From Candidatus Krumholzibacteriota bacterium (GTDB lineage: Bacteria; Krumholzibacteriota; Krumholzibacteriia; JAJRXK01): DNA of 64,000 nt. Shown here one piece after another: positions 1-64,000 of this stretch. Location of the stretch: the NCBI GenBank assembly GCA_029262065.1, contig JAJDAC010000018.1, positions 62,001 to 126,000 of the forward strand, in the 5' to 3' direction. Positions within the stretch are counted from its first letter, which is position 1. Each line of letters starts with the position of its first letter. The notes beneath the pieces are model-generated. The model made no database searches. It saw nothing but the letters and a program-made list of their open reading frames with translations, and was not told the origin of the DNA. The position numbers and the translations under genes are program-made.

Positions 1-2
1 AC

Positions 3-1334
3 ATCGTAGTAGGAGACCCGGCGGTGGACGTGGCGGTCTCAACGGCGACGCCCGGCCCGCTGGCCATATATATGAATCCCGCCGGCACTGGCGACGCACT
101 CTCGGCCGCGCAGCAATGGGACGGGGCACCGGGCTCGACGCCCGCCTTCGTCGACGGGACCATCTCGGTGACGTTGACCTCGGGTGGCGTGCCGGTTGTG
201 GGTCATCCCGCGAGCCTGATCACGCTCGTATCCTCAGCCGGCGGCTGGTCGCTGTGCGAAGGCGAAGCCGACGGCCCTACCGACGTCACCGGAACCACCA
301 CCTTCAGCGGACCGCTCGTGGGCGGTGGCTTCAGCGCCCCGGGTGAGTTGATGGAAGTGCTGGTTGGTGGCTTCATTGCCCAGAACACGACCTACCCCGG
401 CGGCCTGGCTGGCTTGGACATCCGCGCCAACAGCTCGGACATCAACGATGACGACGACGTAAACCTGATCGACGTGGGTTTGTTCGCTGAAGACTTCGGT
501 GGCATCAGCTATCGCAGTGACTTCTACTGGAACGAAGCCGTGAATCTGGTGGACCTGGGTTTCCTGGCCACCGACTTCGGATCCACTTGTGCAGTGGCCA
601 AGAGCGAACTCTCGATCGCCAACGCGAGTCTGGGCGTGTACTTCGATCGTGAGGGTCAGGTACGGGCCACTTCGCTCGAAGCCGGAAATGACGCCACCGC
701 CTACGTTCTACTCAGCGGGCCGGCGGCAAAGCTGGGCATTACGGCCTGGCAAGCAACACTGAATTCCACTCCGAACCTGGAAGTCCAGCAGGTCACCCTA
801 CCTGACGGATCGATCAACATGGGCTCCGGCACGGAGTTCATCGTGGGAACGGGTGGTTTGAGCAAGGCCGCGAACGGCAAACCACTGGTATTGGCCAGTC
901 TACGTGTTCGCGCGGTGAACGCGGCTCCGGCCCAGTTGGGTCTGGCCACGGACGAACAGGTTGTGCTCGCCAATCGTGAAGGCGCCATGCGAGTCGAGAA
1001 CACCCAGGCGGCGTTCGTGAACGACACGATCCGCGGCGACGTGGAGATCGCGGTGGCACCACGATTGCGTAACCACCCGAATCCGTTCAACCCGTCCACG
1101 CAGATCTTCTTCAACCTGAGCCACGAGGCGCCGGCCGAAGTACGTATCTACGACGTGGGTGGGCGTCTGGTACGTAGCCTGGGTGGCAACATCATGGCCG
1201 CCGGACCCAACACGCTGGATTGGCGCGGCACCGATCGCAATGGCGCGTCGGTGGTGAGCGGGCTCTACTTCTACAAATTGTTCGTGGACGGCCAGGAGAC
1301 TGGTCCCGCGCAGAAGATGAGCCTTATCAAGTAG
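3..1334 (+). CDS. Secreted protein with dockerin-like repeats and FlgD-type C-terminal domain (5' truncated)
   Basis: The reading frame is open to the left edge, so the true start lies outside the window. The visible part (about 443 residues) has a beta-rich region, then two dockerin-like calcium loops: one near residue 140 (DINDDDDVNLID) and a degenerate second (DFYWNEAVNLVD). A cohesin-like beta region follows, and then a C-terminal domain with NHPNPFNPST, GGRLVR, DWRGTD and SGLYFYKL. That last domain matches the FlgD-Ig/T9SS-type C-terminal domains used for export or surface attachment in FCB-group bacteria. No catalytic motif is visible, so a structural or binding role on the cell surface is the likeliest reading. 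A terminator hairpin follows the stop. Confidence 0.8.
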   Translation: MVVGDPAVDVAVSTATPGPLAIYMNPAGTGDALSAAQQWDGAPGSTPAFVDGTISVTLTSGGVPVVGHPASLITLVSSAGGWSLCEGEADGPTDVTGTTTFSGPLVGGGFSAPGELMEVLVGGFIAQNTTYPGGLAGLDIRANSSDINDDDDVNLIDVGLFAEDFGGISYRSDFYWNEAVNLVDLGFLATDFGSTCAVAKSELSIANASLGVYFDREGQVRATSLEAGNDATAYVLLSGPAAKLGITAWQATLNSTPNLEVQQVTLPDGSINMGSGTEFIVGTGGLSKAANGKPLVLASLRVRAVNAAPAQLGLATDEQVVLANREGAMRVENTQAAFVNDTIRGDVEIAVAPRLRNHPNPFNPSTQIFFNLSHEAPAEVRIYDVGGRLVRSLGGNIMAAGPNTLDWRGTDRNGASVVSGLYFYKLFVDGQETGPAQKMSLIK

Positions 1335-1358
1335 ACCGACCGGCGTTCTGAGAAAATG

Positions 1359-1387
1359 GGTGGCCCGCACGCTCTGTGCGGGCCACC
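1359..1387 (+). terminator. Hairpin terminator after the truncated secreted gene
   Basis: A perfect 12-bp stem (arms 1359-1370 and 1376-1387) with a 5-base loop starts 24 bases after the stop codon. No clear U-tract follows, so termination strength is uncertain. The downstream gene's open frame runs through the hairpin, which argues against a start inside it. Confidence 0.7.
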
Positions 1388-1414
1388 TCTACTACCACGA
1401 AAGGGTCGCGATCG

Positions 1415-2272
1415 TTGACTAACTCCGGCTGGAGCGAACTTGGCTCGGTGCCAACCGCAAATCTCAGCCCTACCCGAATCGAGCTCCACTGGGCCGCCCA
1501 GGTACTTTCGGCCACCGCCGATGCCACGCTCGAACATCGACCCGATGACTCCCACAGCAACACGACCTGGTCTTCACAGTCTCGCTCCTTGGTTGGTCGT
1601 GCGTTGCCCGGTGGAGTCCACGTTGCCTTGAACCTTCTAACCCAGTCACTACAACTTCTGACTGACGGCAGAAGCGTGCGCAGTCAACTGGTGTTGCAGG
1701 GGCAAACTCTGGCCGAGCTCATGGAATGGGTGCGAACACACTTGACCGAGGAGTTCGCGATCAAACCCGAACCCATGAAACTGCGCGACTACGAAATGCC
1801 CGACCATGCGGTTGGACGCAGCGGCGCCGCATTCGGCCCGGTCGATGCGGAGGCCAGCACGGAACTGGCCCGATACTTCGACAATGCACACCAGATGCTA
1901 CATGGACTGGTGCGGTCCCAGAATCTGTCGGCCAACATAGCCATATGGCCGCACCACTTCGACATGGGTGGCATCTTCATCCTCGATAGGGACAAGCCCT
2001 TCGAAGAGGCACGTCAGATCGGTTTCGGATTGTCGCCAGGCGACCACAACTACGATGAGCCGTACTTCTACGTGACGCCGTGGCCAATCAGGGAAGGCGC
2101 GTCACTTCCTGATCTGCCGAGCGGCGGTCTTTGGCACACGGAGGGTTTCACGGGAGCCATTCTGCGGGCCCAAAGCATGGTAGAGAGCCCTCAGGACCAA
2201 CGACAACGCGTGGAAGCCTTCTTGAAGTCGGCCTTGCAGGCCGCAAATGAGCTGATACCGGAAACCACCTAG
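1415..2272 (+). CDS. DUF5996-like conserved protein
   Basis: About 285 residues, soluble, with no signal peptide. The sequence around residues 165-250 carries the DUF5996 pattern: WPHHFD, GFGLSPGDHNYDEPYFYV and WHTEGFTGAIL. The function of this family is not known to me. TTG at 1415 is preferred because an AAGGG motif lies about 10 bases upstream. The open frame extends to a GTG at 1376, but that codon sits inside the terminator stem. The next gene starts 32 bases after its stop, so the two may be co-transcribed. Confidence 0.72.
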   Translation: MTNSGWSELGSVPTANLSPTRIELHWAAQVLSATADATLEHRPDDSHSNTTWSSQSRSLVGRALPGGVHVALNLLTQSLQLLTDGRSVRSQLVLQGQTLAELMEWVRTHLTEEFAIKPEPMKLRDYEMPDHAVGRSGAAFGPVDAEASTELARYFDNAHQMLHGLVRSQNLSANIAIWPHHFDMGGIFILDRDKPFEEARQIGFGLSPGDHNYDEPYFYVTPWPIREGASLPDLPSGGLWHTEGFTGAILRAQSMVESPQDQRQRVEAFLKSALQAANELIPETT

Positions 2273-2304
2273 AACAAGTTTCCCGAACCGTTATCGACAC
2301 GATC

Positions 2305-2889
2305 ATGGCCAAGCACAAAGGGCTGGAACTCATCGCATTCGCCACCCAGGGTGCCTTGAACACGTGGTTGCGCAAGCACCACGGTCGACACGAAGGAGTC
2401 TGGATCAAGCTGGCCAAGAAAAACTCGGGCATTCGCTCCATCAGCTACGAAGAGGGCCGCGAGTCAGCCATTGCATTCGGGTGGATCGACGGACTGAAGA
2501 ATGCTCTCGACGAGCGGTACTATGCCATCCGATTCACACCGCGCCGGCCACGGAGCATCTGGTCGAAGATCAATCGAGACATTGCCGACGGGCTCATTCG
2601 CGACGGCAAGATGAAGCCCGCCGGGCTGAAGGAAGTGGACGCAGCCAAGAACGATGGTCGTTGGGAACGCGCCTATTCGGCCACCGCCGACATGAAGGTG
2701 CCCCGCGACTTCCAGCAGGAGCTTCGCAAGAGTCCCAAAGCCAAACAAGCCTTCGACAAGCTCAGCAAGACCATCCGTTTCGGTGTGCTGTACAACATAC
2801 AGGACGCCAAGCGGCCCGAAACGCGGGCGCGACGGATCCAGAAATTCCTGAAAATGCTAGAGAGCGGCGAGCTCGGCGGTCGAAGCTGA
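2305..2889 (+). CDS. YdeI/OmpD-associated (OmdA) family protein
   Basis: A protein of 194 residues matching the YdeI/OmdA family. It has TWLRKHHGRHEGVWIKLAKK near the N-terminus, the hallmark AIAFGWIDGLKNALDERYYAIRFTPRRPRS.W stretch (residues 53-90), and a C-terminal RARRIQKFLKMLESGE segment. Family members are small cytosolic proteins linked in some bacteria to bacteriocin or cationic-peptide tolerance, but their biochemistry is unresolved. Length is normal for the family. It sits tail-to-tail with pheA, 25 bases apart. Confidence 0.85.
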   Translation: MAKHKGLELIAFATQGALNTWLRKHHGRHEGVWIKLAKKNSGIRSISYEEGRESAIAFGWIDGLKNALDERYYAIRFTPRRPRSIWSKINRDIADGLIRDGKMKPAGLKEVDAAKNDGRWERAYSATADMKVPRDFQQELRKSPKAKQAFDKLSKTIRFGVLYNIQDAKRPETRARRIQKFLKMLESGELGGRS

Positions 2890-2914
2890 CTACCGCGAAT
2901 CGAGTTGCTGTTCC

Positions 2915-4084
2915 CTACTGGGTGTCATCGCGGCTTATCGGGGGTTGGCTCGATTCTGTTTCCGCCCGCGGGTAGGTCCCCAACACGCGCATCTCGGCCG
3001 CCAGTGCGGCAACATCCTCAAGCGCCTCCGCCAACGGCGATGCCGACGCGTGCCCTTGAAGGTCCAGGTAGAAGCGATAGCGCCAGGGCCTGGAAGGAAT
3101 GGGGCGTGACTCCAACTTGGTAAGGTTGATTCCCCGCCGCGAGAATTCCGCCAGGATCTTGTCGAGCTCACCCGGGTGATCGCCCGTGGCCAGGATCAGT
3201 GATGTCTTGCACGGAACCTCTTGTGGGCAGGCGGCTGCCTCGGTGGCTACCTCCACAAACCGCGTGTAGTTGCCCATTTCCGACTGGATGTTTTCGCGCA
3301 GTACTTCCAACCCCAACAAACGCGCCGCATTCTCGCTGGCAATAGCCGCGAGGGTCTTGTCACCCTGTTCTTTGACTTTGCGCGCCGAGCCGGCCGTGTC
3401 GAACTCGGCCTGGGCACGGACATGAGGCAACGACTGTAGAAAAGCCTCGCACTGCTGCAGCGCCTGCGGGTGCGAGAGAACGGCCCTGAGATCTTCGATA
3501 CGAGAACCCGGCAGCCCCACCAGACAATGCTCCACGTGGGTGATCACCTCGGCGTTGATCGCCAGCCCGCCCTCGGCAAGGAGATTGTACGTGTCGTTGA
3601 TGCTACCGGCGGTGCTGTTCTCTATGGGAAGCAAGGCAACGTCGGCCGTGCCCGTTCGCACGGCATCGGCCGCCTGGCGAAAGGTGTCGCACCCGGTCAG
3701 AAGCACGCCCCCCGACCGACCGCGGTACTTGCGCTGCGCCGTAATGTGACTGAACGAGCCCTCCACGCCCTGGTATGTCACGCGCAGTGGCGTGCGACCG
3801 GACTCACGAACGTGCTCGAGTTGGTGCGACACGGACATATCCAGAATGCGACGGTACAGGCCTTCCACCTGATGCGGGTCGAGGCCAGCCTCGGCCGCTA
3901 CCTGCCTCACCCTCTGCAGCACCAGTTCTTCGCGGCGCTCGTCGCGGAACGGAAACGCCGCGTCGATCTTGAGCTCGGCCACGCGCTTCACGAGCCCGAA
4001 CCGCTTCTTCAGCACGTCCATGAGCTCGCGATCGATCTTTTCGATGGCCTCGCGCGCCGCTTGTAGATCTGGGATGTCTTCCAT
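2915..4084 (-). CDS. pheA: Bifunctional chorismate mutase / prephenate dehydratase (P-protein)
   Basis: It converts chorismate to prephenate and then to phenylpyruvate in phenylalanine synthesis. The 389-residue product has an AroQ-type chorismate mutase helical domain (residues 1-90: IDRELMDVLKKRFGLVKRVAELK), a prephenate dehydratase domain (YQGVEGSFS, LPIENSTAGSIN, SHPQALQQC, NYTRFVEV) and a C-terminal ACT domain with the feedback-inhibition motif LESRP. I chose ATG 4084 over an in-frame start 36 bases upstream. A TATACT -10 box lies only 6 bases before it and there is no ribosome site, which suggests a leaderless message. It is divergent from hisC, which can also act on aromatic amino acids in some bacteria. 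Confidence 0.95.
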   Translation of the reverse strand: MEDIPDLQAAREAIEKIDRELMDVLKKRFGLVKRVAELKIDAAFPFRDERREELVLQRVRQVAAEAGLDPHQVEGLYRRILDMSVSHQLEHVRESGRTPLRVTYQGVEGSFSHITAQRKYRGRSGGVLLTGCDTFRQAADAVRTGTADVALLPIENSTAGSINDTYNLLAEGGLAINAEVITHVEHCLVGLPGSRIEDLRAVLSHPQALQQCEAFLQSLPHVRAQAEFDTAGSARKVKEQGDKTLAAIASENAARLLGLEVLRENIQSEMGNYTRFVEVATEAAACPQEVPCKTSLILATGDHPGELDKILAEFSRRGINLTKLESRPIPSRPWRYRFYLDLQGHASASPLAEALEDVAALAAEMRVLGTYPRAETESSQPPISRDDTQ

Positions 4085-4158
4085 CAAAGAAGTATAGACC
4101 GAATGGGATGGGCCGCGCACGGCTTGACTGGGCGGATGACGACCCCTAGCCTTCGTTC
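4085..4158. promoter_or_regulatory. Divergent pheA/hisC promoter region
   Basis: This 74-base spacer separates two start codons that face away from each other. On the minus strand TATACT (4091-4096) ends 6 bases before the pheA ATG. On the plus strand TTGACT (4124-4129), a 17-base spacer and a weak TAGCCT (4147-4152) end 6 bases before the hisC ATG. Neither gene has a Shine-Dalgarno sequence, so both transcripts may begin at or near the start codon. Confidence 0.5.
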
Positions 4159-5205
4159 ATGTTCAAGCCAGTCCTGAAACAGATCCCGCGGTACCGGGTG
4201 GCTAACCCACCGCACGAGATCAAGCTGAATCAAAACGAGAGTCCGCTGGAACTGCCCCCCGCGGTCCGCCGACGAATTCTCGACCGAATGGCCCAGGCCG
4301 ATTGGAACCGATACCCCCCGTATCCCCCCGATGGTATTCGCAAGAAGCTCGCAAGGCGGCTGAAGCTCTCGGCCGAGCAGATACTGTTTGGACATGGAAG
4401 CAACGAACTGGTTCTTTCGGCGGCGTTGGCCACCCTTCGTCGTAACAGCCGCGTGGTCATTCCCCACCCCAGCTTCGTGGTATTCGAGCGTGTGTCCCGG
4501 ATTTCCGAGGCCAAGGTCACGTCGGTGCCCCTGGCGCGCGATCTCAGCTACGACGTGAATGCCATCGTTCAGGCGGCCGCGCACAGCGACACGAAACTGG
4601 TGTTTCTGGCTTCACCCAACAACCCCACGGGAACGGTACTGGCGCCCGAGGAAGTCGAGGAAATCGCCACCGCAACTCCTGGCCTGGTCTTCCTGGACGA
4701 GGCCTACTACGAATTCACGAAGCGCACGCATCGACCACTGATCGATCGCTTGGACAACCTCGTCATCAGCCGCACTTTTTCCAAGGCCTACGCCATGGCC
4801 AGTATGCGCCTGGGGTTCGTCATGGGCAGCGAGTCCAGCATTGCCAATCTGGAAGCCGCCACCCTTCCTTTCAACATTGATCAGTTCGCGCAAGTCGCGG
4901 CCGAGGAACTCCTGGATCACTCCAAGCTCATTCGGGACGGTGCCCGGACCCTCTGCCTAGAACGCGAGCGCCTGAGCCGGTCCCTTGGCAAGATCAAAGG
5001 GGTCGCCGTGGTGCCCAGCCAAGCGAACTTCATTCTCGTGCGCACGCCTCCCGATCGCGACGTATGGAAGCGTCTGGTTGATCGAGGAATCCTGGTGCGA
5101 GACGTGTCGAACAGCGGGCCCCTTGCGAACTGCCTGCGGATCACGGTGGGGACCGTCGCCGAAAACGACGCGGTCATCGCTGCACTCCGAGACATCCTCG
5201 CCTGA
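4159..5205 (+). CDS. hisC: Histidinol-phosphate aminotransferase family enzyme
   Basis: PLP-dependent fold-type I aminotransferase of 348 residues, normal for HisC. Visible marks are LNQNESP near residue 23, the YPPYPPDGIRKKLA substrate loop, SPNNPTG (152-158), DEAYYEF (180) and the PLP lysine Lys209 in SRTFSKA, then MRLGF. HisC converts imidazole-acetol phosphate and glutamate to histidinol phosphate. Standing next to pheA and with no other his genes in view, it could instead (or also) transaminate phenylpyruvate. That dual role is known for HisC homologues but is inference here. The following transporter starts 3 bases after its stop. Confidence 0.88.
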   Translation: MFKPVLKQIPRYRVANPPHEIKLNQNESPLELPPAVRRRILDRMAQADWNRYPPYPPDGIRKKLARRLKLSAEQILFGHGSNELVLSAALATLRRNSRVVIPHPSFVVFERVSRISEAKVTSVPLARDLSYDVNAIVQAAAHSDTKLVFLASPNNPTGTVLAPEEVEEIATATPGLVFLDEAYYEFTKRTHRPLIDRLDNLVISRTFSKAYAMASMRLGFVMGSESSIANLEAATLPFNIDQFAQVAAEELLDHSKLIRDGARTLCLERERLSRSLGKIKGVAVVPSQANFILVRTPPDRDVWKRLVDRGILVRDVSNSGPLANCLRITVGTVAENDAVIAALRDILA

Positions 5206-5207
5206 CG

Positions 5208-6053
5208 TTGCGCGCCGCGGCAATCACCTTCGTCGCCATGATCGCGTTCGCCGCCAACTCGGTACTATGCCGTTACGCGCTAGGCGCACCGGACATCGAC
5301 GCGGCCAGCTTCACCGCGATTCGCCTGGGATCGGGCGCTCTGGCCCTCCTCATCATTCTGCGCTTCACCGAAAAATCCACGCAGCACGAGGAAAGTGGAA
5401 GTTGGACCTCGGCCGCGGCCCTTTTCGCGTACGCGGTATTGTTCTCGTTCGCCTACCTGAGACTCGCGGCGGGTACCGGATCCCTGATCTTGTTCGCGAT
5501 GGTTCAGACCACCATGATCACCTGGGCGATTGTGCAGGGCGAGAGACCCAGAGCCCCGCAATGGCTGGGGCTGGCGGCCGCGTTGGGCGGCCTGCTCTAC
5601 CTGGTGGCGCCCGGACTCTCGGCTCCGCCGATCGCCGGATCATTGATGATGGGGGGTGCGGGCGTGGCCTGGGGTGTGTACTCACTCCGGGGCCGTCAGG
5701 CGCGAGATCCCGCGGTGGTTACGACCGGAAACTTCGTGCGTGCCGCGCCGCTCGCAATGCTCTGCCTGGCTCTGCTGTACAAGCAGTTCCACGCGAGCCC
5801 GCGGGGAATAGTGCTCGCGATCGCGTCGGGCGCGCTTGCTTCGGGCGTGGGCTACATTATGTGGTACGCGGCGCTGAAGCACCTCTCCGCCACGCGCGCG
5901 GCGAGCGTCCAGCTAACCGTGCCGGTCATCACCGCGTTGGCCGGCCTGGTGTTCCTGGCCGAGCCGGTAACCCTACGACTGGCCGTGGCGACCGTACTCA
6001 TCCTGGGCGGCGTTGGTCTTACCTTGAGCCGCGGCAGGTCGACGGCTTCCTAG
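5208..6053 (+). CDS. EamA/DMT-family transporter
   Basis: A 281-residue membrane protein with ten predicted hydrophobic segments arranged as two EamA repeats: roughly residues 1-135 starting AAAITFVAMIAFAANSVLCRYAL, and 145-275 including YIMWYAALKHLSATRAASVQLTVPVITAL. DMT exporters move small metabolites such as amino acids across the inner membrane, but the substrate cannot be read from sequence. TTG 5208, three bases after hisC, is used because the first transmembrane helix begins at once. ATG 5238 would cut into it. It is probably co-transcribed with hisC, so aromatic or histidine-related export is possible. Confidence 0.88.
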   Translation: MRAAAITFVAMIAFAANSVLCRYALGAPDIDAASFTAIRLGSGALALLIILRFTEKSTQHEESGSWTSAAALFAYAVLFSFAYLRLAAGTGSLILFAMVQTTMITWAIVQGERPRAPQWLGLAAALGGLLYLVAPGLSAPPIAGSLMMGGAGVAWGVYSLRGRQARDPAVVTTGNFVRAAPLAMLCLALLYKQFHASPRGIVLAIASGALASGVGYIMWYAALKHLSATRAASVQLTVPVITALAGLVFLAEPVTLRLAVATVLILGGVGLTLSRGRSTAS

Positions 6054-6063
6054 GTTGGAAATA

Positions 6064-6600
6064 CTAGAGAGACTTCAACGCGGCCAGCACCACGGCCGGG
6101 TCTGGATGATCGCCGGCGTAGCCGCTGAGACTGACGTACGGCACCGAGCCGTCGGGTCGAATCACGAACACGCCGCCCAACTGAAGGGCGTCGCCCTTGA
6201 TTTCCGTCTGCTTGAAACCACGGGCCATGACCCCAATTGCCTTCAGGAATACGACGGGGTTCAACACGCGCCAGATACTGCGCTTGGCACCCACCGCGGC
6301 ATAGGCTGCTCTCGACGGGTCGGTTACGACCGGCGAGTCCATATCGAGCTCGTCCACCAGCCAGCGGGCATGCTCAACGGTTCCGTTGCCAAGCACGATC
6401 AACTCGGCCCCGGCCGCTCGAATGTCGCCAATCTTGTCACGCAACTGCGTGACCTGCTCTCGGCAGAACATTCAGCCAAAGTGTCGAATCATGGCCAGAA
6501 TGACGGGCTGATCCTGCCAAAACTCGCCTAGGCGCACGGTTTGGCCGTCCGATCGCAGCACCGACATCTGGCTCAGCGTTTTCGTGTCGACGGAATTCAT
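6064..6600 (-). CDS. Candidate selenoprotein: peroxiredoxin-like (AhpC/TSA_2, PRXL2) protein with in-frame UGA
   Basis: Read through one TGA (6472-6474), the frame encodes 178 residues of the AhpC/TSA-2 thioredoxin-fold family. It begins [12 protein letters not shown], then [11 protein letters not shown]43-MFC46-REQV, and ends in [25 protein letters not shown]. The family normally has HFGCxFCRE, so the UGA falls exactly on the first redox cysteine, giving a U-x-x-C centre. The ATG overlaps the stop of the preceding methyltransferase as ATGA, the same coupling as elsewhere in this operon, so the start is firm. A 7-bp hairpin follows the UGA at SECIS distance. The protein probably reduces peroxides or disulfides made during lipid modification. 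The alternatives are a nonsense mutation or a sequencing error. No Sec-insertion genes are in the window. Confidence 0.82.
6436..6453 (-). promoter_or_regulatory. SECIS-like hairpin downstream of the in-frame UGA
   Basis: In the mRNA, GUCACGC-AGUU-GCGUGAC forms a perfect 7-bp stem with a four-base loop. The stem starts 18 bases after the UGA and the loop starts 25 bases after it. A G is among the first two loop bases. These features fit the bacterial SECIS consensus as I recall it: loop 16-37 bases from the UGA, a short stem, and an early loop G that contacts SelB. A second, weaker CUGC/GCAG hairpin lies between the UGA and this stem. Confidence 0.65.
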
Positions 6601-7637
6601 TTCGCCTCGACTTTCGGGGCAAAGAGGTAGTGAGACACTATCCACTCACGGCCCTGCCGATAGTTGAAGAGTTCGGCGCAGGCCATGAAGAACATACGCC
6701 AACGCGAGCGCCAACGCACAACCTGGCTCGGACCGTAGATACGACCGAGAGCGTCGTCGACCTCGTCCCGCCGGAAATCCATGTTCGCCAGCCACGCCTC
6801 GGCCGTGCGTCCGTAGTGCGTTCCGTCGACCTGCCAACGCTGTTGTAGCGTTAGATCCCGCTGGAAGTGCTCCAACAGATCATCCGAAGGCATGATGCCA
6901 CCAGTAAAGAAGTGGCGCGCCATCCAGTCTCCGGGCCCATCGGCGTCGAACAGGTAGGCGTGCTCCCGATGACTGAAAATGTGTACGAAGAGCCGCCCAT
7001 CCGGATGCAGGTGGCTCGCCACCTTCGATAGCAGCGCTTCGTAGTTTCGCATGTGCTCGAACATCTCCACCGAAACGATTCGGTCGAACCGATGCCCCAG
7101 GTCCAACTGATTCACATCGCAGGTTACCACCCGCAGGTTGCCGATCTTGCGGCGACGTGCCTCCCACTCGATGAACGAACGCTGGCCTTGGGAATTGCTG
7201 ACGGCAACGACCTGGGCGCGCGGAAACCGCTCGCAAGCCCACAACGAAAACGAGCCCCAGCCACAACCCAGATCCAGGATCTCCATTCCGTCTTCGACCT
7301 GAGCTCGCTGGGCGTACAACTCGAGCATTCGCTGCTCGGCCTCGTCGAGATTGGCCACATCGGTATCCCAATAGGAGCCGCTGTACTTGAGATGCTTACC
7401 CAGAACCTGGCGATAGAACTCAGCCGACACCTCGTAGTGCTGCTCGTTGGCAGCATCGGTATGAACGGCCACCGGCGATTCCCGGAGGCTCTGCACCAGG
7501 CCCAGAAACCGCTCTCTCCGCGCCTCATCGGTGAGCGATCCAAACCCCGCCAGCCGATCGGCCAGCCGACGGCGAATCCCGGCCCGAATGAGAGCATCGG
7601 GAACCAGTCCCCGCTCGAGCAACCCCTCGTACCACAT
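6597..7637 (-). CDS. SAM-dependent methyltransferase, cyclopropane-fatty-acid-synthase-like
   Basis: The 346-residue product has the CFA/mycolic-acid methyltransferase core: [24 protein letters not shown], motif [35 protein letters not shown] and [15 protein letters not shown]. It lacks the extra N-terminal lipid-binding domain of true CFA synthases. The acidic residue of MFEH and the His of FVHIFSH are both present. ATG 7637 overlaps the DUF1295 stop (ATGA). Related proteins methylate acyl chains or other lipid-like substrates, and the exact substrate is unknown. It is the second methyltransferase of this operon and directly precedes the candidate selenoprotein, with a 4-base overlap. Confidence 0.88.
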
Positions 7638-8431
7638 CAGTCGTTGCCCTCCTTGGGAAACCACGGGAAGAACGGACTGGTCGTGCGTTGATACTCGCGG
7701 TACGCATCTCCCCGACTCTTGAGCGACTGAGCCTCGGTAGGCGGAATACCCGTGACACGAAGAATGAAGAACAGAATCAACGCGGGGCCAGTCCAGGCCA
7801 ACAGCCCGATCAAGCCCGACGTGGCGCACAACGCAAAGCCCAGCCAGATGACCCACTCGAAGAAATAGTTCGGGTGGCGCGAATATCGCCAAAGGCCAAC
7901 GTTGCAAACGCGTCCGCGACTGTCAGCCTGCGCCTTGAATGCGGAGAGTTGGCGGTCGGCAATGGACTCGCCAACCAGGCCCACCAACCACAGGCCGGCT
8001 CCCACCCACTCGGTGATCTGCAAACCAGACTGCGTTCGCGACGCCGTGAGCAGAAACGGAAGCGAAAGGATTGCCGCCAGCAGAGCCTGAGCCTGAAAGA
8101 ACACCAGAAAGAACCGCTGTTCGTGCGGGCTCCAGTTCGTTCGCAAGGTCACGTATCGACCTTCTTCCGGACGCCCCAGGATACGATCGACCAACAGATG
8201 CCACGCCAGACGCAACCCCCAGAAGCCCGCGGTGACCCCAGCCAACACACGGTGCTCCACGCCACCGTTGGAAGCCAACGCATAGAACACCCCCAACGCC
8301 CCAAGCGCGGTGGCCCAGCCCACGTCGACAATGCCCGCATTACCCGTACGCAGTTGTAGTGCCCACAGGGCCAACATGAACCCCGCGGCTCCCAGCCAGC
8401 CCCATAACAACAATAGCCAATCAACACTCAT
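7637..8431 (-). CDS. DUF1295 membrane protein (steroid 5-alpha-reductase-like)
   Basis: A 264-residue polytopic membrane protein with about six to seven hydrophobic helices. The C-terminal half has the DUF1295/steroid-reductase signature: [32 protein letters not shown] and a terminal [20 protein letters not shown]. Relatives reduce double bonds or methylate lipid substrates in the membrane. Which reaction applies here is not known. ATG 8431 overlaps the cfa stop, and its own stop overlaps the next start. Such tight coupling in a lipid operon supports a role on the same acyl chains. Confidence 0.88.
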
Positions 8432-9669
8432 TGCCGTATCCCCGCTGGCCGAACTTCTTTGTACAGGAGCAATTGGGAAACATTGATCCGCTCCTGGCGA
8501 AACCCGCCCTCACAGTAGGAAAAGTAGAACTCCCACAAACGCAGGAATCGATCATCGAATCCCAATTGACGCGCCGCCGATGCGTTCCGCAACAGATTCT
8601 CGCGCCAATGTCGCAGGGTTTGCGCGTAGTGCTGAGCAATGTCTTCCGCGTGTGAAACGCTCAGATTCGTCGCGCGGTGCAACGAGCGAGAAATCTCGGC
8701 CCGCGAGGGGATGCACGACCCTGGGAAGATGTACTTCTTGATGACGTCCACGGTCCGACGCGCCGGGTGGAATGCATCATCGGCAATGGTGATGGACTGC
8801 AAAAGCATCTGACCACCCGGCCTCAATCGCTCCGAACAAACGCCAAAGAACGTATCGAAGTACTCGTATCCCACGGCCTCGATCATCTCGATCGAAACCA
8901 GTTTGTCGTATTGACCAGTGAGGTCTCGATAGTCCTGCATGATGATGGACACCCGGTCCTCCAACCCCGCGGCTCGCACTCGAGCAAGCGCATAGTCATA
9001 CTGCGCACGTGAGATGGTAGTACCCGTAACGCGGCAGCCGTACTCACGAGCAGCGTGTATGGCGAACCCACCCCAACCACAGCCGATTTCCAACACGTGA
9101 TCGTCGGGTCCCAGATTCAATTTGCGGCATACGACGTCAATTTTTTCACTGGAGGCTTCTTCCAACGTGGCGCGCTCGCTGGGAAATATTCCGCAGGAAT
9201 AGGCCATCGTCTTGTCGAGAAACAACTCGAAGAACTCGTTGCCCAGATCGTAGTGCGCGTGGATGTTCCTGCGTGATCCCTGGCGGGTGTTCTTGCGCCA
9301 AGCGTGCGAGAGGCGTTGCATCGGCGCCGCCAAGCGACCCCAACCGCCCCGCATCCGATCCAGAAGCGGACCGTTGGCGCTCATGATCCCAAACAACGAA
9401 CTGAGGTCGTCACATGTCCAGAGGGAATCAAAATACGACTCGGCCGCGCCGATACTGCCACGCAACAACACCGCGGGGTAGAACGCCGGATCTCTTATTT
9501 CCACGATCACCGGCGGCACAGTAGCGCCCGCCTCCGACCCAAACCAGGTTTCGCGCCCGTCTTCTCGAAAACACAACTGACCACCACGCAGACCGAACAT
9601 CAACGACACCAAAGCTCGGCGAGCCAAACGCTGGGACAACGACCCTCGATCAGGCACTGGGAACCTCAC
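8428..9669 (-). CDS. cfa: Cyclopropane-fatty-acyl-phospholipid synthase family methyltransferase
   Basis: The 413-residue product has full CFA synthase architecture: an N-terminal lipid-binding region (ESYFDSLWTCDDLSSLF), then HAHYDLGNEFFELFLD, motif I HVLEIGCGWGGFAIHAA (residues 191-207), SIEMIEAVGYEYFDTFF and KKYIFPGSCIPS. It would transfer a methyl group from SAM to unsaturated acyl chains of membrane phospholipids. The Glu of the MFEHVG motif is kept (Glu264), but the His of the E. coli LLHTIG motif is Gln here (Gln291) and the following Gly is Thr. This suggests the UfaM-like or other non-canonical branch rather than classic ring formation. Its start lies 20 bases inside the DUF1365 gene. 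Confidence 0.9.
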   Translation of the reverse strand: MRFPVPDRGSLSQRLARRALVSLMFGLRGGQLCFREDGRETWFGSEAGATVPPVIVEIRDPAFYPAVLLRGSIGAAESYFDSLWTCDDLSSLFGIMSANGPLLDRMRGGWGRLAAPMQRLSHAWRKNTRQGSRRNIHAHYDLGNEFFELFLDKTMAYSCGIFPSERATLEEASSEKIDVVCRKLNLGPDDHVLEIGCGWGGFAIHAAREYGCRVTGTTISRAQYDYALARVRAAGLEDRVSIIMQDYRDLTGQYDKLVSIEMIEAVGYEYFDTFFGVCSERLRPGGQMLLQSITIADDAFHPARRTVDVIKKYIFPGSCIPSRAEISRSLHRATNLSVSHAEDIAQHYAQTLRHWRENLLRNASAARQLGFDDRFLRLWEFYFSYCEGGFRQERINVSQLLLYKEVRPAGIRQ

Positions 9670-10429
9670 GCTCTCTCTTGGATGGATGGGAATAGAACGG
9701 ACAACGTTTGAGCCACAGTCGAAACGCCTGGAAATGAATGCCCCAAATGATTCTTGCGGTAAGAAAGGGGTACCGGAACAGAACCCGTCGAAGCGCTCCG
9801 GAACCTATCTCCGCTCGCTTCATGGTCAAACCCACCGAAAAGAAACCCTGCCTCTGCCGGGAATTCTGCATTCGCACACGAAGTTGATCGGCCGGTTCGT
9901 TCAACGCCCAGTCGTACTCGCAGTCCATATCGATGAAGGGCGAAACGTGGAATTCCTTGTCGAAGCGAAACTGCAAACCGCTCGCGTTCGCGCTACACGA
10001 ACGGCTCAGCACGTATGCGTGCCGCTCGCGCCAGGGCGTATTGGTGATTTCCGCCACCACGGTTTCCACGCGCTCGCCCCTTGGATCGAAGCAGTAGTAG
10101 AAACTCACGGGGTTGAAAGAGTATCCGAAGTACCGAAGGTTGGTGAGCATTCGGATCGGGCCGCTCGGGCGCTCAAAGCCGCGTTCGGCGACCAGGTCTC
10201 GTACCGCCTCATCCAATGGCACCTTGTGCGGGCCCAGGAAATCACTTCTTCGGAACCAGGCCCAACCCGGTCGCTCCAACGACCAGAAACGTGACTTCGC
10301 GAAGACCCGCGAGAGCTCGTCAAGATCAAGGTAGACCATGAACAACGACACGTTGAACTCATGCTCCACCGGACTCATGCGCCGATGGAAGACGTTCCCC
10401 TCGTAAAGACAGCTGGCCAGTGGGCTCAT
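9650..10429 (-). CDS. DUF1365 protein
   Basis: The product has 259 residues and matches DUF1365: YEGNVFHRRMSPVEHEF at the start, FLGPHKVPLDEAVRDLV, RMLTNLRYFGYSFNPVSFYYCFD, EITNTPWRERHAYVL and FRFDKEFHVSPFIDMDCEYDW. The family's reaction is not established. It almost always sits between a COG2907 flavoprotein and a cfa-like gene, exactly as here, so it probably acts in the same acyl modification. ATG 10429 overlaps the flavoprotein stop as ATGA. Confidence 0.9.
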   Translation of the reverse strand: MSPLASCLYEGNVFHRRMSPVEHEFNVSLFMVYLDLDELSRVFAKSRFWSLERPGWAWFRRSDFLGPHKVPLDEAVRDLVAERGFERPSGPIRMLTNLRYFGYSFNPVSFYYCFDPRGERVETVVAEITNTPWRERHAYVLSRSCSANASGLQFRFDKEFHVSPFIDMDCEYDWALNEPADQLRVRMQNSRQRQGFFSVGLTMKRAEIGSGALRRVLFRYPFLTARIIWGIHFQAFRLWLKRCPFYSHPSKREREVPSA

Positions 10430-11664
10430 GTAAGGCTCCGCTCGAATCGACGACAAACGGCCAAGGCACTCTTGACCCCGTCTTCGTGGAAGCCGAAGCC
10501 CCAATAGGCACCGCAGAACGAAATTGGACCCTGGTTCACTTCGTCCTGCCGTGCCTGAGCCGCCACGGACTCACGAGTGTACACGGGATGCTCGTACACC
10601 AGATCACGAATCACGTGCTCGGGAGCCACGTCCCCGTTCGAGTTCAGACTCACCAGATACTCATCCTGGGTGTCCAGACTCTGCAGCCGATTCATCGAGT
10701 ACGTCACCGAACTCTGGTCGTGCGGGGACGAAGGGATGCGGTAGTTCCAACTCGCCCACGCCCGTTGGCGTCGGGGCAGAAGGGAAGTGTCCGTATGCAA
10801 ACGCACGGCGTTGGGTTGATAGCGGGTTGCCCCCAGGACTTCGCGTTCGCGCGCGGTCGCGTCGTCCAACATGGCCAACGACTGATTGCTGTGGGTGGCC
10901 AGAATGGCATGATCGAAATCGATCGATCCAGATACGTCCGTAGCCACCCTGACTCCGTTTTCGATTCGTCGTACGGAGCGAACTGGGGTCGAAAGGTGAA
11001 TTCGTTTGCGAAACGGTCGCGTCAGCGCATCGACGTAACGGGAAGACCCGCCTTGTACGACTCGCCACTGCGGGCGACCCCTGATTTGCAGCATGTCGTG
11101 GTTGGACATGAATTCCACCAGATAGCGAATGGGAAACTCCCGAACCTCGTCTGGGGGCAAGGACCACAGCGCCCCGGTCATGGGGAAAAGATGATGCTCC
11201 GCGAACGAACTGGAATAGCCTCGGCGATCCAGGAACTCGCCGATGCTCAGATCGTCGCCTTGAAGAAGACCCGGCGCCTCTTCAAAGAAACGCAGAATCT
11301 CGCGCAGCATCCGATAGTGGCCGGGACGCAGGAGGTTTCGACGCTGCGCGAAAAAGCTGCTGAGGGAAGAGCCCCGATATTCGAGTCCCGTGCGGTCGCA
11401 CTTCACACCAAAGCTCATGTCGCTGGGCTGGCTGGGAACTCCCAGTTGGTCCAGCAACCGACAAAAATTGGGGTATGTCTTCGGGTTGAACACAATGAAT
11501 CCAGTATCTACTTGGTGTTCACCATCGTGGGCCTGGACGGCTACCGTATTCGTATGACCGCCTACGTAGTCATTCGCCTCGAACATGATGATCTCGTGCT
11601 GTTCGCGAAGCAGATGGGCACACACCAGGCCCGAAATTCCCGAACCTATGATCGCGATTCGCAC
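10426..11664 (-). CDS. NAD(P)/FAD-dependent amine-oxidase-like protein (COG2907)
   Basis: A 412-residue flavoprotein with an N-terminal FAD dinucleotide-binding motif (RIAIIGSGISGLVCAHLL) and ribose-binding Glu in MFEANDYVGGHT, then VDTGFIVFN, TGLEYRGSSL, VVQGGSSRYVDAL and a C-terminal SFCGAYWGFGFHEDGV FAD-closing motif. COG2907 proteins accompany cfa-like and DUF1365 genes and are candidate desaturases or oxidases of acyl chains. A homologue is part of the singlet-oxygen regulon in Rhodobacter sphaeroides. The start is GTG 11664, five bases after the symporter stop. Confidence 0.9.
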   Translation of the reverse strand: MRIAIIGSGISGLVCAHLLREQHEIIMFEANDYVGGHTNTVAVQAHDGEHQVDTGFIVFNPKTYPNFCRLLDQLGVPSQPSDMSFGVKCDRTGLEYRGSSLSSFFAQRRNLLRPGHYRMLREILRFFEEAPGLLQGDDLSIGEFLDRRGYSSSFAEHHLFPMTGALWSLPPDEVREFPIRYLVEFMSNHDMLQIRGRPQWRVVQGGSSRYVDALTRPFRKRIHLSTPVRSVRRIENGVRVATDVSGSIDFDHAILATHSNQSLAMLDDATAREREVLGATRYQPNAVRLHTDTSLLPRRQRAWASWNYRIPSSPHDQSSVTYSMNRLQSLDTQDEYLVSLNSNGDVAPEHVIRDLVYEHPVYTRESVAAQARQDEVNQGPISFCGAYWGFGFHEDGVKSALAVCRRFERSLT

Positions 11665-11669
11665 GGGAA

Positions 11670-13085
11670 CTACCTACGGTCAACGAGGCGCCGACGGCGC
11701 CGGACCAGCAGTGCCTGGACTCGCCGATGACGTTCGTCGGTAAGAGGCGCGAAGAACAAGAAGCTACCGCCCAGAAGAAGAAAGCCTCCAACCCCGGGAC
11801 CGAACAACCAGGCCAATCGTTGCGATACCTCAGCACTCTGGGCGCCCAGCGATTCGTCAAACCCGATGGCCGATAGCATCAGGCCCGCCAAGACCAGACC
11901 GAAGGCACGAGAGAGTTTTGTACCCATCTTCCAGACTCCGAAGTACAGGCCCTCGCGGTGTTTCCCGGTCTTCAATTCGTCATGGTCAACCACATCGGTC
12001 ACCATGGATTCCAGCAGAATGAGAGCCCCACCCAGCAGACCACCGATCACCGCTATTGCCGTGGCGCCACCGCGTTGCCCCGGCCCCAGGAACAAGTAGG
12101 CCGCCGAAACCAGGATGCCCATGCCAAATACACCCACCATGGCTGGCCGCCGCTTCCCCCACCGTTGGCTGATCCAGATCCACGCCGGAATCGAGGCCAG
12201 GATGAAGATGAAGAAGGGCATCAGGACCCAGAGGATCGTCTCAGACTCGGGTATCTGTAGACGGTATTCGTAGAAGTACAGCGCAATGGATGCATTGAGG
12301 GCCCGGCCCACACCAGCTACCACGAACGCGGCCAACAACGGCAGGAAAATGCGGTTTCGAAGCACTCCGAGCTGGGATCGCAGCAGCGTGGAGACTCTGA
12401 GTGGCGGTCGCCGCACCGCCGGGGGCTCGGGACGATCGAGGCCGCGGGTACTTCGCACGGTGATCCAGGCGGTGAGTAGAATGGGACCCGCCAACAGGAA
12501 GCTGGTGAGGCTACGCGATACGGCCACGCTTGCCGAACTGGCCTCATCCCCCACCCATCGCAGCACCATAGCGGGCAGCAGAGTGCCCACCATCAGACCC
12601 GCGGTGGTGAACAATCTACGGTATCCGAATATCTGGGTTCGCTCGTCCCGGTCGAAACTCATCTCGCCGCCCAGCGCGATATGGGGCACCGAAATGACCG
12701 TCATGGCGGTGGTGAGGGCCAGGTAACTCACCGTAAGGAACGCGAACTTGAACAAGGACGAGTCCAGCGAAGGCGGGTTGTAGATCAGGATGAGCGCGGC
12801 GGCCAGGGCGAAGGCCCCGGGAAGGATGTAGGGACGACGCCGACCGGCCGGGGAGCGCGTGCGGTCTGAGATCTCTCCCATGATGGGATCGCTCACCGCA
12901 TCCCAGATCATCGCCAGTGCCAATGCCGCCGCGGTCAGATGGGGAGCGAGTCCCACCGTCACATTGTAGAACTTCAGCAGGTACAGCTCGACGAGTACCT
13001 CGACGGCCACAAGTCCCAATTCGGCCGAGCCGTATCCTAGCTTCGTCGACCAGGAGAGCGACTGCCTTGTGCTGGAAAGCAGCAT
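11670..13085 (-). CDS. GPH-type (MelB-like) major facilitator transporter
   Basis: A 471-residue, twelve-helix protein of the glycoside-pentoside-hexuronide:cation symporter family. It has WDAVSDPIMGEISDRTRSPAGRRRPY (the loop 2-3 signature), VPHIALGGEMSFDRDERTQ and, late, a VDHDELKTGKHREG motif like those of MelB relatives. Members of this family also occur in cfa/DUF1365/flavoprotein operons, where they may move lipids rather than sugars; that is inference. The start is uncertain: ATG 13085 gives the usual family length, while the open frame extends to 13220 with ATGs at 13133 and beyond. No ribosome site favours either. It is the first gene of the seven-gene operon. Confidence 0.85.
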   Translation of the reverse strand: MLLSSTRQSLSWSTKLGYGSAELGLVAVEVLVELYLLKFYNVTVGLAPHLTAAALALAMIWDAVSDPIMGEISDRTRSPAGRRRPYILPGAFALAAALILIYNPPSLDSSLFKFAFLTVSYLALTTAMTVISVPHIALGGEMSFDRDERTQIFGYRRLFTTAGLMVGTLLPAMVLRWVGDEASSASVAVSRSLTSFLLAGPILLTAWITVRSTRGLDRPEPPAVRRPPLRVSTLLRSQLGVLRNRIFLPLLAAFVVAGVGRALNASIALYFYEYRLQIPESETILWVLMPFFIFILASIPAWIWISQRWGKRRPAMVGVFGMGILVSAAYLFLGPGQRGGATAIAVIGGLLGGALILLESMVTDVVDHDELKTGKHREGLYFGVWKMGTKLSRAFGLVLAGLMLSAIGFDESLGAQSAEVSQRLAWLFGPGVGGFLLLGGSFLFFAPLTDERHRRVQALLVRRRRRLVDRR

Positions 13086-13283
13086 GGGCGCAGTGTACAG
13101 GACGCCAGCCAATGTGGCGCGGGCTAACCCCATTGAGCCCGTTTGACGGGACCCTTCCGCCAGTAGGACTCCCCCCGATCCCCATGCGGGCCCACTCGCA
13201 GTAGCATCCTCTGGCATCACCGGAGCGCGAGAGAGCCCCTCCTCTCGGCCGCCCTCGTAACCACGCTACCCGGAGATGAAGCC

Positions 13284-14588
13284 ATGAGACCATTGTCCGT
13301 GCTATCGACGATGCTACTTGCGCTTGCCCTGTTGGTTACTCCTGCCGCGAACGCGAAGGACTTCACGTACCTCAACGTCACCGACCTGCCGAACGGGCCC
13401 GGTGAGGGAAAAGCCCCTTCGATCAACGACGCCGGAGATGTCGCGTTCTTCGTAGGCACCGACGCCTACTTCTACCAGCGCTCTTCGGGAACGTTCTTGA
13501 ATTTGAGTTCTCTGCCGGGGGCACCGCCCGATGCGTGGTTTCCCAGATTGAACAACGCAGGCAATGTAGCCATGATCGATCCGTTTACGCGGAACATCTG
13601 GTTCTACGAATCTTCCTCGCAGGACTTCACCAATCTCGCGACGCTTCCCAACTATCCCGGGAACACCGGAGCGAACTTCCTGCGGGCAATCTTCGACCTG
13701 AGCGATGCCAATCAGATCAGTCTGCACTCCGGCGACAACAACAACGGAGATGTGTACGTTTACGATCACGCCGACGGATCGTTTACGAAGGTCACCGACC
13801 AGGTGGGCGGATCAGTGCGTGGCCGGGAAAACCGCATCAACAACAACGACCAGGTTCTGTACTCTGGGTTCCCCGACGCCTACCTCCATGACCTCGACAC
13901 CCAACAAACGGTGAACATCACCGATCTGCCTGGGGGGCCGGGTACCGGCCTTGGGTCCATCTCCTTGAACGACAACGGCGACGTCGTCATCTACAACTCG
14001 GACGTGATCTACTACCAAGCCGTCGGCAACACGTTCCTGTACCTCTCCACACTACCGGGATTCCCCGCGTCGGTAACATCGACCGACAGCAACGACATTT
14101 CGAACACGGGGGAGATTGCCTTCTGGAAGGAAGCTATCTACTACTTCGACCCCACCGACCAATCCTTCACCCAGCTAACGGGACAGGGTTCGGTGCCCGC
14201 CGGCGGTATGGAAAGCAGCATCAACCAGTTCGGTGAAATCGCCTTGAACGGTGGCCTGGACGTGTTCGTGGCCACGCCATCGGTTACCGCGGTGTCCGAG
14301 ATCCCCAGTGGGCAGCGGGTTCTCCATCAGAACGTACCCAATCCGTTCAATCCATCCACGAGCATCACGTACGACCTGCCACGGCCAGGACCGGTGTCCC
14401 TCGATGTATTCGACGCGGGTGGGCGCCTGGTCCGAAACCTGATCGATGGCCATCGACCGGCGGGAGACGGCCAGGTTCGCTGGGATGGACGAGGAATCGG
14501 AGGACAGCCTGTGCCGGCCGGCGTCTATTTCTATCGGTTGCGTGGAGTGGCGTTCGTGCAGACACGGAAGATGTTGCTGGTGCCCTGA
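13284..14588 (+). CDS. Secreted repeat protein with FlgD-type C-terminal domain
   Basis: The 434-residue product has a signal peptide (MRPLSVLSTMLLALALLVTPAANA). About six degenerate repeats of roughly 45 residues follow, with INDAGDVAF, LNNAGNVAM, INNNDQVLY, LNDNGDVVIY, ISNTGEIAFW and INQFGEIAL cores, as in HAF/beta-propeller-like repeat proteins. The C-terminal domain has VPNPFNPST, AGGRLVRNL, RWDGRG and AGVYFYRL. It is probably exported or anchored to the cell surface; the ligand is unknown. It starts with ATG after a GGAG site and diverges from the lipid operon. Confidence 0.85.
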   Translation: MRPLSVLSTMLLALALLVTPAANAKDFTYLNVTDLPNGPGEGKAPSINDAGDVAFFVGTDAYFYQRSSGTFLNLSSLPGAPPDAWFPRLNNAGNVAMIDPFTRNIWFYESSSQDFTNLATLPNYPGNTGANFLRAIFDLSDANQISLHSGDNNNGDVYVYDHADGSFTKVTDQVGGSVRGRENRINNNDQVLYSGFPDAYLHDLDTQQTVNITDLPGGPGTGLGSISLNDNGDVVIYNSDVIYYQAVGNTFLYLSTLPGFPASVTSTDSNDISNTGEIAFWKEAIYYFDPTDQSFTQLTGQGSVPAGGMESSINQFGEIALNGGLDVFVATPSVTAVSEIPSGQRVLHQNVPNPFNPSTSITYDLPRPGPVSLDVFDAGGRLVRNLIDGHRPAGDGQVRWDGRGIGGQPVPAGVYFYRLRGVAFVQTRKMLLVP

Positions 14589-14692
14589 CTCACTCGGCGA
14601 ACAGCATTACCAGGAACTCCAGCTCGGGCGCCCGCTTGATCAAATTGTCGGCGGAAACAGAGACTCTTGCCTGCTGTTTTTGCCAGCGACGT

Positions 14693-14917
14693 TCAGGAAG
14701 AGTGACTTGAGAGATGGATCTGTTGTCGTAGGCGAACCGGCAAGGCAACCGGTCGAACGAACGCCAATTGGATGGCGGCGGCGGCCAGATCAAACTGGTC
14801 GGCATCCCAGTCGGGGTGGTCCCGAATGATTGCGTCCAGTTCACGGCCCTGCTCGTCGGTGCAATCCGCCGTGGCACGCAGTATGAGAAGATCGTGGAAA
14901 CGCTCACGCAGCGTCAC
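14693..14917 (-). CDS. Minimal anti-sigma-like protein
   Basis: A 74-residue soluble protein whose start (GTG) overlaps the sigma stop as GTGA. The sequence LILRATADCTDEQGRELDAIIRDHP...DQFDLAAAAIQLAF resembles the N-terminal anti-sigma helices of RskA/ECF-cognate anti-sigma factors. The zinc-binding HxxxCxxC, transmembrane helix and C-terminal sensor domain are all missing. The region after its TGA stop does not continue the protein in any frame. It could be a complete stand-alone anti-sigma domain or a truncated one. Confidence in function rests mainly on position behind the ECF sigma gene. Confidence 0.55.
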   Translation of the reverse strand: MTLRERFHDLLILRATADCTDEQGRELDAIIRDHPDWDADQFDLAAAAIQLAFVRPVALPVRLRQQIHLSSHSS

Positions 14918-15519
14918 TCTACCCCACCACCTTCTATGCCCTTCGGGGCCGATGAAGCCAACGACTCGCGTACGACCGTAAGCCCGCGTCGTATGTACGA
15001 CTTCACCGTTCCCAGCGGCAATCTCATGCGCTCGGAGATTTCACCGTGGGACATGCCTTCCACGACGGAAAGAATGACCACGCGGCGTTGTTCGGGTTTC
15101 AGCTCTTTCAGAGCCCGCATCGCCAAAGATGCTTCTGCACTGCGTTCGATGCGCTCGTGCTCATCGCTGGAAAAGTCCATTTCCTCGGGAATTGCCATGG
15201 TCCGGGGCCTTCTGTCCCGGGCCCGAAGGCGGTCTATCATGCGCCGTCGGGTGACCATGGCTACGAACGCCACCTCAGAAGACCGTCCAGGTTCGAAGCG
15301 GCTTGCGTTCTTCCAGAGATCGAGGAACACCTCCTGCACCGCGTCTTCGGCGTCGGCCGGCGACGGGACCATGCGCCTTACGATTGACCATACGAGGTTG
15401 CCGTACTTGTCGATGCACGCCTTTACCGCGCCATGATCGCCATTTGCGATCCGAAGCAGAAAGGAGTCCTCGGCTCCTACGGGATCAAGCTCTCGCGGGT
15501 CAGCCACTACTGATCCCAA
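14914..15519 (-). CDS. ECF RNA polymerase sigma factor
   Basis: The 201-residue product has region 2 (IDKYGNLVWSIVRRMV..DAEDAVQEVFLDLWKNASRF) and region 4 (LKPEQRRVVILSVVEGMSHGEISERMRLPLGTVKSYIRRGLTVV). It directs polymerase to a stress regulon. It overlaps the B12-binding protein gene upstream by 20 bases if TTG 15519 is used; GTG 15507 is an alternative start. Translational coupling with a B12 photoreceptor-like gene and a small anti-sigma gene recalls light-responsive sigma systems such as LitS or CarQ, although the target promoters cannot be named from this window. Confidence 0.88.
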   Translation of the reverse strand: MGSVVADPRELDPVGAEDSFLLRIANGDHGAVKACIDKYGNLVWSIVRRMVPSPADAEDAVQEVFLDLWKNASRFEPGRSSEVAFVAMVTRRRMIDRLRARDRRPRTMAIPEEMDFSSDEHERIERSAEASLAMRALKELKPEQRRVVILSVVEGMSHGEISERMRLPLGTVKSYIRRGLTVVRESLASSAPKGIEGGGVE

Positions 15520-16633
15520 GCAACCGCGCGCCCTCGGGTACGGCGTCCGACACGCTCGCCGCGAACCCGTCTGCCCCTACTCGACGCCACACAGTGGGGT
15601 CGGCCTGAAACGCGAGCCCCCCCACGAGCACCTTGATACCCGGTGAATGCGTGCGAACCTCAGCAATCGCATCCCTCAACGCCGTGAGATGGGTCACGAG
15701 CGTGGCCGAGAGCAACAACAGGTCGGCATCAAAGCCTCGGACGGCCAAGGTGAGGTTCGTGGCAGGCATATGTCCGCCCAGGCTCAGTGACCGCCACCCA
15801 GCCATTGCGAAGAGATCCATGATCATGCGAATTCCCAACTCATGCTGATCGTCACCCACCGCCGAGCCCACCACCAACTTGTCGATGGTCTCCTGGGGGC
15901 GAACTCGTTCTGCGAGCAAGGTCAGCAACGAGTGGGTGGCCGCCGTAACCACGTGCTCTTCGTGGATACCGAGCTGACCCAGATGCCATAGTCGTCCTAC
16001 TTCCCGCTGCGCGGGCGCGATTACTTCGAAGTAGGCGGACCTGACATCCAAGCCGTTCTCGGTGGCCTGAAGAATCTGGTCCATCGCCCGCCGGGTGTCG
16101 CCTGAAAGGCACGCCTCGATGTAAGTCAGCGCCATGCGGCCATGCTGGCTGGAAGGGTCGAGACCGGGGGTGGTTGCGAGTGGTGCCTCAAACACTTCGA
16201 GCCCACGCGCGCAGTACTCAGGAATGGGATCACGGGCGTGCTCAGGAAGGTCGTGCGTCAGCACGTCAGTCAAGCACTCCAGACTGGCTCGCAAGTCGTC
16301 CTGGGGAAGATCGCGAGCGGCGAACGACTCGCGCGCCCATTGAACCGAAGCCACGAACAAGTCGGGGGATTGCATTTCCACGGCCACGGCCAGCTCGCGA
16401 ACCCGGACCGTGAGATTGGCTTTCCAGGCGCTGAAGGCATCGGAGCCGAAACGTTGAGCCGCCTCAGGATGCTTTTCGCAGAATTGGCTGGCCGCAAAAC
16501 CCGCGTAGGCGCCGGCACTGCCGTTGAGCAAGCTGGCCGCGAGGAGTCCGTTGTCCGACACGCCATTGCCTCCTGGGCGTTGGGAGTTGCCCGGGAAGGA
16601 TACCCCAGCCGAAGCGGTCTGACCAAAGGGCAT
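15500..16633 (-). CDS. Free-standing cobalamin-binding (CarH-like sensor) protein
   Basis: A protein of 377 residues with no DNA-binding domain. Residues about 155-245 form the helical cap domain and 250-375 the Rossmann B12 domain. The cap has W216-x9-E226-H227, the Wx9EH signature of light-sensing CarH/LitR proteins. The Rossmann part has D262-Q-H264-E-L-G267, the DxHxxG cobalamin motif with His264 as likely lower ligand. The N-terminal 150 residues resemble a second helical region. It resembles AerR/PpaA-type B12 proteins that signal by protein contact. Coupling with the ECF sigma gene suggests it controls that sigma factor or its anti-sigma protein in response to light. Confidence 0.8.
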   Translation of the reverse strand: MPFGQTASAGVSFPGNSQRPGGNGVSDNGLLAASLLNGSAGAYAGFAASQFCEKHPEAAQRFGSDAFSAWKANLTVRVRELAVAVEMQSPDLFVASVQWARESFAARDLPQDDLRASLECLTDVLTHDLPEHARDPIPEYCARGLEVFEAPLATTPGLDPSSQHGRMALTYIEACLSGDTRRAMDQILQATENGLDVRSAYFEVIAPAQREVGRLWHLGQLGIHEEHVVTAATHSLLTLLAERVRPQETIDKLVVGSAVGDDQHELGIRMIMDLFAMAGWRSLSLGGHMPATNLTLAVRGFDADLLLLSATLVTHLTALRDAIAEVRTHSPGIKVLVGGLAFQADPTVWRRVGADGFAASVSDAVPEGARLLGISSG

Positions 16634-16665
16634 TGTAATGTATAGGGAAGGTCTCTATCTATCGG

Positions 16666-17817
16666 CTAATCAGCCGGGAGCAGCACCCAGAGCTCGGGAC
16701 GACCACAGTTGCAATGCACCGCGCGGCCCAGGAGCCCAAAGCACGCCCACGACAGGAACAACGCGGTGCGAGCCGCATGCCAAGCACCCGGAGAGGCCTT
16801 GCGGCCAGCTGCCCATTGCGATTGGCGCCGAGAAAGCGAAGGAACTGGGTGAAAAATCGCTTCGATCGCCCTTGACCGCCGTGGCTCGTCATCCTGCGCG
16901 GTGTCGAGACGCTTCAATACCCGGTACAGAACGCGCGGCGAAATGCCGTGGTCCAAGGCGAACCGGTCGGCGGCGAACACGGCCGAGCGGCTCAGGGAGG
17001 GCAGCACAAGCGCGCCAAGGAAGGACCACAACGTGAACAGAAGAGCGGTGGAAACAAGTCCCGCCACCGTCGCCAAGGAAACGGTTTCCCACCACGCGGC
17101 CAGGGCGAATCCAAGGGTATTCCAAACCAGCGCCAACCAGAGGCCACGCGTACGCGCTCCGGCCTTCACGACTCCGACTCGACGAACGATTTCAGATGTC
17201 AGCTCTTCCGGCCCTAGCCATTCCAACCACTGGCGTGGAAGGATGAGCCGTTCCCGACCCGGGAACCCCGTCCAGCCTCCCGTGAATCCCGGATCGGTGT
17301 TGTCGAGAACTTCGATGGACACCGAGTCGATTCCCATCTGCGCCAGATTGGCTTTCATGGGTTCGACGTTGAAGGGCACGCGACGAATTCGACCCACTCG
17401 ACGCGCCAGCCAGGACTGCAGTGCCAGCAGAATCAGGCTGGCCCCAACCACGGCCGCTACCGCGGCAGGCTCGCCGAATTGCCGAGCGACGCGCATGACC
17501 ACAAGACCCAGGGCCAGAACCCAAACGCCCTGGAAGAGGATGCCGCCAATCCACGCCACCGCAAACTCGGTCGCGCGACCTGTGCTTCGACCGTACCGTT
17601 GAGGAAGAACCAGACCACCCAACACGTCGAAGGGCAGCGAAATTCCCAGGTACACGCCGAACGCCACAACCAACCAGCGAAGGTCGCTCGCCGGCGATGC
17701 GGCGTTGGTGGGTAGATGATTCTTGGGCAGATCGAATATCAGGGCCAACGTCGAGAGCACCACGATAGTACCGACGCTGGTGATGCCCAGCCACAACCTG
17801 GCACGAGCGTAGGTCAA
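16666..17817 (-). CDS. M48-peptidase-like membrane protein lacking the zinc motif
   Basis: The 383-residue product has about five to six hydrophobic helices, laid out like M48 (HtpX/Ste24) proteases: helices at 8-28, 47-70 and 85-108, then a soluble domain, two more helices at about 222-275, and RFALDHGI. The segment that should carry HExxH reads LTSEIVRRVGV (residues 206-216), so both histidines are absent and the protein cannot bind zinc in the usual way. It may be an inactive scaffold. The C-terminus has HCNCGRPELW. TTG 17817 overlaps the VOC stop. Confidence 0.6.
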   Translation of the reverse strand: MTYARARLWLGITSVGTIVVLSTLALIFDLPKNHLPTNAASPASDLRWLVVAFGVYLGISLPFDVLGGLVLPQRYGRSTGRATEFAVAWIGGILFQGVWVLALGLVVMRVARQFGEPAAVAAVVGASLILLALQSWLARRVGRIRRVPFNVEPMKANLAQMGIDSVSIEVLDNTDPGFTGGWTGFPGRERLILPRQWLEWLGPEELTSEIVRRVGVVKAGARTRGLWLALVWNTLGFALAAWWETVSLATVAGLVSTALLFTLWSFLGALVLPSLSRSAVFAADRFALDHGISPRVLYRVLKRLDTAQDDEPRRSRAIEAIFHPVPSLSRRQSQWAAGRKASPGAWHAARTALFLSWACFGLLGRAVHCNCGRPELWVLLPAD

Positions 17818-18158
17818 AGCTCTGCACCTTCCGCGTCGGTGGGATCCAGCAATTCCACGAAGTTGCCATCGACGTCGGGAACGTAAGTCGAGCGAGTGCC
17901 GTCGCGATGAGGAACGAGAGCGCCGAAATCGGCGGCCCGGGGGTGAACGAAACCCAGGTGCGGGGGATGTTGCTCGGGTAGCACCAGGGCAAGCTGCACA
18001 TTCTCGAACTGCAGGAGAGCCCAGCTCGAATCCTCATATGCGACGGCACAAGCGAACACGTTGCGGTACCAACGCACGGCGGCGGGAATATCGGCCACGG
18101 CGATCGCCACGTGGTGGAGACGATCGAGGGGCGGGCTTCCGGGCACTGGTCTGGTCAC
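17814..18158 (-). CDS. VOC (glyoxalase/bleomycin-resistance) family protein
   Basis: The 114-residue product forms one VOC domain: DRLHHVAIAVADIPAAVRWYRNVF, AYEDSSWALLQFENVQLALV, PPHLGFVHP and YVPDVDGNFVELLDP. It retains His in LHHVAI and Glu in FVELLDP as possible metal ligands. VOC proteins isomerise, cleave or sequester small molecules, and no substrate can be assigned. It is the first gene of the minus-strand run VOC, M48-like, B12 protein, sigma, anti-sigma. Confidence 0.85.
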   Translation of the reverse strand: MTRPVPGSPPLDRLHHVAIAVADIPAAVRWYRNVFACAVAYEDSSWALLQFENVQLALVLPEQHPPHLGFVHPRAADFGALVPHRDGTRSTYVPDVDGNFVELLDPTDAEGAEL

Positions 18159-18280
18159 TGCTGCGGCCTCTATAATCGTGTTGGCTAGCCAATGAACTCC
18201 AATATGAAGTTCGAAGCGAACCTCCGGATGGATTCACGCAGGGAACGCGTTTTTTAACCATTCGACCGAGTTGAGCAAAC
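18159..18280. promoter_or_regulatory. Divergent control region with palindromes
   Basis: Between the VOC gene (minus) and the flavoprotein gene (plus). It holds TATAAT at about 18171, the perfect 12-bp palindrome TTGGCTAGCCAA (18181-18192) and the inverted repeat GTTCGAAGCGAAC about 20 bases further on. These are plausible regulator sites; nothing here shows which protein binds. A 21-codon open frame (18193-18258) is too weak to call. Confidence 0.4.
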
Positions 18281-19318
18281 ATGGCCAAGACTTCGCACCG
18301 CGTCGCAATCGTAGGGGCCGGACTGGCTGGACTGGCCGCCGGAAGGAGGCTCCGGGACAGCGGATGGGACGTTACTGTTTTCGACAAGGGCCGCGGTCCG
18401 GGAGGTCGGTCTTCATTGCGTCGCCGCGATGGTTTCGAGTTCGACCACGGAGCCCAATATTTCACGGCCCGTAGTGCTCAGTTCCTCGGGCTGGTCGAAA
18501 AATGGCTCGACGACGGAATCGTGGACCACTGGAATCCCCGCTTGTGGGTATTCGAGCAGCAGTCTTGCTCTCCTTCGGACTCGTCCACAAAGCGCTACGT
18601 CGGAGTGCCCGCCATGAACGTCCTTGGACGATCTCTGAGCGAGGGCCTTGATGTGCGCCAGGCCATCCGCGTGGGCGCGATCACGGCTTCTTCTACTACT
18701 GGCAACGCCCGATGGTCGGTGTCGGACGACGAACAACGGCTACTGGGGCACTTCGATACAGTGCTCGTAACCGCACCGCCTGCGCAGGCCGCACCACTGC
18801 TGCAACCAGCCAAGGGACTGGCTTCAGAGATTGGCGCGACCCCGATGGTTCCGTGTTGGGCAGTGCTGGTGGGATTCGATTCCGCGTTGGACGTGGAGCT
18901 CGACGCTGCGTTCGTAAACCATGGACCCATTCGTTGGATTGCCCGCAACACTTCGAAACCGCTACGCAGTGGCGGCGAGGCGTGGGTCATCCACGCCAGC
19001 GATGTCTGGTCGATCCAGAACCAGGAGCGTCAGCGCGATGCGGTGGTCGAACTGCTTTGCCGTGAACTCGAGAGGCTGATGGCGCGCAGCGGGCAGGAAG
19101 AAATTCCCGGAATCAAATCGGTTCATGCCCACCTGTGGCGCTACGCCCGGCCGCGCGACGAATGCTCGGTAGGCTGCATGTTCGACGACGATCTGCAACT
19201 GGGCGCCGCGGGGGACTGGTGCATGGGCGGTCGTATCGAAGGCGCCTACCTGAGCGGGTGTGCTCTGGCCGAACGAGTGATCGCCTCTACCAGTGGCCCG
19301 TACCTGGCTCGCCCTTGA
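18281..19318 (+). CDS. Renalase-like NAD(P)/FAD-dependent oxidoreductase
   Basis: The 345-residue product has VAIVGAGLAGLAAGRRL as its FAD-binding motif, then VFDKGRGPGGRSS, FDHGAQYF and a C-terminal LGAAGDWCMGGRIEGAYLSGCALAERV, matching the COG3380/renalase group. Such enzymes oxidise reduced nicotinamide derivatives or related small molecules. They often occur in light- or singlet-oxygen-induced clusters, which fits this location. Its 3' end overlaps the DUF427 gene on the other strand by 32 bases. Confidence 0.88.
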   Translation: MAKTSHRVAIVGAGLAGLAAGRRLRDSGWDVTVFDKGRGPGGRSSLRRRDGFEFDHGAQYFTARSAQFLGLVEKWLDDGIVDHWNPRLWVFEQQSCSPSDSSTKRYVGVPAMNVLGRSLSEGLDVRQAIRVGAITASSTTGNARWSVSDDEQRLLGHFDTVLVTAPPAQAAPLLQPAKGLASEIGATPMVPCWAVLVGFDSALDVELDAAFVNHGPIRWIARNTSKPLRSGGEAWVIHASDVWSIQNQERQRDAVVELLCRELERLMARSGQEEIPGIKSVHAHLWRYARPRDECSVGCMFDDDLQLGAAGDWCMGGRIEGAYLSGCALAERVIASTSGPYLARP

Positions 19319-19865
19319 ACGGACCACACACGTCAGAGGTAACCCAGCCTCCGTAGAAACCACCGGGTTGTGGTCTGACTCGTTCATCATCTACGGTACA
19401 CTCGAGTACGGCGGGATAGAACGAAACGTAGCCGGTCAAGGCTTCGTACGGAGCAAAAGGAGAAACATATCCCCAGGCCGCACGTTCGATGCGTTGCGCT
19501 GGTGACGACACTACATCGTAGTAGTGGGCTTCACCTTTCCACTCGCAACGGGAAACGCCCTCGACCCGAACCAAACGACTCATGTCAATATCGGCTTCAG
19601 GCAAATAGAAGGTAGGCGGGCTGGCCGTCTCCAACATGCGGATTGAACGGACGGACCGGGCAATCTCGTGTTGGCCAGATCGCACCACGACCAGTCTTTC
19701 ATCGCCCACCAACAACGGCGGACGCGGATAGTCCCATACGCTCTCGCGACCCTTCGTGGGCTCCTCTGCAAATGCTGGGCGCTCGCCCCCCACGTGGGCC
19801 CAACCCGAGCGACCGCGCCGGGCCCAACCAGGAAGGGGCGAAGGTTCGTGTCTGCGAGTACGCAT
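19287..19865 (-). CDS. DUF427 domain protein
   Basis: The 192-residue product contains the DUF427 fold: YPRPPLLVGDERLVVVRSG, SPPTFYLPEADID, CEWKGEAHYYDVV and AAWGYVSPFAPYEALTGYVSFYP. The function is unknown, but DUF427 genes recur in photo-oxidative stress clusters. ATG 19865 lies four bases after the CIA30 gene stop, so it is the last member of a four-gene minus-strand operon. Confidence 0.87.
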   Translation of the reverse strand: MRTRRHEPSPLPGWARRGRSGWAHVGGERPAFAEEPTKGRESVWDYPRPPLLVGDERLVVVRSGQHEIARSVRSIRMLETASPPTFYLPEADIDMSRLVRVEGVSRCEWKGEAHYYDVVSSPAQRIERAAWGYVSPFAPYEALTGYVSFYPAVLECTVDDERVRPQPGGFYGGWVTSDVCGPFKGEPGTGHW

Positions 19866-19869
19866 GTGA

Positions 19870-20472
19870 TCAGGACCCGGGAACGGGATCGATGTACGCA
19901 CGCACGAAGTCGATCTCCAGCGAAAAATCACCTGGCTGCTTGTCGGCCAGGAGTAATCCAACCTGGGCGATGTCGGCCGTGTCCAACGACTCCGCTTCGC
20001 TCAGAATGCGCCCTCGAAAGGTGGGCAGGAACTCCCCGAACGGAATCTGGATGGTAGCCCAGACGCCGTCCAGGGTGTTGAACATGGCACGATAGGCGAC
20101 ACCATCCATCCCCTCGTCGGTCCGCAAACGCAACTGGTACTCGCGACCATCGCCCCGTACCCGAATCTCCAAGCCGTTGGCCGATGAAAAATCCCGGGAC
20201 TTGAGCAAGGCACGCACCGAGGCAAATCCACCGTTGTTCTCGAGCGAGAGCTGCCCCGTGAAACGCCCCGTGTTTTCCCCGGTTTGGCGAATTGTACTCT
20301 GGGAGCGGCCGCCCATGACACCATCGTTCACGACTATCCACTCGGCCTGATCGGTTTCGTCGAAGTCGACAATCGGAATGTGGTCCAATCGAATTCCTCC
20401 GGATACAGCGGCGGATGACAGGATCGAGCACGTAGCCGCGATCCAAACTACTTGGTTGATGGTAGATCTCAT
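19870..20472 (-). CDS. Exported CIA30-family protein
   Basis: A 200-residue protein with a signal peptide (MRSTINQVVWIAATCSILSSAAVSG) and a CIA30/NADH:ubiquinone-intermediate-associated jelly-roll domain: WIVVNDGVMGGRSQSTI, GQLSLENNGGFASVRA and a FRGRIL segment near the end. Bacterial CIA30 proteins have no assigned enzyme activity; a galactose-binding-like fold is expected. AGGAGG sits ahead of ATG 20472. Cleavage after Ala-Val-Ser-Gly would place it in the periplasm. Confidence 0.87.
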   Translation of the reverse strand: MRSTINQVVWIAATCSILSSAAVSGGIRLDHIPIVDFDETDQAEWIVVNDGVMGGRSQSTIRQTGENTGRFTGQLSLENNGGFASVRALLKSRDFSSANGLEIRVRGDGREYQLRLRTDEGMDGVAYRAMFNTLDGVWATIQIPFGEFLPTFRGRILSEAESLDTADIAQVGLLLADKQPGDFSLEIDFVRAYIDPVPGS

Positions 20473-20506
20473 GATGCAATTCCTCCTGGGAATGATCCGT
20501 TTTGGC

Positions 20507-20839
20507 CTACCGGCCCACCACGGAACGGACTAGGGACAGCCAGCGTACTTCGACTGGGCCACTGCCCACCAATGTACGCCACCGCGATGCACGGCATCCC
20601 GATCCCAAGCTGGCCACGACTCTGTTCTTCACCGTCACATCGATCCGCTGTCCCACGAACCGAAGGGCTCGATCGAGTCCGTCCAGGTTCACATCGGCGG
20701 GTCGTCGCTTCAAGCTACCAAGATCGGGAAGCTCCAAACGAAAATGGTCACCGTGGCCGGAGAGCCGGAGGGACCCGTGCGAACCATCGATCCGCACGGA
20801 TCCTTCGGCACTCAGAGCGCGCGACGTTGAGGCGGACAA
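20507..20839 (-). CDS. Hypothetical protein, 110 residues
   Basis: I do not recognise a family. Its TTG start immediately follows the TAA stop of the 66-residue gene. The stretch GSVRIDGSHGSLRLSGHGDHFRLELPDL followed by RRPADVNLDGLDRALRFVGQRIDVTVKNRVVASLG looks like a small beta-rich cytosolic domain with balanced composition. It is placed in the operon 66-aa, 110-aa, CIA30, DUF427. The 34 bases to CIA30 contain that gene's ribosome site. Confidence 0.6.
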   Translation of the reverse strand: MSASTSRALSAEGSVRIDGSHGSLRLSGHGDHFRLELPDLGSLKRRPADVNLDGLDRALRFVGQRIDVTVKNRVVASLGSGCRASRWRTLVGSGPVEVRWLSLVRSVVGR

Positions 20840-21040
20840 TTACTTCTTGTCCTGGGTGCGGATCTTCAGAGTTCCATTCACCGTCCACTTGGCGTGGTTG
20901 GCGTTCGAACTGGCGTTGGAGGGAACCATCACCTCGAGATTGTTCATCTCGTAGCTGATCTCGGCGCCGCGGCCGGTAAGTCGGTCATAGAGTCCAATCG
21001 CCAGGTCGGGCCAAGTAGTGGTTTCAGTCTGCGTGTTCAC
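20840..21040 (-). CDS. Hypothetical small protein, 66 residues
   Basis: Begins at GTG 21040 with AGGAGG about eight bases upstream, a strong translation signal. The sequence DLAIGLYDRLTGRGAEISYEMNNLEV, then VPSNASSNANHAKWTVNGTLKIRTQD, is acidic then basic, with no helix long enough to span a membrane. No family recognised. It is the first gene of the minus-strand operon that diverges from the B12-dependent regulator gene and is therefore a likely direct target of it. Confidence 0.62.
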   Translation of the reverse strand: MNTQTETTTWPDLAIGLYDRLTGRGAEISYEMNNLEVMVPSNASSNANHAKWTVNGTLKIRTQDKK

Positions 21041-21225
21041 GGAATTCCTCCTATGGAGAGTCTGAGTTGATGTTCACAAGACGATTCGTTCACTGGTGGC
21101 GTATTGGATCCAAACTATCTACAAAAACTATACAGATATCATTCAATCGTACTTAACTCGTTATTTCTCAATATGCATCCCGCAAATAACCTTGACAGAA
21201 CTTAGTCACTGACTACCTTTTGGAC
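21041..21225. promoter_or_regulatory. AT-rich divergent promoter/operator region of the B12 regulator
   Basis: Strikingly AT-rich against the surrounding DNA. On the plus strand TTGACA (21192-21197) is followed by the perfect 6-1-6 palindrome TAGTCA-C-TGACTA (21203-21215) and a weak -10 (TACCTT) just before ATG 21226. There is no Shine-Dalgarno sequence, so a leaderless message is possible. An operator between -35 and -10 is the MerR-family arrangement. Direct repeats AAACTATCT and AAACTATAC (near 21112 and 21125) could serve the minus-strand operon. Confidence 0.55.
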
Positions 21226-22155
21226 ATGGAGACTACAGCATCACACCCCATTCGCGTCGTCGCCTCCCGCACTGGCCTGAGCGCCAATCGCATTCGCATG
21301 TGGGAGAAGCGATACGCCGCCGTGGTTCCGCATCGGACCGCCACGAAGCGTCGCCTGTACACCGACCACGATGTGGAAAGGCTGGGCCTCTTGCGGCGCG
21401 CCACTGATCGCGACCGTACGATCGGTCAGGTAGTGTCGCTTTCGAATGAGGAACTGCGGTCCATCATCGCCGGCGATCGGATCGGCAGCTGGCCGAGTGA
21501 AACGACGACTTCAGAGCTGGAAGAGGCGCGGGCCATTCGCACCTGGTGCACACGTGCCATTTTCGATCTCGATGAAGAGCGTCTAAGGCAATTGCTGGCG
21601 CGGGCCGAGGTCAGCCTGACTGGCGAGGTGCTGATCGAACATCTGGTAGTGCCTTTGATGACCGAAATTGGAGAACGGTGGCGCGACGGAACGCTGCAGA
21701 TCATGCACGAACATATGGCTTCGGCATTGGTGCGATCGCTTCTTTCGCGACTCACGCAGATCCATCGGCCAATCGCGGGCGCACCACGTCTCGTTGTAGC
21801 GACTCCGGTCGAGCAACTTCACGAACTAGGAGCATTGGTCGTATCGGCCACCGCAGCCTCGGAAGGCTGGCGAACCCTGTATCTTGGTACAAGCGTTCCA
21901 GCGCGAGAAATTGCTGACGCAGCCGAGCAGGTGAAAGCCAATGCCGTGGCCCTGAGCCTGTCCTACAACGCATCACTCGACGGCCTTCTGCATGAAGTGC
22001 GGGACCTCAGAGACATCCTGCCCGGATCCGTCGAGCTCTACGTCGGCGGAGGAATCACGGCCGATGTGCGCATTGCCCTCGACCACGCCAACATCCAAAT
22101 CCTGGGCAGCCTCGCCAATCTGCGCGAGCGCCTGAGAGGAGTGCGGTTCAAGTGA
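21226..22155 (+). CDS. MerR-type transcriptional regulator with cobalamin photoreceptor domain (CarH/LitR-like)
   Basis: The 309-residue product has an N-terminal MerR helix-turn-helix (IRVVASRTGLSANRIRMWEKRY, then RLYTDHDVERL), a helical cap (100-175) and a B12 Rossmann domain (185-305). The cap carries W152-x9-E162-H163, the signature of light-sensing CarH. The cobalamin loop reads QLHELG with His199 as likely axial ligand; the Asp of the usual DxHxxG is Gln. CarH/LitR proteins bind DNA as adenosylcobalamin-loaded tetramers in the dark and fall apart in light. The operator-like palindrome just upstream suggests autoregulation. A TTG six bases upstream was rejected in favour of ATG. Confidence 0.87.
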   Translation: METTASHPIRVVASRTGLSANRIRMWEKRYAAVVPHRTATKRRLYTDHDVERLGLLRRATDRDRTIGQVVSLSNEELRSIIAGDRIGSWPSETTTSELEEARAIRTWCTRAIFDLDEERLRQLLARAEVSLTGEVLIEHLVVPLMTEIGERWRDGTLQIMHEHMASALVRSLLSRLTQIHRPIAGAPRLVVATPVEQLHELGALVVSATAASEGWRTLYLGTSVPAREIADAAEQVKANAVALSLSYNASLDGLLHEVRDLRDILPGSVELYVGGGITADVRIALDHANIQILGSLANLRERLRGVRFK

Positions 22156-22577
22156 TCCTACTTTCACACGCCCTTGCAACTCTGCTGATGTGCGGCGTCA
22201 TCTGGTATGTGCAGTTGGTGCACTACCCGTTGTTCGACATGGTCGGACGCCGCGGCTTCGAACAATATGAACGCGCGCATGCGCAACGCACCACCTGGGT
22301 CGTGGCCCCACTCATGTTGCTGGAACTCGCCACAGGCCTGGCCTTGGCCGCAAGTTCTACCGTAGACACGTGGAAGAGCGTCACTGGGCTCATCGTGCTC
22401 GCAACCATCTGGATAGCCACCGCCTTCTGGCAGGTGCCCTATCATCGCGCGCTGCAGATCGGTTTCGACAAGCATATCCATCGCGCTCTCGTGCGCTCCA
22501 ACTGGTTTCGAACGGGTGCGTGGAGCCTGCGGGCCGTACTGGTACTCACCATGTTGGCGAGTAGCGTTGGATCCTAG
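22152..22577 (+). CDS. Small integral membrane protein
   Basis: A protein of 141 residues with four hydrophobic segments: roughly 3-20, 47-68, 76-95 and 118-138. It has YVQLVHYPLF near the N-terminus and FWQVPYHRALQIGFDKHIHRALVRSNWFRT. The spaced His residues could hold heme or metal, but this is only a possibility. The GTG start overlaps the regulator stop as GTGA, so it is translationally coupled to the light-sensor gene. I do not recognise a named family with confidence. Confidence 0.75.
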   Translation: MILLSHALATLLMCGVIWYVQLVHYPLFDMVGRRGFEQYERAHAQRTTWVVAPLMLLELATGLALAASSTVDTWKSVTGLIVLATIWIATAFWQVPYHRALQIGFDKHIHRALVRSNWFRTGAWSLRAVLVLTMLASSVGS

Positions 22578-22608
22578 TCTTCCCCCTTCACACCTCCTGG
22601 AGAGCATC

Positions 22609-23283
22609 ATGACCAAGCGAATCATCATCGTCGGCGCAACTTCTGGAATCGGGAAGGCGTTGCACGATCGTATGACGTCGAAGGATTGGGAAGTCATTGC
22701 GTTCAGTAGAAGCCACGAACCGTCGGTCGACGTAACCCAGGACGCTCCCCCGTTTCCCTCGATCGAAGGCCCGGTCCACGGCCTCGCTTATTGTCCGGGT
22801 TCCATCAACCTCAAACCGTTCACCAGCTTGACCATCGAAGACTTCCGTGACGACTTCGATGTGAACGTGCTGGGTGCGGTACGCACCTTGCAGCAATACC
22901 TACCCAACTTGAAGCAGGCCGAAAATGCATCGGTGGTCCTGTTCAGCACGGTGGCCGTACAGGCGGGTATGGGCTTTCATGCCAGCATCGCCGCGGCCAA
23001 GGGCGCCGTGGAAGGTCTCGCGCGATCATTGGCCGCGGAACTGGCTCCTGGCATCCGTGTGAACGCGATCGCCCCCTCGCTTACCGACACCAACATGGCG
23101 CAACGACTCCTGCGCACCGATCGGCAGAGAGAAGCGGCGTCCAAGCGACACCCCTTGGGACGCATCGGCAACGCGGACGACGTGTCCGCCGCCGCGGAAT
23201 TCCTCTTGAGTGCCGAGTCATCGTGGATGACGGGCCAAGTTCTTGGCTTGGATGGCGGCATGTCAGCACTGCGTATGATCTAG
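22609..23283 (+). CDS. Atypical short-chain dehydrogenase/reductase
   Basis: The 224-residue SDR has IIIVGATSGIGKAL as its nucleotide-binding motif, AYCPGS in place of NNAG, catalytic-type Ser113 and Lys131. The catalytic Tyr of YxxxK is Ile127 (SIAAAKGAVEG). It ends in GQVLGLDGGMSALRMI. Loss of Tyr means classic dehydrogenase chemistry is unlikely unless another residue substitutes. GGAGAG precedes ATG 22609. It is third in the operon regulator, membrane protein, SDR. SDR genes of this type accompany LitR/cfa clusters. Confidence 0.85.
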   Translation: MTKRIIIVGATSGIGKALHDRMTSKDWEVIAFSRSHEPSVDVTQDAPPFPSIEGPVHGLAYCPGSINLKPFTSLTIEDFRDDFDVNVLGAVRTLQQYLPNLKQAENASVVLFSTVAVQAGMGFHASIAAAKGAVEGLARSLAAELAPGIRVNAIAPSLTDTNMAQRLLRTDRQREAASKRHPLGRIGNADDVSAAAEFLLSAESSWMTGQVLGLDGGMSALRMI

Positions 23284-23291
23284 GCCGTCTC

Positions 23292-24803
23292 TCACATCTT
23301 CTCGGCTATCAGCCGAAGAACTGCTTCCAGCTCGGCATCGACGCCAGCGGCGATATCACGCGGACTTGGCTCCGAGAACACGTCGGGATGCACGCCTTCA
23401 TCGGGCTGATCTTCCCCCCGATAGAAGCCAATGAGCGGAATGTCGACCTCGAGCTTCGAGTTTGGCAGTCGCAGAAAGAACATCTCGCCGCCGTTGATAC
23501 CCCGCCGATTCCCGCCGGTGGTTTGACCCACAAGAGTGGCCAGATCGTTGTCCTTCAGAAGCGACGCGAGTATGAAGGTGGCCGAACTGTTGGCCGCATC
23601 GACCAACACGTACACACGACCACCGAAAGCATCCTTGCCGACCGGCAGCTTCATGCCGCCGTCGGCGGCGTCACGCCAGCTATAGAAGCCGTTCCCAGCT
23701 TCCACAACCTTGTTGCCGCGATCGCGAAACGAGTCGTCCCACGTATGCAGATACTCGTTCAGTTCAGCCGGCACCTTTACATATCGCATCAATTGACGCA
23801 CTCCGGTCATTTCCGCACGCTTTGATACCAGATATCGCGCCAGCTCCAGATTCACCTCATCGTCGCCGCCCGCGTTGCCTCGAATGTCGAGCACTAGATT
23901 CGTGACATGGTCTTTCTGCATGGTCTCGAAAGATTTCCGCAGAAACTTCTTCCAGTTCATTTCCATCTTCCAGGTCACGAAACTGCCCAGTCGCAGGTAG
24001 GCCGTGGACTCATCGAGTCGCTCGAATTGCCAGAGGTCTTCGGGCTTCTGGGGTTGCGCGCCGTAGCGTTCGGCCAGGCGTGTACGTCGCTGTTCGCGGG
24101 TAACTCCATCCACGACGAACTCGACCGGTTCGCTCGTGCCGGGGAGAATCAGCTCCAGGCTGTACTGGCCACCGGTCGGGGGGAACATCAGCGGGTAGTA
24201 GACATCGAACGGCTCGTACTCTCCGTATCCGGTTACCTGCAAATCGTACAGACGCTTACCGTCGTTGGATCCGTCGGACTTCACCAGAGGCATGAGACCC
24301 TCGATGACCTCCGTCACCGGTCGGTCATTCAACGAAACGACCTGAGCCCCACGCGGCAGACGGCCATTCGCGGTGGCGTCCTTGGTCACGAACATGCCAC
24401 GGTCGAGGATCCGGAACGTGAACGGTACCTTGTCGGCACGATGAAACAGCTCGTCCTGCACCGAATTGGGCTGGTTCCAGAAGTTGGCGTACGTGTGGCC
24501 GCACTTGATCTGGGCCACAAACCGAGACACAGCGAGGTACGCGCTATGCAGCGGCGTGTCCTGGTCCAGTTCCCTTTGGAGTCGCTCGAACTCGCCTTGC
24601 AGAGCCGCGGCATCGGCGTATCGGTGCAGGCCAGGGTGGAGTGCAAGTAGCGCTTGGTTCAGGATGTCCAGGTCTTCGCGCAGCCCCTCCGCGGTTACGA
24701 CGGTTCCCTGCTCCGGACTTGATGGCTGGGCCAGGGCTGCTTCGGGGCGCAAGACGGCCACTATCAAGACCAGCGCAAACAACGTTCGCTCGCAGACGTT
24801 CAT
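23292..24803 (-). CDS. S41-family (C-terminal processing-like) serine peptidase, exported
   Basis: The 503-residue product begins with a signal peptide (TLFALVLIVAVLRPEAALA). It has an N-terminal helical domain, a PDZ-like segment (GRLPRGAQVVSLNDRPV) and the S41 core (LVLDIRGNAGGDDEV, GGRVYVLVDAANSSATFILASLLKDN, LVGQTTGGNRRG). The nucleophile is the second Ser of NSSAT. Such enzymes cut exported proteins at the C-terminus. It lies 29 bases behind the AraC-type regulator gene with an AAGGAG site, so the two are probably one transcript. Confidence 0.87.
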   Translation of the reverse strand: MNVCERTLFALVLIVAVLRPEAALAQPSSPEQGTVVTAEGLREDLDILNQALLALHPGLHRYADAAALQGEFERLQRELDQDTPLHSAYLAVSRFVAQIKCGHTYANFWNQPNSVQDELFHRADKVPFTFRILDRGMFVTKDATANGRLPRGAQVVSLNDRPVTEVIEGLMPLVKSDGSNDGKRLYDLQVTGYGEYEPFDVYYPLMFPPTGGQYSLELILPGTSEPVEFVVDGVTREQRRTRLAERYGAQPQKPEDLWQFERLDESTAYLRLGSFVTWKMEMNWKKFLRKSFETMQKDHVTNLVLDIRGNAGGDDEVNLELARYLVSKRAEMTGVRQLMRYVKVPAELNEYLHTWDDSFRDRGNKVVEAGNGFYSWRDAADGGMKLPVGKDAFGGRVYVLVDAANSSATFILASLLKDNDLATLVGQTTGGNRRGINGGEMFFLRLPNSKLEVDIPLIGFYRGEDQPDEGVHPDVFSEPSPRDIAAGVDAELEAVLRLIAEKM

Positions 24804-24832
24804 TGGGATCTCCTTGGGATCGAGTAGGTCCT

Positions 24833-26029
24833 TCAGCCAGCAAGATCGCTGTCACCGGACGCAACGTCGCCCCGAATCCCGGATTTGGAGTCCGCATTCA
24901 GTATTTGGTACTCGCGCCGCCATGCGCTGGGCGTAGCCCCCACCAGTTTCTTGAACGACCGATTGAAACTGGTCTTCGACTTGAACCCGCAATCGAGCGC
25001 CACCTCCAGGATGGACCGGGTCTCCTTCGGGTCCAGCAACCGCTTCTGTACCCGTTCGACCCGAAATCGGTTCACGTAGTCGTTGAAGTTCTCGCCGGCG
25101 CCTTCGTTGATGGAACGCGACAGCGTCCAACTGTTGGTGGCCAGCTCTCGAGCCAGGCCATCGAGCGTCAGATCGAGGTTCAGGTACAATTCGTCGGAAC
25201 GCAAATTCTCGCTGAAACCCGCCAGCCGTTGCGGCCAATCTGGGCCGCGAGCAACGACGGGGGCTGGGTCGGCCGCTACCGACTCGGATGTCAGGGCCAA
25301 ACTTTCACGGGTCATTTCCGGATACTTCAGCTCCGCGTGACGATATCCAGATATTCCGAAGGAGTACGTGAGTACGGCCACCATCAGATATAGCCAGTAC
25401 ATGTGCTCGTAGGAGAGTGGCGTGATCCACTGGCTCACACCCTCGAACGCCATCCAAACGAGGATCCCGCCCACCAACCCCACCAGAAAGTTGCGGACCC
25501 ACGTGAGGTTGTAGTCTTCGCTATCGGAAACGCGCTGTGGCACCCATTCCCGGTAGGCGCGAAAAATGCGCGCCGCCGCCACCCAGTACAACAGCGCCGA
25601 AACGACCGCCAATCCGGTCTCGGCCGGCACGATCCACGGAGCGTGGAACCTGTTCTGGTATTCGTATTTCCAATCGAGCGGCTGAGCAAAGAGCACCGTG
25701 TAGTAGACAACCTGGACCAACAACGGTAGCAAATGCAGAGGCCAGCGGCTCGGCAGCTCGCCGGTCAACAACCGACGCACGTAGAAGTACAGGAGGGGAC
25801 CGAAACCCAAGCTCCAGTCCCACGGAGCCAGCGTGAGCCATGGGAACTTCTTGTACGCGCCGGCAAATCCAATGAGGCTGGGAATCAACGCCAGCGTAAA
25901 GGCGAAGAGCAGGGCGGCCAGGCATCGGTTGGCCACGCGGTTACGGCGCCTGGTAAGGAGAAGCATCGCGACGGTGACACCCTGCACCGCGCCCAGCAAA
26001 AGAATCGTGCTGCGCCACCCCAGATCCAT
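24833..26029 (-). CDS. Membrane-anchored AraC-family regulator
   Basis: A 398-residue protein with about seven transmembrane helices in the first 235 residues, then a linker and a C-terminal AraC/XylS DNA-binding domain: DGLARELATNSWTLSRSINEGAGENFNDYVNRFRVERVQKRLL, then ILEVALDCGFKSKTSFNRSFKKLVGATPSAWR. This arrangement is common in Bacteroidota and related groups and implies signal sensing in the membrane. It precedes the S41 peptidase gene and diverges from the serine hydrolase gene, so either may be its target. Confidence 0.9.
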   Translation of the reverse strand: MDLGWRSTILLLGAVQGVTVAMLLLTRRRNRVANRCLAALLFAFTLALIPSLIGFAGAYKKFPWLTLAPWDWSLGFGPLLYFYVRRLLTGELPSRWPLHLLPLLVQVVYYTVLFAQPLDWKYEYQNRFHAPWIVPAETGLAVVSALLYWVAAARIFRAYREWVPQRVSDSEDYNLTWVRNFLVGLVGGILVWMAFEGVSQWITPLSYEHMYWLYLMVAVLTYSFGISGYRHAELKYPEMTRESLALTSESVAADPAPVVARGPDWPQRLAGFSENLRSDELYLNLDLTLDGLARELATNSWTLSRSINEGAGENFNDYVNRFRVERVQKRLLDPKETRSILEVALDCGFKSKTSFNRSFKKLVGATPSAWRREYQILNADSKSGIRGDVASGDSDLAG

Positions 26030-26173
26030 GGGTCAACCCTAACGGAAGGCCGATCGAGAAAGAACATCGTAGCAACCCTTTGGGCCGCCGGGGAGTCCAA
26101 ACCTCATAGCACGACGACATCCGCTGTCGAACAGTTCCTGAGTGACCGCGGCCCCGCCAACCGAGGAAAATCC

Positions 26174-27547
26174 TTGCGCTTGACCAATATTGCAGCCTGC
26201 CTCCTGGCATCGTGGATCGCGGCCACGCCGTCGGCAGAAGCCGATACGAGAGTAGACACCGCCCGGCTCGGCCAACGGATCGAGGCCATGGTGAAACCGT
26301 ACGTGGAACTGAGGGACTTCAGCGGCACGATCCTGGTGGCCCAGGGCGATGAAGTTCTGTTCGCGCGCGGATTCGGGAAGGCGGATTTCGAGCTGGTAGT
26401 AGAAAACACACCTACGACTCGATTCATGATCGGATCCATATCGAAGCAATTCACGGCGGCCGCGGTCCTGGCTCTGGAGGTCGACGGGCGGCTGAACGTG
26501 ACCGACGCCGTATCCAAACACGTACCCGACTACCCGCGCGGGGACGAGATCACCATCCATCACCTTCTGACTCATCGATCGGGAATCGCCGATATCTACA
26601 CCCTCGAGCAGTACGGAAGTCTGAAGCACGCCGACCCCACCCTGGCGCAGGTGGTCGCTCAATTCCAGCAACTGCCCCTGGATTTTGAACCGGGATCCCA
26701 GTACTCATATTGCAACTCGGGCTACACACTCCTGGCCCACATCATCGAACTGACGTCGGGCATGAGCTACTCGGAGTTCATGACTTCGCGCGTCTTCCAA
26801 CCCGCCGGCATGGAAGACTCCGGCGCGTCACAAGACCGCGCAATCGTCGAAGGCCTCGCTACCGGTTACGATCCACTGGGCCAGCAAGGTCTGCGACGCG
26901 CCATCGAGGTCGCGCCCGCCCTGCTCACCGGCTCGGGATCGGTGTACTCCACGGCCGACGACCTGCTTCAGTGGCACCGCGCGCTGTCTTCAAACGCCGT
27001 GCTTCCCGATTCATCACGCACCAAGATGATGTCAAGCCACGGCTCGAGCTACGGCTATGGTGTGAGCGTGTTCGAACGATTCGGCGGAAAGGTGATCGAA
27101 CACGATGGCCGACTCCCCGGCTACGCGTGCGATCTGGCGCGCTACCTGGACATTGATGCGGTAGTGATCATCCTGGGAAATGTGCAATCGTCCATGCGTG
27201 ATCGCCTGCGCGACGACATCGCGTCGCTGATTCACGGCGAGGAGCCGGACGAACGAGAGGTTCGCACGGTCAACGATATTGCCGTGGATCCCGCCGACCT
27301 GGAGGCCCTGGAAGGAAAGTACTCCTTCGGCCCCAACTTCTTCGTCATGGTCCGCGCGGGCGGCAGTTACCTGAGCCTGGCGGCCAACCGGGGAGAAGAA
27401 TCGGAGTTCTTCCCGGTGGGCGAAGGCGAGTACTTCAGCCGCGCCTTGTACGCGGGAGCGCGATTCGAAATCGACGAGCAGGGAAAACCAGTGGCCATGG
27501 AGTACATCAGAGAAGGGCGCAGCTTCCGGGGAGAGTACGAACCCTGA
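26174..27547 (+). CDS. Exported serine hydrolase, beta-lactamase/DD-peptidase fold
   Basis: The 457-residue product has a signal peptide (LRLTNIAACLLASWIAATPSAEA) and the class C beta-lactamase-like core: MIGSISKQFTAAAVL (S-x-x-K nucleophile motif), YSYCNSGYTLLAHIIE (Y-x-N) and VIEHDGRLPGY (HxG). A C-terminal beta domain follows (LEGKYSFGPNFFVMV). It may hydrolyse peptides or esters; resistance activity cannot be claimed. TTG 26174, with GAGG eight bases upstream, gives the signal peptide. The much longer open frame back to 25733 runs across the regulator gene on the other strand and was rejected. Confidence 0.87.
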   Translation: MRLTNIAACLLASWIAATPSAEADTRVDTARLGQRIEAMVKPYVELRDFSGTILVAQGDEVLFARGFGKADFELVVENTPTTRFMIGSISKQFTAAAVLALEVDGRLNVTDAVSKHVPDYPRGDEITIHHLLTHRSGIADIYTLEQYGSLKHADPTLAQVVAQFQQLPLDFEPGSQYSYCNSGYTLLAHIIELTSGMSYSEFMTSRVFQPAGMEDSGASQDRAIVEGLATGYDPLGQQGLRRAIEVAPALLTGSGSVYSTADDLLQWHRALSSNAVLPDSSRTKMMSSHGSSYGYGVSVFERFGGKVIEHDGRLPGYACDLARYLDIDAVVIILGNVQSSMRDRLRDDIASLIHGEEPDEREVRTVNDIAVDPADLEALEGKYSFGPNFFVMVRAGGSYLSLAANRGEESEFFPVGEGEYFSRALYAGARFEIDEQGKPVAMEYIREGRSFRGEYEP

Positions 27548-27877
27548 TGGGGATACGGCGCCCCGAACGAATCGGGCCCAACGGGAACCAAGGCTCGAAA
27601 AGACCGATTGGGGGCTGGAAACTGCGGGCATTGCCCGTTCATCTTTCACATGACCCCAAGCCAATATAGAAGGAAGCTGGCCGCCGGCCCCGATTTTGCC
27701 TACACTTGTTTCCAAGCCGGTCCCATCCCTTGGTGACCGCAGGCGAACAACAGCGTCTCACCCCGAGACAGCCCGCCTTTTTGACCAAGCTTTCTTACCC
27801 TCCTCTGTTGTGCGGGTCGGATCCTCGACCCTGACGAGCGCCCAAAAACTGCACTCGACTCGGTAGAATTGAAGAAA
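27548..27877 (+). other. Gene-free spacer of about 330 bases
   Basis: Holds a short hairpin (CGGGC-ATT-GCCCG, 27625-27637) followed by TTCATCTTT, likely terminating the serine hydrolase transcript. The rest is the upstream region of the helicase gene and may be a long leader. TAGAAT at 27864-27869 is a possible -10 close to the helicase start. No convincing gene is present. Confidence 0.5.
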
Positions 27878-29146
27878 ATGACTGATTCCAACGCATCCGT
27901 GCGTTCGGGCTTCGCTGAATTCCAGCTGGAGCCCATGCTCGAACGTGGTGTGGCCGCGATGGGGTTTGACGACCCGCGTCCAATCCAGACCATGACCATT
28001 CCCGCGGCCCTTGAAGGCCGCGACATTCTGGGGCTGGCCCAGACGGGCACCGGCAAGACCGCCGCCTTTGCCCTACCACTGCTCGATCGAATCGTTGCCC
28101 GGAAGAAGCGGGGCCCGTTGGCCCTGGTACTCGCGCCCACGCGCGAGCTGGCCACGCAGATCGATCGCGAAATACGCCAACTGGCCAAGTTCACCAAGGT
28201 GCGGACCCTGACCATATATGGTGGTGTTCCGTTCAACCCACAGATTCGCAGCCTACGACGCGGGCCAGACATCCTGGTTGCGTGTCCCGGCCGTCTGCTC
28301 GACTTGCATGACAAGGGCTTCGTGGACTTTTCCCAGATCGAGGCTCTCGTTCTGGATGAAGCCGACCACATGTTCGATATGGGCTTCCTACCGGCGATCC
28401 AGAAGATTCTTGATCTGATTCCCGAGCAACGGCAGAACCTGTTGTTCTCGGCGACCATGCCCAAGGAAATTCGCGGCCTGGCCAATAACATTCTCCAGAA
28501 TCCACACGTGGTGGAGCTGTCGCACTCAAAGCCAGCCGAAACCATCGACCACGCTCTCTACCCGGTGAAGCCCGATCGCAAACGGGATCTGCTGGAACGC
28601 TTGCTGAAGCCCAAGACGGTCCAGTCGGCGATCGTGTTCACGCGCACCAAGCACCGCGCCAAGCGCTTGGCCGAACAACTCGCCAAGGCCGGGCATCGCG
28701 CGATTGCGTTGCAAGGCAACATGACCCAGAACCATCGCGATCGTGCCCTGCGTGGGTTTCGCGAGGGACGCTACAACGTATTGGTGGCTACCGACATCGT
28801 CGCGCGCGGCATCGACGTGACGGGCGTGTCGTGCGTCATCAATTATGACGCACCCAACACCCCCGAAGCCTATACCCATCGTATCGGACGTACCGGACGC
28901 TCGGAAAAGGCGGGGCGTGCGTGCACGTTGGTAAGCAACGAAGATCATGCGTGGATCGGCGCCACCGAACAATATCTTGGTTCGCCCATCGACCGGCGTT
29001 ACGAAGACGGGTTCGACCGCGTCAACATCCGGGCGACCAAAGACAAGGCCGCGACTCCCGCAAACGGTCGCAACCCGAAGGGCGGCGCGCCGTGGGGAAA
29101 GCGACGTCACTACGGCAAGCGAGGCGGCGGCCGACGGACCGGCTGA
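27878..29146 (+). CDS. rhlE: DEAD-box ATP-dependent RNA helicase, RhlE-like
   Basis: The 422-residue product has the full motif set: PRPIQTMTIP (Q motif), AQTGTGKTAAF (I), PTRELA (Ia), VLDEADHMFDMGF (II, DEAD), LFSATMP (III), ATDIVARGIDV (V) and YTHRIGRTGRS (VI, HRIGRTGR). A short basic Gly-rich tail (WGKRRHYGKRGGGRRTG) is typical of RhlE. It unwinds RNA in ribosome assembly or decay, often at low temperature. ATG 27878 is used; a TTG three codons upstream is less likely. Its stop lies in a tandem repeat. Confidence 0.93.
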   Translation: MTDSNASVRSGFAEFQLEPMLERGVAAMGFDDPRPIQTMTIPAALEGRDILGLAQTGTGKTAAFALPLLDRIVARKKRGPLALVLAPTRELATQIDREIRQLAKFTKVRTLTIYGGVPFNPQIRSLRRGPDILVACPGRLLDLHDKGFVDFSQIEALVLDEADHMFDMGFLPAIQKILDLIPEQRQNLLFSATMPKEIRGLANNILQNPHVVELSHSKPAETIDHALYPVKPDRKRDLLERLLKPKTVQSAIVFTRTKHRAKRLAEQLAKAGHRAIALQGNMTQNHRDRALRGFREGRYNVLVATDIVARGIDVTGVSCVINYDAPNTPEAYTHRIGRTGRSEKAGRACTLVSNEDHAWIGATEQYLGSPIDRRYEDGFDRVNIRATKDKAATPANGRNPKGGAPWGKRRHYGKRGGGRRTG

Positions 29147-29178
29147 CGGCTGACGGCTGACGGGCTGACGGGCTGACG
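29141..29178 (+). repeat. Tandem GGCTGAC repeat across the helicase stop codon
   Basis: Three copies of GGCTGAC then two of GGGCTGAC. The stop TGA (29144-29146) is inside the first copy. Slippage here could change the reading frame and the length of the helicase tail. Confidence 0.8.
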
Positions 29179-29198
29179 TGAGATAATTGCTTCTCGGG

Positions 29199-29227
29199 AC
29201 GGGCACCATGAATTTCGTGGTGCCCGT
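29199..29227 (+). terminator. Terminator after the helicase gene
   Basis: A perfect 10-bp stem (ACGGGCACCA with TGGTGCCCGT) and a 9-base loop, followed by TCTTCGTTCG. It separates the helicase from the P460 gene. Confidence 0.75.
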
Positions 29228-29351
29228 TCTTCGTTCGAATCACTTTCGTCTACTCACTATCTACTGATTCCCTCCGGATTGTCCCCTGGTAGGGCAGGCC
29301 TAGACTGGGTAACAAGCCCAGTCGAGTCACGCTTCCCTCAGGAGACCCCCA

Positions 29352-30965
29352 ATGAACAGAAGATTCTTGATGAACGCGCTGATGGTTCCGGTGGTCTACT
29401 GCGGATTGATCGTGCTTTCGGTGCGAGCCCAGCCTCACTCCCAAGCGTCGCCCTCGGCCGTGGAGTTCAACGAGGCGGGCCAGTTGGTGCGGCCCACCGG
29501 CTACCGTCAGTGGGTCTACATCGGTACTCCCCACACGCCCAACGATCTGAATCCCCCGGAAGCCCCTTTTCCGGACTTCCACAACGTCTACATCGACCCC
29601 CCCAGCTACGCACGCTACATGGAGACCGGTAGGTTTCCTGACGGAACCGTGCTGGTGAAGGAGTTGGTGGAGGTGGGCTCCACCCGGGCCGTCAGCGGCA
29701 AAGGCTACTTCATGGGCGAGTTCATCGGCCTCGAGACCGCTATCAAGAGCGCGGAGCGATTCCCCGATGAACCCGGCAATTGGGCCTATTTCAGTTTTGG
29801 CCATTCGTACCCGCTGGCCGAAACGGCCGAAGCCTTTCCTACCGCGGCGTGCAACACGTGTCACCTGGTGTCGGCCGCCGACGACTTCGTCTTCACCCAG
29901 TACTATCCGGTGTTGAGAGCCCCGCGGCAGCCACGTCGCAGCGAAACCACCAAGTGGACCAGGGATGGCAAGCTGGTCCAGCCCGAAAGCTGGCGCGAAT
30001 GGGTCTACGTAGGAACCCCACTCACCCCCAACGATCTGAACCCGCCCGAGGCGCCGTTCCCCGACTTCCACAACGTCTACATTCCGCCCAACGACTTCGC
30101 GCACTACCAACGTACGGGCAAGTTTCGTGACGGAACCATTCTCATCAAGGAACTAGTAAGCGTGGGTTCGAAGGGCGCGGTCAGTGGTCGCGGCTACTTC
30201 ATGGGTGAATTCACCGGCCTCGAAGCCACGGTGAAGGACTCCAAGCGCTTTCCGCATGAGCCAGGTAACTGGGCCTACTTCACGTTCGGACACAGCTATC
30301 CGCTGGCGGCCGAAGCCGCGGCCAACGGCGCGTGCCACTCGTGCCACCAGATGAACGCACAAGATGACCTTGTGTTCACGCAATACTACCCGGTGCTGCG
30401 TGCCGCCAAACGCGCAGACGAAAAAGCCAGCTCCGGCGGCGCGATGACCGTGGGCAGCAAAGACTACGATGAAATCGCCCAGGGCATGGCGGCGGGGATG
30501 GCCACCGCGCTCCAGTCGTCCGCGAAGACGCCGCCGGTTGACTCCGAAGTGCCTGTCGACCTCGAGGACCTCGCCCGCTACCTCAAGTCCGGCGCATACA
30601 AGAATCTGCCGCACCAGGAAACCAACTCGCATCCATCCCGTGGACCCCACTCCAAGTTTGGCTGGCCAGTGCGGGTGTTCATGGACGAGAAGATGAATCG
30701 TTCCCTGGCATCGGGGGCCGCGCAGCACCCCAAGGGCGCGTCGATTGTGAAGGAGATGTTTACCGACGACGGCGATCTCCAGGGTTGGGCCGTCATGGTC
30801 AAGACCCAGGATGACAGCCAGGGTGGCGACGGCTGGTTCTGGTACGAAACGACCAATGTAGATCAGCCAGAAGATGTCGTGGCCGTGGGCAACGGAGTGC
30901 CACTTTGCTACGGGTGTCACTCGGTGGGAAACGACTTCTTCCTGAGCAGCTACCCGCTGAAGTAG
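29352..30965 (+). CDS. Three-heme secreted protein with tandem cytochrome P460 domains
   Basis: The 537-residue product has a signal peptide then three cytochrome P460-like units. Units 1 and 2 (about residues 40-190 and 205-352) are close duplicates: WVYxGTPxTPNDLNPPEAPFPDFHNVY, GTxLxKELVxVGS, RGYFMGEF, GNWAYFxFGHSYPLA, and heme motifs CNTCH (167-171) and CHSCH (328-332). Unit 3 is more diverged and ends in CYGCH (519-523). P460 cytochromes oxidise hydroxylamine or detoxify NO-type compounds, normally with one domain and a heme-lysine crosslink. The role of a fused three-domain form is unknown. AGGAG precedes ATG 29352. Confidence 0.85.
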   Translation: MNRRFLMNALMVPVVYCGLIVLSVRAQPHSQASPSAVEFNEAGQLVRPTGYRQWVYIGTPHTPNDLNPPEAPFPDFHNVYIDPPSYARYMETGRFPDGTVLVKELVEVGSTRAVSGKGYFMGEFIGLETAIKSAERFPDEPGNWAYFSFGHSYPLAETAEAFPTAACNTCHLVSAADDFVFTQYYPVLRAPRQPRRSETTKWTRDGKLVQPESWREWVYVGTPLTPNDLNPPEAPFPDFHNVYIPPNDFAHYQRTGKFRDGTILIKELVSVGSKGAVSGRGYFMGEFTGLEATVKDSKRFPHEPGNWAYFTFGHSYPLAAEAAANGACHSCHQMNAQDDLVFTQYYPVLRAAKRADEKASSGGAMTVGSKDYDEIAQGMAAGMATALQSSAKTPPVDSEVPVDLEDLARYLKSGAYKNLPHQETNSHPSRGPHSKFGWPVRVFMDEKMNRSLASGAAQHPKGASIVKEMFTDDGDLQGWAVMVKTQDDSQGGDGWFWYETTNVDQPEDVVAVGNGVPLCYGCHSVGNDFFLSSYPLK

Positions 30966-30981
30966 CCCGCGCGAGCAGCAC

Positions 30982-31014
30982 GAGGCCCGCGCGCAATTCC
31001 TGCGCGCGGGCCTC
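30982..31014. terminator. Bidirectional terminator between convergent genes
   Basis: A perfect 14-bp stem (GAGGCCCGCGCGCA and its complement) with a 5-base loop, lying between the stops of the P460 gene and the minus-strand 1017-residue gene. Confidence 0.75.
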
Positions 31015-31019
31015 CAGAC

Positions 31020-34000
31020 CTACTTCAACAGTGTCGTCTTGAGCATCTGATCGGCCGTGGCCGGCGATTGCATACGCACAAGGTAGACGGCCGAGGCAAG
31101 CGATTGCCCCCGATCATCCGATCCGTTCCAAACCACGGAATGGTCACCCGCCTCGAACGTCTGGTCGGCCAGCAGGCGAACGCGACGACCCTGCATGTCG
31201 TACACCGATAGCTTGACCCAAGCCGCCCGCGGCAAAGCGAAGTGAACCTGTGTGATTGGATTGAACGGATTCGGAACCGCGGCAAGACGGCTGGCCACGA
31301 CCGGAACCACATCACCTTCGACCGCCGTGACCGCGTTCTGACAGAAGTAGCTCATGTACCGCTCTGGCTGTCCCTGAGAATAGTCCTCCCAGGCTGCGAA
31401 CAATGTCTGACTCCCGGCCGCGAACACCGCGAAATCCACGTCGTCGTCCATGTTCACGCGCCGCTTGGGAAAGAACACGTTGCCATCACCGGTTCGCAAC
31501 AGGATCTGCATGGGTTGCCCTGTTTCCTGGGTCATGAGTGCAAACTGACCCGGCCCCTGCGTGCCTACCACACATCGGTAGATCTGCTGGTCGATGATGC
31601 GCCAGCGTACTGGCCCCAGTACGTCGTTCTGCATGAGCGAGGTGTGCAGCAGCGGAGCGCTGCCTCCGGTGTTATCCACGACCCAGGCGAACAACACGTC
31701 GGACCCATCGGAAACGACCGAGGGGGATCGGACGTCCAACCCGAAATGGATCACGATAGGCACGGTCCAAGCTCCAGCCTGGTACCGCTGCATGCACACC
31801 TCGAAAACACCCGGCCAGAATGAATCGCGAGTGTAGGTCATGATGACGTCGGATCCGTGGACGGTAATGTCTGGGTTGCGCGGGTTCGCGCCGGCGGTCG
31901 GGTTGTAGACCACGTTGCCGGCGTCGTAGGTAATCAGACCAGGGTTCCCACCGGCCTGCCGTTCATAGACGACGAACACATCTGAATTGGGTCGTACTGC
32001 GACGACCGGATTCGATTTGGAGTCCGGAGAGTCGGGGATCTGCGAAACGGAGAAGCTGCCGTCGGGAAGCTGCTCTATGAGTTCAACGACCTCCGATGCC
32101 CCCAGGTCATCGACGAATGCGATGATCGGACGATCGTCCGGTGTGAGCGCGATGGTCGCATCGCGGAAATCTGGTGCGGTTGACCCGAACACGTAGGTGC
32201 TCTGAACCTCGCCACCTGTCAGCAGGTGGTAGATAACGTCCCAGACTCCACCATCGCTCTCGATCGTCACCATGTGAACCCGACCCTGGCTATCGACTGC
32301 GGCTTTCCGCGGGCTTCCAAACGACTCCACGTCAGGCAGGGTCACGATCGCATCCTGCGCGTCGCACGGGGGCAGAGGTCCCACTCCGTAGGCGTCGGTC
32401 AGAACATCCTTGGGCTGGCCACCGACCGACGCCCGCAGTTCGTAAGCTCCTACCTGCGCGCCGGCCAGATCAACGATTCCGCCGATGAACGTATGGTCGA
32501 ACATCACCTTCTGGCCCACGTCGAAGGGCCCCGAGCCGGGCTGCTCCAGCGAGAACTCCTGCGTGTCTTCCAGGTAGTCGCCCAGGATGGCCACCGGCTG
32601 CACCTCACCGGGTTCTCCAGCATCGGGAGCGATGTACAAGAGCGTCGGATGGGGTTCACCGCCGGTCGGACTCACACCCATGGCGTATACGTCGTCGGTA
32701 TTCGTGTCGTTGTCGTGCGCCTGCCAGGCGTACTTGGCGCCACCGGAACCGTCCGCAACCACGCGCACGTCCCACAACCCCTGGTCGCCACTCGGCACGA
32801 ACAAGGCCGCCGAAGACCAGAGAACGTTGCCGAATGCGTCGAGTCGCGCACCACCGAGTATCTCGGCGCCCTGATCCCATCGTTCGAAACCCACCACCGC
32901 GCCGCCGAAGCCGTCGGCCGCGATCGCCGCGTTCGAGAAGAAGCCGTAGCCGGTGCTATCGACCGCGCGAATTCCCGTGGGGCCCCACAACAAACTACCC
33001 GCCGCATCCACACGCTGCGCGTAGATATGACCAAACGAATGCACCAGGATGAATCCGCCGACGCCGTCTTCGCACAATTCAGGCGCCGTGCCCGAGTTGG
33101 CCCCTGTACCCAGGGTCTGCACCACGACGCCGTCACCCGCCCAGGTCAATGCGCCCAGCGAGTTCACGTGCTGCGCGTACACCCTTTCTCCACCACTCGT
33201 AATGACATAGGCACCGCCGTTGCCATCTTGCACGGTGCGAACCTCCCAGAAGGTCGTGTGCGGAAAACCCGGGTTTTCCCACACCATCACTCCATCGGGA
33301 CCCCACATGGCCGTACCGTTGGAAGATATGCGCTGCACGCCAGCTTCTTCGAAGTACACGGGCGTAGTCTGGAAGTAGGGTTCGTCGTATCGGTACCAGC
33401 CGAAGAGCGCACCGCCCTGACCGTCGGTACGCATGTCGAAGTCGGTGTAGCCACCTACGGGCGACAGCCAGATGTTGTGCTCGTAGTACTGGTTGACCAC
33501 CGTGCCCCACTGCAGGTTGCCATCGAAATCGTAGCGCGCGGCCACGATCGGCGAGGGGCCGCTGGTGGCATAGCCCACGATTACACCGTTGTTGGGATAG
33601 GCGACCAGCTTCACGCCGACCGTTCCCGGGTTGGTTCCCGCCCAGTCAATCGCCTCGGACCAGAGCATGTTGCCGTCGGGATCGAGCCGCGCCAGTCGCA
33701 GAAGACCCTGCGTGGTCCACCACTCCACATAGGCGCAATAGGCACCACCACTTCCGTCCGGAGCCACGGCCAGCGGAGCGAACTGGGTTGGATGAATGAT
33801 GTCTTGCGGTAGTCCTCGGCCACCGTTTCCCCAGATCTCGGTTCCCACCTTGCTCAGACGAGACAGAAGGGTACCGCTGGGAAAGATGTCGTCGTTTTGA
33901 ATGGCCAACAACATTCCTCCGTAGCCATCCGAAGACACGGCGAGCCCCCTGGCGTCGGCGAAGGGCTCGAAAACGACGGCCCAGCTGGAGTTTTCCCAGC

Positions 34001-34073
34001 CCGCCATGCTCGGACGGGCAGAAGCCATGAGGGTGAAAAAACACACCAGAACCGTGAGAGATCGGGCAACCAT
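31020..34073 (-). CDS. Large secreted protein with propeller-like repeats and FlgD-type C-terminal domain
   Basis: A 1017-residue protein with signal peptide (SLTVLVCFFTLMASARPSMA). Residues 30-470 hold repeats with (D/A)GxGGAxxxW and (A/V)xRxDxxGxxLW cores, as in YTV/WD-like propellers. An IPT-like region around 475-560 (LYIAPDAGEPGEVQPVAI) and a second repeat set at 570-910 follow. The end has AVPNPFNPITQVHF, MQGRRVRLL, VWNGSDD and ASAVYLVRM. It is surface-bound or secreted with unknown ligand. GGAGG precedes ATG 34073. Confidence 0.83.
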   Translation of the reverse strand: MVARSLTVLVCFFTLMASARPSMAGWENSSWAVVFEPFADARGLAVSSDGYGGMLLAIQNDDIFPSGTLLSRLSKVGTEIWGNGGRGLPQDIIHPTQFAPLAVAPDGSGGAYCAYVEWWTTQGLLRLARLDPDGNMLWSEAIDWAGTNPGTVGVKLVAYPNNGVIVGYATSGPSPIVAARYDFDGNLQWGTVVNQYYEHNIWLSPVGGYTDFDMRTDGQGGALFGWYRYDEPYFQTTPVYFEEAGVQRISSNGTAMWGPDGVMVWENPGFPHTTFWEVRTVQDGNGGAYVITSGGERVYAQHVNSLGALTWAGDGVVVQTLGTGANSGTAPELCEDGVGGFILVHSFGHIYAQRVDAAGSLLWGPTGIRAVDSTGYGFFSNAAIAADGFGGAVVGFERWDQGAEILGGARLDAFGNVLWSSAALFVPSGDQGLWDVRVVADGSGGAKYAWQAHDNDTNTDDVYAMGVSPTGGEPHPTLLYIAPDAGEPGEVQPVAILGDYLEDTQEFSLEQPGSGPFDVGQKVMFDHTFIGGIVDLAGAQVGAYELRASVGGQPKDVLTDAYGVGPLPPCDAQDAIVTLPDVESFGSPRKAAVDSQGRVHMVTIESDGGVWDVIYHLLTGGEVQSTYVFGSTAPDFRDATIALTPDDRPIIAFVDDLGASEVVELIEQLPDGSFSVSQIPDSPDSKSNPVVAVRPNSDVFVVYERQAGGNPGLITYDAGNVVYNPTAGANPRNPDITVHGSDVIMTYTRDSFWPGVFEVCMQRYQAGAWTVPIVIHFGLDVRSPSVVSDGSDVLFAWVVDNTGGSAPLLHTSLMQNDVLGPVRWRIIDQQIYRCVVGTQGPGQFALMTQETGQPMQILLRTGDGNVFFPKRRVNMDDDVDFAVFAAGSQTLFAAWEDYSQGQPERYMSYFCQNAVTAVEGDVVPVVASRLAAVPNPFNPITQVHFALPRAAWVKLSVYDMQGRRVRLLADQTFEAGDHSVVWNGSDDRGQSLASAVYLVRMQSPATADQMLKTTLLK

Positions 34074-34168
34074 GATAGCCTCCGGGCATGCGTGACAGAG
34101 CCGATTTCCCGTGGAACACGGCGGACGTGGGAAATGGCAACGCGGAGGAAGTGGTTTCGTCGTGTTTT

Positions 34169-37100
34169 TCAGCGGCGCCAGATGGCCAAACTCGCGACCA
34201 TCAGAAGCGCGCCCAGAAGCAGGAGAGCCGAAGGCCGTCGGTACAAAGGGGGCGCCTGCACGGTCAGATCAATCTGACCGTTCCCATCGCCCAGCAATAC
34301 GTAGGGCGCCCAGTAGAACGGATGTTTCAGCGCGTCGTTCCGTAGAAAACCAAGCTGTGAGTTGCGCAACGCCTGCGCTTTGGAAGCTCCTTGGCTCAAC
34401 GCCTCGTAGAAAGTGGTCATGAACATCGGCGTACTTGCGTCGTCAATGGCCCAAAGGGTGGCGAGAACCGAGGTCGCCCCCGAACCAAACAAGGCCTGAG
34501 CGAAGCCATGGAATCCGGTGGCCGAGTCACCCGCCCGGGCCGACTCGCAGGCGGAGAGAGTCACGAGATCACTGCGGAAGTTGAGCCGGTACACATCGGC
34601 AATCTCGAGTTTGCGGGGCTCTTCACCCGCCCGAGGTAAGTCGAGGTATAAACCCGAGCGCCACGGCTGCAAGTCATCGAACACGCCGTGAGAGATGAAA
34701 TGCAGCACCTTGGCGCGGCCGAGTGGGAGCTGTCGGGCCATCTGCTCGCGTGCCGTGGCCGCTTCCGACCAGTCACATTTGAACACGGTCGCGTCGGCGA
34801 AGCGTGCAAGCAGACTTCGCAACTCGTCGTCGGCGTGTCGAAGAGGAGCGAGCATGGCTCGATTCGCACTACCAATCGTGGTCGCGGGCGGCCAGATCGC
34901 CATGTCCCATACGGGGCCATCGAACTCCGACAGATCGGCTGACCCCATTCGCAGATGTTCCAGCACCGCCAACGATGGGACCGACTGGACGGCAATGGTC
35001 TCGACCAGGTACGCGTGGTCCAGCATCAATGCCGCAAACGGAACACGACTCAGCCAGCCGTCGGGCACAACCACGAGGTTTTCGATCGACCCGAGTCGGT
35101 CGACGACCGGCCCGAGCAGGCTGACGCCCAGATCCCCGAGCAAACGCCGAGTGGTTTCCTCGGGTGCAAAAGGATCTTTCAAGACGTCGAGAACCAGATC
35201 CGCCTGCCGCTGCATGTCGAGAAGCCCGGAGCGCCTGTGAACTTCCAGCCCGTCGGCCGTGAGAACGAACATGATCAGGTCACACGGAAGCCCCTCATCG
35301 CAGTTCAATAGCACCTGGTAGTCGAGAATCATGGTGCCCGGCGGCACGCGAGGCAATTCGGCCAAGTCGTCGGCCACCGCGCGGGCGGCTACATGCTCGT
35401 AGCGAGAGTCCACCTGAAACACACGAGACCGAATTCGCTCATGACGCGACTGGGATTCGACCAGCGCGAGCTCCAGCGAATCGCGCACCGCCGGTTCAGT
35501 CGACGCCTCGAGAGACCGCTGAACCGAGTCCACGGCGAAGCGAAACTCCAACTCCAAAGCGGCCAATGAGTCGGGGACGTCGGGCTCGATCAATCGCTGA
35601 CCCGCCTGAACATAGTCGAGTAGAGATCGCGACTTGAAACTGCGATGAGCATCGAATGCCTCGCGCACGAGCCCGCTCTTGTCTGAAACATCGCTGTCTT
35701 CCGCCGCCACCACGAGGTTCAGTACTGAATACTGAGCCGCGATGGAGCGAGCGTAACTGTCGATCGTGCGCGTGGGCCGCAAGAGCGGCAGTTCACGGAG
35801 CAAATGCCGCGTCTCCTCGAGCGACCCCGACCGATCTCCGCTCTCGCCCCGCGCGGTGGCGCGAATCGCACGAACCATAGGCACGTGCGCCAGCGAAGCT
35901 TGTCGTGCGAATGCCTCCGCCGAATCGAGCGTCGAGAACGCGCTGCCCCAATCCTGCATCGCGATCTGCACGAAAGCCGTTCTCAATGCACCAGGTACGC
36001 GGTCTCGCGTGTAACTCGACGCGGCGCGTAGACTATCGGCCTTCAGCAGATGGATCAGAGATTGCTCGTAGCGTTGCTGATACGACAAGCATCGCCCCAT
36101 GTGTGCGTGCGCGTCAGCCAAAGCCATCTGATTGCCCAGACGAGTTGCCTCATCAATAACGAACCGAAAGCGATCTTCGGCCGCCTTGTAACGCTTATCG
36201 ACACCAAGCCGGAACCCAAGGTTCGAGTGCGCGCGCAGGTTTTCCACTCCATGATCTGAACCCAATGCCACACTGCGTTCGTACAGAACAGTGGCCTGTC
36301 GGGTCTGACCCATGGCTTCGTTTGCCACGGCCAGGTTGTTCAGGGCAATCACCTGTCCGGGTAGATCCCCTCGACGCCGTTGAGTTTCGAGCAACTCCTC
36401 GTAGATGGACTGTGCACGGTCCGGCCGCCCGGCAAAACTGTGTTCCACCGCAATGTTGTTGAGAACCGACGTACGCTGGCCTTCGTCTTGGGCAAGGTTC
36501 AGCGCCTGTTGCAGAACCTCGGCCGCATCGGCGTGACGTCCGGTATTCGAGTACAGCACGCCGAGGTTGTTCAGGGCATAGGAACGAACCCAAGCCCAGT
36601 CTTGTTCTTCTCCGAAAGTCAGTGCCTCGCGTAGTAGTTCCTCGGCTCGCGTGATTCTCCCCAACTTCAACGCGTCCCAGCCGCCACCAAGCAAGCTGTA
36701 GGCGACGCCCAGGGGGTCACCCATACGGCGATGCAGTTCGCTGATTCCCGCCCGGTGCACGATGGCTTCGGAAAACCGCTCCTGCTGCTCGAGTGCCCAA
36801 GCCAACCACGATGACGTGGTGGTCCACTGCCACTCGTCGCCCAGTTGATACGCCAGCTTCAAGGCCGCCTGGTAGGGAGCTACGGCCTCGGCCAGGCGGC
36901 CCACGTTGGCCAGCGCCTGGCCCCGCATGTGATACATGCGCATGGCCATGTCGGAAAATCCTTCGTCTTCGGCCTCTTTGATCAGCGAGTTGATACGATC
37001 AATGGCATCGGGGCCACCGCGCCGAATTTCACCCGCCGCGGCCACGCGTCGCACCCGTAGTTGAAGGACGCGGGAAGCCAGTCCTTCGGAGGAGGCGACG

Positions 37101-37615
37101 AGCGGATGGGAAGAAAGAAGTACCAGCAACGAGTCTACCGCCGCCAGGGTCGAGTCCGACCCCGACTGCTGCAATACTTCCGTCTGGCCAAACCAATGGA
37201 ATGCAAGCGCCGACGATCGAACCGGGGGGCGTGGAAGTAGATCCAGAGTGTCAGCCATTCCATAAGCGGCGCCCGACTCGCGGGCCAGAAACACATCGGC
37301 CACACGAGCGTGCGTTAGCGGTCCATTTTCTCGCAAAGAATCCCGAGCCGCTCGTGCGGCAGTGAAACCCTCCTGCGAAGTTCGGATTCGGAGGTACTGC
37401 GTAACCAGAGGTAGAAACCCTGGATGCTCTCGAACGGCCGCTTTCGATAGGGGCTGGGCTCTGCCCGGGCCGCCGGACTGCCTGACCCGCTCCACCGTTT
37501 CCCAGGCTTCGAGCGGAGTTTCGCCGCGTACGGTACCCGCCGCCAGGGCGATGGCAAGCCACACCAGTCCACTGCCCACAGCCTTCGGGAGGGGTTCTCG
37601 CACGGGACTCCCCAA
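34169..37615 (-). CDS. Exported TPR-CHAT (caspase-like) protein
   Basis: The 1148-residue product has a hydrophobic signal-like helix near residues 13-30 and an array of tetratricopeptide repeats from about 100 to 650 (ALNNLGVLYSNTGRHADAAEVLQQALNLA). The C-terminal CHAT protease domain (about 860-1110) has His976 in FISHGVF and Cys1023 in LSACESA, so the catalytic dyad is intact. A last transmembrane helix (SALLLLGALLMVASLAIW) follows. TPR-CHAT proteins cleave partner proteins after a signal; here export and a C-terminal anchor would put the domain outside the cytoplasm. The start may be TTG 37615 or GTG 37603, the latter close to a GGGGAG. It is divergent from an ECF sigma gene. Confidence 0.87.
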   Translation of the reverse strand: MGSPVREPLPKAVGSGLVWLAIALAAGTVRGETPLEAWETVERVRQSGGPGRAQPLSKAAVREHPGFLPLVTQYLRIRTSQEGFTAARAARDSLRENGPLTHARVADVFLARESGAAYGMADTLDLLPRPPVRSSALAFHWFGQTEVLQQSGSDSTLAAVDSLLVLLSSHPLVASSEGLASRVLQLRVRRVAAAGEIRRGGPDAIDRINSLIKEAEDEGFSDMAMRMYHMRGQALANVGRLAEAVAPYQAALKLAYQLGDEWQWTTTSSWLAWALEQQERFSEAIVHRAGISELHRRMGDPLGVAYSLLGGGWDALKLGRITRAEELLREALTFGEEQDWAWVRSYALNNLGVLYSNTGRHADAAEVLQQALNLAQDEGQRTSVLNNIAVEHSFAGRPDRAQSIYEELLETQRRRGDLPGQVIALNNLAVANEAMGQTRQATVLYERSVALGSDHGVENLRAHSNLGFRLGVDKRYKAAEDRFRFVIDEATRLGNQMALADAHAHMGRCLSYQQRYEQSLIHLLKADSLRAASSYTRDRVPGALRTAFVQIAMQDWGSAFSTLDSAEAFARQASLAHVPMVRAIRATARGESGDRSGSLEETRHLLRELPLLRPTRTIDSYARSIAAQYSVLNLVVAAEDSDVSDKSGLVREAFDAHRSFKSRSLLDYVQAGQRLIEPDVPDSLAALELEFRFAVDSVQRSLEASTEPAVRDSLELALVESQSRHERIRSRVFQVDSRYEHVAARAVADDLAELPRVPPGTMILDYQVLLNCDEGLPCDLIMFVLTADGLEVHRRSGLLDMQRQADLVLDVLKDPFAPEETTRRLLGDLGVSLLGPVVDRLGSIENLVVVPDGWLSRVPFAALMLDHAYLVETIAVQSVPSLAVLEHLRMGSADLSEFDGPVWDMAIWPPATTIGSANRAMLAPLRHADDELRSLLARFADATVFKCDWSEAATAREQMARQLPLGRAKVLHFISHGVFDDLQPWRSGLYLDLPRAGEEPRKLEIADVYRLNFRSDLVTLSACESARAGDSATGFHGFAQALFGSGATSVLATLWAIDDASTPMFMTTFYEALSQGASKAQALRNSQLGFLRNDALKHPFYWAPYVLLGDGNGQIDLTVQAPPLYRRPSALLLLGALLMVASLAIWRR

Positions 37616-37729
37616 TCAAACCATTTGGAGGTAAGCTCCGAGTACGCATGAGTTTCTGTTGATCGACCGCCGCAGTCAACGATCGCCGCAAACCACCTGC
37701 GTTGCCAAGTACGGTGGGAGCCGTGTTCC

Positions 37730-38371
37730 ATGGATGAAGCAGCCCAGTTCGATGCCCGCGAAAAAAGCGACGACGAGCTATTCGCCATCGTTCAGGGGCG
37801 GCCGCCTGCGGTCGAGAATGGACTGGCTCGACGGCACGCATTGGAACTTCTTTTCGCACGCCACCACGCACGGGTATTTCTACAGTGCGTTCGGCTGCTG
37901 GGCGACGAGGCGCTGGCCGAAGACGCGACTCAGGAAATATTCCTGTCGTTCCTCGAAAAGTCCCAACGCTACGATGACCGGCGTTACTTCAGTTCATGGC
38001 TGTACATCGTCGTACGCAACCATTGCCTGAACGTACGCCGGGGAAGGAAACACGAAGTCCAGGACTACGCGATGGAAACGTGGGCGTCGCGCTTGGTTGA
38101 CCCTGGTGACCCTCACGGAGAAATCCAGACTAAGGAGATGGTCGAGCTACTTGAGGGGATCTGCGCTAGCGAACTGACCGTCCGGGAACGCGAGGTGATT
38201 CATCTGCGGTACTATTGGGGACTCAGCGTGAAGGAAATCAACGCAGCATTGGGTCTCCAGAACAAGTCGGGCGCGCGAAGCCACTTGGCTACGGCGCATC
38301 GAAAGCTGCGAAGCGCCCTGCACGATCACATCGGTGAAGACGTGCTTGGGCAGATCTTCGAGGAAGGTTGA
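37730..38371 (+). CDS. ECF RNA polymerase sigma factor
   Basis: A 213-residue protein with region 2 (FARHHARVFLQCVRLLGDEALAEDATQEIFLSFLEKSQRY) and region 4 (LTVREREVIHLRYYWGLSVKEINAALGLQNKSGARSHLATAHRKLRSAL). It is co-transcribed with its anti-sigma gene three bases downstream and diverges from the TPR-CHAT gene, which is a candidate target. ATG 37730 follows GGGAG. Confidence 0.92.
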   Translation: MDEAAQFDAREKSDDELFAIVQGRPPAVENGLARRHALELLFARHHARVFLQCVRLLGDEALAEDATQEIFLSFLEKSQRYDDRRYFSSWLYIVVRNHCLNVRRGRKHEVQDYAMETWASRLVDPGDPHGEIQTKEMVELLEGICASELTVREREVIHLRYYWGLSVKEINAALGLQNKSGARSHLATAHRKLRSALHDHIGEDVLGQIFEEG

Positions 38372-38374
38372 GTC

Positions 38375-39052
38375 ATGACTCGTCCGGGTGACCACATCGA
38401 TCCTCAACGGCTGATCGACTACGAGTTCGAACGGCTTGACGCCGAAATGCGCGCGCAGGTCGACCAGCATCTCGAAGGCTGCGGCGCATGCCGGGCCGAA
38501 AAGGCGTTGGCGCGGGAGTATGCAAGCACCCCGATCAACGCGAATCTCGGCGATCGCTCGCAACGAATGACCGCGTCCTTTGAGCAGCAAGTAGCCACGA
38601 CTGCCGGCGCCCGCCCCGTTTCTCGCGGTGGCCCGAAGGCAACTCCGCGCAGCCCACGCCCAACGCGATCGCAAAAATGGGCCACCGGATTGCTGGTCGC
38701 GGGTCTAGCCCTGATTACGGTGGGCGTGCTCCAGATGCAACGCAATCAAACGCCTTCGAATCTGGGACAAACGCTACGTTCCGACCCAAGCGGCAAAGCG
38801 GTCGAACTCGACGTCACGAGCACGGATGAAGGATGGACGCTGCGGTGGCAGGCCGATGACGTTCGGTATTCCTCGATCGTGGTCACGACTTCAAAGGGCA
38901 AAGTGGCCTTCGAGAGCACGGACGCCGTTTCACCCTTGAGGCTATCGCGCGAAGATCTCGGCGCATCCGACAACGACCTGCTTTTTGTGCAGCTCATCAC
39001 TGCCGACGCGCTCGGACGTGAGGAACGCAGCACCCCCTTGGAACTGAACTGA
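38375..39052 (+). CDS. Anti-sigma factor with zinc-finger and one transmembrane helix
   Basis: The 225-residue product has an N-terminal zf-HC2 anti-sigma domain (IDYEFERLDAEMRAQVDQHLEGCGACRAEKAL, the HxxxCxxC zinc motif), a basic linker, one transmembrane helix (ATGLLVAGLALITVGVLQM, about 109-127) and an extracytoplasmic beta domain to the end. It should hold the preceding sigma factor at the membrane until a signal releases it. Confidence 0.88.
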   Translation: MTRPGDHIDPQRLIDYEFERLDAEMRAQVDQHLEGCGACRAEKALAREYASTPINANLGDRSQRMTASFEQQVATTAGARPVSRGGPKATPRSPRPTRSQKWATGLLVAGLALITVGVLQMQRNQTPSNLGQTLRSDPSGKAVELDVTSTDEGWTLRWQADDVRYSSIVVTTSKGKVAFESTDAVSPLRLSREDLGASDNDLLFVQLITADALGREERSTPLELN

Positions 39053-39207
39053 GTAACGCTTCCTGGGGGATTATGCTAGTCTACCTGGGTCCGGAGTTGC
39101 TTGCCGGCACCAACCCCTCGTCATCGAGCAAGAGAAGCGCATTTCGCTACTTCTCCCCGGAAAGTGAAGGTCAGATCCAGTAACCAACCAAATCAAAGGA
39201 AACGCAC

Positions 39208-41271
39208 ATGAAGAGACTCTCGTCTTTGCCCGTGACGATCCTCCTCTCGTCCGTTCTCTTCGCGTTGCTCGCGACGCCCGCTCCCAGCGTGGCCGAGACC
39301 GAATATCCTGTCGTTACGTATACCGGTGCCGCCGGCGTAGAAGTGTCTGGCGCTCGCTGCGGCCTTCCCAGCCCAAGCGATGACGAAATCCGACGCATCT
39401 TCGACGAAGTCGACAAGTGGGTGGCCAATCATCCAGATTTCGGCAACCGGAAAGCAATAACCACGATTCCCGTAGCCATGCACGTGGTGCGAAGCAACAG
39501 CGGCGCATGGGACGTTACCAATCAACAGATCGACGATCAGATCGCGGTGTTGAACGCGGCCTACTCCAACACGAATTTCCAGTTCGTACTCGCCAGCGTG
39601 GACCGCACCAACAACACGGCCTGGTCCACCCACACCATGGGCAGCGCCAACGAGACAGCAATGAAGAGTGCCTTGGCCATCGATCCGGCCACTACGCTCA
39701 ATTTCTACACGGGCAACCTGGGCGGCGGCCTGCTTGGCTACGCGACGTTTCCCTTCAGCTACCCCGAAGACAGCTTCCTGCACGGCGTCGTGTGCCTGTA
39801 CTCATCGCTCCCGGGCGGCAGCGCAGCTCCTTACAACCTGGGCGACACGGGCACGCACGAGGTCGGTCACTTCGTGGGTTTGTACCACACGTTCCAGGGT
39901 GGATGTAACGGCAACGGCGACTTCGTCGATGACACGCCCGCCGAAGCAAGTCCCGCGTTTGGTTGCCCCGTGGGTCGCGACACCTGCCCGAGCCCGGGCT
40001 TGGATCCCATCTTCAACTTCATGGACTACACCGACGATGCATGCATGGACGAATTCACCGCGGGACAGTCCGATCGGGCCGACCTGCTCATGGCTACCTA
40101 CCGGCCCACCATGGTAACGCCACCTCCCGGTGGTGGTGCAGTCGGTGAAGTGGGCATCGTCGTCCGTAACCAAACCGGCAACGGCAACGACTGGTACGGC
40201 GTGACGCTGAACAATACCTACACGAACCCGTCCGTCGTGATGCGTGGCCTGTCGACCAATGGCGGGCACAAGACCCATCTCCGCGCGCGGAACGTGACCT
40301 CCACCGGATTCGAATGGCAGCAGGAAGAGTGGGACTACCACGACGGCAACCACACCACCGAAGACAATCCCTATATGGTCATGGAGTCTGGCGTACACAC
40401 GCTGGAAGATGGCACCGTGGCCGAAGCAGGTACCGCCGCCATTGGTACGGGTTGGACCACCATCAATCTGAGCGCCGGGTTCAGCGGTACGCCAGTTCTT
40501 CTGACCGGGGTCATGAGTGACAACGATGGTGCGGCTGTAATCACACGTACCCGCAATCTGGGCAGCGGCAGCTTCCAGATCAGACTCCAGGAAGAGGAAG
40601 CGGCCGATGGAGTGCATGCCACCGAGACCGTCGGATGGGTCGCCATGGAAGCCGGAAGTGGCACGAACGACGGTACGACGTTCGAGGCCGCCCGGACTCC
40701 CAACGCGGTGACCCACGCCAACTACGCACTCAGTTTTTCAGGAAGTTACGGCCGAACGCCCATCTTCCTGTGCCACGACGACACGTTTGACGGAGGCAAC
40801 ACCTGCGGTACCCGCTATCGCAACCTGACGACCACTGGCGTGAACGTGTTCATCGAGGAAGAACAATCGAAAGACGCTGAGATCAACCACATCAGCGAGG
40901 TGGTGAGCTACGTCGTGTGGGGCACCGCCGGTGACATCATAGGCACGTCGAGCAAGGTTCTGGCGCAGCTCTCGCCGGCGAAATCCATTCCCACGGGCTT
41001 CGCTCTGAACAACGCGTTCCCCAATCCGTTCAATCCACGCACCACCATCAGCTTCTCGCTGCCACATCAGGGACAAGCAAGCTTGCGGGTCTACGATCTC
41101 GCGGGTCGATTGGTGGATGTTCTGGTAGACGAGTCACTCGCGGCCGGCCAACACCAACGCGTCTGGGCCGGCACCGATCGCAGCGGCCACTCGGCTGCCG
41201 CTGGCGTGTACTTGTATCAACTGCGACAGGGAGAGTTTGTTCAGAACAACAGAATGGTTCTGATCAAGTAG
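39208..41271 (+). CDS. Secreted M43 (pappalysin-type) zinc metalloprotease with FlgD-type C-terminal domain
   Basis: The 687-residue product has a signal peptide, a propeptide-like region and the M43/cytophagalysin domain. The zinc motif is H217-E218-VG-H221-FVGLY-H227, followed by DDTPAE, a CP..DTCPSPG stretch and the Met-turn NFMDYTDDACMDEFT. Residues 310-610 form three related units of about 90-100 residues (LRARNVTSTGF, TRTRNLGSGSF, TRYRNLTTTGV, each followed by E-rich EEE/EWD..H..E). The end has AFPNPFNPRTTISF, LAGRLVDVL and AAAGVYLYQL. A secreted peptidase is clear; its substrate is not. Confidence 0.9.
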   Translation: MKRLSSLPVTILLSSVLFALLATPAPSVAETEYPVVTYTGAAGVEVSGARCGLPSPSDDEIRRIFDEVDKWVANHPDFGNRKAITTIPVAMHVVRSNSGAWDVTNQQIDDQIAVLNAAYSNTNFQFVLASVDRTNNTAWSTHTMGSANETAMKSALAIDPATTLNFYTGNLGGGLLGYATFPFSYPEDSFLHGVVCLYSSLPGGSAAPYNLGDTGTHEVGHFVGLYHTFQGGCNGNGDFVDDTPAEASPAFGCPVGRDTCPSPGLDPIFNFMDYTDDACMDEFTAGQSDRADLLMATYRPTMVTPPPGGGAVGEVGIVVRNQTGNGNDWYGVTLNNTYTNPSVVMRGLSTNGGHKTHLRARNVTSTGFEWQQEEWDYHDGNHTTEDNPYMVMESGVHTLEDGTVAEAGTAAIGTGWTTINLSAGFSGTPVLLTGVMSDNDGAAVITRTRNLGSGSFQIRLQEEEAADGVHATETVGWVAMEAGSGTNDGTTFEAARTPNAVTHANYALSFSGSYGRTPIFLCHDDTFDGGNTCGTRYRNLTTTGVNVFIEEEQSKDAEINHISEVVSYVVWGTAGDIIGTSSKVLAQLSPAKSIPTGFALNNAFPNPFNPRTTISFSLPHQGQASLRVYDLAGRLVDVLVDESLAAGQHQRVWAGTDRSGHSAAAGVYLYQLRQGEFVQNNRMVLIK

Positions 41272-41288
41272 CGGTTCACACGAAAGAA

Positions 41289-41319
41289 GGAGCCCTCTGG
41301 AAGACATCCAGGGGGCTCC
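41289..41319 (+). terminator. Rho-independent terminator after the metalloprotease gene
   Basis: A 12-bp stem with one T-G pair (GGAGCCCTCTGG / CCAGGGGGCTCC), a 7-base loop, then ATACAGCTTTTT. Confidence 0.85.
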
Positions 41320-41408
41320 ATACAGCTTTTTAACGGCCCGCCACCATTGCGCCACACCCGCGGATTCCCCATGTTGCCCCAAGCATACCCACATTTCTTG
41401 GGGCCCAG

Positions 41409-41858
41409 ATGTACGTTACCCGGAGACACGAGAATACCTCGGCCGGCGTTTCCGGCTTCGACGTTCTATTGATGGTGATTCTGATCGCCACCATGTTTTC
41501 GCTGGTCGAATTGTCCTCGTCAGAGGCCTTGACGGCTGGTGCAGCGATTCCATCCGGTGAGTCCAGTACGGGAGCAGCACCAGATCCACACGGGGTGAAC
41601 GCACACAGCAACGGCGAACCGCACAAGTGCATCTGTGGTGAACGAGAAGTTCCTCCGCCCAAGCCCATGAAACCCGTGAGGGCCCGGTTTACAGAGGCCG
41701 CCCGCCCGCTTCACCCCACACCGCCAACTCGTTTCCACTGGGATCCAGAAAGTGGAATCGACGTCCGCCAGGAAACGGGAATGGCTCTTTCGCAATCTTC
41801 CCTCCGGCCGACTTCACCTGCTCGAACGTCTCATCCAGATTCGCAGAGTAGAGAATGA
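41409..41858 (+). CDS. Doubtful hypothetical protein
   Basis: A 149-codon open frame. Its first part could be a short membrane-anchored protein (VLLMVILIATMFSLVEL at about 19-35, then HKCICGERE). The last third overlaps the VOC gene on the other strand by 170 bases and reads as low-complexity antisense. No Shine-Dalgarno sequence stands before ATG 41409. It fills an otherwise empty 370-base spacer. I recognise no family and list it only as a possibility. Confidence 0.3.
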   Translation: MYVTRRHENTSAGVSGFDVLLMVILIATMFSLVELSSSEALTAGAAIPSGESSTGAAPDPHGVNAHSNGEPHKCICGEREVPPPKPMKPVRARFTEAARPLHPTPPTRFHWDPESGIDVRQETGMALSQSSLRPTSPARTSHPDSQSRE

Positions 41859-42069
41859 TCAGCGGGCCGCCCGTGCTTACTTCCGGCACGACACACATGC
41901 CGCCCGACTCCCCCTCACCCTGCACCTTCTGGATACCGGCGTACCCAGGACCATAGTCGGTGAAGTTCCATCCGAACGCGGCGCCATAGAAGCGTTGGGC
42001 ATCTTCCATGCTGGTTACCGAGAGTTCGACGTAGTCGATACCGTGATGAACGTGCGCGGAGTCGGACAT
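41689..42069 (-). CDS. VOC (glyoxalase-like) family protein
   Basis: A 126-residue VOC domain: HHGIDYVELSVTSMEDAQRFYGAAFGWNFTDYGPGYAGI, then PLIILYSANLDETFEQVKSAGGKIAKEPFPFPGGRRFHFLDPSGNELAVWGE. It resembles the common small glyoxalase-superfamily proteins without proven substrate. ATG 42069 with GGGGAGC upstream is preferred over an upstream in-frame extension. Confidence 0.88.
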   Translation of the reverse strand: MSDSAHVHHGIDYVELSVTSMEDAQRFYGAAFGWNFTDYGPGYAGIQKVQGEGESGGMCVVPEVSTGGPLIILYSANLDETFEQVKSAGGKIAKEPFPFPGGRRFHFLDPSGNELAVWGEAGGRPL

Positions 42070-42157
42070 TGGAATGCTCCCCAGGACAGGCATACAAGAA
42101 GGCCGGCGTCCCCAGAGGGACCGCACACGAATGCTAGCACAGCGTTGTTGCTGAAAA

Positions 42158-42709
42158 CTATGCGAACAGCGCGGGCATTGACGACGTCGGCGGGGAGTCG
42201 GATGACCGGTAACCTGCGATCAGCTCGTTCTCGACCATCGACCGGTCTTGCTCGGGCTCCCTTCCCTCGGTCGCGTCCGCACCGGACTCTTCTTCCGTGC
42301 CTGAGTTTCGCTCGGCCGCAATCTGAGCCTGTGCTTCGGCGGCCATGGCTGCCGCCTGCTGCGCAACCGCGCGGTCCTGTCCCGAGGGCGTAGCCGGAGC
42401 CAACGCCGCCTGACGAATTCGACTCGCCTTGCGCAGGGTGGCCTGGGGATCGTCGGCCACCGGGCTGGTGTCTATCGATACTTCTCCGCCCACTGCATAG
42501 CGGACACCATTGGGACCAACCTCGTAGGTGAACGAGGCGCCACCACGGGCCAGGTCGCCAGCCGCCGCTTTGTGCGCCGCTTCGTGGGCCCGAACTTCCT
42601 GGTCACGGGACTGCAGCTCTCGCACTTGCGCTTGATCGGCGCGGCTAACCGGCTCGGACGAACTCGAGCGGGTCGGGCGAGATTGTGGTGTGATCGAACC
42701 GATTTGCAA
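42158..42709 (-). CDS. SprA-related putative metalloprotease-like protein
   Basis: The 183-residue protein starts at TTG 42709 with AGGAGG nine bases upstream. The core (about 33-90) reads QVRELQSRDQEVRAHEAAHKAAAGDLA then ASFTYEVGPNGVRYAVGGEVSIDTSPVADDPQATLRKA. This matches the SprA-related family, named for an HEAAH zinc-like motif. The tail is Ala/Glu-rich (AVAQQAAAMAAEAQAQIAAE). No signal peptide. Protease activity is annotated from the motif only. Its upstream region overlaps the promoter of the next plus-strand gene. Confidence 0.8.
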   Translation of the reverse strand: MQIGSITPQSRPTRSSSSEPVSRADQAQVRELQSRDQEVRAHEAAHKAAAGDLARGGASFTYEVGPNGVRYAVGGEVSIDTSPVADDPQATLRKASRIRQAALAPATPSGQDRAVAQQAAAMAAEAQAQIAAERNSGTEEESGADATEGREPEQDRSMVENELIAGYRSSDSPPTSSMPALFA

Positions 42710-42835
42710 TTGGGAAGTCCTCCTATGGCAGATATCGGCATGATCTGGCCGACCTTTAGTTCTCGATGGGGTACCGCGTGATACAATCCGCGGGACAACT
42801 TCGAGGATTCCCCCACATCGCTCAGGAGTCCCAAC

Positions 42836-43753
42836 TTGAAGCAAATACTTCTCGCCCTGTTGTTCGTTTCCCCACCCAGTCTTGCGTCTGCCCTCATCAC
42901 CCCCACCAGTCAGGTCCGCCAAGTCACCTGCTCCGCGGAGACCGGCGACTCCAACGGCAGTCAGAATCTGCAGGATGATCAATCCGCTTCTGATTTCGCC
43001 GCCTTCAACGGCGCGGTCGCCGAAACGCTCTCGCCGTCCGAGGCGTTGGGATCGGGCGGCGGCACACAGACTTCCACCATCAACGCAGTTTCGATGACCG
43101 CGACCGGCAGCGCGTTCGCGAACGCCGAGGCCTACGAATTCGAGTGGTTCGCAACCGCCGATGGACGATCTGAGTTCGACGTTACCTTCAGCGTCAGCGC
43201 CGAAGTGAACTACGACGTCAGCGGCATGATCGCCGCGTTCGACAATGGCGGAGCGTCGGTGTCTCTTACCGACCTGGGTGGAAACGTCATTTTCTCCGAA
43301 GGCGCGTCGGGCGAAACGCCTATCAGCGATCAGGGCACGTTGTCGTTCGGGTCCTACCGGCTACGAATCGTCGCCGGTGGATCCTGCTACGCCGACGACG
43401 GATTCCAGTTGGACTACGCCTTCGCCGAATACGACATCGCCTTCACCGTGTCGGATCCCGTGGTCACGGCCAGTCCCCTGGCTCGTGATTTCGACATGTC
43501 GGTGACACCCAACCCTGCACGACAGGCCACGACGATCGACTACGCTCTCAAACGCGACGCGGATTTGCGCCTGGATGTCTTCGACGCACGAGGCCGACGC
43601 GTACGAAGCCTCGGGCGACGGAGCGATTCGGCGGGTTCGGTACTTTGGAATGGCCGGGACGACGAGGGCGATCGCGTGCCAGGAGGCATCTACTTCGTCA
43701 GGCTCCGAGCGGGCGACCAGATCGCCCACCGGAAGGTCACGATCCTACGGTAA
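42836..43753 (+). CDS. Secreted protein with FlgD-type C-terminal domain
   Basis: The 305-residue product has a signal peptide (KQILLALLFVSPPSLASA). A beta-sandwich-like body follows, with AYEFEWFATADGRSEFDVTF and GTLSFGSYRLRIVAGGSCYADDGFQLDYAF. The C-terminal sorting-type domain reads TPNPARQATTIDY, ARGRRVRSL, LWNGRDDEG and GGIYFVRL. No catalytic motif. TTG 42836 with AGGAG upstream is the start. Confidence 0.83.
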   Translation: MKQILLALLFVSPPSLASALITPTSQVRQVTCSAETGDSNGSQNLQDDQSASDFAAFNGAVAETLSPSEALGSGGGTQTSTINAVSMTATGSAFANAEAYEFEWFATADGRSEFDVTFSVSAEVNYDVSGMIAAFDNGGASVSLTDLGGNVIFSEGASGETPISDQGTLSFGSYRLRIVAGGSCYADDGFQLDYAFAEYDIAFTVSDPVVTASPLARDFDMSVTPNPARQATTIDYALKRDADLRLDVFDARGRRVRSLGRRSDSAGSVLWNGRDDEGDRVPGGIYFVRLRAGDQIAHRKVTILR

Positions 43754-43779
43754 CTCAGGTCCTGAGGGCTGAATTTTCG

Positions 43780-44439
43780 TCAATAGCGCGACTTTACAGC
43801 CCCCAGGCTCTCTTTCGCTGTTGCGATCGCAGGCTCGATTTCCACGATCGTGAAGTCGTCGAATTCAGCATCCGCGACCAGGCTCCCACCCGCATTGATG
43901 CCCAGAAACGCCCAGCCCGACAACAGTGGCTCGCTATCGATGAAATCGATGACCAGAACCCCATCGACGTAGACCTGAATGCGTGGACCTTCGGCCCGGA
44001 CACGAACATTCAGCCATTGGCCAGAGTCGTGTGGGTAGGAGCCAAGGGCGGCGATCGCGGCGGTGGCAAACGGGCCCTTGCCAAGCACCAGGTCATGGAA
44101 TGGAGCCCCACGTACATTCACGTTGTAGCCCATGAAGTCTTGTCGCATACGAAAGGCGACGGCTTTTCCGCGCGTTCCCTGTAGATCGCGCATACGCACG
44201 TTGATCTCGAAGTCGCTGTAGGTGCACGCATCGAGAACCGCCCCATGAAACGTCTGAGGCGTTGAGCTGATGAATGCCACCCGCAAAACATCATTGTCGA
44301 TGCCCACCGCGAATTCGTCCGTCAGCATCCAAGCGCTGTCGAAATCGCCCGTGAAGGTTTCGCTGACCGTGCATTGGGCGTGGGATGCCGACGCCTGCAC
44401 AAGACCAAGTAGTAGTGCCAGGCTACAGAGTGCTTTCAC
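43780..44439 (-). CDS. Secreted concanavalin-like (LamG/DUF1080-type) protein
   Basis: A 219-residue protein with signal peptide (MKALCSLALLLGLVQASASHA). The body looks like a lectin/3-keto-disaccharide-hydrolase-type jelly roll: YSDFEINVRMRDLQGTRGKAVAFRMR, GQWLNVRVRAEGPRIQVYVDGVLVIDF and GWAFLGINAGGSLVADAEFDDFTI. It has no C-terminal sorting domain, unlike neighbours. A sugar-binding role is plausible but not shown. An AGGAGG site precedes ATG 44439. Confidence 0.8.
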   Translation of the reverse strand: MKALCSLALLLGLVQASASHAQCTVSETFTGDFDSAWMLTDEFAVGIDNDVLRVAFISSTPQTFHGAVLDACTYSDFEINVRMRDLQGTRGKAVAFRMRQDFMGYNVNVRGAPFHDLVLGKGPFATAAIAALGSYPHDSGQWLNVRVRAEGPRIQVYVDGVLVIDFIDSEPLLSGWAFLGINAGGSLVADAEFDDFTIVEIEPAIATAKESLGAVKSRY

Positions 44440-44468
44440 GAGGACCTCCTGAGAAACGGTAGCTGGGG

Positions 44469-44651
44469 CTACTCGGGCAGCCCCAGGTCGGCGGGATCGA
44501 TCGGAACGATGTCCGGATCCTCGGGCACGACAGCGTCCTCGCCCTCGCCCTCTTTGCGCGCCAGGCGTTGCTCGCGCTTTCGCTCAGCCTTCTCTTGCTT
44601 CTGCTTTTCTTTCTGTCGCTTGTTGAATCCGTAGTTCGTTCGCTTGGCCAT
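44469..44651 (-). CDS. Small Lys/Glu-rich conserved protein
   Basis: A 60-residue protein starting MAKRTNYGFNKRQKEKQKQEKAERKREQR, then an acidic Pro-rich tail. Short proteins with this start are widespread and uncharacterised. A GGAGG motif just before ATG 44651 fixes the start. The basic helix suggests RNA or ribosome contact, which is inference. Confidence 0.8.
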   Translation of the reverse strand: MAKRTNYGFNKRQKEKQKQEKAERKREQRLARKEGEGEDAVVPEDPDIVPIDPADLGLPE

Positions 44652-44993
44652 GGTCCTCCGTCGTTTGTCGAAATCAAGTCGGGGGCCGTTCAACCGGGCC
44701 ATCCTGCGCCGGCCATCTGCCCAGCCTCCCAACAACTCATGGAAATATACGCCAGTTGACCGTTTTGCGCCTATGTCTACTCGACATGGCCAACGCAGAA
44801 GTCCCCCATTCGGGCTCGGCGCGGGAGATTGCCCGCCCACTGTGGGGTTTCATTGCCCCAGGCGCTTGCCCCGAACGAAGGGGATTTCCGGTGGCTCCGA
44901 TACCAGCCTCAGGCGCCCGGGCCGCTGCAATGCCAGCCCGGGCCCGAAGCCATATTTCGCGCGGATTTGAACCGGGCGCCGGCATCGGAGGCC
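44652..44993. other. Gene-free spacer of about 340 bases
   Basis: Near 44745 the minus strand has TATATT, a likely -10 for the small Lys-rich gene. A CCCGGGC/GCCCGGG stem around 44927 may terminate the large propeller gene. I see no gene; open frames here are G+C artefacts. Confidence 0.45.
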
Positions 44994-47900
44994 TCAGCGA
45001 ATCAAGGTCATCTTGCGCGAACGTACCTGCCCCGGGGTCTTCAACCTGTATAGATAGATTCCCGAGGCCACTTCGGTACCGCCCGCATCGCGGCCGTCCC
45101 ACACCACCTCGTGCTCGCCAGCGCCTTGCTCGGCTTCACTGACCAACGTAACCACCAACCGGCCGGCCGCGTCGTACACAGCCAGGTTCGCGCTTTCCGC
45201 CCGCGGCAGCTCGTACCGAATACTGGTGCTGGGGTTGAACGGATTGGGATAGTTCTGGTTCATGGTCACTCGCCGGGGAAGATTCTCGGGTGTCACTTCC
45301 GGCTCCAGCGGATCTTCGATCGCCACCGCGCCCGCCTGAATGCTCAGGTCGTCAATGACCCAGCCGAACCCGTTTACCCCGGCGTCGGCGAATAAACGGA
45401 ACCTTACGAAGATGAGGTCGCCGATATCGAAGAAATCCTGCAGATTGACCGTGTGCTCGCGGAACATGGCGGAGGTTCCTGGCTGCCCGAGACGGGACGC
45501 ATTCAACCAATTCGGATCGAAGCGAGCGTCGTAACCGTTGAGAAGGGGAATCCAATTCGAACCGTCCTCGGTAGCCTCCACGATAACGTAGTCGAAGAAG
45601 TTGGGGTTCGTGTAGTCGGTTACGAGACCCTCTTCGATAATCGCCACATCCCGATAGCTTAGCGAAGGGTCCTGTCCATCAACCCGGATGGGTATGTTCA
45701 GCTTGTAGGCAAGATTGGTGTTGTCGTTGTACGGATGCAGCGAGTGAATCGCCGAACTCGTGAAACCCACGTTCGAACCCACGCGAAATCCGCTGCCCGA
45801 CCAATCCACCGAAGAAGAGTTGTTGAAGTCCGTCGTGTATCGATTTGTAGCCTGCGGCAATCTGAGCTCCACCTGCCGCGCCGGGGTTCTATATTCGACG
45901 CCATCCTTCGACGAGATCAGCTCGATGTTGACCGTTTCTTCGGCAAACACCTCCAGCACCAACGTGGTCTGGATTGGATTCTCGTTGGCCGGAATCATCT
46001 CAATCACATCGCCGTTCAACCGGATCTCGCTTTGGTCGTAGGCCGATCGCAGGTCGAACCGAATAGACAGGTCGTTGTTGGGTAGCTGCGCAGCCTCGAG
46101 CAGGCGCGGGCTGAGGGTGACCGCAGGCGGCGTGTAGCCGGCGAGTTGCGGCAACGCCACCGACCAAACCCCCCTCCCCTGGGTCGCGGCGATCACCTCA
46201 TCGTCGACGATCGACAACTCGAAAATAGCCACGTTGGGAATGCCGTTGCCGGCTATGTTCCATGAGACTCCGCCATCGTTGGATTCGAACAATCCCACTT
46301 CGGTACCGGCCCATAGCACAGTGGGGTCAAAGGGCATCTCCAACAGAGCAAACGTGGCTACATCGGGAAAGCCATTGCTGCTGGTCTTGGCGGGACCTGA
46401 GAACCCCGAGATGTCCTCGAACGTCTGGCCCAGGTCGGTGGTACGAAGCACCTTGGGCAAGCCTGGGGCAGAGAACAGAAGGTACGCGGTATCGCGATCC
46501 AACGCCGAGGTTCCGAGGCCCGACGACTCGACCATCTGGGGCGGCAGGTTGTTGGTTACACCGACATACGACAGGCCGGTGTCGGTCGAAACCCGTACCC
46601 CGCCCGCCTGACCCGACGCGGGTTCGATGGCAATCCGTGACGTTGCCCACACTACCTGCGGATCGGCGTTGGAAACCTCCACGTTGGCAAACGGCCGGTA
46701 GCCCAGCCATGAGCCAAGAATAGGCGTACGCAACCACGTTGCTCCAAAGTCATCGGAGCGAAAGACCCCGTTGTCGGCCACCGTGAATACCAGGTCGGGG
46801 TCGACCTTGCTATTGGCGATCTTGGTGATGAAGGGAGCGTTGCCCAGGTCAGGAGGCGCCGCCGGTCCCCAGCTGCTACCACCGTCGGTAGAGCGGGCCA
46901 GACCGCCGAATTGGGAACCGCCCAACATGAGATTCGGATCGCGGTAGTTCCACACGACCTCGAAACCATCGCCGCCGATATCGAAGCTCCAGTTGGACAA
47001 GGCGCCGGCGTTGGCGCCGGAATGCCAGGTACCGTTGTCTTGCATGCCACCGAAGTAGGCATCCTCTCCGGGCTTCTTGTCAGCGCCATAGAATTGCGTG
47101 GTCCCCATGCCGGCAAACGAAGTCCAGTTGACGCCGCCGTCCTGCGAGACGGCGACTCCGCCATCGTTGCAGTTCACCAACCGTACCTGCTGGGTGCCGG
47201 CATTCATGGGAATGGCCTCGATCCAATGGTGATCGGCGTGTACCACCGGCAGACCGGCCGAATTCGGAATCCAGAAAGACATTCCGTGCGTGGTTCGCGT
47301 GGAGTTCGCCGCGTTCACCACAATCCGAAACAGATTCACGCCCCCCACGTAGAGCGTGTTCTCATCGTAAGGATTCACCGCGATGGTGTTGTCGAACCAG
47401 CCCGCGGTGTAGCTGGGGTTCGCGCCACTCGCGTTGAACGCGTTGAACCAATTGGGGTCTCCATTGGTACTGTTTACCAGGCTCCAGGTACCGCCAGCAT
47501 CGGTCGACATGTAGAGGTCGGCGACACTCCGCGGACGCTCTACCGCGGCGTACAGACGGTTGGGATCACTCGGCGCAATAGCCATTTCCGTACGAACGCT
47601 GATGCCCGCCAGCCCGAATCCACCGCCGGTGGGGTTGCCCACGTCGAAAGGCAGGGCGAAGTCGTCGGCCGAAACGGTCCACGTGGTGCCCCCGTCGATC
47701 GACTTGATCACTCCAACTTCATTCACGGTTGCGTAGAGATTGTTGAAGTTGGTGGGGTCAGCCACGATCTGCTGCACCCGGTTGTCCGAAACGGTTCCGA
47801 ACGTCACGTCGGGATCGAAGGTCTGCGTCCACGAGGTGCCGCCATCGATGGAACGAAAGATGCCAGAAATACGCGTGCCACCTTTGGGACCCAGGTGACT

Positions 47901-48734
47901 GAAGCTATCGTTGCTGCATAGCACCACGACATCAGGATTGGCCGGATCCACCACGATGCGGTTGATGGCCTGCAGCAGTTGGCCGTCAGCCGTACTGGGA
48001 AGTTGGGTCCAGGTCTCACCGCGATCGATGGTTTTCCATACACCGCTGCCTTCGAGCTCCACGATGCGGCCGTATCCCATGCCCGTCCCCGCATACATCA
48101 CATCGGGATCGGACTGGCACATCGCCAACGTCGACATGGACAGCGTTTCCAGCGACTCGGTCTTGGGCGTCCAGGTAACACCGCCATCGGACGTCTTCCA
48201 GATGCCACCGCCAATGGTCGCGACGAACCATGTGTTCTTGGTGGGATCATCGGGATCCACCACCAGGGCTCGGGCTCTGCCGGCTACGTTGCCCGGGCCC
48301 CGTTCGGTCCAAGGCAGCGCGCCTCCGCTTTTCCCTTTGTTGGCGACGGCCTTCCTGAGTTCGGCCACCTTGTAGTTGGCGGGGTAGGTCGTTCCGTCAC
48401 GGGCGGTCTTGATGTCTCGCAACGCTTCACGAAAAGCTCCGGGATTTTCCTGCCGCGGTTCGGTCTGCTGCGCTTTTTGCCGTACCCGCTTCACGTGTCG
48501 CCGAAGTTGTTGAGCTTCGATCGACGCCGCATCCAAATCATCGAGCTGGTCCCCAAGATGTTCGACCAGTGAAGGAGCCGACATCTCATCGTGCGTGCCC
48601 AGGGGAACCGGCGATTGGCTGCTTTGTGGGAAAAAGAGCCAGGCCGCCACGAGCAACCCTGCCAACCCACCGATACCGCGCCAACGACTGACGCGATCTT
48701 GACCGCGCTTGGTGCCTGATTCCCGCATTGTCAT
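44994..48734 (-). CDS. Large sortilin/BNR-repeat propeller protein with FlgD-type C-terminal domain
   Basis: About 1246 residues with an N-terminal hydrophobic anchor (IGGLAGLLVAAWLFF). At least eight Asp-box/BNR units (SxDGGxxW) run from about 150 to 850 and are characteristic of VPS10/sortilin-like propellers: KTSDGGVTWTP, KTIDRGETWTQ, RSIDGGTSWTQ and STDAGGTWSLV. Two beta domains follow, and the end has NYPNPFNPSTSIRYELP, AAGRLVVTL, VWDGRDAGG and ASGIYLYRL. It may bind or degrade polymers at the surface. ATG 48734 or 48728 is preferred over 48752 because GGGGGA lies just upstream. Confidence 0.85.
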   Translation of the reverse strand: MTMRESGTKRGQDRVSRWRGIGGLAGLLVAAWLFFPQSSQSPVPLGTHDEMSAPSLVEHLGDQLDDLDAASIEAQQLRRHVKRVRQKAQQTEPRQENPGAFREALRDIKTARDGTTYPANYKVAELRKAVANKGKSGGALPWTERGPGNVAGRARALVVDPDDPTKNTWFVATIGGGIWKTSDGGVTWTPKTESLETLSMSTLAMCQSDPDVMYAGTGMGYGRIVELEGSGVWKTIDRGETWTQLPSTADGQLLQAINRIVVDPANPDVVVLCSNDSFSHLGPKGGTRISGIFRSIDGGTSWTQTFDPDVTFGTVSDNRVQQIVADPTNFNNLYATVNEVGVIKSIDGGTTWTVSADDFALPFDVGNPTGGGFGLAGISVRTEMAIAPSDPNRLYAAVERPRSVADLYMSTDAGGTWSLVNSTNGDPNWFNAFNASGANPSYTAGWFDNTIAVNPYDENTLYVGGVNLFRIVVNAANSTRTTHGMSFWIPNSAGLPVVHADHHWIEAIPMNAGTQQVRLVNCNDGGVAVSQDGGVNWTSFAGMGTTQFYGADKKPGEDAYFGGMQDNGTWHSGANAGALSNWSFDIGGDGFEVVWNYRDPNLMLGGSQFGGLARSTDGGSSWGPAAPPDLGNAPFITKIANSKVDPDLVFTVADNGVFRSDDFGATWLRTPILGSWLGYRPFANVEVSNADPQVVWATSRIAIEPASGQAGGVRVSTDTGLSYVGVTNNLPPQMVESSGLGTSALDRDTAYLLFSAPGLPKVLRTTDLGQTFEDISGFSGPAKTSSNGFPDVATFALLEMPFDPTVLWAGTEVGLFESNDGGVSWNIAGNGIPNVAIFELSIVDDEVIAATQGRGVWSVALPQLAGYTPPAVTLSPRLLEAAQLPNNDLSIRFDLRSAYDQSEIRLNGDVIEMIPANENPIQTTLVLEVFAEETVNIELISSKDGVEYRTPARQVELRLPQATNRYTTDFNNSSSVDWSGSGFRVGSNVGFTSSAIHSLHPYNDNTNLAYKLNIPIRVDGQDPSLSYRDVAIIEEGLVTDYTNPNFFDYVIVEATEDGSNWIPLLNGYDARFDPNWLNASRLGQPGTSAMFREHTVNLQDFFDIGDLIFVRFRLFADAGVNGFGWVIDDLSIQAGAVAIEDPLEPEVTPENLPRRVTMNQNYPNPFNPSTSIRYELPRAESANLAVYDAAGRLVVTLVSEAEQGAGEHEVVWDGRDAGGTEVASGIYLYRLKTPGQVRSRKMTLIR

Positions 48735-48831
48735 CGTCCCCCAGGAAAGCAAGATATAGTGATGTCGTACTATCGTAGAGCCATCCTAGCCTCGAACACC
48801 ATGGGGCAGGGACAGACGGCAACCACACGAT

Positions 48832-49326
48832 TCAGCCAGAGCCGGGCTTGCCCTGGGAATAATTGGGAAGCTCGTGTTTCTGGTCGTAGCCGAACACGAG
48901 CGCGGTTTCCATGTGCTCAACTTCGCTGCGAGCGGTGAATGAATCCAACGCCAGGTCTCGAAGATGTTCCGCGTCGCGCACGGCCACGTGCATCAGGAAG
49001 TCGTTCGCTCCTGCAACATGGTAAACGGTGAGAACCTCGGGCAGCGAGTAGGCGTGCCTACGAAACTGTTCGATGAGTTCCCGGGAATGACGGCGAATGC
49101 GAACTGAAATGAGAGCGTGCAGTTCGACCCCGAGCGCGTGGGGGTCAATTGCAGCGTGAAATCCGCGCAGAACACCGCTGGACCGCAATCGCCGCACGCG
49201 TTCCAAGCAGGTTGAGGGCGCCAAACCAACCTCGGCCGCCAACTCCTTGTTGGAGAGCCGAGCATTGTTCTGCAATACGGTCAGAATACCGAAGTCAATT
49301 CGGTCTGGTTTCGATTTATTGCCCAT
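48832..49326 (-). CDS. Lrp/AsnC-family transcriptional regulator
   Basis: A 164-residue protein with an N-terminal HTH (DFGILTVLQNNARLSNKELAAEVGLAPSTCLERVRRLRSSGVL) and a C-terminal RAM effector domain (HALISVRIRRHSRELIEQF, PEVLTVYHVAGANDFLMHVAV). Lrp proteins sense amino acids. It diverges from the PLP-lyase gene across a 94-base AT-rich spacer and most likely controls it in response to a sulfur amino acid. Confidence 0.92.
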   Translation of the reverse strand: MGNKSKPDRIDFGILTVLQNNARLSNKELAAEVGLAPSTCLERVRRLRSSGVLRGFHAAIDPHALGVELHALISVRIRRHSRELIEQFRRHAYSLPEVLTVYHVAGANDFLMHVAVRDAEHLRDLALDSFTARSEVEHMETALVFGYDQKHELPNYSQGKPGSG

Positions 49327-49420
49327 TTACCGAATTGTATTCGATTCCCAGCATCTATTCAATTCTGATATACGTTTTGGTAAGCATCTTGCCGAATAGT
49401 TTCGCACGAGGAGGTGGGTC
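49327..49420. promoter_or_regulatory. Divergent Lrp/PLP-lyase control region
   Basis: AT-rich against its flanks. GAATTGTATTCGATTC and ATTCAATTCTGAT form imperfect inverted repeats suited to an Lrp-type regulator. The lyase gene has GAGGAGGTGG before its ATG. Confidence 0.5.
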
Positions 49421-50650
49421 ATGACCAAGTTCGACCCCATGGAATCTCTGGCCGATATGCAACACGAGTTCGGTGAGCACGGCGGCGTGAACATGAGCAT
49501 TGAGACCAGCACCACGTTCACGGTGATGGACGCGGAAACGATGCCCGAGATCTTCCACGGCAAGCGCGGGCCCGATCGCGGATGCTATCTCTACGGCCGC
49601 CACTTCAACCCCACCGTCTATGTCCTGGGCAAACAACTGGCCGCCATCGAAGGCGCGGAGGCGGGCTATTGCTCGGCCAGCGGTATGAGCGCCATTGCCG
49701 GCACACTTCTTCAGCTCTGCGCCACCGGCGATCACATTGTGTCCAGCAATACGATCTACGGCGGAACGTTTGCTCTACTGAACGAATACCTTCCTGAGAA
49801 GGCGGGTCTCACGGTGTCCTTCGTGGATACCGCCGATCTGGAAGCAATCGAAACCGCGTTCACACCCAAGACCCGAGCTCTCTACGTGGAAACGTTGTCG
49901 AATCCGACCCTACGCTTGGCCGACATTCCGGCCCTGGCCGGGATTGCCCATCGCCATGGAGTGCCCCTGGTGGTCGACAACACGTTCTGCCCGCTCATGG
50001 TGTCGCCCCTTCAGCTGGGAGCCGACATCGTGGTGCACAGCCTTACCAAGTTCATCAACGGCGCGTCCGATTTCGTGGCCGGGGCCGTATGCGGCAGCAC
50101 CGAGTTTATCATGAGCCTCATGGACCTGCACAATGGGTCGCTCATGTTGCTGGGCCCCACCATGGATCCGCGCGCGGCTTACGAAATCGGCTCCCGGCTT
50201 CCCCATCTGGGCCTGCGAATGGCCGAACACAGCCGACGCGCGATGGCGTTTGCCACGCGACTACGCGACCTCGGATCGCCCGTGGTCTATCCCGGTCTGC
50301 CAGAACATCCCGACCACCAACGATTTCAGGACCTTGCCAATCCTGAATACGGTTTCGGCGGAATCTTCTGTTTGGATCTGGGCAACACCGAACGAGCGCA
50401 TCGGTTCATGGAGCATCTGCAGAACGAAAGTCGTTTCGGATTCATGGCCGTGAGCTTGGGCTATTTCGACACGCTCATGTCCTGCTCGGCCAGCAGCACG
50501 TCGAGTGAACTTCCCGACGATGCCCAGCGCGACGCGGGCATCCAGCCGGGCTTGGTGCGGATATCCATTGGCTACACCGGAAGCCTCGAACAGAGGTGGC
50601 GCCAGTTCGAAGAGGCTCTGCAGGTGGTGAACGGGGCCAAAGCCAACTGA
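49421..50650 (+). CDS. Cys/Met-metabolism PLP enzyme (methionine gamma-lyase-like)
   Basis: A 409-residue trans-sulfuration-family enzyme. It has YGRHFNPTVYVLGKQLAAIEG, SASGMSAIAGTLLQL, ETLSNPTLRLADIPALA, VVDNTFCPLM and the PLP lysine Lys210 in HSLTKFINGASD. Family members cleave or build cystathionine, methionine or homocysteine. The Cys typical of methionine gamma-lyase (YGCTF) is Gly115 here, so lyase versus synthase activity is open. Divergence from an Lrp regulator fits amino-acid catabolism. Confidence 0.85.
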   Translation: MTKFDPMESLADMQHEFGEHGGVNMSIETSTTFTVMDAETMPEIFHGKRGPDRGCYLYGRHFNPTVYVLGKQLAAIEGAEAGYCSASGMSAIAGTLLQLCATGDHIVSSNTIYGGTFALLNEYLPEKAGLTVSFVDTADLEAIETAFTPKTRALYVETLSNPTLRLADIPALAGIAHRHGVPLVVDNTFCPLMVSPLQLGADIVVHSLTKFINGASDFVAGAVCGSTEFIMSLMDLHNGSLMLLGPTMDPRAAYEIGSRLPHLGLRMAEHSRRAMAFATRLRDLGSPVVYPGLPEHPDHQRFQDLANPEYGFGGIFCLDLGNTERAHRFMEHLQNESRFGFMAVSLGYFDTLMSCSASSTSSELPDDAQRDAGIQPGLVRISIGYTGSLEQRWRQFEEALQVVNGAKAN

Positions 50651-50724
50651 GCTTGGCCTCGGAAGTCATTGTGGTACGCTGCCTCCACTTGAGTAACCGT
50701 GGATCCAGCCCGTGGAGGAACCCT

Positions 50725-51222
50725 TTGGCCGAAGAACCCACCCCGGAGGCGCTGCGAGCGACACTCGATCGTTTGACGCCAATACTGGGCCGCTGGCGCG
50801 GACAAGGTGAGGGAAGCTACCCCACGATCGATTCGTTCGAGTACAACGAGGAGCTGCACTTCGAACTGCACGACGAATACCCCATGTTGTTCTACGAGCA
50901 GAAAACCCGCCTGACCAACGGCGAAGCGAGCCATTGGGAAACGGGATTCGTCAGACCCGTCGACGCGGGAATCGTCGAACTCTCGAATTCGCAGGACAGT
51001 GGACGCGTGGAGGTTCTACGTGGCGAAATACCAGAGCGCAGCAACCCGTTGGTGTTTCGCCTTCGCAGCGTGCACCACGGACACGACCCGCGCATGGTGG
51101 AAACCGAGCGTGAGTTTCGCGTGGACGCGGATCGCCTGGAGTACGAGGTTCGCATGGCGACCCACACCACGCCCGCTCCGGTCATGACCGTGCATCTGCG
51201 AAGTAGACTCACACGGGCTTGA
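50725..51222 (+). CDS. Nitrobindin-like heme-binding beta-barrel (DUF1794/THAP4 type)
   Basis: A 165-residue protein with the nitrobindin signature GRWRGQGEGSYPTIDSFEYNEEL, GFVRPVDAGIVELSNSQDSGRVEVLRGE and a C-terminal MTVHLRSRL whose His is the expected heme ligand. Nitrobindins bind ferric heme and react with NO or peroxynitrite. TTG 50725 with GGAGG upstream is chosen. The open frame extends back into the PLP-lyase gene. Confidence 0.86.
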   Translation: MAEEPTPEALRATLDRLTPILGRWRGQGEGSYPTIDSFEYNEELHFELHDEYPMLFYEQKTRLTNGEASHWETGFVRPVDAGIVELSNSQDSGRVEVLRGEIPERSNPLVFRLRSVHHGHDPRMVETEREFRVDADRLEYEVRMATHTTPAPVMTVHLRSRLTRA

Positions 51223-51228
51223 CTGGCC

Positions 51229-51603
51229 TCAATCGACCCAGAGCGCCGCGCCCAAGGCCATCGCGAACTCTACAGGGTCTGCGTCTTCAATGATTCGAAT
51301 CAGCGGGTTGATGTCGTCGGTAATGGTGAAGGTCACCGTGGCCAACGTTGAGCCCTTGGGCGCGAGCGAAACGACGATCGAGCTGGTGTGATACGCCGTT
51401 CCGTCGTGATAATGCGCAACGACCTCTACATCGACCGGGGACAACGTGTTGTTGGCCACGGGGACAGTGACGTTCTTGCCGTTGACGCGGGCACTCGCAA
51501 TGCCCATGTCGATCGGATCAGAGCCACCGCCGGAGTGAGCAAGGGGTGGCGCAAGGCAAGCACCAAGAAATAGAACGAGCAGAGCCAACTTCATCACGTG
51601 CAT
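51229..51603 (-). CDS. Putative small lipoprotein or exported protein
   Basis: A 124-residue product with a leader (KLALLVLFLGACLAPPLAHS) that could be a lipobox (FLGAC) or a plain signal peptide. The body (VNGKNVTVPVANNTLSPVDVEVVAHYHDGTAYHTSSIVVSLAPKGSTLATVTF) looks like a single Ig-like beta domain. AGGAG lies just ahead of ATG 51603. No family recognised. Confidence 0.65.
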   Translation of the reverse strand: MHVMKLALLVLFLGACLAPPLAHSGGGSDPIDMGIASARVNGKNVTVPVANNTLSPVDVEVVAHYHDGTAYHTSSIVVSLAPKGSTLATVTFTITDDINPLIRIIEDADPVEFAMALGAALWVD

Positions 51604-51740
51604 GATTCTCCTCATGTAAGACACACGACCGCGCCGCCGCAGCGAGCGGTCTTGCAACGAATGGTTTTTCCGAGGGAGGTCAATACCATGAGGGAGGAAT
51701 GAAAATTTACCACTCCAAGGCGCGCGGCGCAATCCCCACT

Positions 51741-52190
51741 CTAGTCGTCTAGCTGCGCCAACAGTCGATCCAGGGCGTTGGCGAAACCCTGACGGGCGCG
51801 GGAATCCAAAGGCGGAGGGCCGCCGCCCTGCATGCCTTCGCTTCGCAATTCCTGCATGAGGTTCCGCACGGCCAGGCGCTCGCCGATATTCTCGACACTG
51901 TACAGTTCGCCGCGCGGATCCAGAGCCAGTCCGCCCTTTTCCACCACGGCTGCAGCCAATGGGATATCGGCCGTGACGACCAGGTCTCCGGACTCCATGG
52001 ACTGTACGATGAAACCGTCGGCTACATCGGCGCCAAGCAGCACACGCTCGAACCTTATGTACGGCGACTCTGGTACCCGCAACCGCTTGTTGGCCACCAG
52101 TACCAGTTGAAGTTTCGTACGCTTGGCCGCTCGAAACAGGATGTCGCGAATAGGCCCGGGAAGGGCATCAGCATCGGCCCAGATCTTCAT
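51741..52190 (-). CDS. YaiI/YqxD (DUF188) family protein
   Basis: The 149-residue product has the family pattern: KIWADADALPGPIRDILFRAAKR, LVANKRLRVP, ADGFIVQSMESGDLVVTADIPLAAAVVEKGGLALDPRGELYS and NIGERLAVRNLMQELR. This is a PIN-like fold with conserved acidic residues and unknown nuclease activity. Length is normal. Confidence 0.92.
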   Translation of the reverse strand: MKIWADADALPGPIRDILFRAAKRTKLQLVLVANKRLRVPESPYIRFERVLLGADVADGFIVQSMESGDLVVTADIPLAAAVVEKGGLALDPRGELYSVENIGERLAVRNLMQELRSEGMQGGGPPPLDSRARQGFANALDRLLAQLDD

Positions 52191-52222
52191 GGCTTCATTC
52201 TAGGCCAATGCGACCCGTGGTT

Positions 52223-53668
52223 CTAGCGATCCTCCTCCCTCATCAAGAACGGCCCGGGTCCCTCGGGGGTGGGAACGCCCGGCGGAATCAGCCCACTGGG
52301 CACGCGTTGAGGCGTGGTCGCCAGATCCACCCCCAGCGGTCCCGCCTGCACCGGCGCGGTCGTGGTCTTCATGAACGCCACGATTGCGGCGATCTCGGTC
52401 GAGGTAAGCCCAAGCGGACGGATCGATGCATGTCGCACCGCCCCTTCGGCGGCGAGCTCAGCGTCGCTGAGGTCCTGGGGACCTCTCCCACCGCGATTGT
52501 AGAACTCCACCGTCTCAAGCAGGGTACCGGCGCTGCCGCTATGGAAATAGGGCCCGGTGGCCTCGACGTTCCGGATGGTCAGCGTGCGGAAAGCGAATTT
52601 CTGATCGGCGAGGGCCACCTCGTCGGCGTGAAATCGTCCCCAATCGCCACCCTCACCATTCTTGCCTTCGAAGCCGGGTACGATGGACTCGTAGTCATCG
52701 GCTACACCCTGTACCACGAACTTGAAGTCAGAAAGCATGGGACCACGATGACAGTCACCACACAGTCCCTTGCCGAAGAATAGCTCGAAGCCATCCTTCT
52801 CTTGGTGCGTGAACACGTCGTAGTTTCCTTCAACGAACTGATCATAGGGCGATCCTGGAGTCACCAACTCACGCTCGTAGGCGGCGATGGCTTTGCCGAT
52901 ATGCTCGATGGTGATGTCGTTCGGTCCGTCGATCTCACCCGCGAAAGCCTGCTGGAATCGTGACACATACTCGTCGATGTTACGAATTCGCTGGGTCACC
53001 GCGTCTTGCGCATCTTCGGCCGTGAAGTCGGGCCCGTAGGCGTCACCGGCCATCTCATCACGAGACGTGATGGGCAAGATCGCTTGCTCTTCGAGCCCCT
53101 GGGCCCGACCGTCCATGAACTGCGTGCCGTCAAAGACCGCGTCTATAGAGTCCTTGCCATTGCAGGCGGTATTCAAAATGGTCGGCGTGTTCCGTGGCAC
53201 GATCCCAATGGGATCCTCCGTAACCATCGACAACCCCGGAACCACACGACTTGGTCCCAGATCCATGTCGTCGAACTGGGCGCCGGACACGCCCGCGCCC
53301 AACCTTCGCCCGTCCGCGAATCCCAGATCGGGATGATGGCAGGTAGCGCATGCCATGTCGTTGGCTCGATAGCGATACGGATCGAGACCCGCGTCGAATT
53401 TCAAACCAGGATCAGATTCTCCGCCCAGAATCGGATCGAAGAACAGAAGCCGACCCAACGAGACCCGTTCGGCCAGGAACGGATTGTCGGCGGGGTAAGG
53501 AATACCGGGTAACGCGCTGAGCTCGAACTGCTCGACGATGCGCGCGAACTCCTGGTCCGGACTTGGAGTAACGATTTCATCGTCGTCGCATCCAACGACA
53601 ACGAAGATCAGACAAGACACGAAGATTCCCGCGAGCCTGAGAAGGCTGGGGGTTGTCCTTCCAAGCAT
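52223..53668 (-). CDS. MauG/cytochrome c peroxidase-type diheme lipoprotein
   Basis: The 481-residue product has a lipobox (VVGC27), two c-type heme motifs (CATCH 107-111 and CGDCH 303-307), FFDPILGGE, FWDGR-like FMDGRAQGLEEQA, and RNVEATGPYFHSGSAGTLLETVEFYNRGG. Diheme peroxidases reduce hydrogen peroxide with electrons from cytochrome c or, like MauG, oxidise protein side chains. AAGGAGG precedes ATG 53668. Confidence 0.92.
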   Translation of the reverse strand: MLGRTTPSLLRLAGIFVSCLIFVVVGCDDDEIVTPSPDQEFARIVEQFELSALPGIPYPADNPFLAERVSLGRLLFFDPILGGESDPGLKFDAGLDPYRYRANDMACATCHHPDLGFADGRRLGAGVSGAQFDDMDLGPSRVVPGLSMVTEDPIGIVPRNTPTILNTACNGKDSIDAVFDGTQFMDGRAQGLEEQAILPITSRDEMAGDAYGPDFTAEDAQDAVTQRIRNIDEYVSRFQQAFAGEIDGPNDITIEHIGKAIAAYERELVTPGSPYDQFVEGNYDVFTHQEKDGFELFFGKGLCGDCHRGPMLSDFKFVVQGVADDYESIVPGFEGKNGEGGDWGRFHADEVALADQKFAFRTLTIRNVEATGPYFHSGSAGTLLETVEFYNRGGRGPQDLSDAELAAEGAVRHASIRPLGLTSTEIAAIVAFMKTTTAPVQAGPLGVDLATTPQRVPSGLIPPGVPTPEGPGPFLMREEDR

Positions 53669-53739
53669 CGGCGCCTCCTTTTTTGATTGGCCGATAATGG
53701 TGCTGGGCACGGCGATACTGTGGCCAGTCTAACGACACA

Positions 53740-53761
53740 GGCCGCCCCATGGGGGGCGGCC
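53740..53761 (-). terminator. Hairpin terminator after the ThuA-like gene
   Basis: A perfect 9-bp G+C stem (GGCCGCCCC / GGGGCGGCC) with a 4-base loop, in the spacer after the minus-strand lipoprotein gene. No U-tract. Confidence 0.55.
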
Positions 53762-53797
53762 AGCATCGAATCACATATTCGCTCTGAGGTCTGGGCG

Positions 53798-54514
53798 CTA
53801 TTGCCGACTGATGAAGCCCACCGAGTTGGTCAGCAGCTTGTTCGTATCGGCATTCCACACGTTCTCGCCGCCGTACTCACCCGCGGCGTTCCATGCCACC
53901 ACACGCCCGCCACGAGTCCATGTGGTCACGGCGGCCGAAGAGCGGCTTCCCTGGATCAGACGAACCGCGCCGGACTTGGGAATCAGACTCGAGTACTGGT
54001 TGTCTTCGCCCGTGGCGAAAGTCGGGGGGAGCCCTTCGGTAACGGGGTGATCGACCATGACGCTGTAGGTTTCGCTGCCAGTGCCGTAGTAGCCACCGTA
54101 GTAAGCGGGGATCACCGAATTGATGGTCTGGTGGAAGCTACTGGCGTTCATGCTGTAGCACAGCCATTCGGTGGTCAGCAATCCGCCCCCGTCATTCACG
54201 AAGGACACCAATGCATCCTGGCCGGCTTGCGTCATGTTGTGGTTGTAGTCCACGCCGGTCAGCAGAACCACGGCGTCGACTTTGTCGAGTCCTTCACCGG
54301 TGAACTCGTAAAAAAGGCCGCCACTCTTGACGCGAAACCCAGCGCTTCTCAACTGGGCCTTCACGTGGGCTTCGCTGCCACCGTCTTCGAGCAGTAGAAT
54401 GGTCTTGCCGGTAAATTCAGGGGCCGTGGGATTGTCGCTGCCGCAGCCGGGTAGGACGAGGGCCGCCAAGGCCAATGCGATCAGTGCAGTGCGATGGATT
54501 CTGTTGGTCTTCAA
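53798..54514 (-). CDS. ThuA/GATase-like lipoprotein
   Basis: A 238-residue lipoprotein (lipobox VLPGC). The body has KTILLLEDGGSEAHVKAQLRSAGF, VDAVVLLTGVDYNHNMTQAGQDALVSFVNDGGGLLTTEW and DHPVTEGLPPTFATGEDNQYSSLI, which resembles ThuA-like class I glutamine-amidotransferase folds used for sugar or other small ligands. No catalytic triad is evident. TTG 54514 follows AGGAG. Whether it works with the diheme gene downstream is unclear, since a hairpin separates them. Confidence 0.75.
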   Translation of the reverse strand: MKTNRIHRTALIALALAALVLPGCGSDNPTAPEFTGKTILLLEDGGSEAHVKAQLRSAGFRVKSGGLFYEFTGEGLDKVDAVVLLTGVDYNHNMTQAGQDALVSFVNDGGGLLTTEWLCYSMNASSFHQTINSVIPAYYGGYYGTGSETYSVMVDHPVTEGLPPTFATGEDNQYSSLIPKSGAVRLIQGSRSSAAVTTWTRGGRVVAWNAAGEYGGENVWNADTNKLLTNSVGFISRQ

Positions 54515-54771
54515 TGTAAGTTCTCCTGGTCAATCTGTTTGAGTTGAAGCACGTGTTTGTCGTGCCCCCTGTACAGAGAGATGCGAAGCCAGGAAGGAAA
54601 CCGCGCAGAAGAACGACCGCCCCATTGGAATTGCGGGGTCATTCAACAACAAACCACTGTAAACAATACATTTACGACCTTGCTCCCCGGGCGAACGGCA
54701 CGTGGGTTACACTCGCGGAACCGAACCTCCAGCCATCTGGCGGTTCCAACCCAAAGAATCGGGAGCCGTCT

Positions 54772-56397
54772 ATGCAATCTTGTTCCTTCCTTCGTGCTGC
54801 TACCGTCGCCGTTGCCCTGCTCCTACTTCCCTCGGTCGCTCCCGCCCAGTGGGTAAGTTTTCAGGATGAAGTCGCCACTCGCCTGGTCCTTTCGTCGGTA
54901 CCCAGCAACGATGCGGAAGAGAAAGACCTGGCCGTCGGCGATCTCAACGGAGACGGACTCGACGATGTCATCGTGGTTCGAAAGGTGCCGTTTTCGAACC
55001 CCGGCGCACGTTCTGACGTGCTGCTCATGAACGAAAACGGAATCCTGGTGGATCGCACCGCCGATTTCGCGCCGGAGTTTCTCACCACGCTTACCGACGC
55101 ACGTGATGTGGTCATCGAAGATTTCACCGGCGATGGTTGGCCCGACGTGGTCATCGCCAACACGTTTCGCGAACAACCGCAGTTCTATCGCAACCGCAGA
55201 TTTGAAGGTACCGGTACGTGGCAAGGGTTGGTGCGCGAAACCGACCTTCGATTCCCTCTTATCCAACCGTTGGGTTCTCCGGGGCCCCTTTTCTGCGGAG
55301 TCGCCGCGGGCGACATCGACAACGACGCCGATGCCGACATCTACTTCTCGAATTACGACCCAGACTTCGTGGGAACCATCGACATCATGTTGAAGAACGA
55401 CGGACAGGGGTTCTTCACCGACGTGACCACGCCGCAACTGGGTACCTACGCCAACGTGGGATTCGGACCGGGCGTGGAGATCGTCGACATGAACGGCGAT
55501 GGCTGGAGGGACATCATAAAGATCTCTACGCTGTTCAGCGTGAGCCCCTGGAACGATATCGGAGTATTCGTTCTGTACAATTCTGGCCTGGGTATCTTCG
55601 ACCAGCTTCCCTTCCAGAAGATCAATTCGACCGATGACTACATGTTCGTAACGGGAAACCTCAACACGGACACATTGCCGGACATGTACCTGGTAACCGA
55701 CTTCGATGACCGCGTGGCCCTTCACACCGGAACCCAGCCCAATGGTCAGGCATCGTTCAGCATCAGCACGACCGCGGGGGTCAGCCGAACCGATCGCTTC
55801 GGTGGCAACCTCCAGTTGATCGATATCGACCGAGATGGCGACCAGGACGTGGCCATATCTCCGATCGATGTCGACATCCAGAACTGCTCAGGACCCGAGG
55901 CGCGGGAATTCTGTCTCCTTCGCAACGACGGCAACGGAGTCATGGACGACCCCTACCTCGCCGATCAGAACTGGCACGTACGACCCCACGACTTCGCGTT
56001 CGTCGACCTCGACCAGGACCGATGTTTCGACATCGTCATGGGGCTGTGCGATGGATACGCGGTGTTCGTGCAACAGAACTGCGCCCCGGTAGCCGCCGAA
56101 TTGCCGTTGGCCACCTCGCGCATCTCGTTGCGCGCCGGACCCAATCCCAGCTCGGGTTTCGTGAACCTGGCGTTGGCCGCCGACGTGTTGCCCGGAGAGC
56201 GCGTGGTAGTGGAGTTGTTCGACGCCAGGGGCAGCCGGGTGCGCACGCTATGGACCGGGTCGGCCGCCGATGCGCCAACCGATCTACGTTGGAACGGTCG
56301 CGATGATTCTGGTCGGGCGGTGGTCAGCGGCGTGTACTTCGCCCGCGTGACGGCGGGTGCGATGTCAGCCCAGGAGAAGGTGCTGCTCCTGCGTTAA
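54772..56397 (+). CDS. Secreted VCBS/FG-GAP repeat protein with FlgD-type C-terminal domain
   Basis: The 541-residue product starts MQSCSFLRAATVAVALLLLPSVAPA (signal peptide). Calcium-binding FG-GAP/VCBS repeats run through the body: DLAVGDLNGDGLDDVIVV, IEDFTGDGWPDVVIAN, AAGDIDNDADADIYFSN, IVDMNGDGWRDIIKI, LIDIDRDGDQDVAIS and FVDLDQDRCFDIVMG. The end has AGPNPSSGFVNLAL, ARGSRVRTLW, RWNGRDDSG and SGVYFARV. It is an integrin-like propeller, likely surface exposed. GGGAGC precedes ATG 54772; the frame extends upstream but without a signal peptide. Confidence 0.87.
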   Translation: MQSCSFLRAATVAVALLLLPSVAPAQWVSFQDEVATRLVLSSVPSNDAEEKDLAVGDLNGDGLDDVIVVRKVPFSNPGARSDVLLMNENGILVDRTADFAPEFLTTLTDARDVVIEDFTGDGWPDVVIANTFREQPQFYRNRRFEGTGTWQGLVRETDLRFPLIQPLGSPGPLFCGVAAGDIDNDADADIYFSNYDPDFVGTIDIMLKNDGQGFFTDVTTPQLGTYANVGFGPGVEIVDMNGDGWRDIIKISTLFSVSPWNDIGVFVLYNSGLGIFDQLPFQKINSTDDYMFVTGNLNTDTLPDMYLVTDFDDRVALHTGTQPNGQASFSISTTAGVSRTDRFGGNLQLIDIDRDGDQDVAISPIDVDIQNCSGPEAREFCLLRNDGNGVMDDPYLADQNWHVRPHDFAFVDLDQDRCFDIVMGLCDGYAVFVQQNCAPVAAELPLATSRISLRAGPNPSSGFVNLALAADVLPGERVVVELFDARGSRVRTLWTGSAADAPTDLRWNGRDDSGRAVVSGVYFARVTAGAMSAQEKVLLLR

Positions 56398-56424
56398 CGC
56401 GACGAGACCAGAGCACAAACGAAA

Positions 56425-56454
56425 GGGCCCCGCCTCCATACGGAAGCGGGGCCC
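56425..56454 (+). terminator. Rho-independent terminator
   Basis: A 9-bp G+C stem (GGGCCCCGC / GCGGGGCCC) with further TCC/GGA pairing inside, then ATTTTCT. Confidence 0.85.
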
Positions 56455-56515
56455 ATTTTCTACCGGACCGGATTCAACTCAGAAAGCTGAATCGGTCTGG
56501 AGTGTGGAACAACTA

Positions 56516-56806
56516 CTACCAGCGGCCGCCGCCACCACCGCCGCCACCACCACCGGTGCGACGGGGACGATCCTGGGCCTCGTTGATCTTCAGATCACGG
56601 CCATCCATGTTGTGGCCGTTCAGGGCCTCAATGGCCGCCATGGCCGCGTCGTCGTCCATCTCCACGAATCCAAATCCGCGGGGACGGCCGGTCTCACGGT
56701 CGTTGATCAACGCAACAGAGTGCACCGTGCCATGCTTGGCGAACATTTCGTTAACTTCGGTCTCGGTTGCACTGAAGGGCAGGTTGCCCACATAAAGCTT
56801 CTTCAA
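56516..56806 (-). CDS. RRM-type RNA-binding protein (cold-inducible type)
   Basis: A 96-residue single RRM domain with RNP2 (KLYVGNLPF) and RNP1 ([10 protein letters not shown]), followed by a run of ten glycines and Arg-Trp. Such small proteins are induced by cold and bind RNA. The start is TTG 56806 after GGAGAAG. A roughly 180-base structured leader precedes it. Confidence 0.9.
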
Positions 56807-56985
56807 GTTCTTACTTCTCCAAGAACTGGCGTAACCAGTTCAACAAAGCGCTCGGGGTCATGCCGCGGATCGGATGGATCCCTGCGCCCAACAAATGCCC
56901 CGCATCGTGCGGGACGTCATCTCCCGATAGTCGGGAGAATCCATAGGCGAACCAGATTGGGTTCGCTTTAACTCGGAGAGAAAGG
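56807..56985 (-). promoter_or_regulatory. Structured 5' leader of the RRM gene
   Basis: Four perfect hairpins in series: 56823-56841 (7 bp), 56899-56913 (6 bp), 56920-56938 (8 bp) and 56947-56966 (7 bp). The one nearest the gene lies just before the ribosome site. This suggests control by RNA folding, for example temperature or autoregulation by the RRM protein; no known riboswitch family is recognised. Confidence 0.5.
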
Positions 56986-57066
56986 TAGTAGTTTCCCTCA
57001 ATACCGCCACCTTTCCGCCAGAGCCCAGCCCAGAAACCTACCGCACAATATTGGCCAAGGGCAGCA

Positions 57067-57660
57067 CTAGGGGTTCATGGACCGCCCGAATCCGCCCATG
57101 AAAAGGAACTCATTCACGGGCCGTCGACTGCGCGGAGACTGGTCTCGTTGCCCCATTTCGCCTTCCAGGGGCCCGGGATAGCCTATGGCAAACGCTGTCA
57201 GGGCTTCGTGGTCGACGGGGATGGCGAATACCTCGCGGGCCTTGTCGGGCAGGATTCCAATCATTTGGTGGACGGCCAAACCCCGGGCCGTGGCTTCCAG
57301 CGAAAGGTTGGACACAGCCAGGCCCAGGTCGTGGTGGGCGGCCAGATTGGGCCTGCCGTTGCGGGCGAATTTCAGACTCACCATCCCCAGCACCAGAACC
57401 GGCGCATGCTTGGCCCACGCCTGATTTGGCTCGACCAGGCAGGACAAGAGGCGCTCGAACTCCTTCGGGTCATCCTGGGTGGCGACCAGGAAGCGCCACG
57501 GCTGTTCGTTGTACGAAGACGGCGCCCACCGCGCGGCCTCGAACAGGCTGAGGAGGTCGTTCGCATCCACCGGCCGATTGCTGAACGAGTACGGACTCCA
57601 GCGCTGGGCGATGAGGTCGTGTACGGGGTGGTCGACGACCGCCTTCTTTACATCGTTCAT
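57067..57660 (-). CDS. Nitroreductase-family protein
   Basis: A 197-residue FMN enzyme: LIAQRWSPYSFSNRPVDANDLLSLFEAARWAPSSYNEQPWRFLVA, AHHDLGLAVSNLSLEATARGLAVHQMIG and FAIGYPG. It reduces nitro compounds, quinones or other acceptors with NAD(P)H. It resembles the small, single-domain group found widely in stress contexts. It ends in a conserved-type RRPVNEFLF. Confidence 0.92.
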   Translation of the reverse strand: MNDVKKAVVDHPVHDLIAQRWSPYSFSNRPVDANDLLSLFEAARWAPSSYNEQPWRFLVATQDDPKEFERLLSCLVEPNQAWAKHAPVLVLGMVSLKFARNGRPNLAAHHDLGLAVSNLSLEATARGLAVHQMIGILPDKAREVFAIPVDHEALTAFAIGYPGPLEGEMGQRDQSPRSRRPVNEFLFMGGFGRSMNP

Positions 57661-57685
57661 TGCGTATCCTTTTGCTTGGTGACGG

Positions 57686-58240
57686 TCACGGCTGGTTGAG
57701 CTCCTTGAACAACCAGGTCCGCGCGAACGCCCATCGCCGCCGAACCGTACGCTCGCCGATTTCCAACAGGGTGGCGATCTCGGGCTCGGTCAACCCCCCG
57801 AAGTACTTCAACTCCACGATCTGGCGATCCTGCGCAGAGTGGGCATCGAGCCGATCGAGCACTTCGTTCAACTCGAGCATGTCGAAGGCCGGCTCTTCGA
57901 CGGAGGCCGAGTCATGGAGCGTTACCCGAAACAGATCGCCGCCATGCTTCACGCGTTTCCGGCGCCGGGCGTGGTCCACCAAAATGCGCCGGATCTGCAC
58001 GGCGGCAATACACACGAAGTGGGCCCGGCTCTCCCATCGAACCGAGTGCTGCTGGGCCAACTTCACGTAGGCCTCGTGCACCAGCGCGGTGGGCTGGAGC
58101 GTGTGATCGGGGCGTTCGAGCCGAAGATGGCGCGCCGCCACGGCCCGCAACTCGTCATAGACAAGTGCCAACGCCTCATCGACGGACTGACCGGGTGGCG
58201 GATCCGGTGGAGATGGAGGGTTGGTGGGGTCGTCTGTCAT
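57686..58240 (-). CDS. ECF sigma factor, Sig-70_X6/TIGR02999-like
   Basis: A 184-residue sigma factor with LVYDELRAVAARHLRLERPDHTLQPTALVHEAYVKLA (region 2 with the family's HTLQPTALVHEAY hallmark), RRILVDHARRRKRVKHGG and region 4 (QIVELKYFGGLTEPEIATLLEIGERTVRRRWAFARTWLFKEL). The family often pairs with Ser/Thr kinases or phosphorelay proteins, but none lies beside it here. A TATACT box is 10 bases before its ATG. It is divergent from the SGNH hydrolase gene. Confidence 0.9.
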   Translation of the reverse strand: MTDDPTNPPSPPDPPPGQSVDEALALVYDELRAVAARHLRLERPDHTLQPTALVHEAYVKLAQQHSVRWESRAHFVCIAAVQIRRILVDHARRRKRVKHGGDLFRVTLHDSASVEEPAFDMLELNEVLDRLDAHSAQDRQIVELKYFGGLTEPEIATLLEIGERTVRRRWAFARTWLFKELNQP

Positions 58241-58297
58241 GGTAGGATCAAGTATACGACAACTTCCCCACCGACCTCCTGAAAGGTGGAGTGAACA

Positions 58298-60190
58298 GTG
58301 CGCATTTCTGTATTGCTCTCGCTAATCGTCTTGGTGATTGCGCCCGCTGCCCAGGCACAGGACTTTTCCGCGCTCTCACGACTGCACGCGGCCGCCCCCC
58401 GATTGGCCGAGCCCAAGCGTCTGCCCTCCGCTCCCCGCGTATTGATCGCCGGCGATAGCTGGGCGCAATTCATGTGGGACGATGGTGCGCACGATACGTT
58501 GCTGGAGCGATTTGGGCTGTCGGACCAGTCGTCCCTGAGCCTTTCCCTGGGGTCCAATCCGGGCACCGGTTACTCGGGCCCGGAGTACGCCATCTCGGGC
58601 AGCGAAGCGCGCGAATGGGCCAACACCGCGAGCTACCCGTGGATCGCCAACGTGGTCAGCACTCTTCAGGCCAATCCCACGATCGACTGGGTGATCCTGA
58701 GCATTGGCGGCAACGACGCACTGGCCGGGCGCAGCGGCGGCGGCTGGTACAAGGACATGGACCTGGACGTCCCGGGCAGCGAGCAGGCGTTCTTCGATCA
58801 ACTGGAAGTCGATACCTTCGTGATCATCGACGCCGTCCTGGCCGTACGTCCAGACATCCGCGTGATGATCTCGAGCTACGACTACCCCAATTTCAACGTG
58901 GGATTCTGGTGCTTCACGTTCGCCTGCCCCAAGCGCGATGATCTCAGCCGTGACCCCAACAACGACCTGATCACCGACGCCGAGATCAACGCACTGATGG
59001 TCGACGTGGAAACGCGACGTCGGGATTGGGCCGCCAACAACGCACGCGTGGTGTTGGACAATTCCATTGGCTTGATGCACCACGTCTACGGCGATGGCGC
59101 GACCGGGCCCCGGCTACTGGCACGACCCGGCGTTGCCGCCCCCGACTACCTTCCCTTTCCCGGCGGTAACCCGCTTCTGCCTAGCCTGCGCGACAACTTC
59201 CGGTTGGCGGGAATCCTCGATGCCGACCCCATTCACTTGACGCCCGAGGGCTACCGACACAAGGCGGGGCAACAGGTCTGGGCGCACGTACTTCGCGGCG
59301 TCGTACCCGTGCCGGACCTACGATTGCAATCGGTGGGCGGAGCAACCGACGGTTGGACCAACGGGATCTCGGTTTCGACGAGCGAGCTTTCGGTGGGCGA
59401 CGACGGCACCAACCGGGTGGCCTCCATTCTTCAGTTCGACACGGCCGCCATCACACCTGGGGCTACCGTTACTGGCGCAACCCTCTGGTTTACTCGCACC
59501 GGTGCTTCGGGGCCAAATCCGTTCGCAACGCAATCCCTCGGCAATGCAAAGCTCGATTTGTCGACCAGCGGTTTCGGCACGCCAGGAGTGGTTGAACCCG
59601 GTGATCTGGACGCAGCGGCCGACGCGACCGACGTGGGGACTTTCGTGGGAACAGTATCTGGAAACGGCGCCACCCTGCGTGTGGATCTGGGTTCCAGTGC
59701 CTTGAGCATTCTCGGCGGCAGCAACCTGACCGAATTCCGCATCTCTTTCGACAGCATCGATGCCGGCGAAGGGCGCGTGGTTCTCGCGGACGGTGACGTA
59801 GGAACGTGGACCCCCAACGGATTGTCCACATTCGCGGAGACGCTGGGCTCGGCCGCGCCCGTACTGGAACTACTCGTCGACACCACCACGCCGGCCCCAC
59901 TTCCACTGGCAACCACGGTCACGCTTCACGCGCCTCGACCCAACCCCTTCAATCCCGCTACCGAGATCTCCTTCGAGCTTACGCGCCGTGCGCACGCGCG
60001 GTTGACCGTCCACGATGTACGAGGCCGCCTGGTCAGGGTGCTGAAAGATGGAGACTTCCAGGCGGGAATCCACCGCCTACGGTGGGATGGTCGTGACGAC
60101 CGGGGAGCACCGCTGGCATCGGGAGCTTACCTTGTCCGGGCATTCGCGCAGGGAGAAGTCGCGGTACAAAGAGCGATTCTCGTGCGCTGA
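58298..60190 (+). CDS. Secreted SGNH/GDSL hydrolase with FlgD-type C-terminal domain
   Basis: A 630-residue exported enzyme (signal peptide RISVLLSLIVLVIAPAAQA). The catalytic blocks are RVLIAGDSWAQF (block I, Ser), SIGGNDAL (block III) and DPIHLTPEGYRH (block V, Asp-x-x-His). A second beta domain (about 355-530) and the C-terminal sorting-type domain (RPNPFNPATEISF, VRGRLVRVL, RWDGRDDRG, ASGAYLVRA) follow. It probably removes acetyl or acyl groups from extracellular polymers. GTG 58298 follows GGTGGAG. Confidence 0.9.
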   Translation: MRISVLLSLIVLVIAPAAQAQDFSALSRLHAAAPRLAEPKRLPSAPRVLIAGDSWAQFMWDDGAHDTLLERFGLSDQSSLSLSLGSNPGTGYSGPEYAISGSEAREWANTASYPWIANVVSTLQANPTIDWVILSIGGNDALAGRSGGGWYKDMDLDVPGSEQAFFDQLEVDTFVIIDAVLAVRPDIRVMISSYDYPNFNVGFWCFTFACPKRDDLSRDPNNDLITDAEINALMVDVETRRRDWAANNARVVLDNSIGLMHHVYGDGATGPRLLARPGVAAPDYLPFPGGNPLLPSLRDNFRLAGILDADPIHLTPEGYRHKAGQQVWAHVLRGVVPVPDLRLQSVGGATDGWTNGISVSTSELSVGDDGTNRVASILQFDTAAITPGATVTGATLWFTRTGASGPNPFATQSLGNAKLDLSTSGFGTPGVVEPGDLDAAADATDVGTFVGTVSGNGATLRVDLGSSALSILGGSNLTEFRISFDSIDAGEGRVVLADGDVGTWTPNGLSTFAETLGSAAPVLELLVDTTTPAPLPLATTVTLHAPRPNPFNPATEISFELTRRAHARLTVHDVRGRLVRVLKDGDFQAGIHRLRWDGRDDRGAPLASGAYLVRAFAQGEVAVQRAILVR

Positions 60191-60208
60191 TTCCACGGTA
60201 AGAAAAAA

Positions 60209-60234
60209 CGCCCCGCTTCGGATGAAGCGGGGCG
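60209..60234. terminator. Bidirectional terminator
   Basis: A perfect 11-bp stem (CGCCCCGCTTC / GAAGCGGGGCG) with a 4-base loop between convergent genes. The six As at 60203-60208 read as a U-tract on the minus strand after the fasciclin gene, so it is a classic terminator in that direction. Confidence 0.9.
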
Positions 60235-60283
60235 CCTTGTTGCAGACTCGGCCAAAGTCCGAGTGCCAAGTTGTCGTTCAGCT

Positions 60284-60865
60284 CTAGCGGCTGGCCTTCG
60301 GCTCGGCCGGAATGAGCACCTTGTCGATCACGTGGATGATGCCGTTGCTGGTCATGATGTCAGCCTTCACCACGGTGGCTCCATCGATCATCAGCTTCTC
60401 GGTCTTCTTGTCGAAGTTCACCTTGAAGCTCTGACCGTTCAGGGTTTCGCCAGCCTTCAGCGTCACGGCTACCTCGGCGGGTACCTTCGCCGCGACCACG
60501 TGGTAGGTCAGGATGGCGATCAACTTCTCTTTGTTCTCGGGCTTGAGCAGACTCTCGACCGTGCCTTCGGGCAGGGCCGCGAAGGCATCGTCGGTGGGAG
60601 CAAAAACGGTGAAAGGACCCTCACCCTTCAGGGTCTCGACCAGGCCCGCGGCTTTCACGGCGGCAACCAGGGTCTTGAAACTACCGGCGGCCACGGCGGT
60701 ATCGACGATGTCGGCCTTGGCCACGGCGGTCTCGGTATGACCTTCGGCGTGCTTGTGATCGTCACCCACGCCACAGCTACCGCAATGGGCGGAAACAGGG
60801 GCGACCGCGAGGGCCAGGACGAACAGGGCGGCCACGGCCGCAACCAGGCTGCTTGTGCGATTCAT
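60284..60865 (-). CDS. Secreted fasciclin-domain protein
   Basis: A 193-residue protein with signal peptide ([21 protein letters not shown]), a Cys/His-rich segment ([17 protein letters not shown]) and one FAS1 domain: [51 protein letters not shown] and [16 protein letters not shown]. Fasciclin domains mediate adhesion. The His-rich segment might bind metal. ATG 60865 is used; an adjacent ATG lies one codon upstream. Confidence 0.9.
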
Positions 60866-61164
60866 CATTTGGATTCTCCGTTGAAGTGGTTTCTCTTTGC
60901 GGCCGTTGGGCCAGTGTCGCAAAGGATTTCGTCCAGCACCCCGGGTTGGATTCAACGAAATGCGATATTCCTTCGCACTTCGCACACCACAACCCTGCGT
61001 GATTTCCCCCACTTCGCCACGGGCCGGCAGACCATCGTTCCTCGTGAAAGCGCACGAATACCGTAGAATACGCGGTTTACGGCTGGAACAGCGATTGCAC
61101 CTTCCCGGGGCAATGGGTCCGCATTCAGCTGTCCTTCCAACTTCGTGGAATGGGAACCAGAACA
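60866..61164. other. Divergent gene-free spacer
   Basis: About 300 bases separating the fasciclin (minus) and prepilin (plus) starts. It must hold both promoters. No convincing -35/-10 pair, RNA or gene is visible to me. Confidence 0.4.
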
Positions 61165-61641
61165 ATGGAGAGGTATCACAGGGGAAGCTGCGCCCATTCG
61201 CACGGCTTTACCCTGATCGAGTTGATGATCGTCATCCTCATCATCGGCATCCTGGCTGCCGTGGGGATACCGAACTACATCAACTATCAGAAAAACGCCA
61301 AAGTCGCGCGTACGGCTCAGGAGCTGCGATCACTATCGCAGGCGTTTGTCGCGTACCTCGCGGAGAACGGTGACTACCCACCCGACAGCCACGCCACGCT
61401 GCCGGCCGGTATGGAACTGTATATCAACCCGGCCATCTGGGCCGACGGCACTCCCATAGGCGGAAGCTATAATTGGGAAGGACCCGATACGTATCCGTAC
61501 GCGGGGCTCGCCATCCTGGACCCGACGATCGAAGCCAGGTATGTGGTCGCGTTGGACGCAATGTTGGACAACGGCGACCTGGCCACTGGCCGCTTTCGCA
61601 ACGGAACAAGCGGTCGACCCACCCTGATCATCGAAGAGTAA
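61165..61641 (+). CDS. Type IV pilin / pseudopilin-like prepilin
   Basis: The 158-residue product has the class III prepilin signal: [18 protein letters not shown] (Gly-Phe cleavage site, Glu5) then [40 protein letters not shown], a GspG-like segment. It would be processed by a prepilin peptidase and built into a type IV pilus or type II secretion pseudopilus. No other pilus gene is nearby. ATG 61150 is an alternative start. Confidence 0.88.
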
Positions 61642-63780
61642 CTATCGTTTCAACACCAGGGAGCCCGAACGCGCGCCTCGAGAAGAATCCAGGCGATAGA
61701 AGTACACGCCGTTGGCTACATTGCGGCCGGAACGATCGCATCCGTTCCACTGGATGAAACCACGCTGTTGTGCGGTTGCGGGCCGTTCCCAACTCCGAAC
61801 CAACCGACCGGCCACGTCATACAGACCAAGTCGAACGTCGTCGTTCCAATCCAGGGTGAACGCGAAATTGGCTCGGTCCACCGCCGGGTTGGGCCAGGCC
61901 TGAAGAATGATCGACGGATTCGTAGCGGCTGGCACGGGCGTCACCGTGGTTGGCCAGAACAAATAAATGCCGGCGTCGAACACACCCGCGACTCCCACCG
62001 TGTTGTTCCAACCGATCTCGAGGGAGCGAATGGTTCCCACGGCTTCGTGGTAGGCGATCTCGACCGGACTGGCCTTGTTGCCCACGTCGTAGACCCGTAC
62101 GTACCGTCCGTCAGCCACCCACGCCCACACACCATTCACATCGACATCCCACACGCCGTCCTGCGCGGGAATCAGGCCAATTTCGTTGAGCGTGCCGGGC
62201 GTTGAGATATCGAAGATCCTGACACCATTGGTGCCCTCGGCCACATACAGGTGGTCGTAGAACACATGCATGGAACCCACGTAGCTCGTGTACGGGACGG
62301 CGTCCGTCACCAACGGCAGAGTGGGATCCGAAACGTCCACGGCTTCGATGAGTCCTACGCCTGCACTGTAGACAAAGTCCCCTGATGCTGTGAGGTCGCC
62401 AACGCTATGGGCCGTGAACGTGCCCAGTTCCTGCGGGTTGGCTGGATCGGCAAAGTCCGTGATCGCGAAGCCGCTCGAAGATTGAGCCGAATAGACCGTC
62501 GTGCCCACCGCGCACAAGTCCAGCTCCTGCCCCGCCGGATTGATCGAAGCCAGCGTCAAAAGCTCTGCGGGCTGCGCTATGTCGATCGAGCGAATTCCAG
62601 CCCCCGATGCGAAGAGGACTCCGTCGACGCCAAGCTCAACATCCCAGTCGTTGTTCAACCCAGCGTTCACTCCTTGAACAACCAACGGCGAGACGCTTCC
62701 GAACAGCGACATCGTCTGATGATCGGCCACGAAGACCGCATCGTCGTTGATCTCGACATCAAGCGTGCGACTGGGCGCGGCGACCGTGCCCTGTCTGACG
62801 ATCGCGCCTGGAACCGAAGCATCGAACATCACCACACCCTGGTCGCCCACTGGAAAGACGATCGAAGATCCATCCGTCCAAAGTGATCCGCCGCTGTAAC
62901 CACCCTGCGATTCGCTGGCCAGCTCAAGATGATTCAACGGATCCGTGACATCGGTTGCAGCGATCCCATAGGAACCCGACGAAAACAGCGTGTTTCCCAC
63001 CAACACCATTCCGGCACCAGGAGCCGAGATCGTATTGATCTCCACGAGAGTAGATGGTGGCGCATAGGCAGCCACGTGAATCGAATTGAAACCGTTCGAA
63101 ACAAACACAAACGAACCATCAACCACAACGCTACCCGGTGCGCCCTGCCAGTCAAACTCGGTCGACGCCAGCTCCATGGGAAATGAAGGGTTCGTCACAT
63201 CAAAAACCCGCAGTCCTGGAAAGAACAAGTCCCACTCGTCACGCACGAACATCACGTACGCCAACGCACCTACGACATCGACATCGAAGAAGTTTATTTC
63301 GGGCAGTGCGTACGTCCCTCGCAGCGATGGATTCGTGGGATTGGTGAGGCTATAGACCAGAAGCCCGTTGGCCCCATCAGCCACGAACAGGTTTCCCCCT
63401 TCGATGTCGAACTGATAGGCGTTCAGAGAAGTAGGTTCGTTGCCGGCGAAGGTCAGATAGGGCTCAGCCGCGCCAACCTGATAGATGTTGATGCCATCCT
63501 GGCCCTGGCCCGAATACAGATAGTTCCCGTGGAGAATGAGCGCCTTCGCTCCGCCAGGAGTAATCACGACCTCGACGATTTCCGGAACCAACGGGTTTGA
63601 AATGTCCACTACCAGCAGCGCTGAGCCAGCCGCCACGTAGGCAATATTGCCGTTGACGACCGCTGAATTCGGCGTTCCCATGGTGGAATAGCCGACTTGA
63701 GACATGTTCCAGGAATCGAGTGCGTGAACGGGCGTGGCCGCCAACAGGACCAGCAAGGTACCCCACGAGAGAATGCGCAT
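61642..63780 (-). CDS. Secreted LVIVD-repeat protein with FlgD-type C-terminal domain
   Basis: A 712-residue protein with signal peptide (ILSWGTLLVLLAATPVHA). At least nine LVIVD-like propeller repeats follow: AYVAAGSALLVVDISNPLVPEIV, LFVADGANGLLVYSLTNPTNPSL, GLIEAVDVSDPTLPLV and LYVAEGTNGVRIFDISTPG. The end has AWPNPAVDRANFAF, VAGRLVRSW, QWNGCDRSG and NGVYFYRL. The C-terminal domain is a more diverged copy (NPAV instead of NPFNP). Its stop abuts the prepilin stop. GGAGG precedes ATG 63780. Confidence 0.87.
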   Translation of the reverse strand: MRILSWGTLLVLLAATPVHALDSWNMSQVGYSTMGTPNSAVVNGNIAYVAAGSALLVVDISNPLVPEIVEVVITPGGAKALILHGNYLYSGQGQDGINIYQVGAAEPYLTFAGNEPTSLNAYQFDIEGGNLFVADGANGLLVYSLTNPTNPSLRGTYALPEINFFDVDVVGALAYVMFVRDEWDLFFPGLRVFDVTNPSFPMELASTEFDWQGAPGSVVVDGSFVFVSNGFNSIHVAAYAPPSTLVEINTISAPGAGMVLVGNTLFSSGSYGIAATDVTDPLNHLELASESQGGYSGGSLWTDGSSIVFPVGDQGVVMFDASVPGAIVRQGTVAAPSRTLDVEINDDAVFVADHQTMSLFGSVSPLVVQGVNAGLNNDWDVELGVDGVLFASGAGIRSIDIAQPAELLTLASINPAGQELDLCAVGTTVYSAQSSSGFAITDFADPANPQELGTFTAHSVGDLTASGDFVYSAGVGLIEAVDVSDPTLPLVTDAVPYTSYVGSMHVFYDHLYVAEGTNGVRIFDISTPGTLNEIGLIPAQDGVWDVDVNGVWAWVADGRYVRVYDVGNKASPVEIAYHEAVGTIRSLEIGWNNTVGVAGVFDAGIYLFWPTTVTPVPAATNPSIILQAWPNPAVDRANFAFTLDWNDDVRLGLYDVAGRLVRSWERPATAQQRGFIQWNGCDRSGRNVANGVYFYRLDSSRGARSGSLVLKR

Positions 63781-64000
63781 GACCGCCTCCTGGGACTCTG
63801 GGAAACTGTGGAAGTAGACATTGTATCACGGTTCCCGCTGTTGGCGGTCCCCCGGGCCAGGGGCGACATGGCGATTTCGTGAGCTGAAACGATCTGCTCA
63901 GCTTGGCCTGGACCCATCGTAACTGTACACTCAACAAGTAGATACGATTCCCGCAGCCCCCTTCGGTCCATGGAATATCTCTTTCCACTTCTCCTGGGTT
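63781..64000. other. Gene-free right edge
   Basis: Upstream region of the LVIVD gene. TACAAT on the minus strand near 63822 is a possible -10. ATG 63970 opens a short hydrophobic frame (MEYLFPLLLG) running off the edge; it has no ribosome site and is not called. Confidence 0.35.

Follow-up and report, generated by a model that had tools for sequence, protein, structure and literature searches.

The interrupted gene and its operon

The window (the whole stretch of 64,000 nucleotides of a Candidatus Krumholzibacteriota contig that was analysed) contains on its reverse strand a peroxiredoxin-like gene in which, when TGA is translated as selenocysteine (Sec, U), the only internal stop among 178 codons is the TGA at codon 43 and the terminal stop is TAG (Table 1). 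The first-pass annotation of this DNA had described such an AhpC/TSA_2 gene, and both translation and Pfam confirm it. Specifically, the product matches AhpC-TSA_2 at 7e-17 (62.3 bits, with a gathering cut-off of 27 bits) and, as a second match, AhpC-TSA at 7e-12. The start had been placed at an ATGA overlap with the upstream gene, and indeed the stop of the CMAS-type gene ends at 6597 and the ATG begins at 6600, with GAGG upstream of it. The mechanical ORF call yields a 135-aa fragment beginning MFCRE, as had been anticipated for a plain annotation.

Table 1. Genes and RNA features of the window
Feature	Position	Strand	Details and basis
Predicted Sec peroxiredoxin-like gene (AhpC-TSA_2 / SelL-related)	6064..6600	-	178 aa, HFGUMFCRE; translation, Pfam, NCBIfam
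In-frame TGA (predicted Sec43), first position of U-x-x-C	6472..6474	-	translation; homologue codon comparison
Bacterial SECIS-like hairpin GUCACGC-AGUU-GCGUGAC, 7 bp	6436..6453	-	folding, pairing comparison, covariation
CMAS-type SAM methyltransferase	6597..7637	-	Pfam CMAS 1.5e-41; ATGA overlap with Sec gene
DUF1295 / steroid-reductase-like membrane protein	7637..8431	-	Pfam
CFA/CMAS methyltransferase, ufaM position and type	8428..9669	-	Pfam CMAS 9.6e-88; order as in PMC7380195
DUF1365 protein (family of fatty-acyl oxygenase UfaO)	9650..10429	-	Pfam 3.2e-82; ATGA overlap with upstream gene
FAD-dependent amine-oxidase/phytoene-desaturase-like protein (UfaD-like)	10426..11664	-	Pfam
MFS_2 transporter, possible first operon gene	11670..13220	-	Pfam; 5-nt gap to next gene
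B12-binding protein	15500..16633	-
FAD oxidoreductase	18281..19318
B12-binding protein, MerR/CarH-like regulator	21220..22155	+
SDR protein	22516..23283

The gene stands last in an operon with the order MFS_2 transporter (a possible first gene), FAD oxidoreductase, DUF1365 protein, CFA-type methylase, DUF1295 protein, CMAS-type methylase and selenoprotein. The operon is tightly packed, and its genes overlap from the FAD gene onward. Furan fatty acids are made in Rhodobacter and Rhodopseudomonas by UfaD, which binds FAD, by UfaO, a DUF1365 protein, and by the methylase UfaM (PMC7380195). Comparison of the Pfam matches with that work places the UfaD, UfaO and UfaM families in the window in the same order. 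On the basis of these families and their order, the operon genes are probably of the furan-fatty-acid type.

Decoding of UGA43

The codon of residue 43 was compared among relatives, a check that the first-pass annotation had proposed. The scan of named genomes took the best 80 of about 550 relatives as loci, and the comparison set comprised 84 non-redundant close relatives, the window gene included. TGA is found at this codon in 63 of the 84 and TGC or TGT in the remaining 21, i.e. UGA occupies the position of a redox-active cysteine that other homologues encode as such. A relative of the same class (44% identity) also has TGA at this codon and reads HFGUIFCRE, while the closest gene from the same family, that of G003, has Cys at the site and is distant (about 30%). 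In a maximum-likelihood tree the Sec forms are spread over Myxococcota, Acidobacteriota, Chloroflexota, Thermodesulfobacteriota, Nitrospirota, Actinomycetota, Sericytochromatia and the phylum of the window, with about 9 changes between Sec and Cys, at least 4 of which are forced by well-supported branches. One further locus, L020 (G008:C1:682235-682441), has two TGA codons (HFGULFC...VQURD), the second of them in the hairpin loop region; it adjoins a masked N stretch, and the second TGA is either another Sec or a sequence problem.

Downstream of the UGA there is a hairpin with the two features expected of a bacterial SECIS element, a position shortly after the UGA and a G within the first two loop bases. 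The hairpin starts 18 nt and its loop 25 nt past the UGA, with G at loop position 2. The 7-bp hairpin with an early loop G that had been described was found, and it is covarying and specific to the TGA members. The folding energy of the 60 nt starting at the UGA is −25.8 kcal/mol, and shuffled versions average −15.4 (z = −3.96; none of 200 shuffles as good). In the SECIS search suggested earlier, Rfam returned no matching SECIS family for the hairpin at gathering or relaxed thresholds. Since Rfam gave no match, the hairpin was judged by comparison among relatives.

Standard pairs fill 94% of the hairpin pair cells in the TGA genes versus 46% in the Cys homologues, and controls in which the pairing partner was slid gave 13–58%. 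The loop AGUU is present in 58 of 63 TGA genes and in 2 of 21 Cys genes. A formal count on 16 representative sequences found 96.4% of cells paired and 3 of 7 pairs changed on both sides, a covariation score matched by 1 of 500 shuffles; such counts are inflated by related rows, and better controls are provided by the Cys homologues and the slid partners. Where the hairpin encodes Leu, the codon is TTG in 59 of 62 cases, as compared to 6.5% of the other Leu codons in the same genes. TTG already makes up 31% of the Leu codons in the window's own operon, so it is the relatives that carry this argument. In four Desulfobacteria (L092, L104, L106 and L109) the TGA is kept and the AGUU hairpin sequence is missing, and their SECIS must therefore differ. 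Because the relatives keep both the TGA and the hairpin at the same place, the combination is beyond chance.

The genome containing the window (5.77 Mb, 59 contigs, 95.6% complete) was searched for selA, selB, selC and selD, whose absence had been named as grounds for discarding the selenocysteine reading; all four are present. SelB scores 354 bits (above cut-off), SelA 468 bits and SelD 336 bits, SelD carrying a single TGA of its own in YASAAGUAAKL. The tRNA-Sec has the anticodon TCA and scores 71.6 bits, in agreement with ARAGORN. The same genome also holds a second AhpC/TSA-like gene with an in-frame TGA (L032, G000:C15:6875-7159, minus strand; FYRGVWUPHCN). It may encode another UxxC selenoprotein; its N-terminus resembles a signal peptide, and a hairpin follows the UGA.

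Could the TGA be a true stop in place of a Cys codon, in a pseudogene or through a sequencing error? TGA is one base off TGC and TGT, and the 3′ part alone is callable as an ORF, but TGA recurs in three quarters of the relatives across many phyla, the remaining frame is intact, the hairpin covaries and the Sec machinery is complete, which leaves this explanation with a negligible chance. Sequencing error in particular, an objection already raised in the first-pass annotation, is excluded in practice, since dozens of unrelated genomes carry TGA at this codon. It is just as hard to credit that TGA is reassigned genome-wide or read by a suppressor as another residue (Trp, Cys). It would take no more than a TGA-decoding tRNA to open the frame; however, the only TCA-anticodon tRNA seen, in a search short of a full genome tRNA survey, is a clear tRNA-Sec accompanied by SelA, SelB and SelD, neighbouring genes stop at TGA (e.g. 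the CMAS gene at 6597), and the hairpin is specific to TGA members. The conserved TGA, the covarying hairpin and the tRNA-Sec thus led to the rejection of all three readings, pseudogene, sequencing error and stop reassignment.

We infer that UGA43 is, near certainly, decoded as selenocysteine: SelB with tRNA-Sec(UCA) and the downstream hairpin would read it so. Judged from sequence, the gene is very probably a real selenoprotein gene, with actual Sec insertion as a prediction. A gene that plain annotation truncates would thus encode a genuine selenoprotein, and its insertion signal is well conserved.

The operon link and a possible function

The first-pass annotation had tied the selenoprotein to a cfa/DUF1365 operon, and this link recurs in other lineages. 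At L044 the order FAD-DUF1365-CFA-selenoprotein is found on the same strand with tight packing. Genes of the ufa type lie near Sec homologues also in L053, L104 and L106, and a CMAS gene alone is near the one in L036. Of the 50 genomes that carry a Sec homologue, 25 have a single DUF1365 gene each, and in 4 of these 25 it lies within 7 kb of the Sec homologue as compared to 0.07 expected (P about 1e-6); the four cases amount to about three independent ones because two are related Desulfobacteria. In the other 21 DUF1365 is not near the Sec homologue, and the remaining genomes have no DUF1365. As most Sec homologues are away from DUF1365, a lipid role may not be general. No paper connecting selenoproteins to DUF1365, furan fatty acids or photolyase came up in the literature search. 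The link is undescribed in the literature searched, and the operon context looks like the new part of the finding.

Near several of the relatives there is a gene for a DNA photolyase or for a B12-binding MerR regulator. The window encodes two B12-binding proteins within 16 kb of the operon, of which the second is like the MerR/CarH regulators, and no photolyase was found in the window. An FAD oxidoreductase gene and an SDR gene lie near them, and together these genes possibly form a light-response island. In Vibrio cholerae blue light induces genes of the photolyase family as well as a gene for a CFA synthase (PMC5241685). The gene context points to photo-oxidative stress and suggests that the Sec gene may be under light or oxidative control.

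Some 22 of the Sec relatives, most of them in Myxococcota, exceed 400 aa, and those examined are fusions with a C-terminal short-chain dehydrogenase. Such SDR-fused selenoproteins (about 510 aa) are encoded at L034, L036, L041, L052 and about 18 other loci, some with a photolyase, an SRPBCC protein or a MerR-B12 regulator in the neighbourhood.

The AlphaFold2 model of the window protein is a confident thioredoxin fold (pLDDT 93.8). Its top Foldseek match is human prostamide/prostaglandin F synthase (9usa, TM 0.81), whose C44 and C47 correspond to U43 and C46 and which is also the best solved match by sequence; further matches are PrxQ/Bcp, AhpE and ResA. The product would be a thioredoxin-fold U-x-x-C enzyme of the PRXL2 / SelL-related type. 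Together with the operon that precedes it, the enzyme most probably takes part in lipid chemistry, and the recurring link to probable furan-fatty-acid genes suggests lipid-peroxide detoxification. In such a scheme Sec43 would attack peroxide bonds in oxidised or O2-modified acyl chains, i.e. the enzyme would be a lipid hydroperoxide or endoperoxide reductase, Cys46 would resolve the Se-S bond, and a thiol system would re-reduce the enzyme. It may thereby protect modified membrane lipids under (photo-)oxidative stress. We regard this lipid-peroxide role, with its presumed substrate and reductant, as fairly plausible. Alternatively, the Sec enzyme could provide the DUF1365 oxygenase with reducing equivalents; for UfaO the reductant is unknown (PMC7380195).

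It deserves some credence that the selenocysteine reading is right and the enzyme is nevertheless a general thiol-disulfide oxidoreductase or a small-peroxide scavenger, placed behind lipid genes incidentally. Most homologues are away from ufa-type genes, the same-class relative (L018) is beside hemC, and Prx Q, AhpE and ResA are also among the fold matches. Against an incidental place stand the excess of DUF1365 adjacency, the same-strand tight packing in both the window and L044, and the fact that the nearest solved structure in both sequence and fold is that of a lipid endoperoxide reductase. That the Sec enzyme is a dedicated partner of the ufa-like pathway is a tentative proposal. Equally doubtful is the fuller version, in which a Sec lipid-(endo)peroxide reductase serves the furan/cyclopropane pathway alone, giving electrons to the DUF1365 oxygenase or cleaning up after it, and belongs to a light-stress module with photolyase and B12-photoreceptor genes. 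For the many UxxC Prx-like selenoproteins that are uncharacterised, the finding offers a testable role, in the chemistry of lipid peroxides alongside enzymes for furan/cyclopropane fatty acids. What reduces UfaO can now be asked directly of the Sec protein.

Relation to known systems

Prostamide/prostaglandin F synthase (PRXL2B) is the best PDB match by sequence and fold and has CxxC at the position of U43 and C46. However, it is a human, Cys-based protein about 20% identical to the window protein, and its substrate is not directly transferable. The only NCBIfam match is SelL_rel_redox (NF040769), near full-length at 117 bits, which misses the curated cut-off of 120 bits by 3 bits; the TGA-bearing relatives L105 (189 bits) and L034 (149 bits) exceed it. 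An ufa-like operon is absent from the literature found on this family. SelL selenoproteins are Prx-like and were reportedly described by Shchedrina et al. in 2007. Both SelL and the window protein are Prx-like with Sec at the first motif position, but the latter has a single TGA and the motif UMFC, i.e. one Sec (UxxC) where SelL proper has two (UxxU), and the two were likened by motif. SelL proteins occur in both eukaryotes and bacteria (PMC2398784).

Prx-like thiol:disulfide oxidoreductase selenoproteins of pfam00578 with UxxC or UxxU have been listed, as has an AhpC/TSA selenoprotein of pfam13911 with UxxS (PMC9312934, PMC13188914, PMC1088965). The window protein shares the superfamily and the UxxC motif with the former and differs from the latter, having UxxC and its best score in AhpC-TSA_2. 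The UxxC Prx-like selenoprotein is thus a known, widespread kind, bacterial UxxC Prx-like and SelL-type proteins being already published (PMC2398784, PMC9312934, PMC13188914). The novelty was thus overstated in the first-pass annotation, since the protein kind is in the literature and has a neighbouring NCBIfam family; what looks new is the cfa/DUF1365 operon link, of which no description was found. With ufaD-ufaO-ufaM the operon shares, on the basis of Pfam, the families and the order FAD enzyme, DUF1365 protein and CFA-type methylase; it differs in adding the DUF1295 protein, a second CMAS-type enzyme and the selenoprotein.

Follow-up and report, generated by a model that had tools for sequence, protein, structure and literature searches.

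The window analysed here is a 64,000-nucleotide stretch from a Candidatus Krumholzibacteriota bacterium (contig JAJDAC010000018.1). On its reverse strand, five genes running from a VOC/glyoxalase-family gene to an anti-sigma gene form a probable operon (Table 1), and several of them overlap: the VOC/glyoxalase gene shares 4 nt with the gene that follows it; the stop codon of a globin-B12 gene (15500-15502) lies inside the open reading frame (ORF) of an ECF sigma factor, an overlap of 20 nt from TTG 15519 or 8 nt from GTG 15507, which bears out a sequence-only reading of this locus; and the sigma stop overlaps a 74-codon ORF by 4 nt. A cluster of CFA-type genes is linked to these on the same strand, and at least two genes of the cluster (symporter excluded) lie near the B12 gene at 13/64 loci, the window counted.

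Table 1. Coordinates of the features discussed, in window positions, with the basis for each assignment
Feature	Position	Strand	Basis or remark
Linked CFA-type gene cluster	6597..13220	-	Pfam
Second CMAS	6597-7907	-	Linked cluster, Pfam
DUF1295	7637-8431	-	Linked cluster, Pfam
CFA/CMAS	8428-9669	-	Linked cluster, Pfam
DUF1365	9650-10504	-	Linked cluster, Pfam
Amine oxidase	10426-11664	-	Linked cluster, Pfam
GPH symporter	11670-13220	-	Linked cluster, Pfam
Anti-sigma-domain-only (ASD) protein, 74 aa	14693..14917	-	Match to RskA N-termini
ECF sigma factor, SigK/RskA type	14914..15519	-	TTG 15519 or GTG 15507 start; Pfam r2/r4
Globin-B12 (photoglobin-CBD) protein	15500..16633	-	377 codons; probable start GTG 16561 (353 aa)
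CarH-type B12 half	15560..16123	-	Pfam; Z 27.1 / 26.8 to photocobilins 8j2y / 8j2w
Phycobiliprotein-like globin domain, N-terminal (predicted fold)	16163..16558	-	AlphaFold pLDDT 96.5; structure comparison
Weak Peptidase_M48_N similarity	16666..17817	-	PF16491 E 0.0032, 17.8 bits, cut-off 27; second operon gene
VOC/glyoxalase-family gene	17814..18158	-	PF00903; first gene, probable five-gene operon
Motif TGAATCC-N16-CGAA	18210..18236	-	Exact match in 18158/18281 intergenic gap; faces VOC-to-anti-sigma genes
Canonical MerR-B12 regulator (CarH/LitR-type)	21220..22155	+	MerR_1, B12-binding_2, B12-binding; 4.6 kb off

Domains and predicted fold of the globin-B12 protein

Pfam searches of the 377-codon ORF matched the four-helix B12-binding_2 family (PF02607, residues 171-240, E 1.8e-10) and the Rossmann B12-binding family (PF02310, residues 254-357, E 5.1e-14); no family of DNA-binding domains was matched, in agreement with the sequence-only reading, whose two motifs are also present: W216-x9-E226-H227 and D262-Q-H264-E-L-G267. 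In an alignment of full-length relatives, W216, E226 and H264 are unvarying (64/64) and H227 is kept in 63/64 rows. The signature of light-responsive CBDs comprises GxxW, EH, GxxH and GxxxP (PMC11796333); the window protein has three of these parts (G213-W216, E226H227 and G286-P290) and carries GxxxH (G260-DDQ-H264) at the place of GxxH, which is found, with G at 261, in 47/64 rows. The source genome contains a cobalamin adenosyltransferase gene. An AGGAGG sequence at 16574-16569, 7 nt ahead of GTG 16561 (residue 25), alignment with relatives and the disorder of residues 1-22 (AlphaFold pLDDT <50) make this GTG the likely true start.

Ahead of the B12 half, residues 26-157 or thereabouts are predicted to form a globin domain (AlphaFold pLDDT about 96), the modelled fold of which resembles allophycocyanin (9i1r, Z 17.0) and the globin of the photocobilin SasPcob (Z 15.6). 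Photocobilins are also the best structural match to the B12 half (Z 27), with AerR (7te2) lower at Z 21.7. The N-terminal globin fold and the photocobilin match rule out a bare B12 domain, so the earlier description of a free-standing CarH-type sensor is not supported as worded; the likeness to AerR then suggested survives in that AerR does resemble the B12 half in structure, and gives way in that photocobilins are closer. Judged by domain matches and the predicted fold, the window protein is a photoglobin-B12 protein of the photocobilin type, with the globin first and no output domain of its own.

Comparison with known systems places it between several of them. The photocobilins SasPcob and AbDPcob (8J2W, 8J2X, 8J2Y) likewise join a CarH-type CBD to a phycobiliprotein-like globin, and the AdoCbl domain of photocobilins is already described at either end (PMC10979010). 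Their W-x-EH and E/DxH motifs are common to the window protein, and Trp296 corresponds to W99; unlike them, the window protein has an N-terminal globin, an Asn for Asp270 and, as candidate partner, an ECF sigma factor with a mini anti-sigma instead of a DGC. Photoglobins, or BBAG-2 globins, are bilin-type globins tied to B12-binding domains as here (PMC10151467), whereas the window protein lacks the bilin-contact Asp and no heme oxygenase was found in its source genome. CarH and LitR have the same AdoCbl domain with its W, E, H and H contacts, but a MerR DNA-binding domain where the window protein has a globin, and a canonical CarH is encoded separately (Table 1). The antirepressors AerR and PpaA have a B12 fold without a DNA-binding domain and act on a partner, as we propose here; the globin domain, the sigma and anti-sigma neighbours and a structure match weaker than that to photocobilins set the window protein apart from them.

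The bilin-contact site and the working chromophore

A scan of genome contigs with the single protein returned no close relatives, and an alignment-based scan returned 80 loci; our alignment A2 combines the window with 63 of these loci (64 rows), leaving out the partial rows L066, L077, L112 and L125, Paenibacillus near-copies and a few others. One carrier of the gene, L055, is a named isolate, Thioalkalivibrio sp. XN8. The Asp through which SasPcob contacts biliverdin (Asp270) aligns with Asn73 of the window protein, and 36/64 relatives have a residue other than Asp at this site (His, Asn, Tyr or others); W99, equivalent to the ring-D contact Trp296, is unvarying (64/64). This division is mirrored in the neighbourhood: Asp-bearing relatives adjoin histidine kinases in 24/28 cases, a count that stands after recomputation from coordinates, as against none of the non-Asp rows, and ABM-family genes lie upstream in 12/28 Asp rows versus 0/36 non-Asp rows. 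A profile search for PF01126 heme oxygenase gave no match in the source genome; above cut-off, it was found in 2/30 non-Asp genomes (plus one weak match) versus 5/19 others, L113 left out. Since the Asp is absent, we do not class the window protein as a dual-chromophore photocobilin, and the absence of this residue in its clade makes AdoCbl, by alignment, the probable working chromophore, with the globin domain probably a structural or docking surface.

Three other views of the ligand have to be weighed against this. A working dual-chromophore sensor, taking up biliverdin as well and answering to red light, would suit the retained globin fold and W99, but the Asp270 site holds Asn in the window protein and His, Asn, Tyr or others throughout the 36 non-Asp rows, a His at the equivalent site weakens biliverdin binding in AbPcob (PMC10979010), the source genome has no PF01126 gene and the upstream ABM-family genes are restricted to Asp rows; given the missing Asp and PF01126 heme oxygenase, we judge this view very unlikely. 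Sensing of cobalamin level or redox state in place of light, a role proposed for some PpaA/AerR proteins, is improbable: AerR does align with the B12 half, and PpaA/AerR proteins are described as induced by redox or light (PMC10734443), but the residues that contact the adenosyl group and cobalt in light-responsive CBDs (W216, E226, H264) never vary, and the nearest structures, the photocobilins, are light-responsive. We reject a corrinoid carrier of a methyltransferase as scarcely credible; the NCBIfam model MtgC_2 scores slightly above CarH (54.9 vs 49.0 bits, both far under their cut-offs), but the W-x9-EH signature and the photocobilin structure match speak against such a role and no corrinoid methyltransferase was seen among the neighbours examined.

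Sigma linkage, anti-sigma proteins and a common upstream motif

The top NCBIfam models for the window sigma factor are PRK12519 and SigK, both under cut-off (SigK, 118 bits vs 226); its ORF has one Cys only, and a paralogue on contig C30, 55% identical, is paired with an RskA protein carrying RskA_C. The 74-aa protein matches the RskA paralogue L048:5935-6732 at 45% over 51 aa and an HMM of eight RskA N-termini with E 7.7e-16 (Z=1000), the HMM being better evidence than the four-row anti-sigma-domain alignment A3, where identities to it are 20-41%. It has no membrane helix and no RskA_C, and matched no family. From these similarities we take it to be the RskA anti-sigma domain alone, devoid of a membrane or sensor part, which supports its earlier nomination as sigma/anti-sigma partner; a ChrR-type anti-sigma, guessed from the CFA cluster, was discarded as the homologues are RskA-type. 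Residues 1-85/86 of RskA inhibit SigK by themselves (PMC7509140). Set beside the SigK-RskA systems of that source, which include a truncated Nocardia RskA, the window sigma shows family resemblance and the 74-aa protein resembles the RskA N-terminus; the locus differs in its anti-sigma without the membrane/RskA_C part, its B12-globin gene in the operon and its single-Cys sigma.

ASD-only proteins also occur at five further B12-linked loci. Where an anti-sigma is present, it is of this kind at 6/9 B12-linked sigmas versus 2/16 unlinked ones (Fisher p 0.0099, with 6/3 and 2/14 as input from a manual reading of the loci), and full RskA is kept at three linked loci. A recognisable adjacent anti-sigma is absent at 5/14 linked sigmas (L058, which reaches a contig end, L059, L062, L082 and L178). 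For sigmas not linked to a B12 gene, the type of anti-sigma was read at 22 loci, comprising 14 RskA-type (one off contig), 2 ASD-only, 5 with none and 1 undetermined at a contig end; 30 of the 41 sigma matches genome-wide came with loci, and the reading took in others only if they fell within another locus.

A SigK/RskA-type sigma lies within 3 kb of the B12 gene at 14/64 non-Asp loci and at 50/64 there is none; this linkage set includes two that are not clean non-Asp (L077, truncated and bearing D at that position, and L095, which the tree places in the Asp clade), one with no residue at the Asp270 site (L112), near-copies from two MAGs (L058/L059, L078/L079) and second or third copies within genomes already counted (L163/L164, L170). 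Gene order varies: B12-sigma-ASD in the window and L171, B12-sigma in L058 and L059, sigma-RskA-B12 in L060 and L106, convergent in L072, L162, L169, L178 and L181, and divergent in L074. In the two nearest full-length relatives within the window's class (G008, G003), the B12 gene and the sigma lie apart, and a class-wide survey around L106 gave L106 alone (1/9 genomes). Across genomes, the sigma is found in 38/39 with a non-Asp B12 gene versus 4/48 others (Fisher 6e-19, kinship ignored).

The promoter-like motif TGAATCC-N16-CGAA, found ahead of the window operon, also stands upstream of B12 genes in relatives. A dyad count over upstream regions had placed it in 10 regions versus at most 5 in five shuffles; because those regions belonged to hand-picked genes, a scan of whole loci is the fairer test, and this gave 23 sites in the 537 kb of 38 non-Asp loci, versus 0.4 in shuffles, and 0 in 610 kb from the 42 remaining loci. 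At 12/38 non-Asp loci, some of them without a nearby sigma, the motif falls between -300 and +30 of the B12 match start on the same strand; at L169, L171 and L181 it sits in the B12 intergenic gap and faces away from the B12 gene. Further motif-bearing genes encode fasciclin, DUF4397, SDR and photolyase-like proteins. The exact motif is not enriched in the source genome (4 sites vs 1 in a reversed control) and its count in the window is not above chance, a second exact site (60928-60954) lying inside ORFs and being set aside. The CFA cluster genes examined had no such site in front of them, and no convincing one lay ahead of the GPH-symporter operon. Together, adjacency at 14/64 loci, co-occurrence in 38/39 versus 4/48 genomes and the common upstream motif make the functional coupling of the globin-B12 gene to a SigK-type sigma well supported, as the sequence-only reading had supposed.

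A candidate light-operated sigma switch

We propose that the output of this photocobilin-type sensor is the co-encoded SigK-type ECF sigma. In the dark, the sigma would be held by the 74-aa ASD-only protein; light would break the Co-C bond of bound AdoCbl and alter the shape or oligomer state of the sensor, which would then bind the anti-sigma (or the sigma) and free the sigma, to transcribe its own operon, sensor included, from TGAATCC-N16-CGAA and to turn on photo-oxidative-stress genes. Standalone photocobilins can work through protein-protein contacts (PMC10979010). Among the genes that photo-oxidative stress raises in R. sphaeroides are some of the CFA type, one for a GPH symporter and one for a fasciclin protein, and the R. 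capsulatus rpoE-chrR locus holds a SigK/RskA-like pair, as here (PMC7074977). The Rhodobacter RpoE-ChrR response resembles the present loci in having genes of the CFA type and for a GPH symporter, an SDR and a fasciclin protein, but the window anti-sigma is not ChrR-type and a candidate B12 photoreceptor is built in. We put the probability that an AdoCbl light sensor relieves a soluble mini-anti-sigma and so switches on a photo-oxidative-stress regulon at roughly 0.5.

The partnership could also run the other way, with the B12-globin protein a mere target of the sigma, a light or oxidative-stress effector or feedback component, and the sigma's signal arriving otherwise. A motif ahead of the B12 gene is equally compatible with a target and with a sensor, and its presence just upstream at 12/38 non-Asp loci, including some without a sigma nearby, the separation of sigma and B12 gene in most carriers and the effector-like character of the fasciclin, DUF4397, SDR and photolyase-like genes lend themselves to this; but the B12 half keeps all sensor contacts and has no catalytic partner, translation of the window B12 gene is coupled to that of the sigma and anti-sigma genes, and ASD-only anti-sigmas, having no sensing part, need some cytosolic input, which leads us to consider a target-only role possible though unlikely. 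Direct binding of the sigma in the dark, the B12-globin protein serving as a light-sensitive (co-)anti-sigma and the ASD protein as an auxiliary, would account for the B12-sigma operon of L059 (near-copy L058, at a contig end), which has no anti-sigma ORF downstream, and for L178, also without one. This seems rather improbable, for an ASD-only partner is kept at six linked loci and full RskA at three, and we know of no sigma-binding motif in the globin-B12 fold.

Returning to the sensor-driven release of the sigma, its fullest form is a light-run ECF switch of three soluble proteins, found in several phyla and serving photo-oxidative defence: a photoreceptor with a repurposed bilin-globin dock, a SigK-type sigma and a stripped RskA, the photoreceptor standing in for the membrane sensor that RskA has lost. 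We offer this form tentatively, as somewhat short of an even chance. In the literature searched, which did not extend to the original photoglobin gene-context tables, no B12/globin photoreceptor linked to an ECF sigma or RskA was found, and the function of standalone photocobilins is called 'less clear' in PMC10979010. For these proteins, the non-Asp clade supplies a concrete partner and a candidate mechanism, promoter and regulon. If the proposal is true, alternative-sigma transcription initiation would join the outputs of B12 photoreceptors, soluble truncated RskA without a sensor of its own would be explained, and a compact green-light switch would be at hand. The retention of a B12 sensor-sigma partnership by distant bacteria points to a light-switched stress response, and a family in which the bilin Asp is absent beside a sigma partner and present beside a histidine kinase is a natural experiment in the change of output by a two-chromophore sensor.

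Layout of the globin-B12 locus

The sequence-only reading had described the globin-B12 ORF as carrying W216-x9-EH and DQHELG motifs, lacking a DNA-binding domain and overlapping an ECF sigma gene. Both motifs were found, no DNA-binding family appeared among its Pfam and NCBIfam matches, and the overlap with the sigma ORF is 20 nt or 8 nt, depending on a TTG or GTG sigma start. The sigma ORF overlaps by 4 nt a 74-codon ORF with zero Pfam or NCBIfam matches. These overlaps suggest that the three ORFs are probably translationally coupled. The B12 protein likely starts at GTG 16561 (residue 25); AGGAGG precedes this codon, and residues 1-22 are disordered in the AlphaFold model.

Features of the window around and beyond the globin-B12 gene
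Feature	Position	Strand	Remark
Small ORF, 74 codons	14693-14917	-	
ECF sigma ORF, 201 codons	14914-15519	-	Family match
Globin-B12 ORF, 377 codons	15500-16633	-	PF02607 + PF02310
Gene with weak M48_N similarity	16666-17817	-	Upstream of globin-B12 gene
VOC gene	17814-18158	-	4-nt overlap with 16666-17817 gene
Exact motif copy	18210-18236	-	Gap upstream of VOC gene, which heads a five-gene string
DUF427 gene	19287-19961		About 2.7 kb upstream of globin-B12 gene
MerR-B12 regulator	21220-22155	+	Canonical CarH/LitR type; W-x9-EH and QLHELG; 4.6 kb from globin-B12 gene
SDR gene	22516-23283		After MerR-B12 regulator
ECF-type sigma gene	37730-38371	+	Only distant kin of B12-linked sigma
ECF-type sigma gene	57686-58240	-	Only distant kin of B12-linked sigma

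The locus therefore holds two B12 photoreceptor candidates, the globin-B12 protein and the MerR-B12 regulator. Five gammaproteobacterial loci (L052, 9046-9561; L057, L064, L068, L129) likewise have a DUF427 gene next to the globin-B12 gene.

Predicted fold and chromophore contacts of the B12 protein

Photocobilin structures (CarH-type AdoCbl domain plus phycobiliprotein-like globin) were among the best PDB matches of the B12 protein by phmmer, with a weak second stretch aligning residues 77-128 to the SasPcob globin. In a full-length AlphaFold model built on a 64-row alignment of relatives (pLDDT 91.6, pTM 0.88), the B12 half matched photocobilins 8j2y and 8j2w with Z scores of 27.1 and 26.8, those for the CarH-like CBD 8jbs (23.4), TtCarH (about 22) and AerR 7te2 (21.7) being lower, and residues 24-150 matched allophycocyanin (Z 16.9, rmsd 2.3, 127 aligned). 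Modelled alone, the globin (pLDDT 96.5) had allophycocyanin, smURFP, ApcE and photocobilins as top structural matches (Foldseek best E 1.5e-3), with Z 17.0 versus allophycocyanin and 15.6 versus SasPcob. With a photocobilin-like B12 half and an allophycocyanin-like N-terminal stretch, the modelled protein belongs to the photoglobin-B12 type with the globin in front, an arrangement that PMC10979010 already mentions in general terms for photocobilins. One genome (G138) seemingly contains both orders: L043 (10048-11241) looks B12-first, as in SasPcob, and L042, whose gene adjoins a GGDEF gene, globin-first.

Among the 64 aligned relatives, W216, E226, H264 and W99 (the SasPcob Trp296 equivalent) are invariant and H227 is conserved in 63. 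Residue 73 is equivalent to SasPcob Asp270, a key biliverdin contact, by an offset of 6 derived from ligand His108 in the sequence alignment; it is Asn in the window protein, Asp in 28 rows and another residue in 36. At this place AbPcob has His, which weakens biliverdin binding according to PMC10979010. Asp and non-Asp rows separate deep in the tree (SH-aLRT 100), except that a single non-Asp row (L095) falls on the Asp side. A kinase-family gene lies just downstream in 24/28 Asp rows versus 0/36 non-Asp rows, and an ABM-family gene (PF03992) upstream in 12/28 versus 0/36. PF03992, confirmed in the four ABM genes tested (L083, L087, L111, L119), is a family to which IsdG-type heme oxygenases also belong; the upstream ABM genes could possibly be dedicated biliverdin makers for true photocobilins. 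Such genes directly precede Asp-type globin-B12 genes in L083, L085, L086, L087, L089, L097, L102, L110, L111, L113, L116, L119 and L127. Asp-clade genes (L083-L130, also L040 and L041), which span Paenibacillus to a Lokiarchaeota MAG contig (L096), mostly sit just before a histidine kinase (for example L084, 9021-10739; L114, 9064-10269).

The window's own genome has a PF01923 adenosyltransferase, and PF01126 heme oxygenase was not found in it. Together with Asn at the Asp270 place, this leads us to expect AdoCbl as the sole chromophore of the window protein; by homology, AdoCbl photoreception is quite probable.

Linkage to a sigma factor and a small anti-sigma protein

Loci came from 80 relatives in named genomes and from further whole-genome relatives. 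We tabulated sigma neighbours for 64 loci of the non-Asp group, a set distinct from the 64-row alignment and including two loci that are not clean non-Asp (L077, truncated with D at the site; L095, Asp clade). A window-type sigma, taken as a BLAST E below 1e-25, is found no more than 3 kb from the globin-B12 gene in 14/64: the window, L058, L059, L060, L062, L072, L074, L082, L106, L162, L169, L171, L178 and L181, those besides the window being assigned to Gammaproteobacteria, Acidobacteria and Planctomycetota. If each 3-Mb genome held about one such gene, chance would by our estimate link well under one locus. The sigma-linked label needs 7 changes on the tree, so this arrangement was rebuilt or lost repeatedly. 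At genome level, the sigma (E up to 1e-30) occurs in 38/39 genomes with a non-Asp B12 gene versus 4/48 others (Asp-clade 1/18; class relatives of the window genome 0/10; genomes of the order of G153 lacking a B12 match 3/20), giving a Fisher value of 6e-19 that ignores kinship and is to be read loosely. We put the probability that the globin-B12 protein is functionally coupled to the sigma at roughly 0.85. In G217, of the same order as G153, just one of three globin-B12 copies (L162, L163, L164) adjoins a sigma and mini anti-sigma.

The 74-aa protein resembles RskA. A sigma on another contig of the genome (C30), 55% identical to the window sigma, has a 265-aa RskA protein as its anti-sigma, whose first ~50 residues share 45% identity with the 74-aa protein. 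Room for a similar gene was seen after the sigma in convergent loci, so these gaps were inspected. ORFs holding only the anti-sigma domain occur in L162, L181, L169 and L171 (84-88 codons, 4-nt overlap with sigma) and L074 (103 codons, 8-nt overlap). An HMM made from the N-termini of eight full-length RskA proteins recognises all six small proteins, that of the window included (E 8e-21 to 4e-11 at Z=1000). Partners of the 14 linked sigmas are thus domain-only in 6, full RskA in 3 (L060, L072, L106) and none seen in 5; unlinked sigma loci have domain-only partners in 2/22. According to PMC7509140, RskA residues 1-85/86 suffice to inhibit SigK, and species with truncated RskA lost the portion supposed to sense the signal.

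A promoter-like motif and the possible regulon

TGAATC(C/T)-N16-CGAA occurs at 23 sites in the 38 non-Asp loci (537,404 bases; shuffled control over 20 runs: mean 0.4, maximum 2) and at 0 sites across the remaining 42 loci (609,770 bases). In 12/38 non-Asp loci, some without a sigma nearby, it has the same direction as the B12 gene and lies between -300 and +30, counted from where the B12 match begins. Two results stand against the motif: in the window's own genome its exact form is not over-represented (4 sites versus 1 in the reversed control), and the copies close to the B12 genes of L169, L171 and L181 face away from them. The motif's place before the B12 gene would fit a sensor and, equally, the main rival, in which the globin-B12 protein is only a sigma target. 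That the globin-B12 protein would instead act on the mini anti-sigma, thereby controlling the sigma, we rate at about even odds.

Further copies of the motif stand a short way upstream of fasciclin genes (L060, L062, L169, L078; that of L062 assigned by family clustering), of an SDR and a photolyase-like gene in L060, and of DUF4397 genes, likely a further member of the sigma regulon; TGAATCC-N16-CGAA is near the start in L169 (6003-7553), L178 (2379-3929) and L181 (6843-8234). In 13/64 loci, whose flank lengths differ, the B12 gene has as neighbours at least two genes of the set amine oxidase, DUF1365, CFA/CMAS and DUF1295. In the window these genes occur with a GPH symporter, and the motif was searched for and not found before this CFA cluster. 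According to PMC7074977, photo-oxidative stress in R. sphaeroides raises CFA-type genes, an SDR, a GPH symporter and a fasciclin protein, among others; the paper also likens the RpoE-ChrR locus of R. capsulatus to SigK-RskA. Pseudomonas LitR-linked light-responsive regions contain UfaM, photolyase and SDR genes (PMC9758184). With these parallels a photo-oxidative role is likely. The window protein belongs to the known photocobilin type of sensor, from which it departs by lacking the bilin-contact Asp and by a proposed new output.
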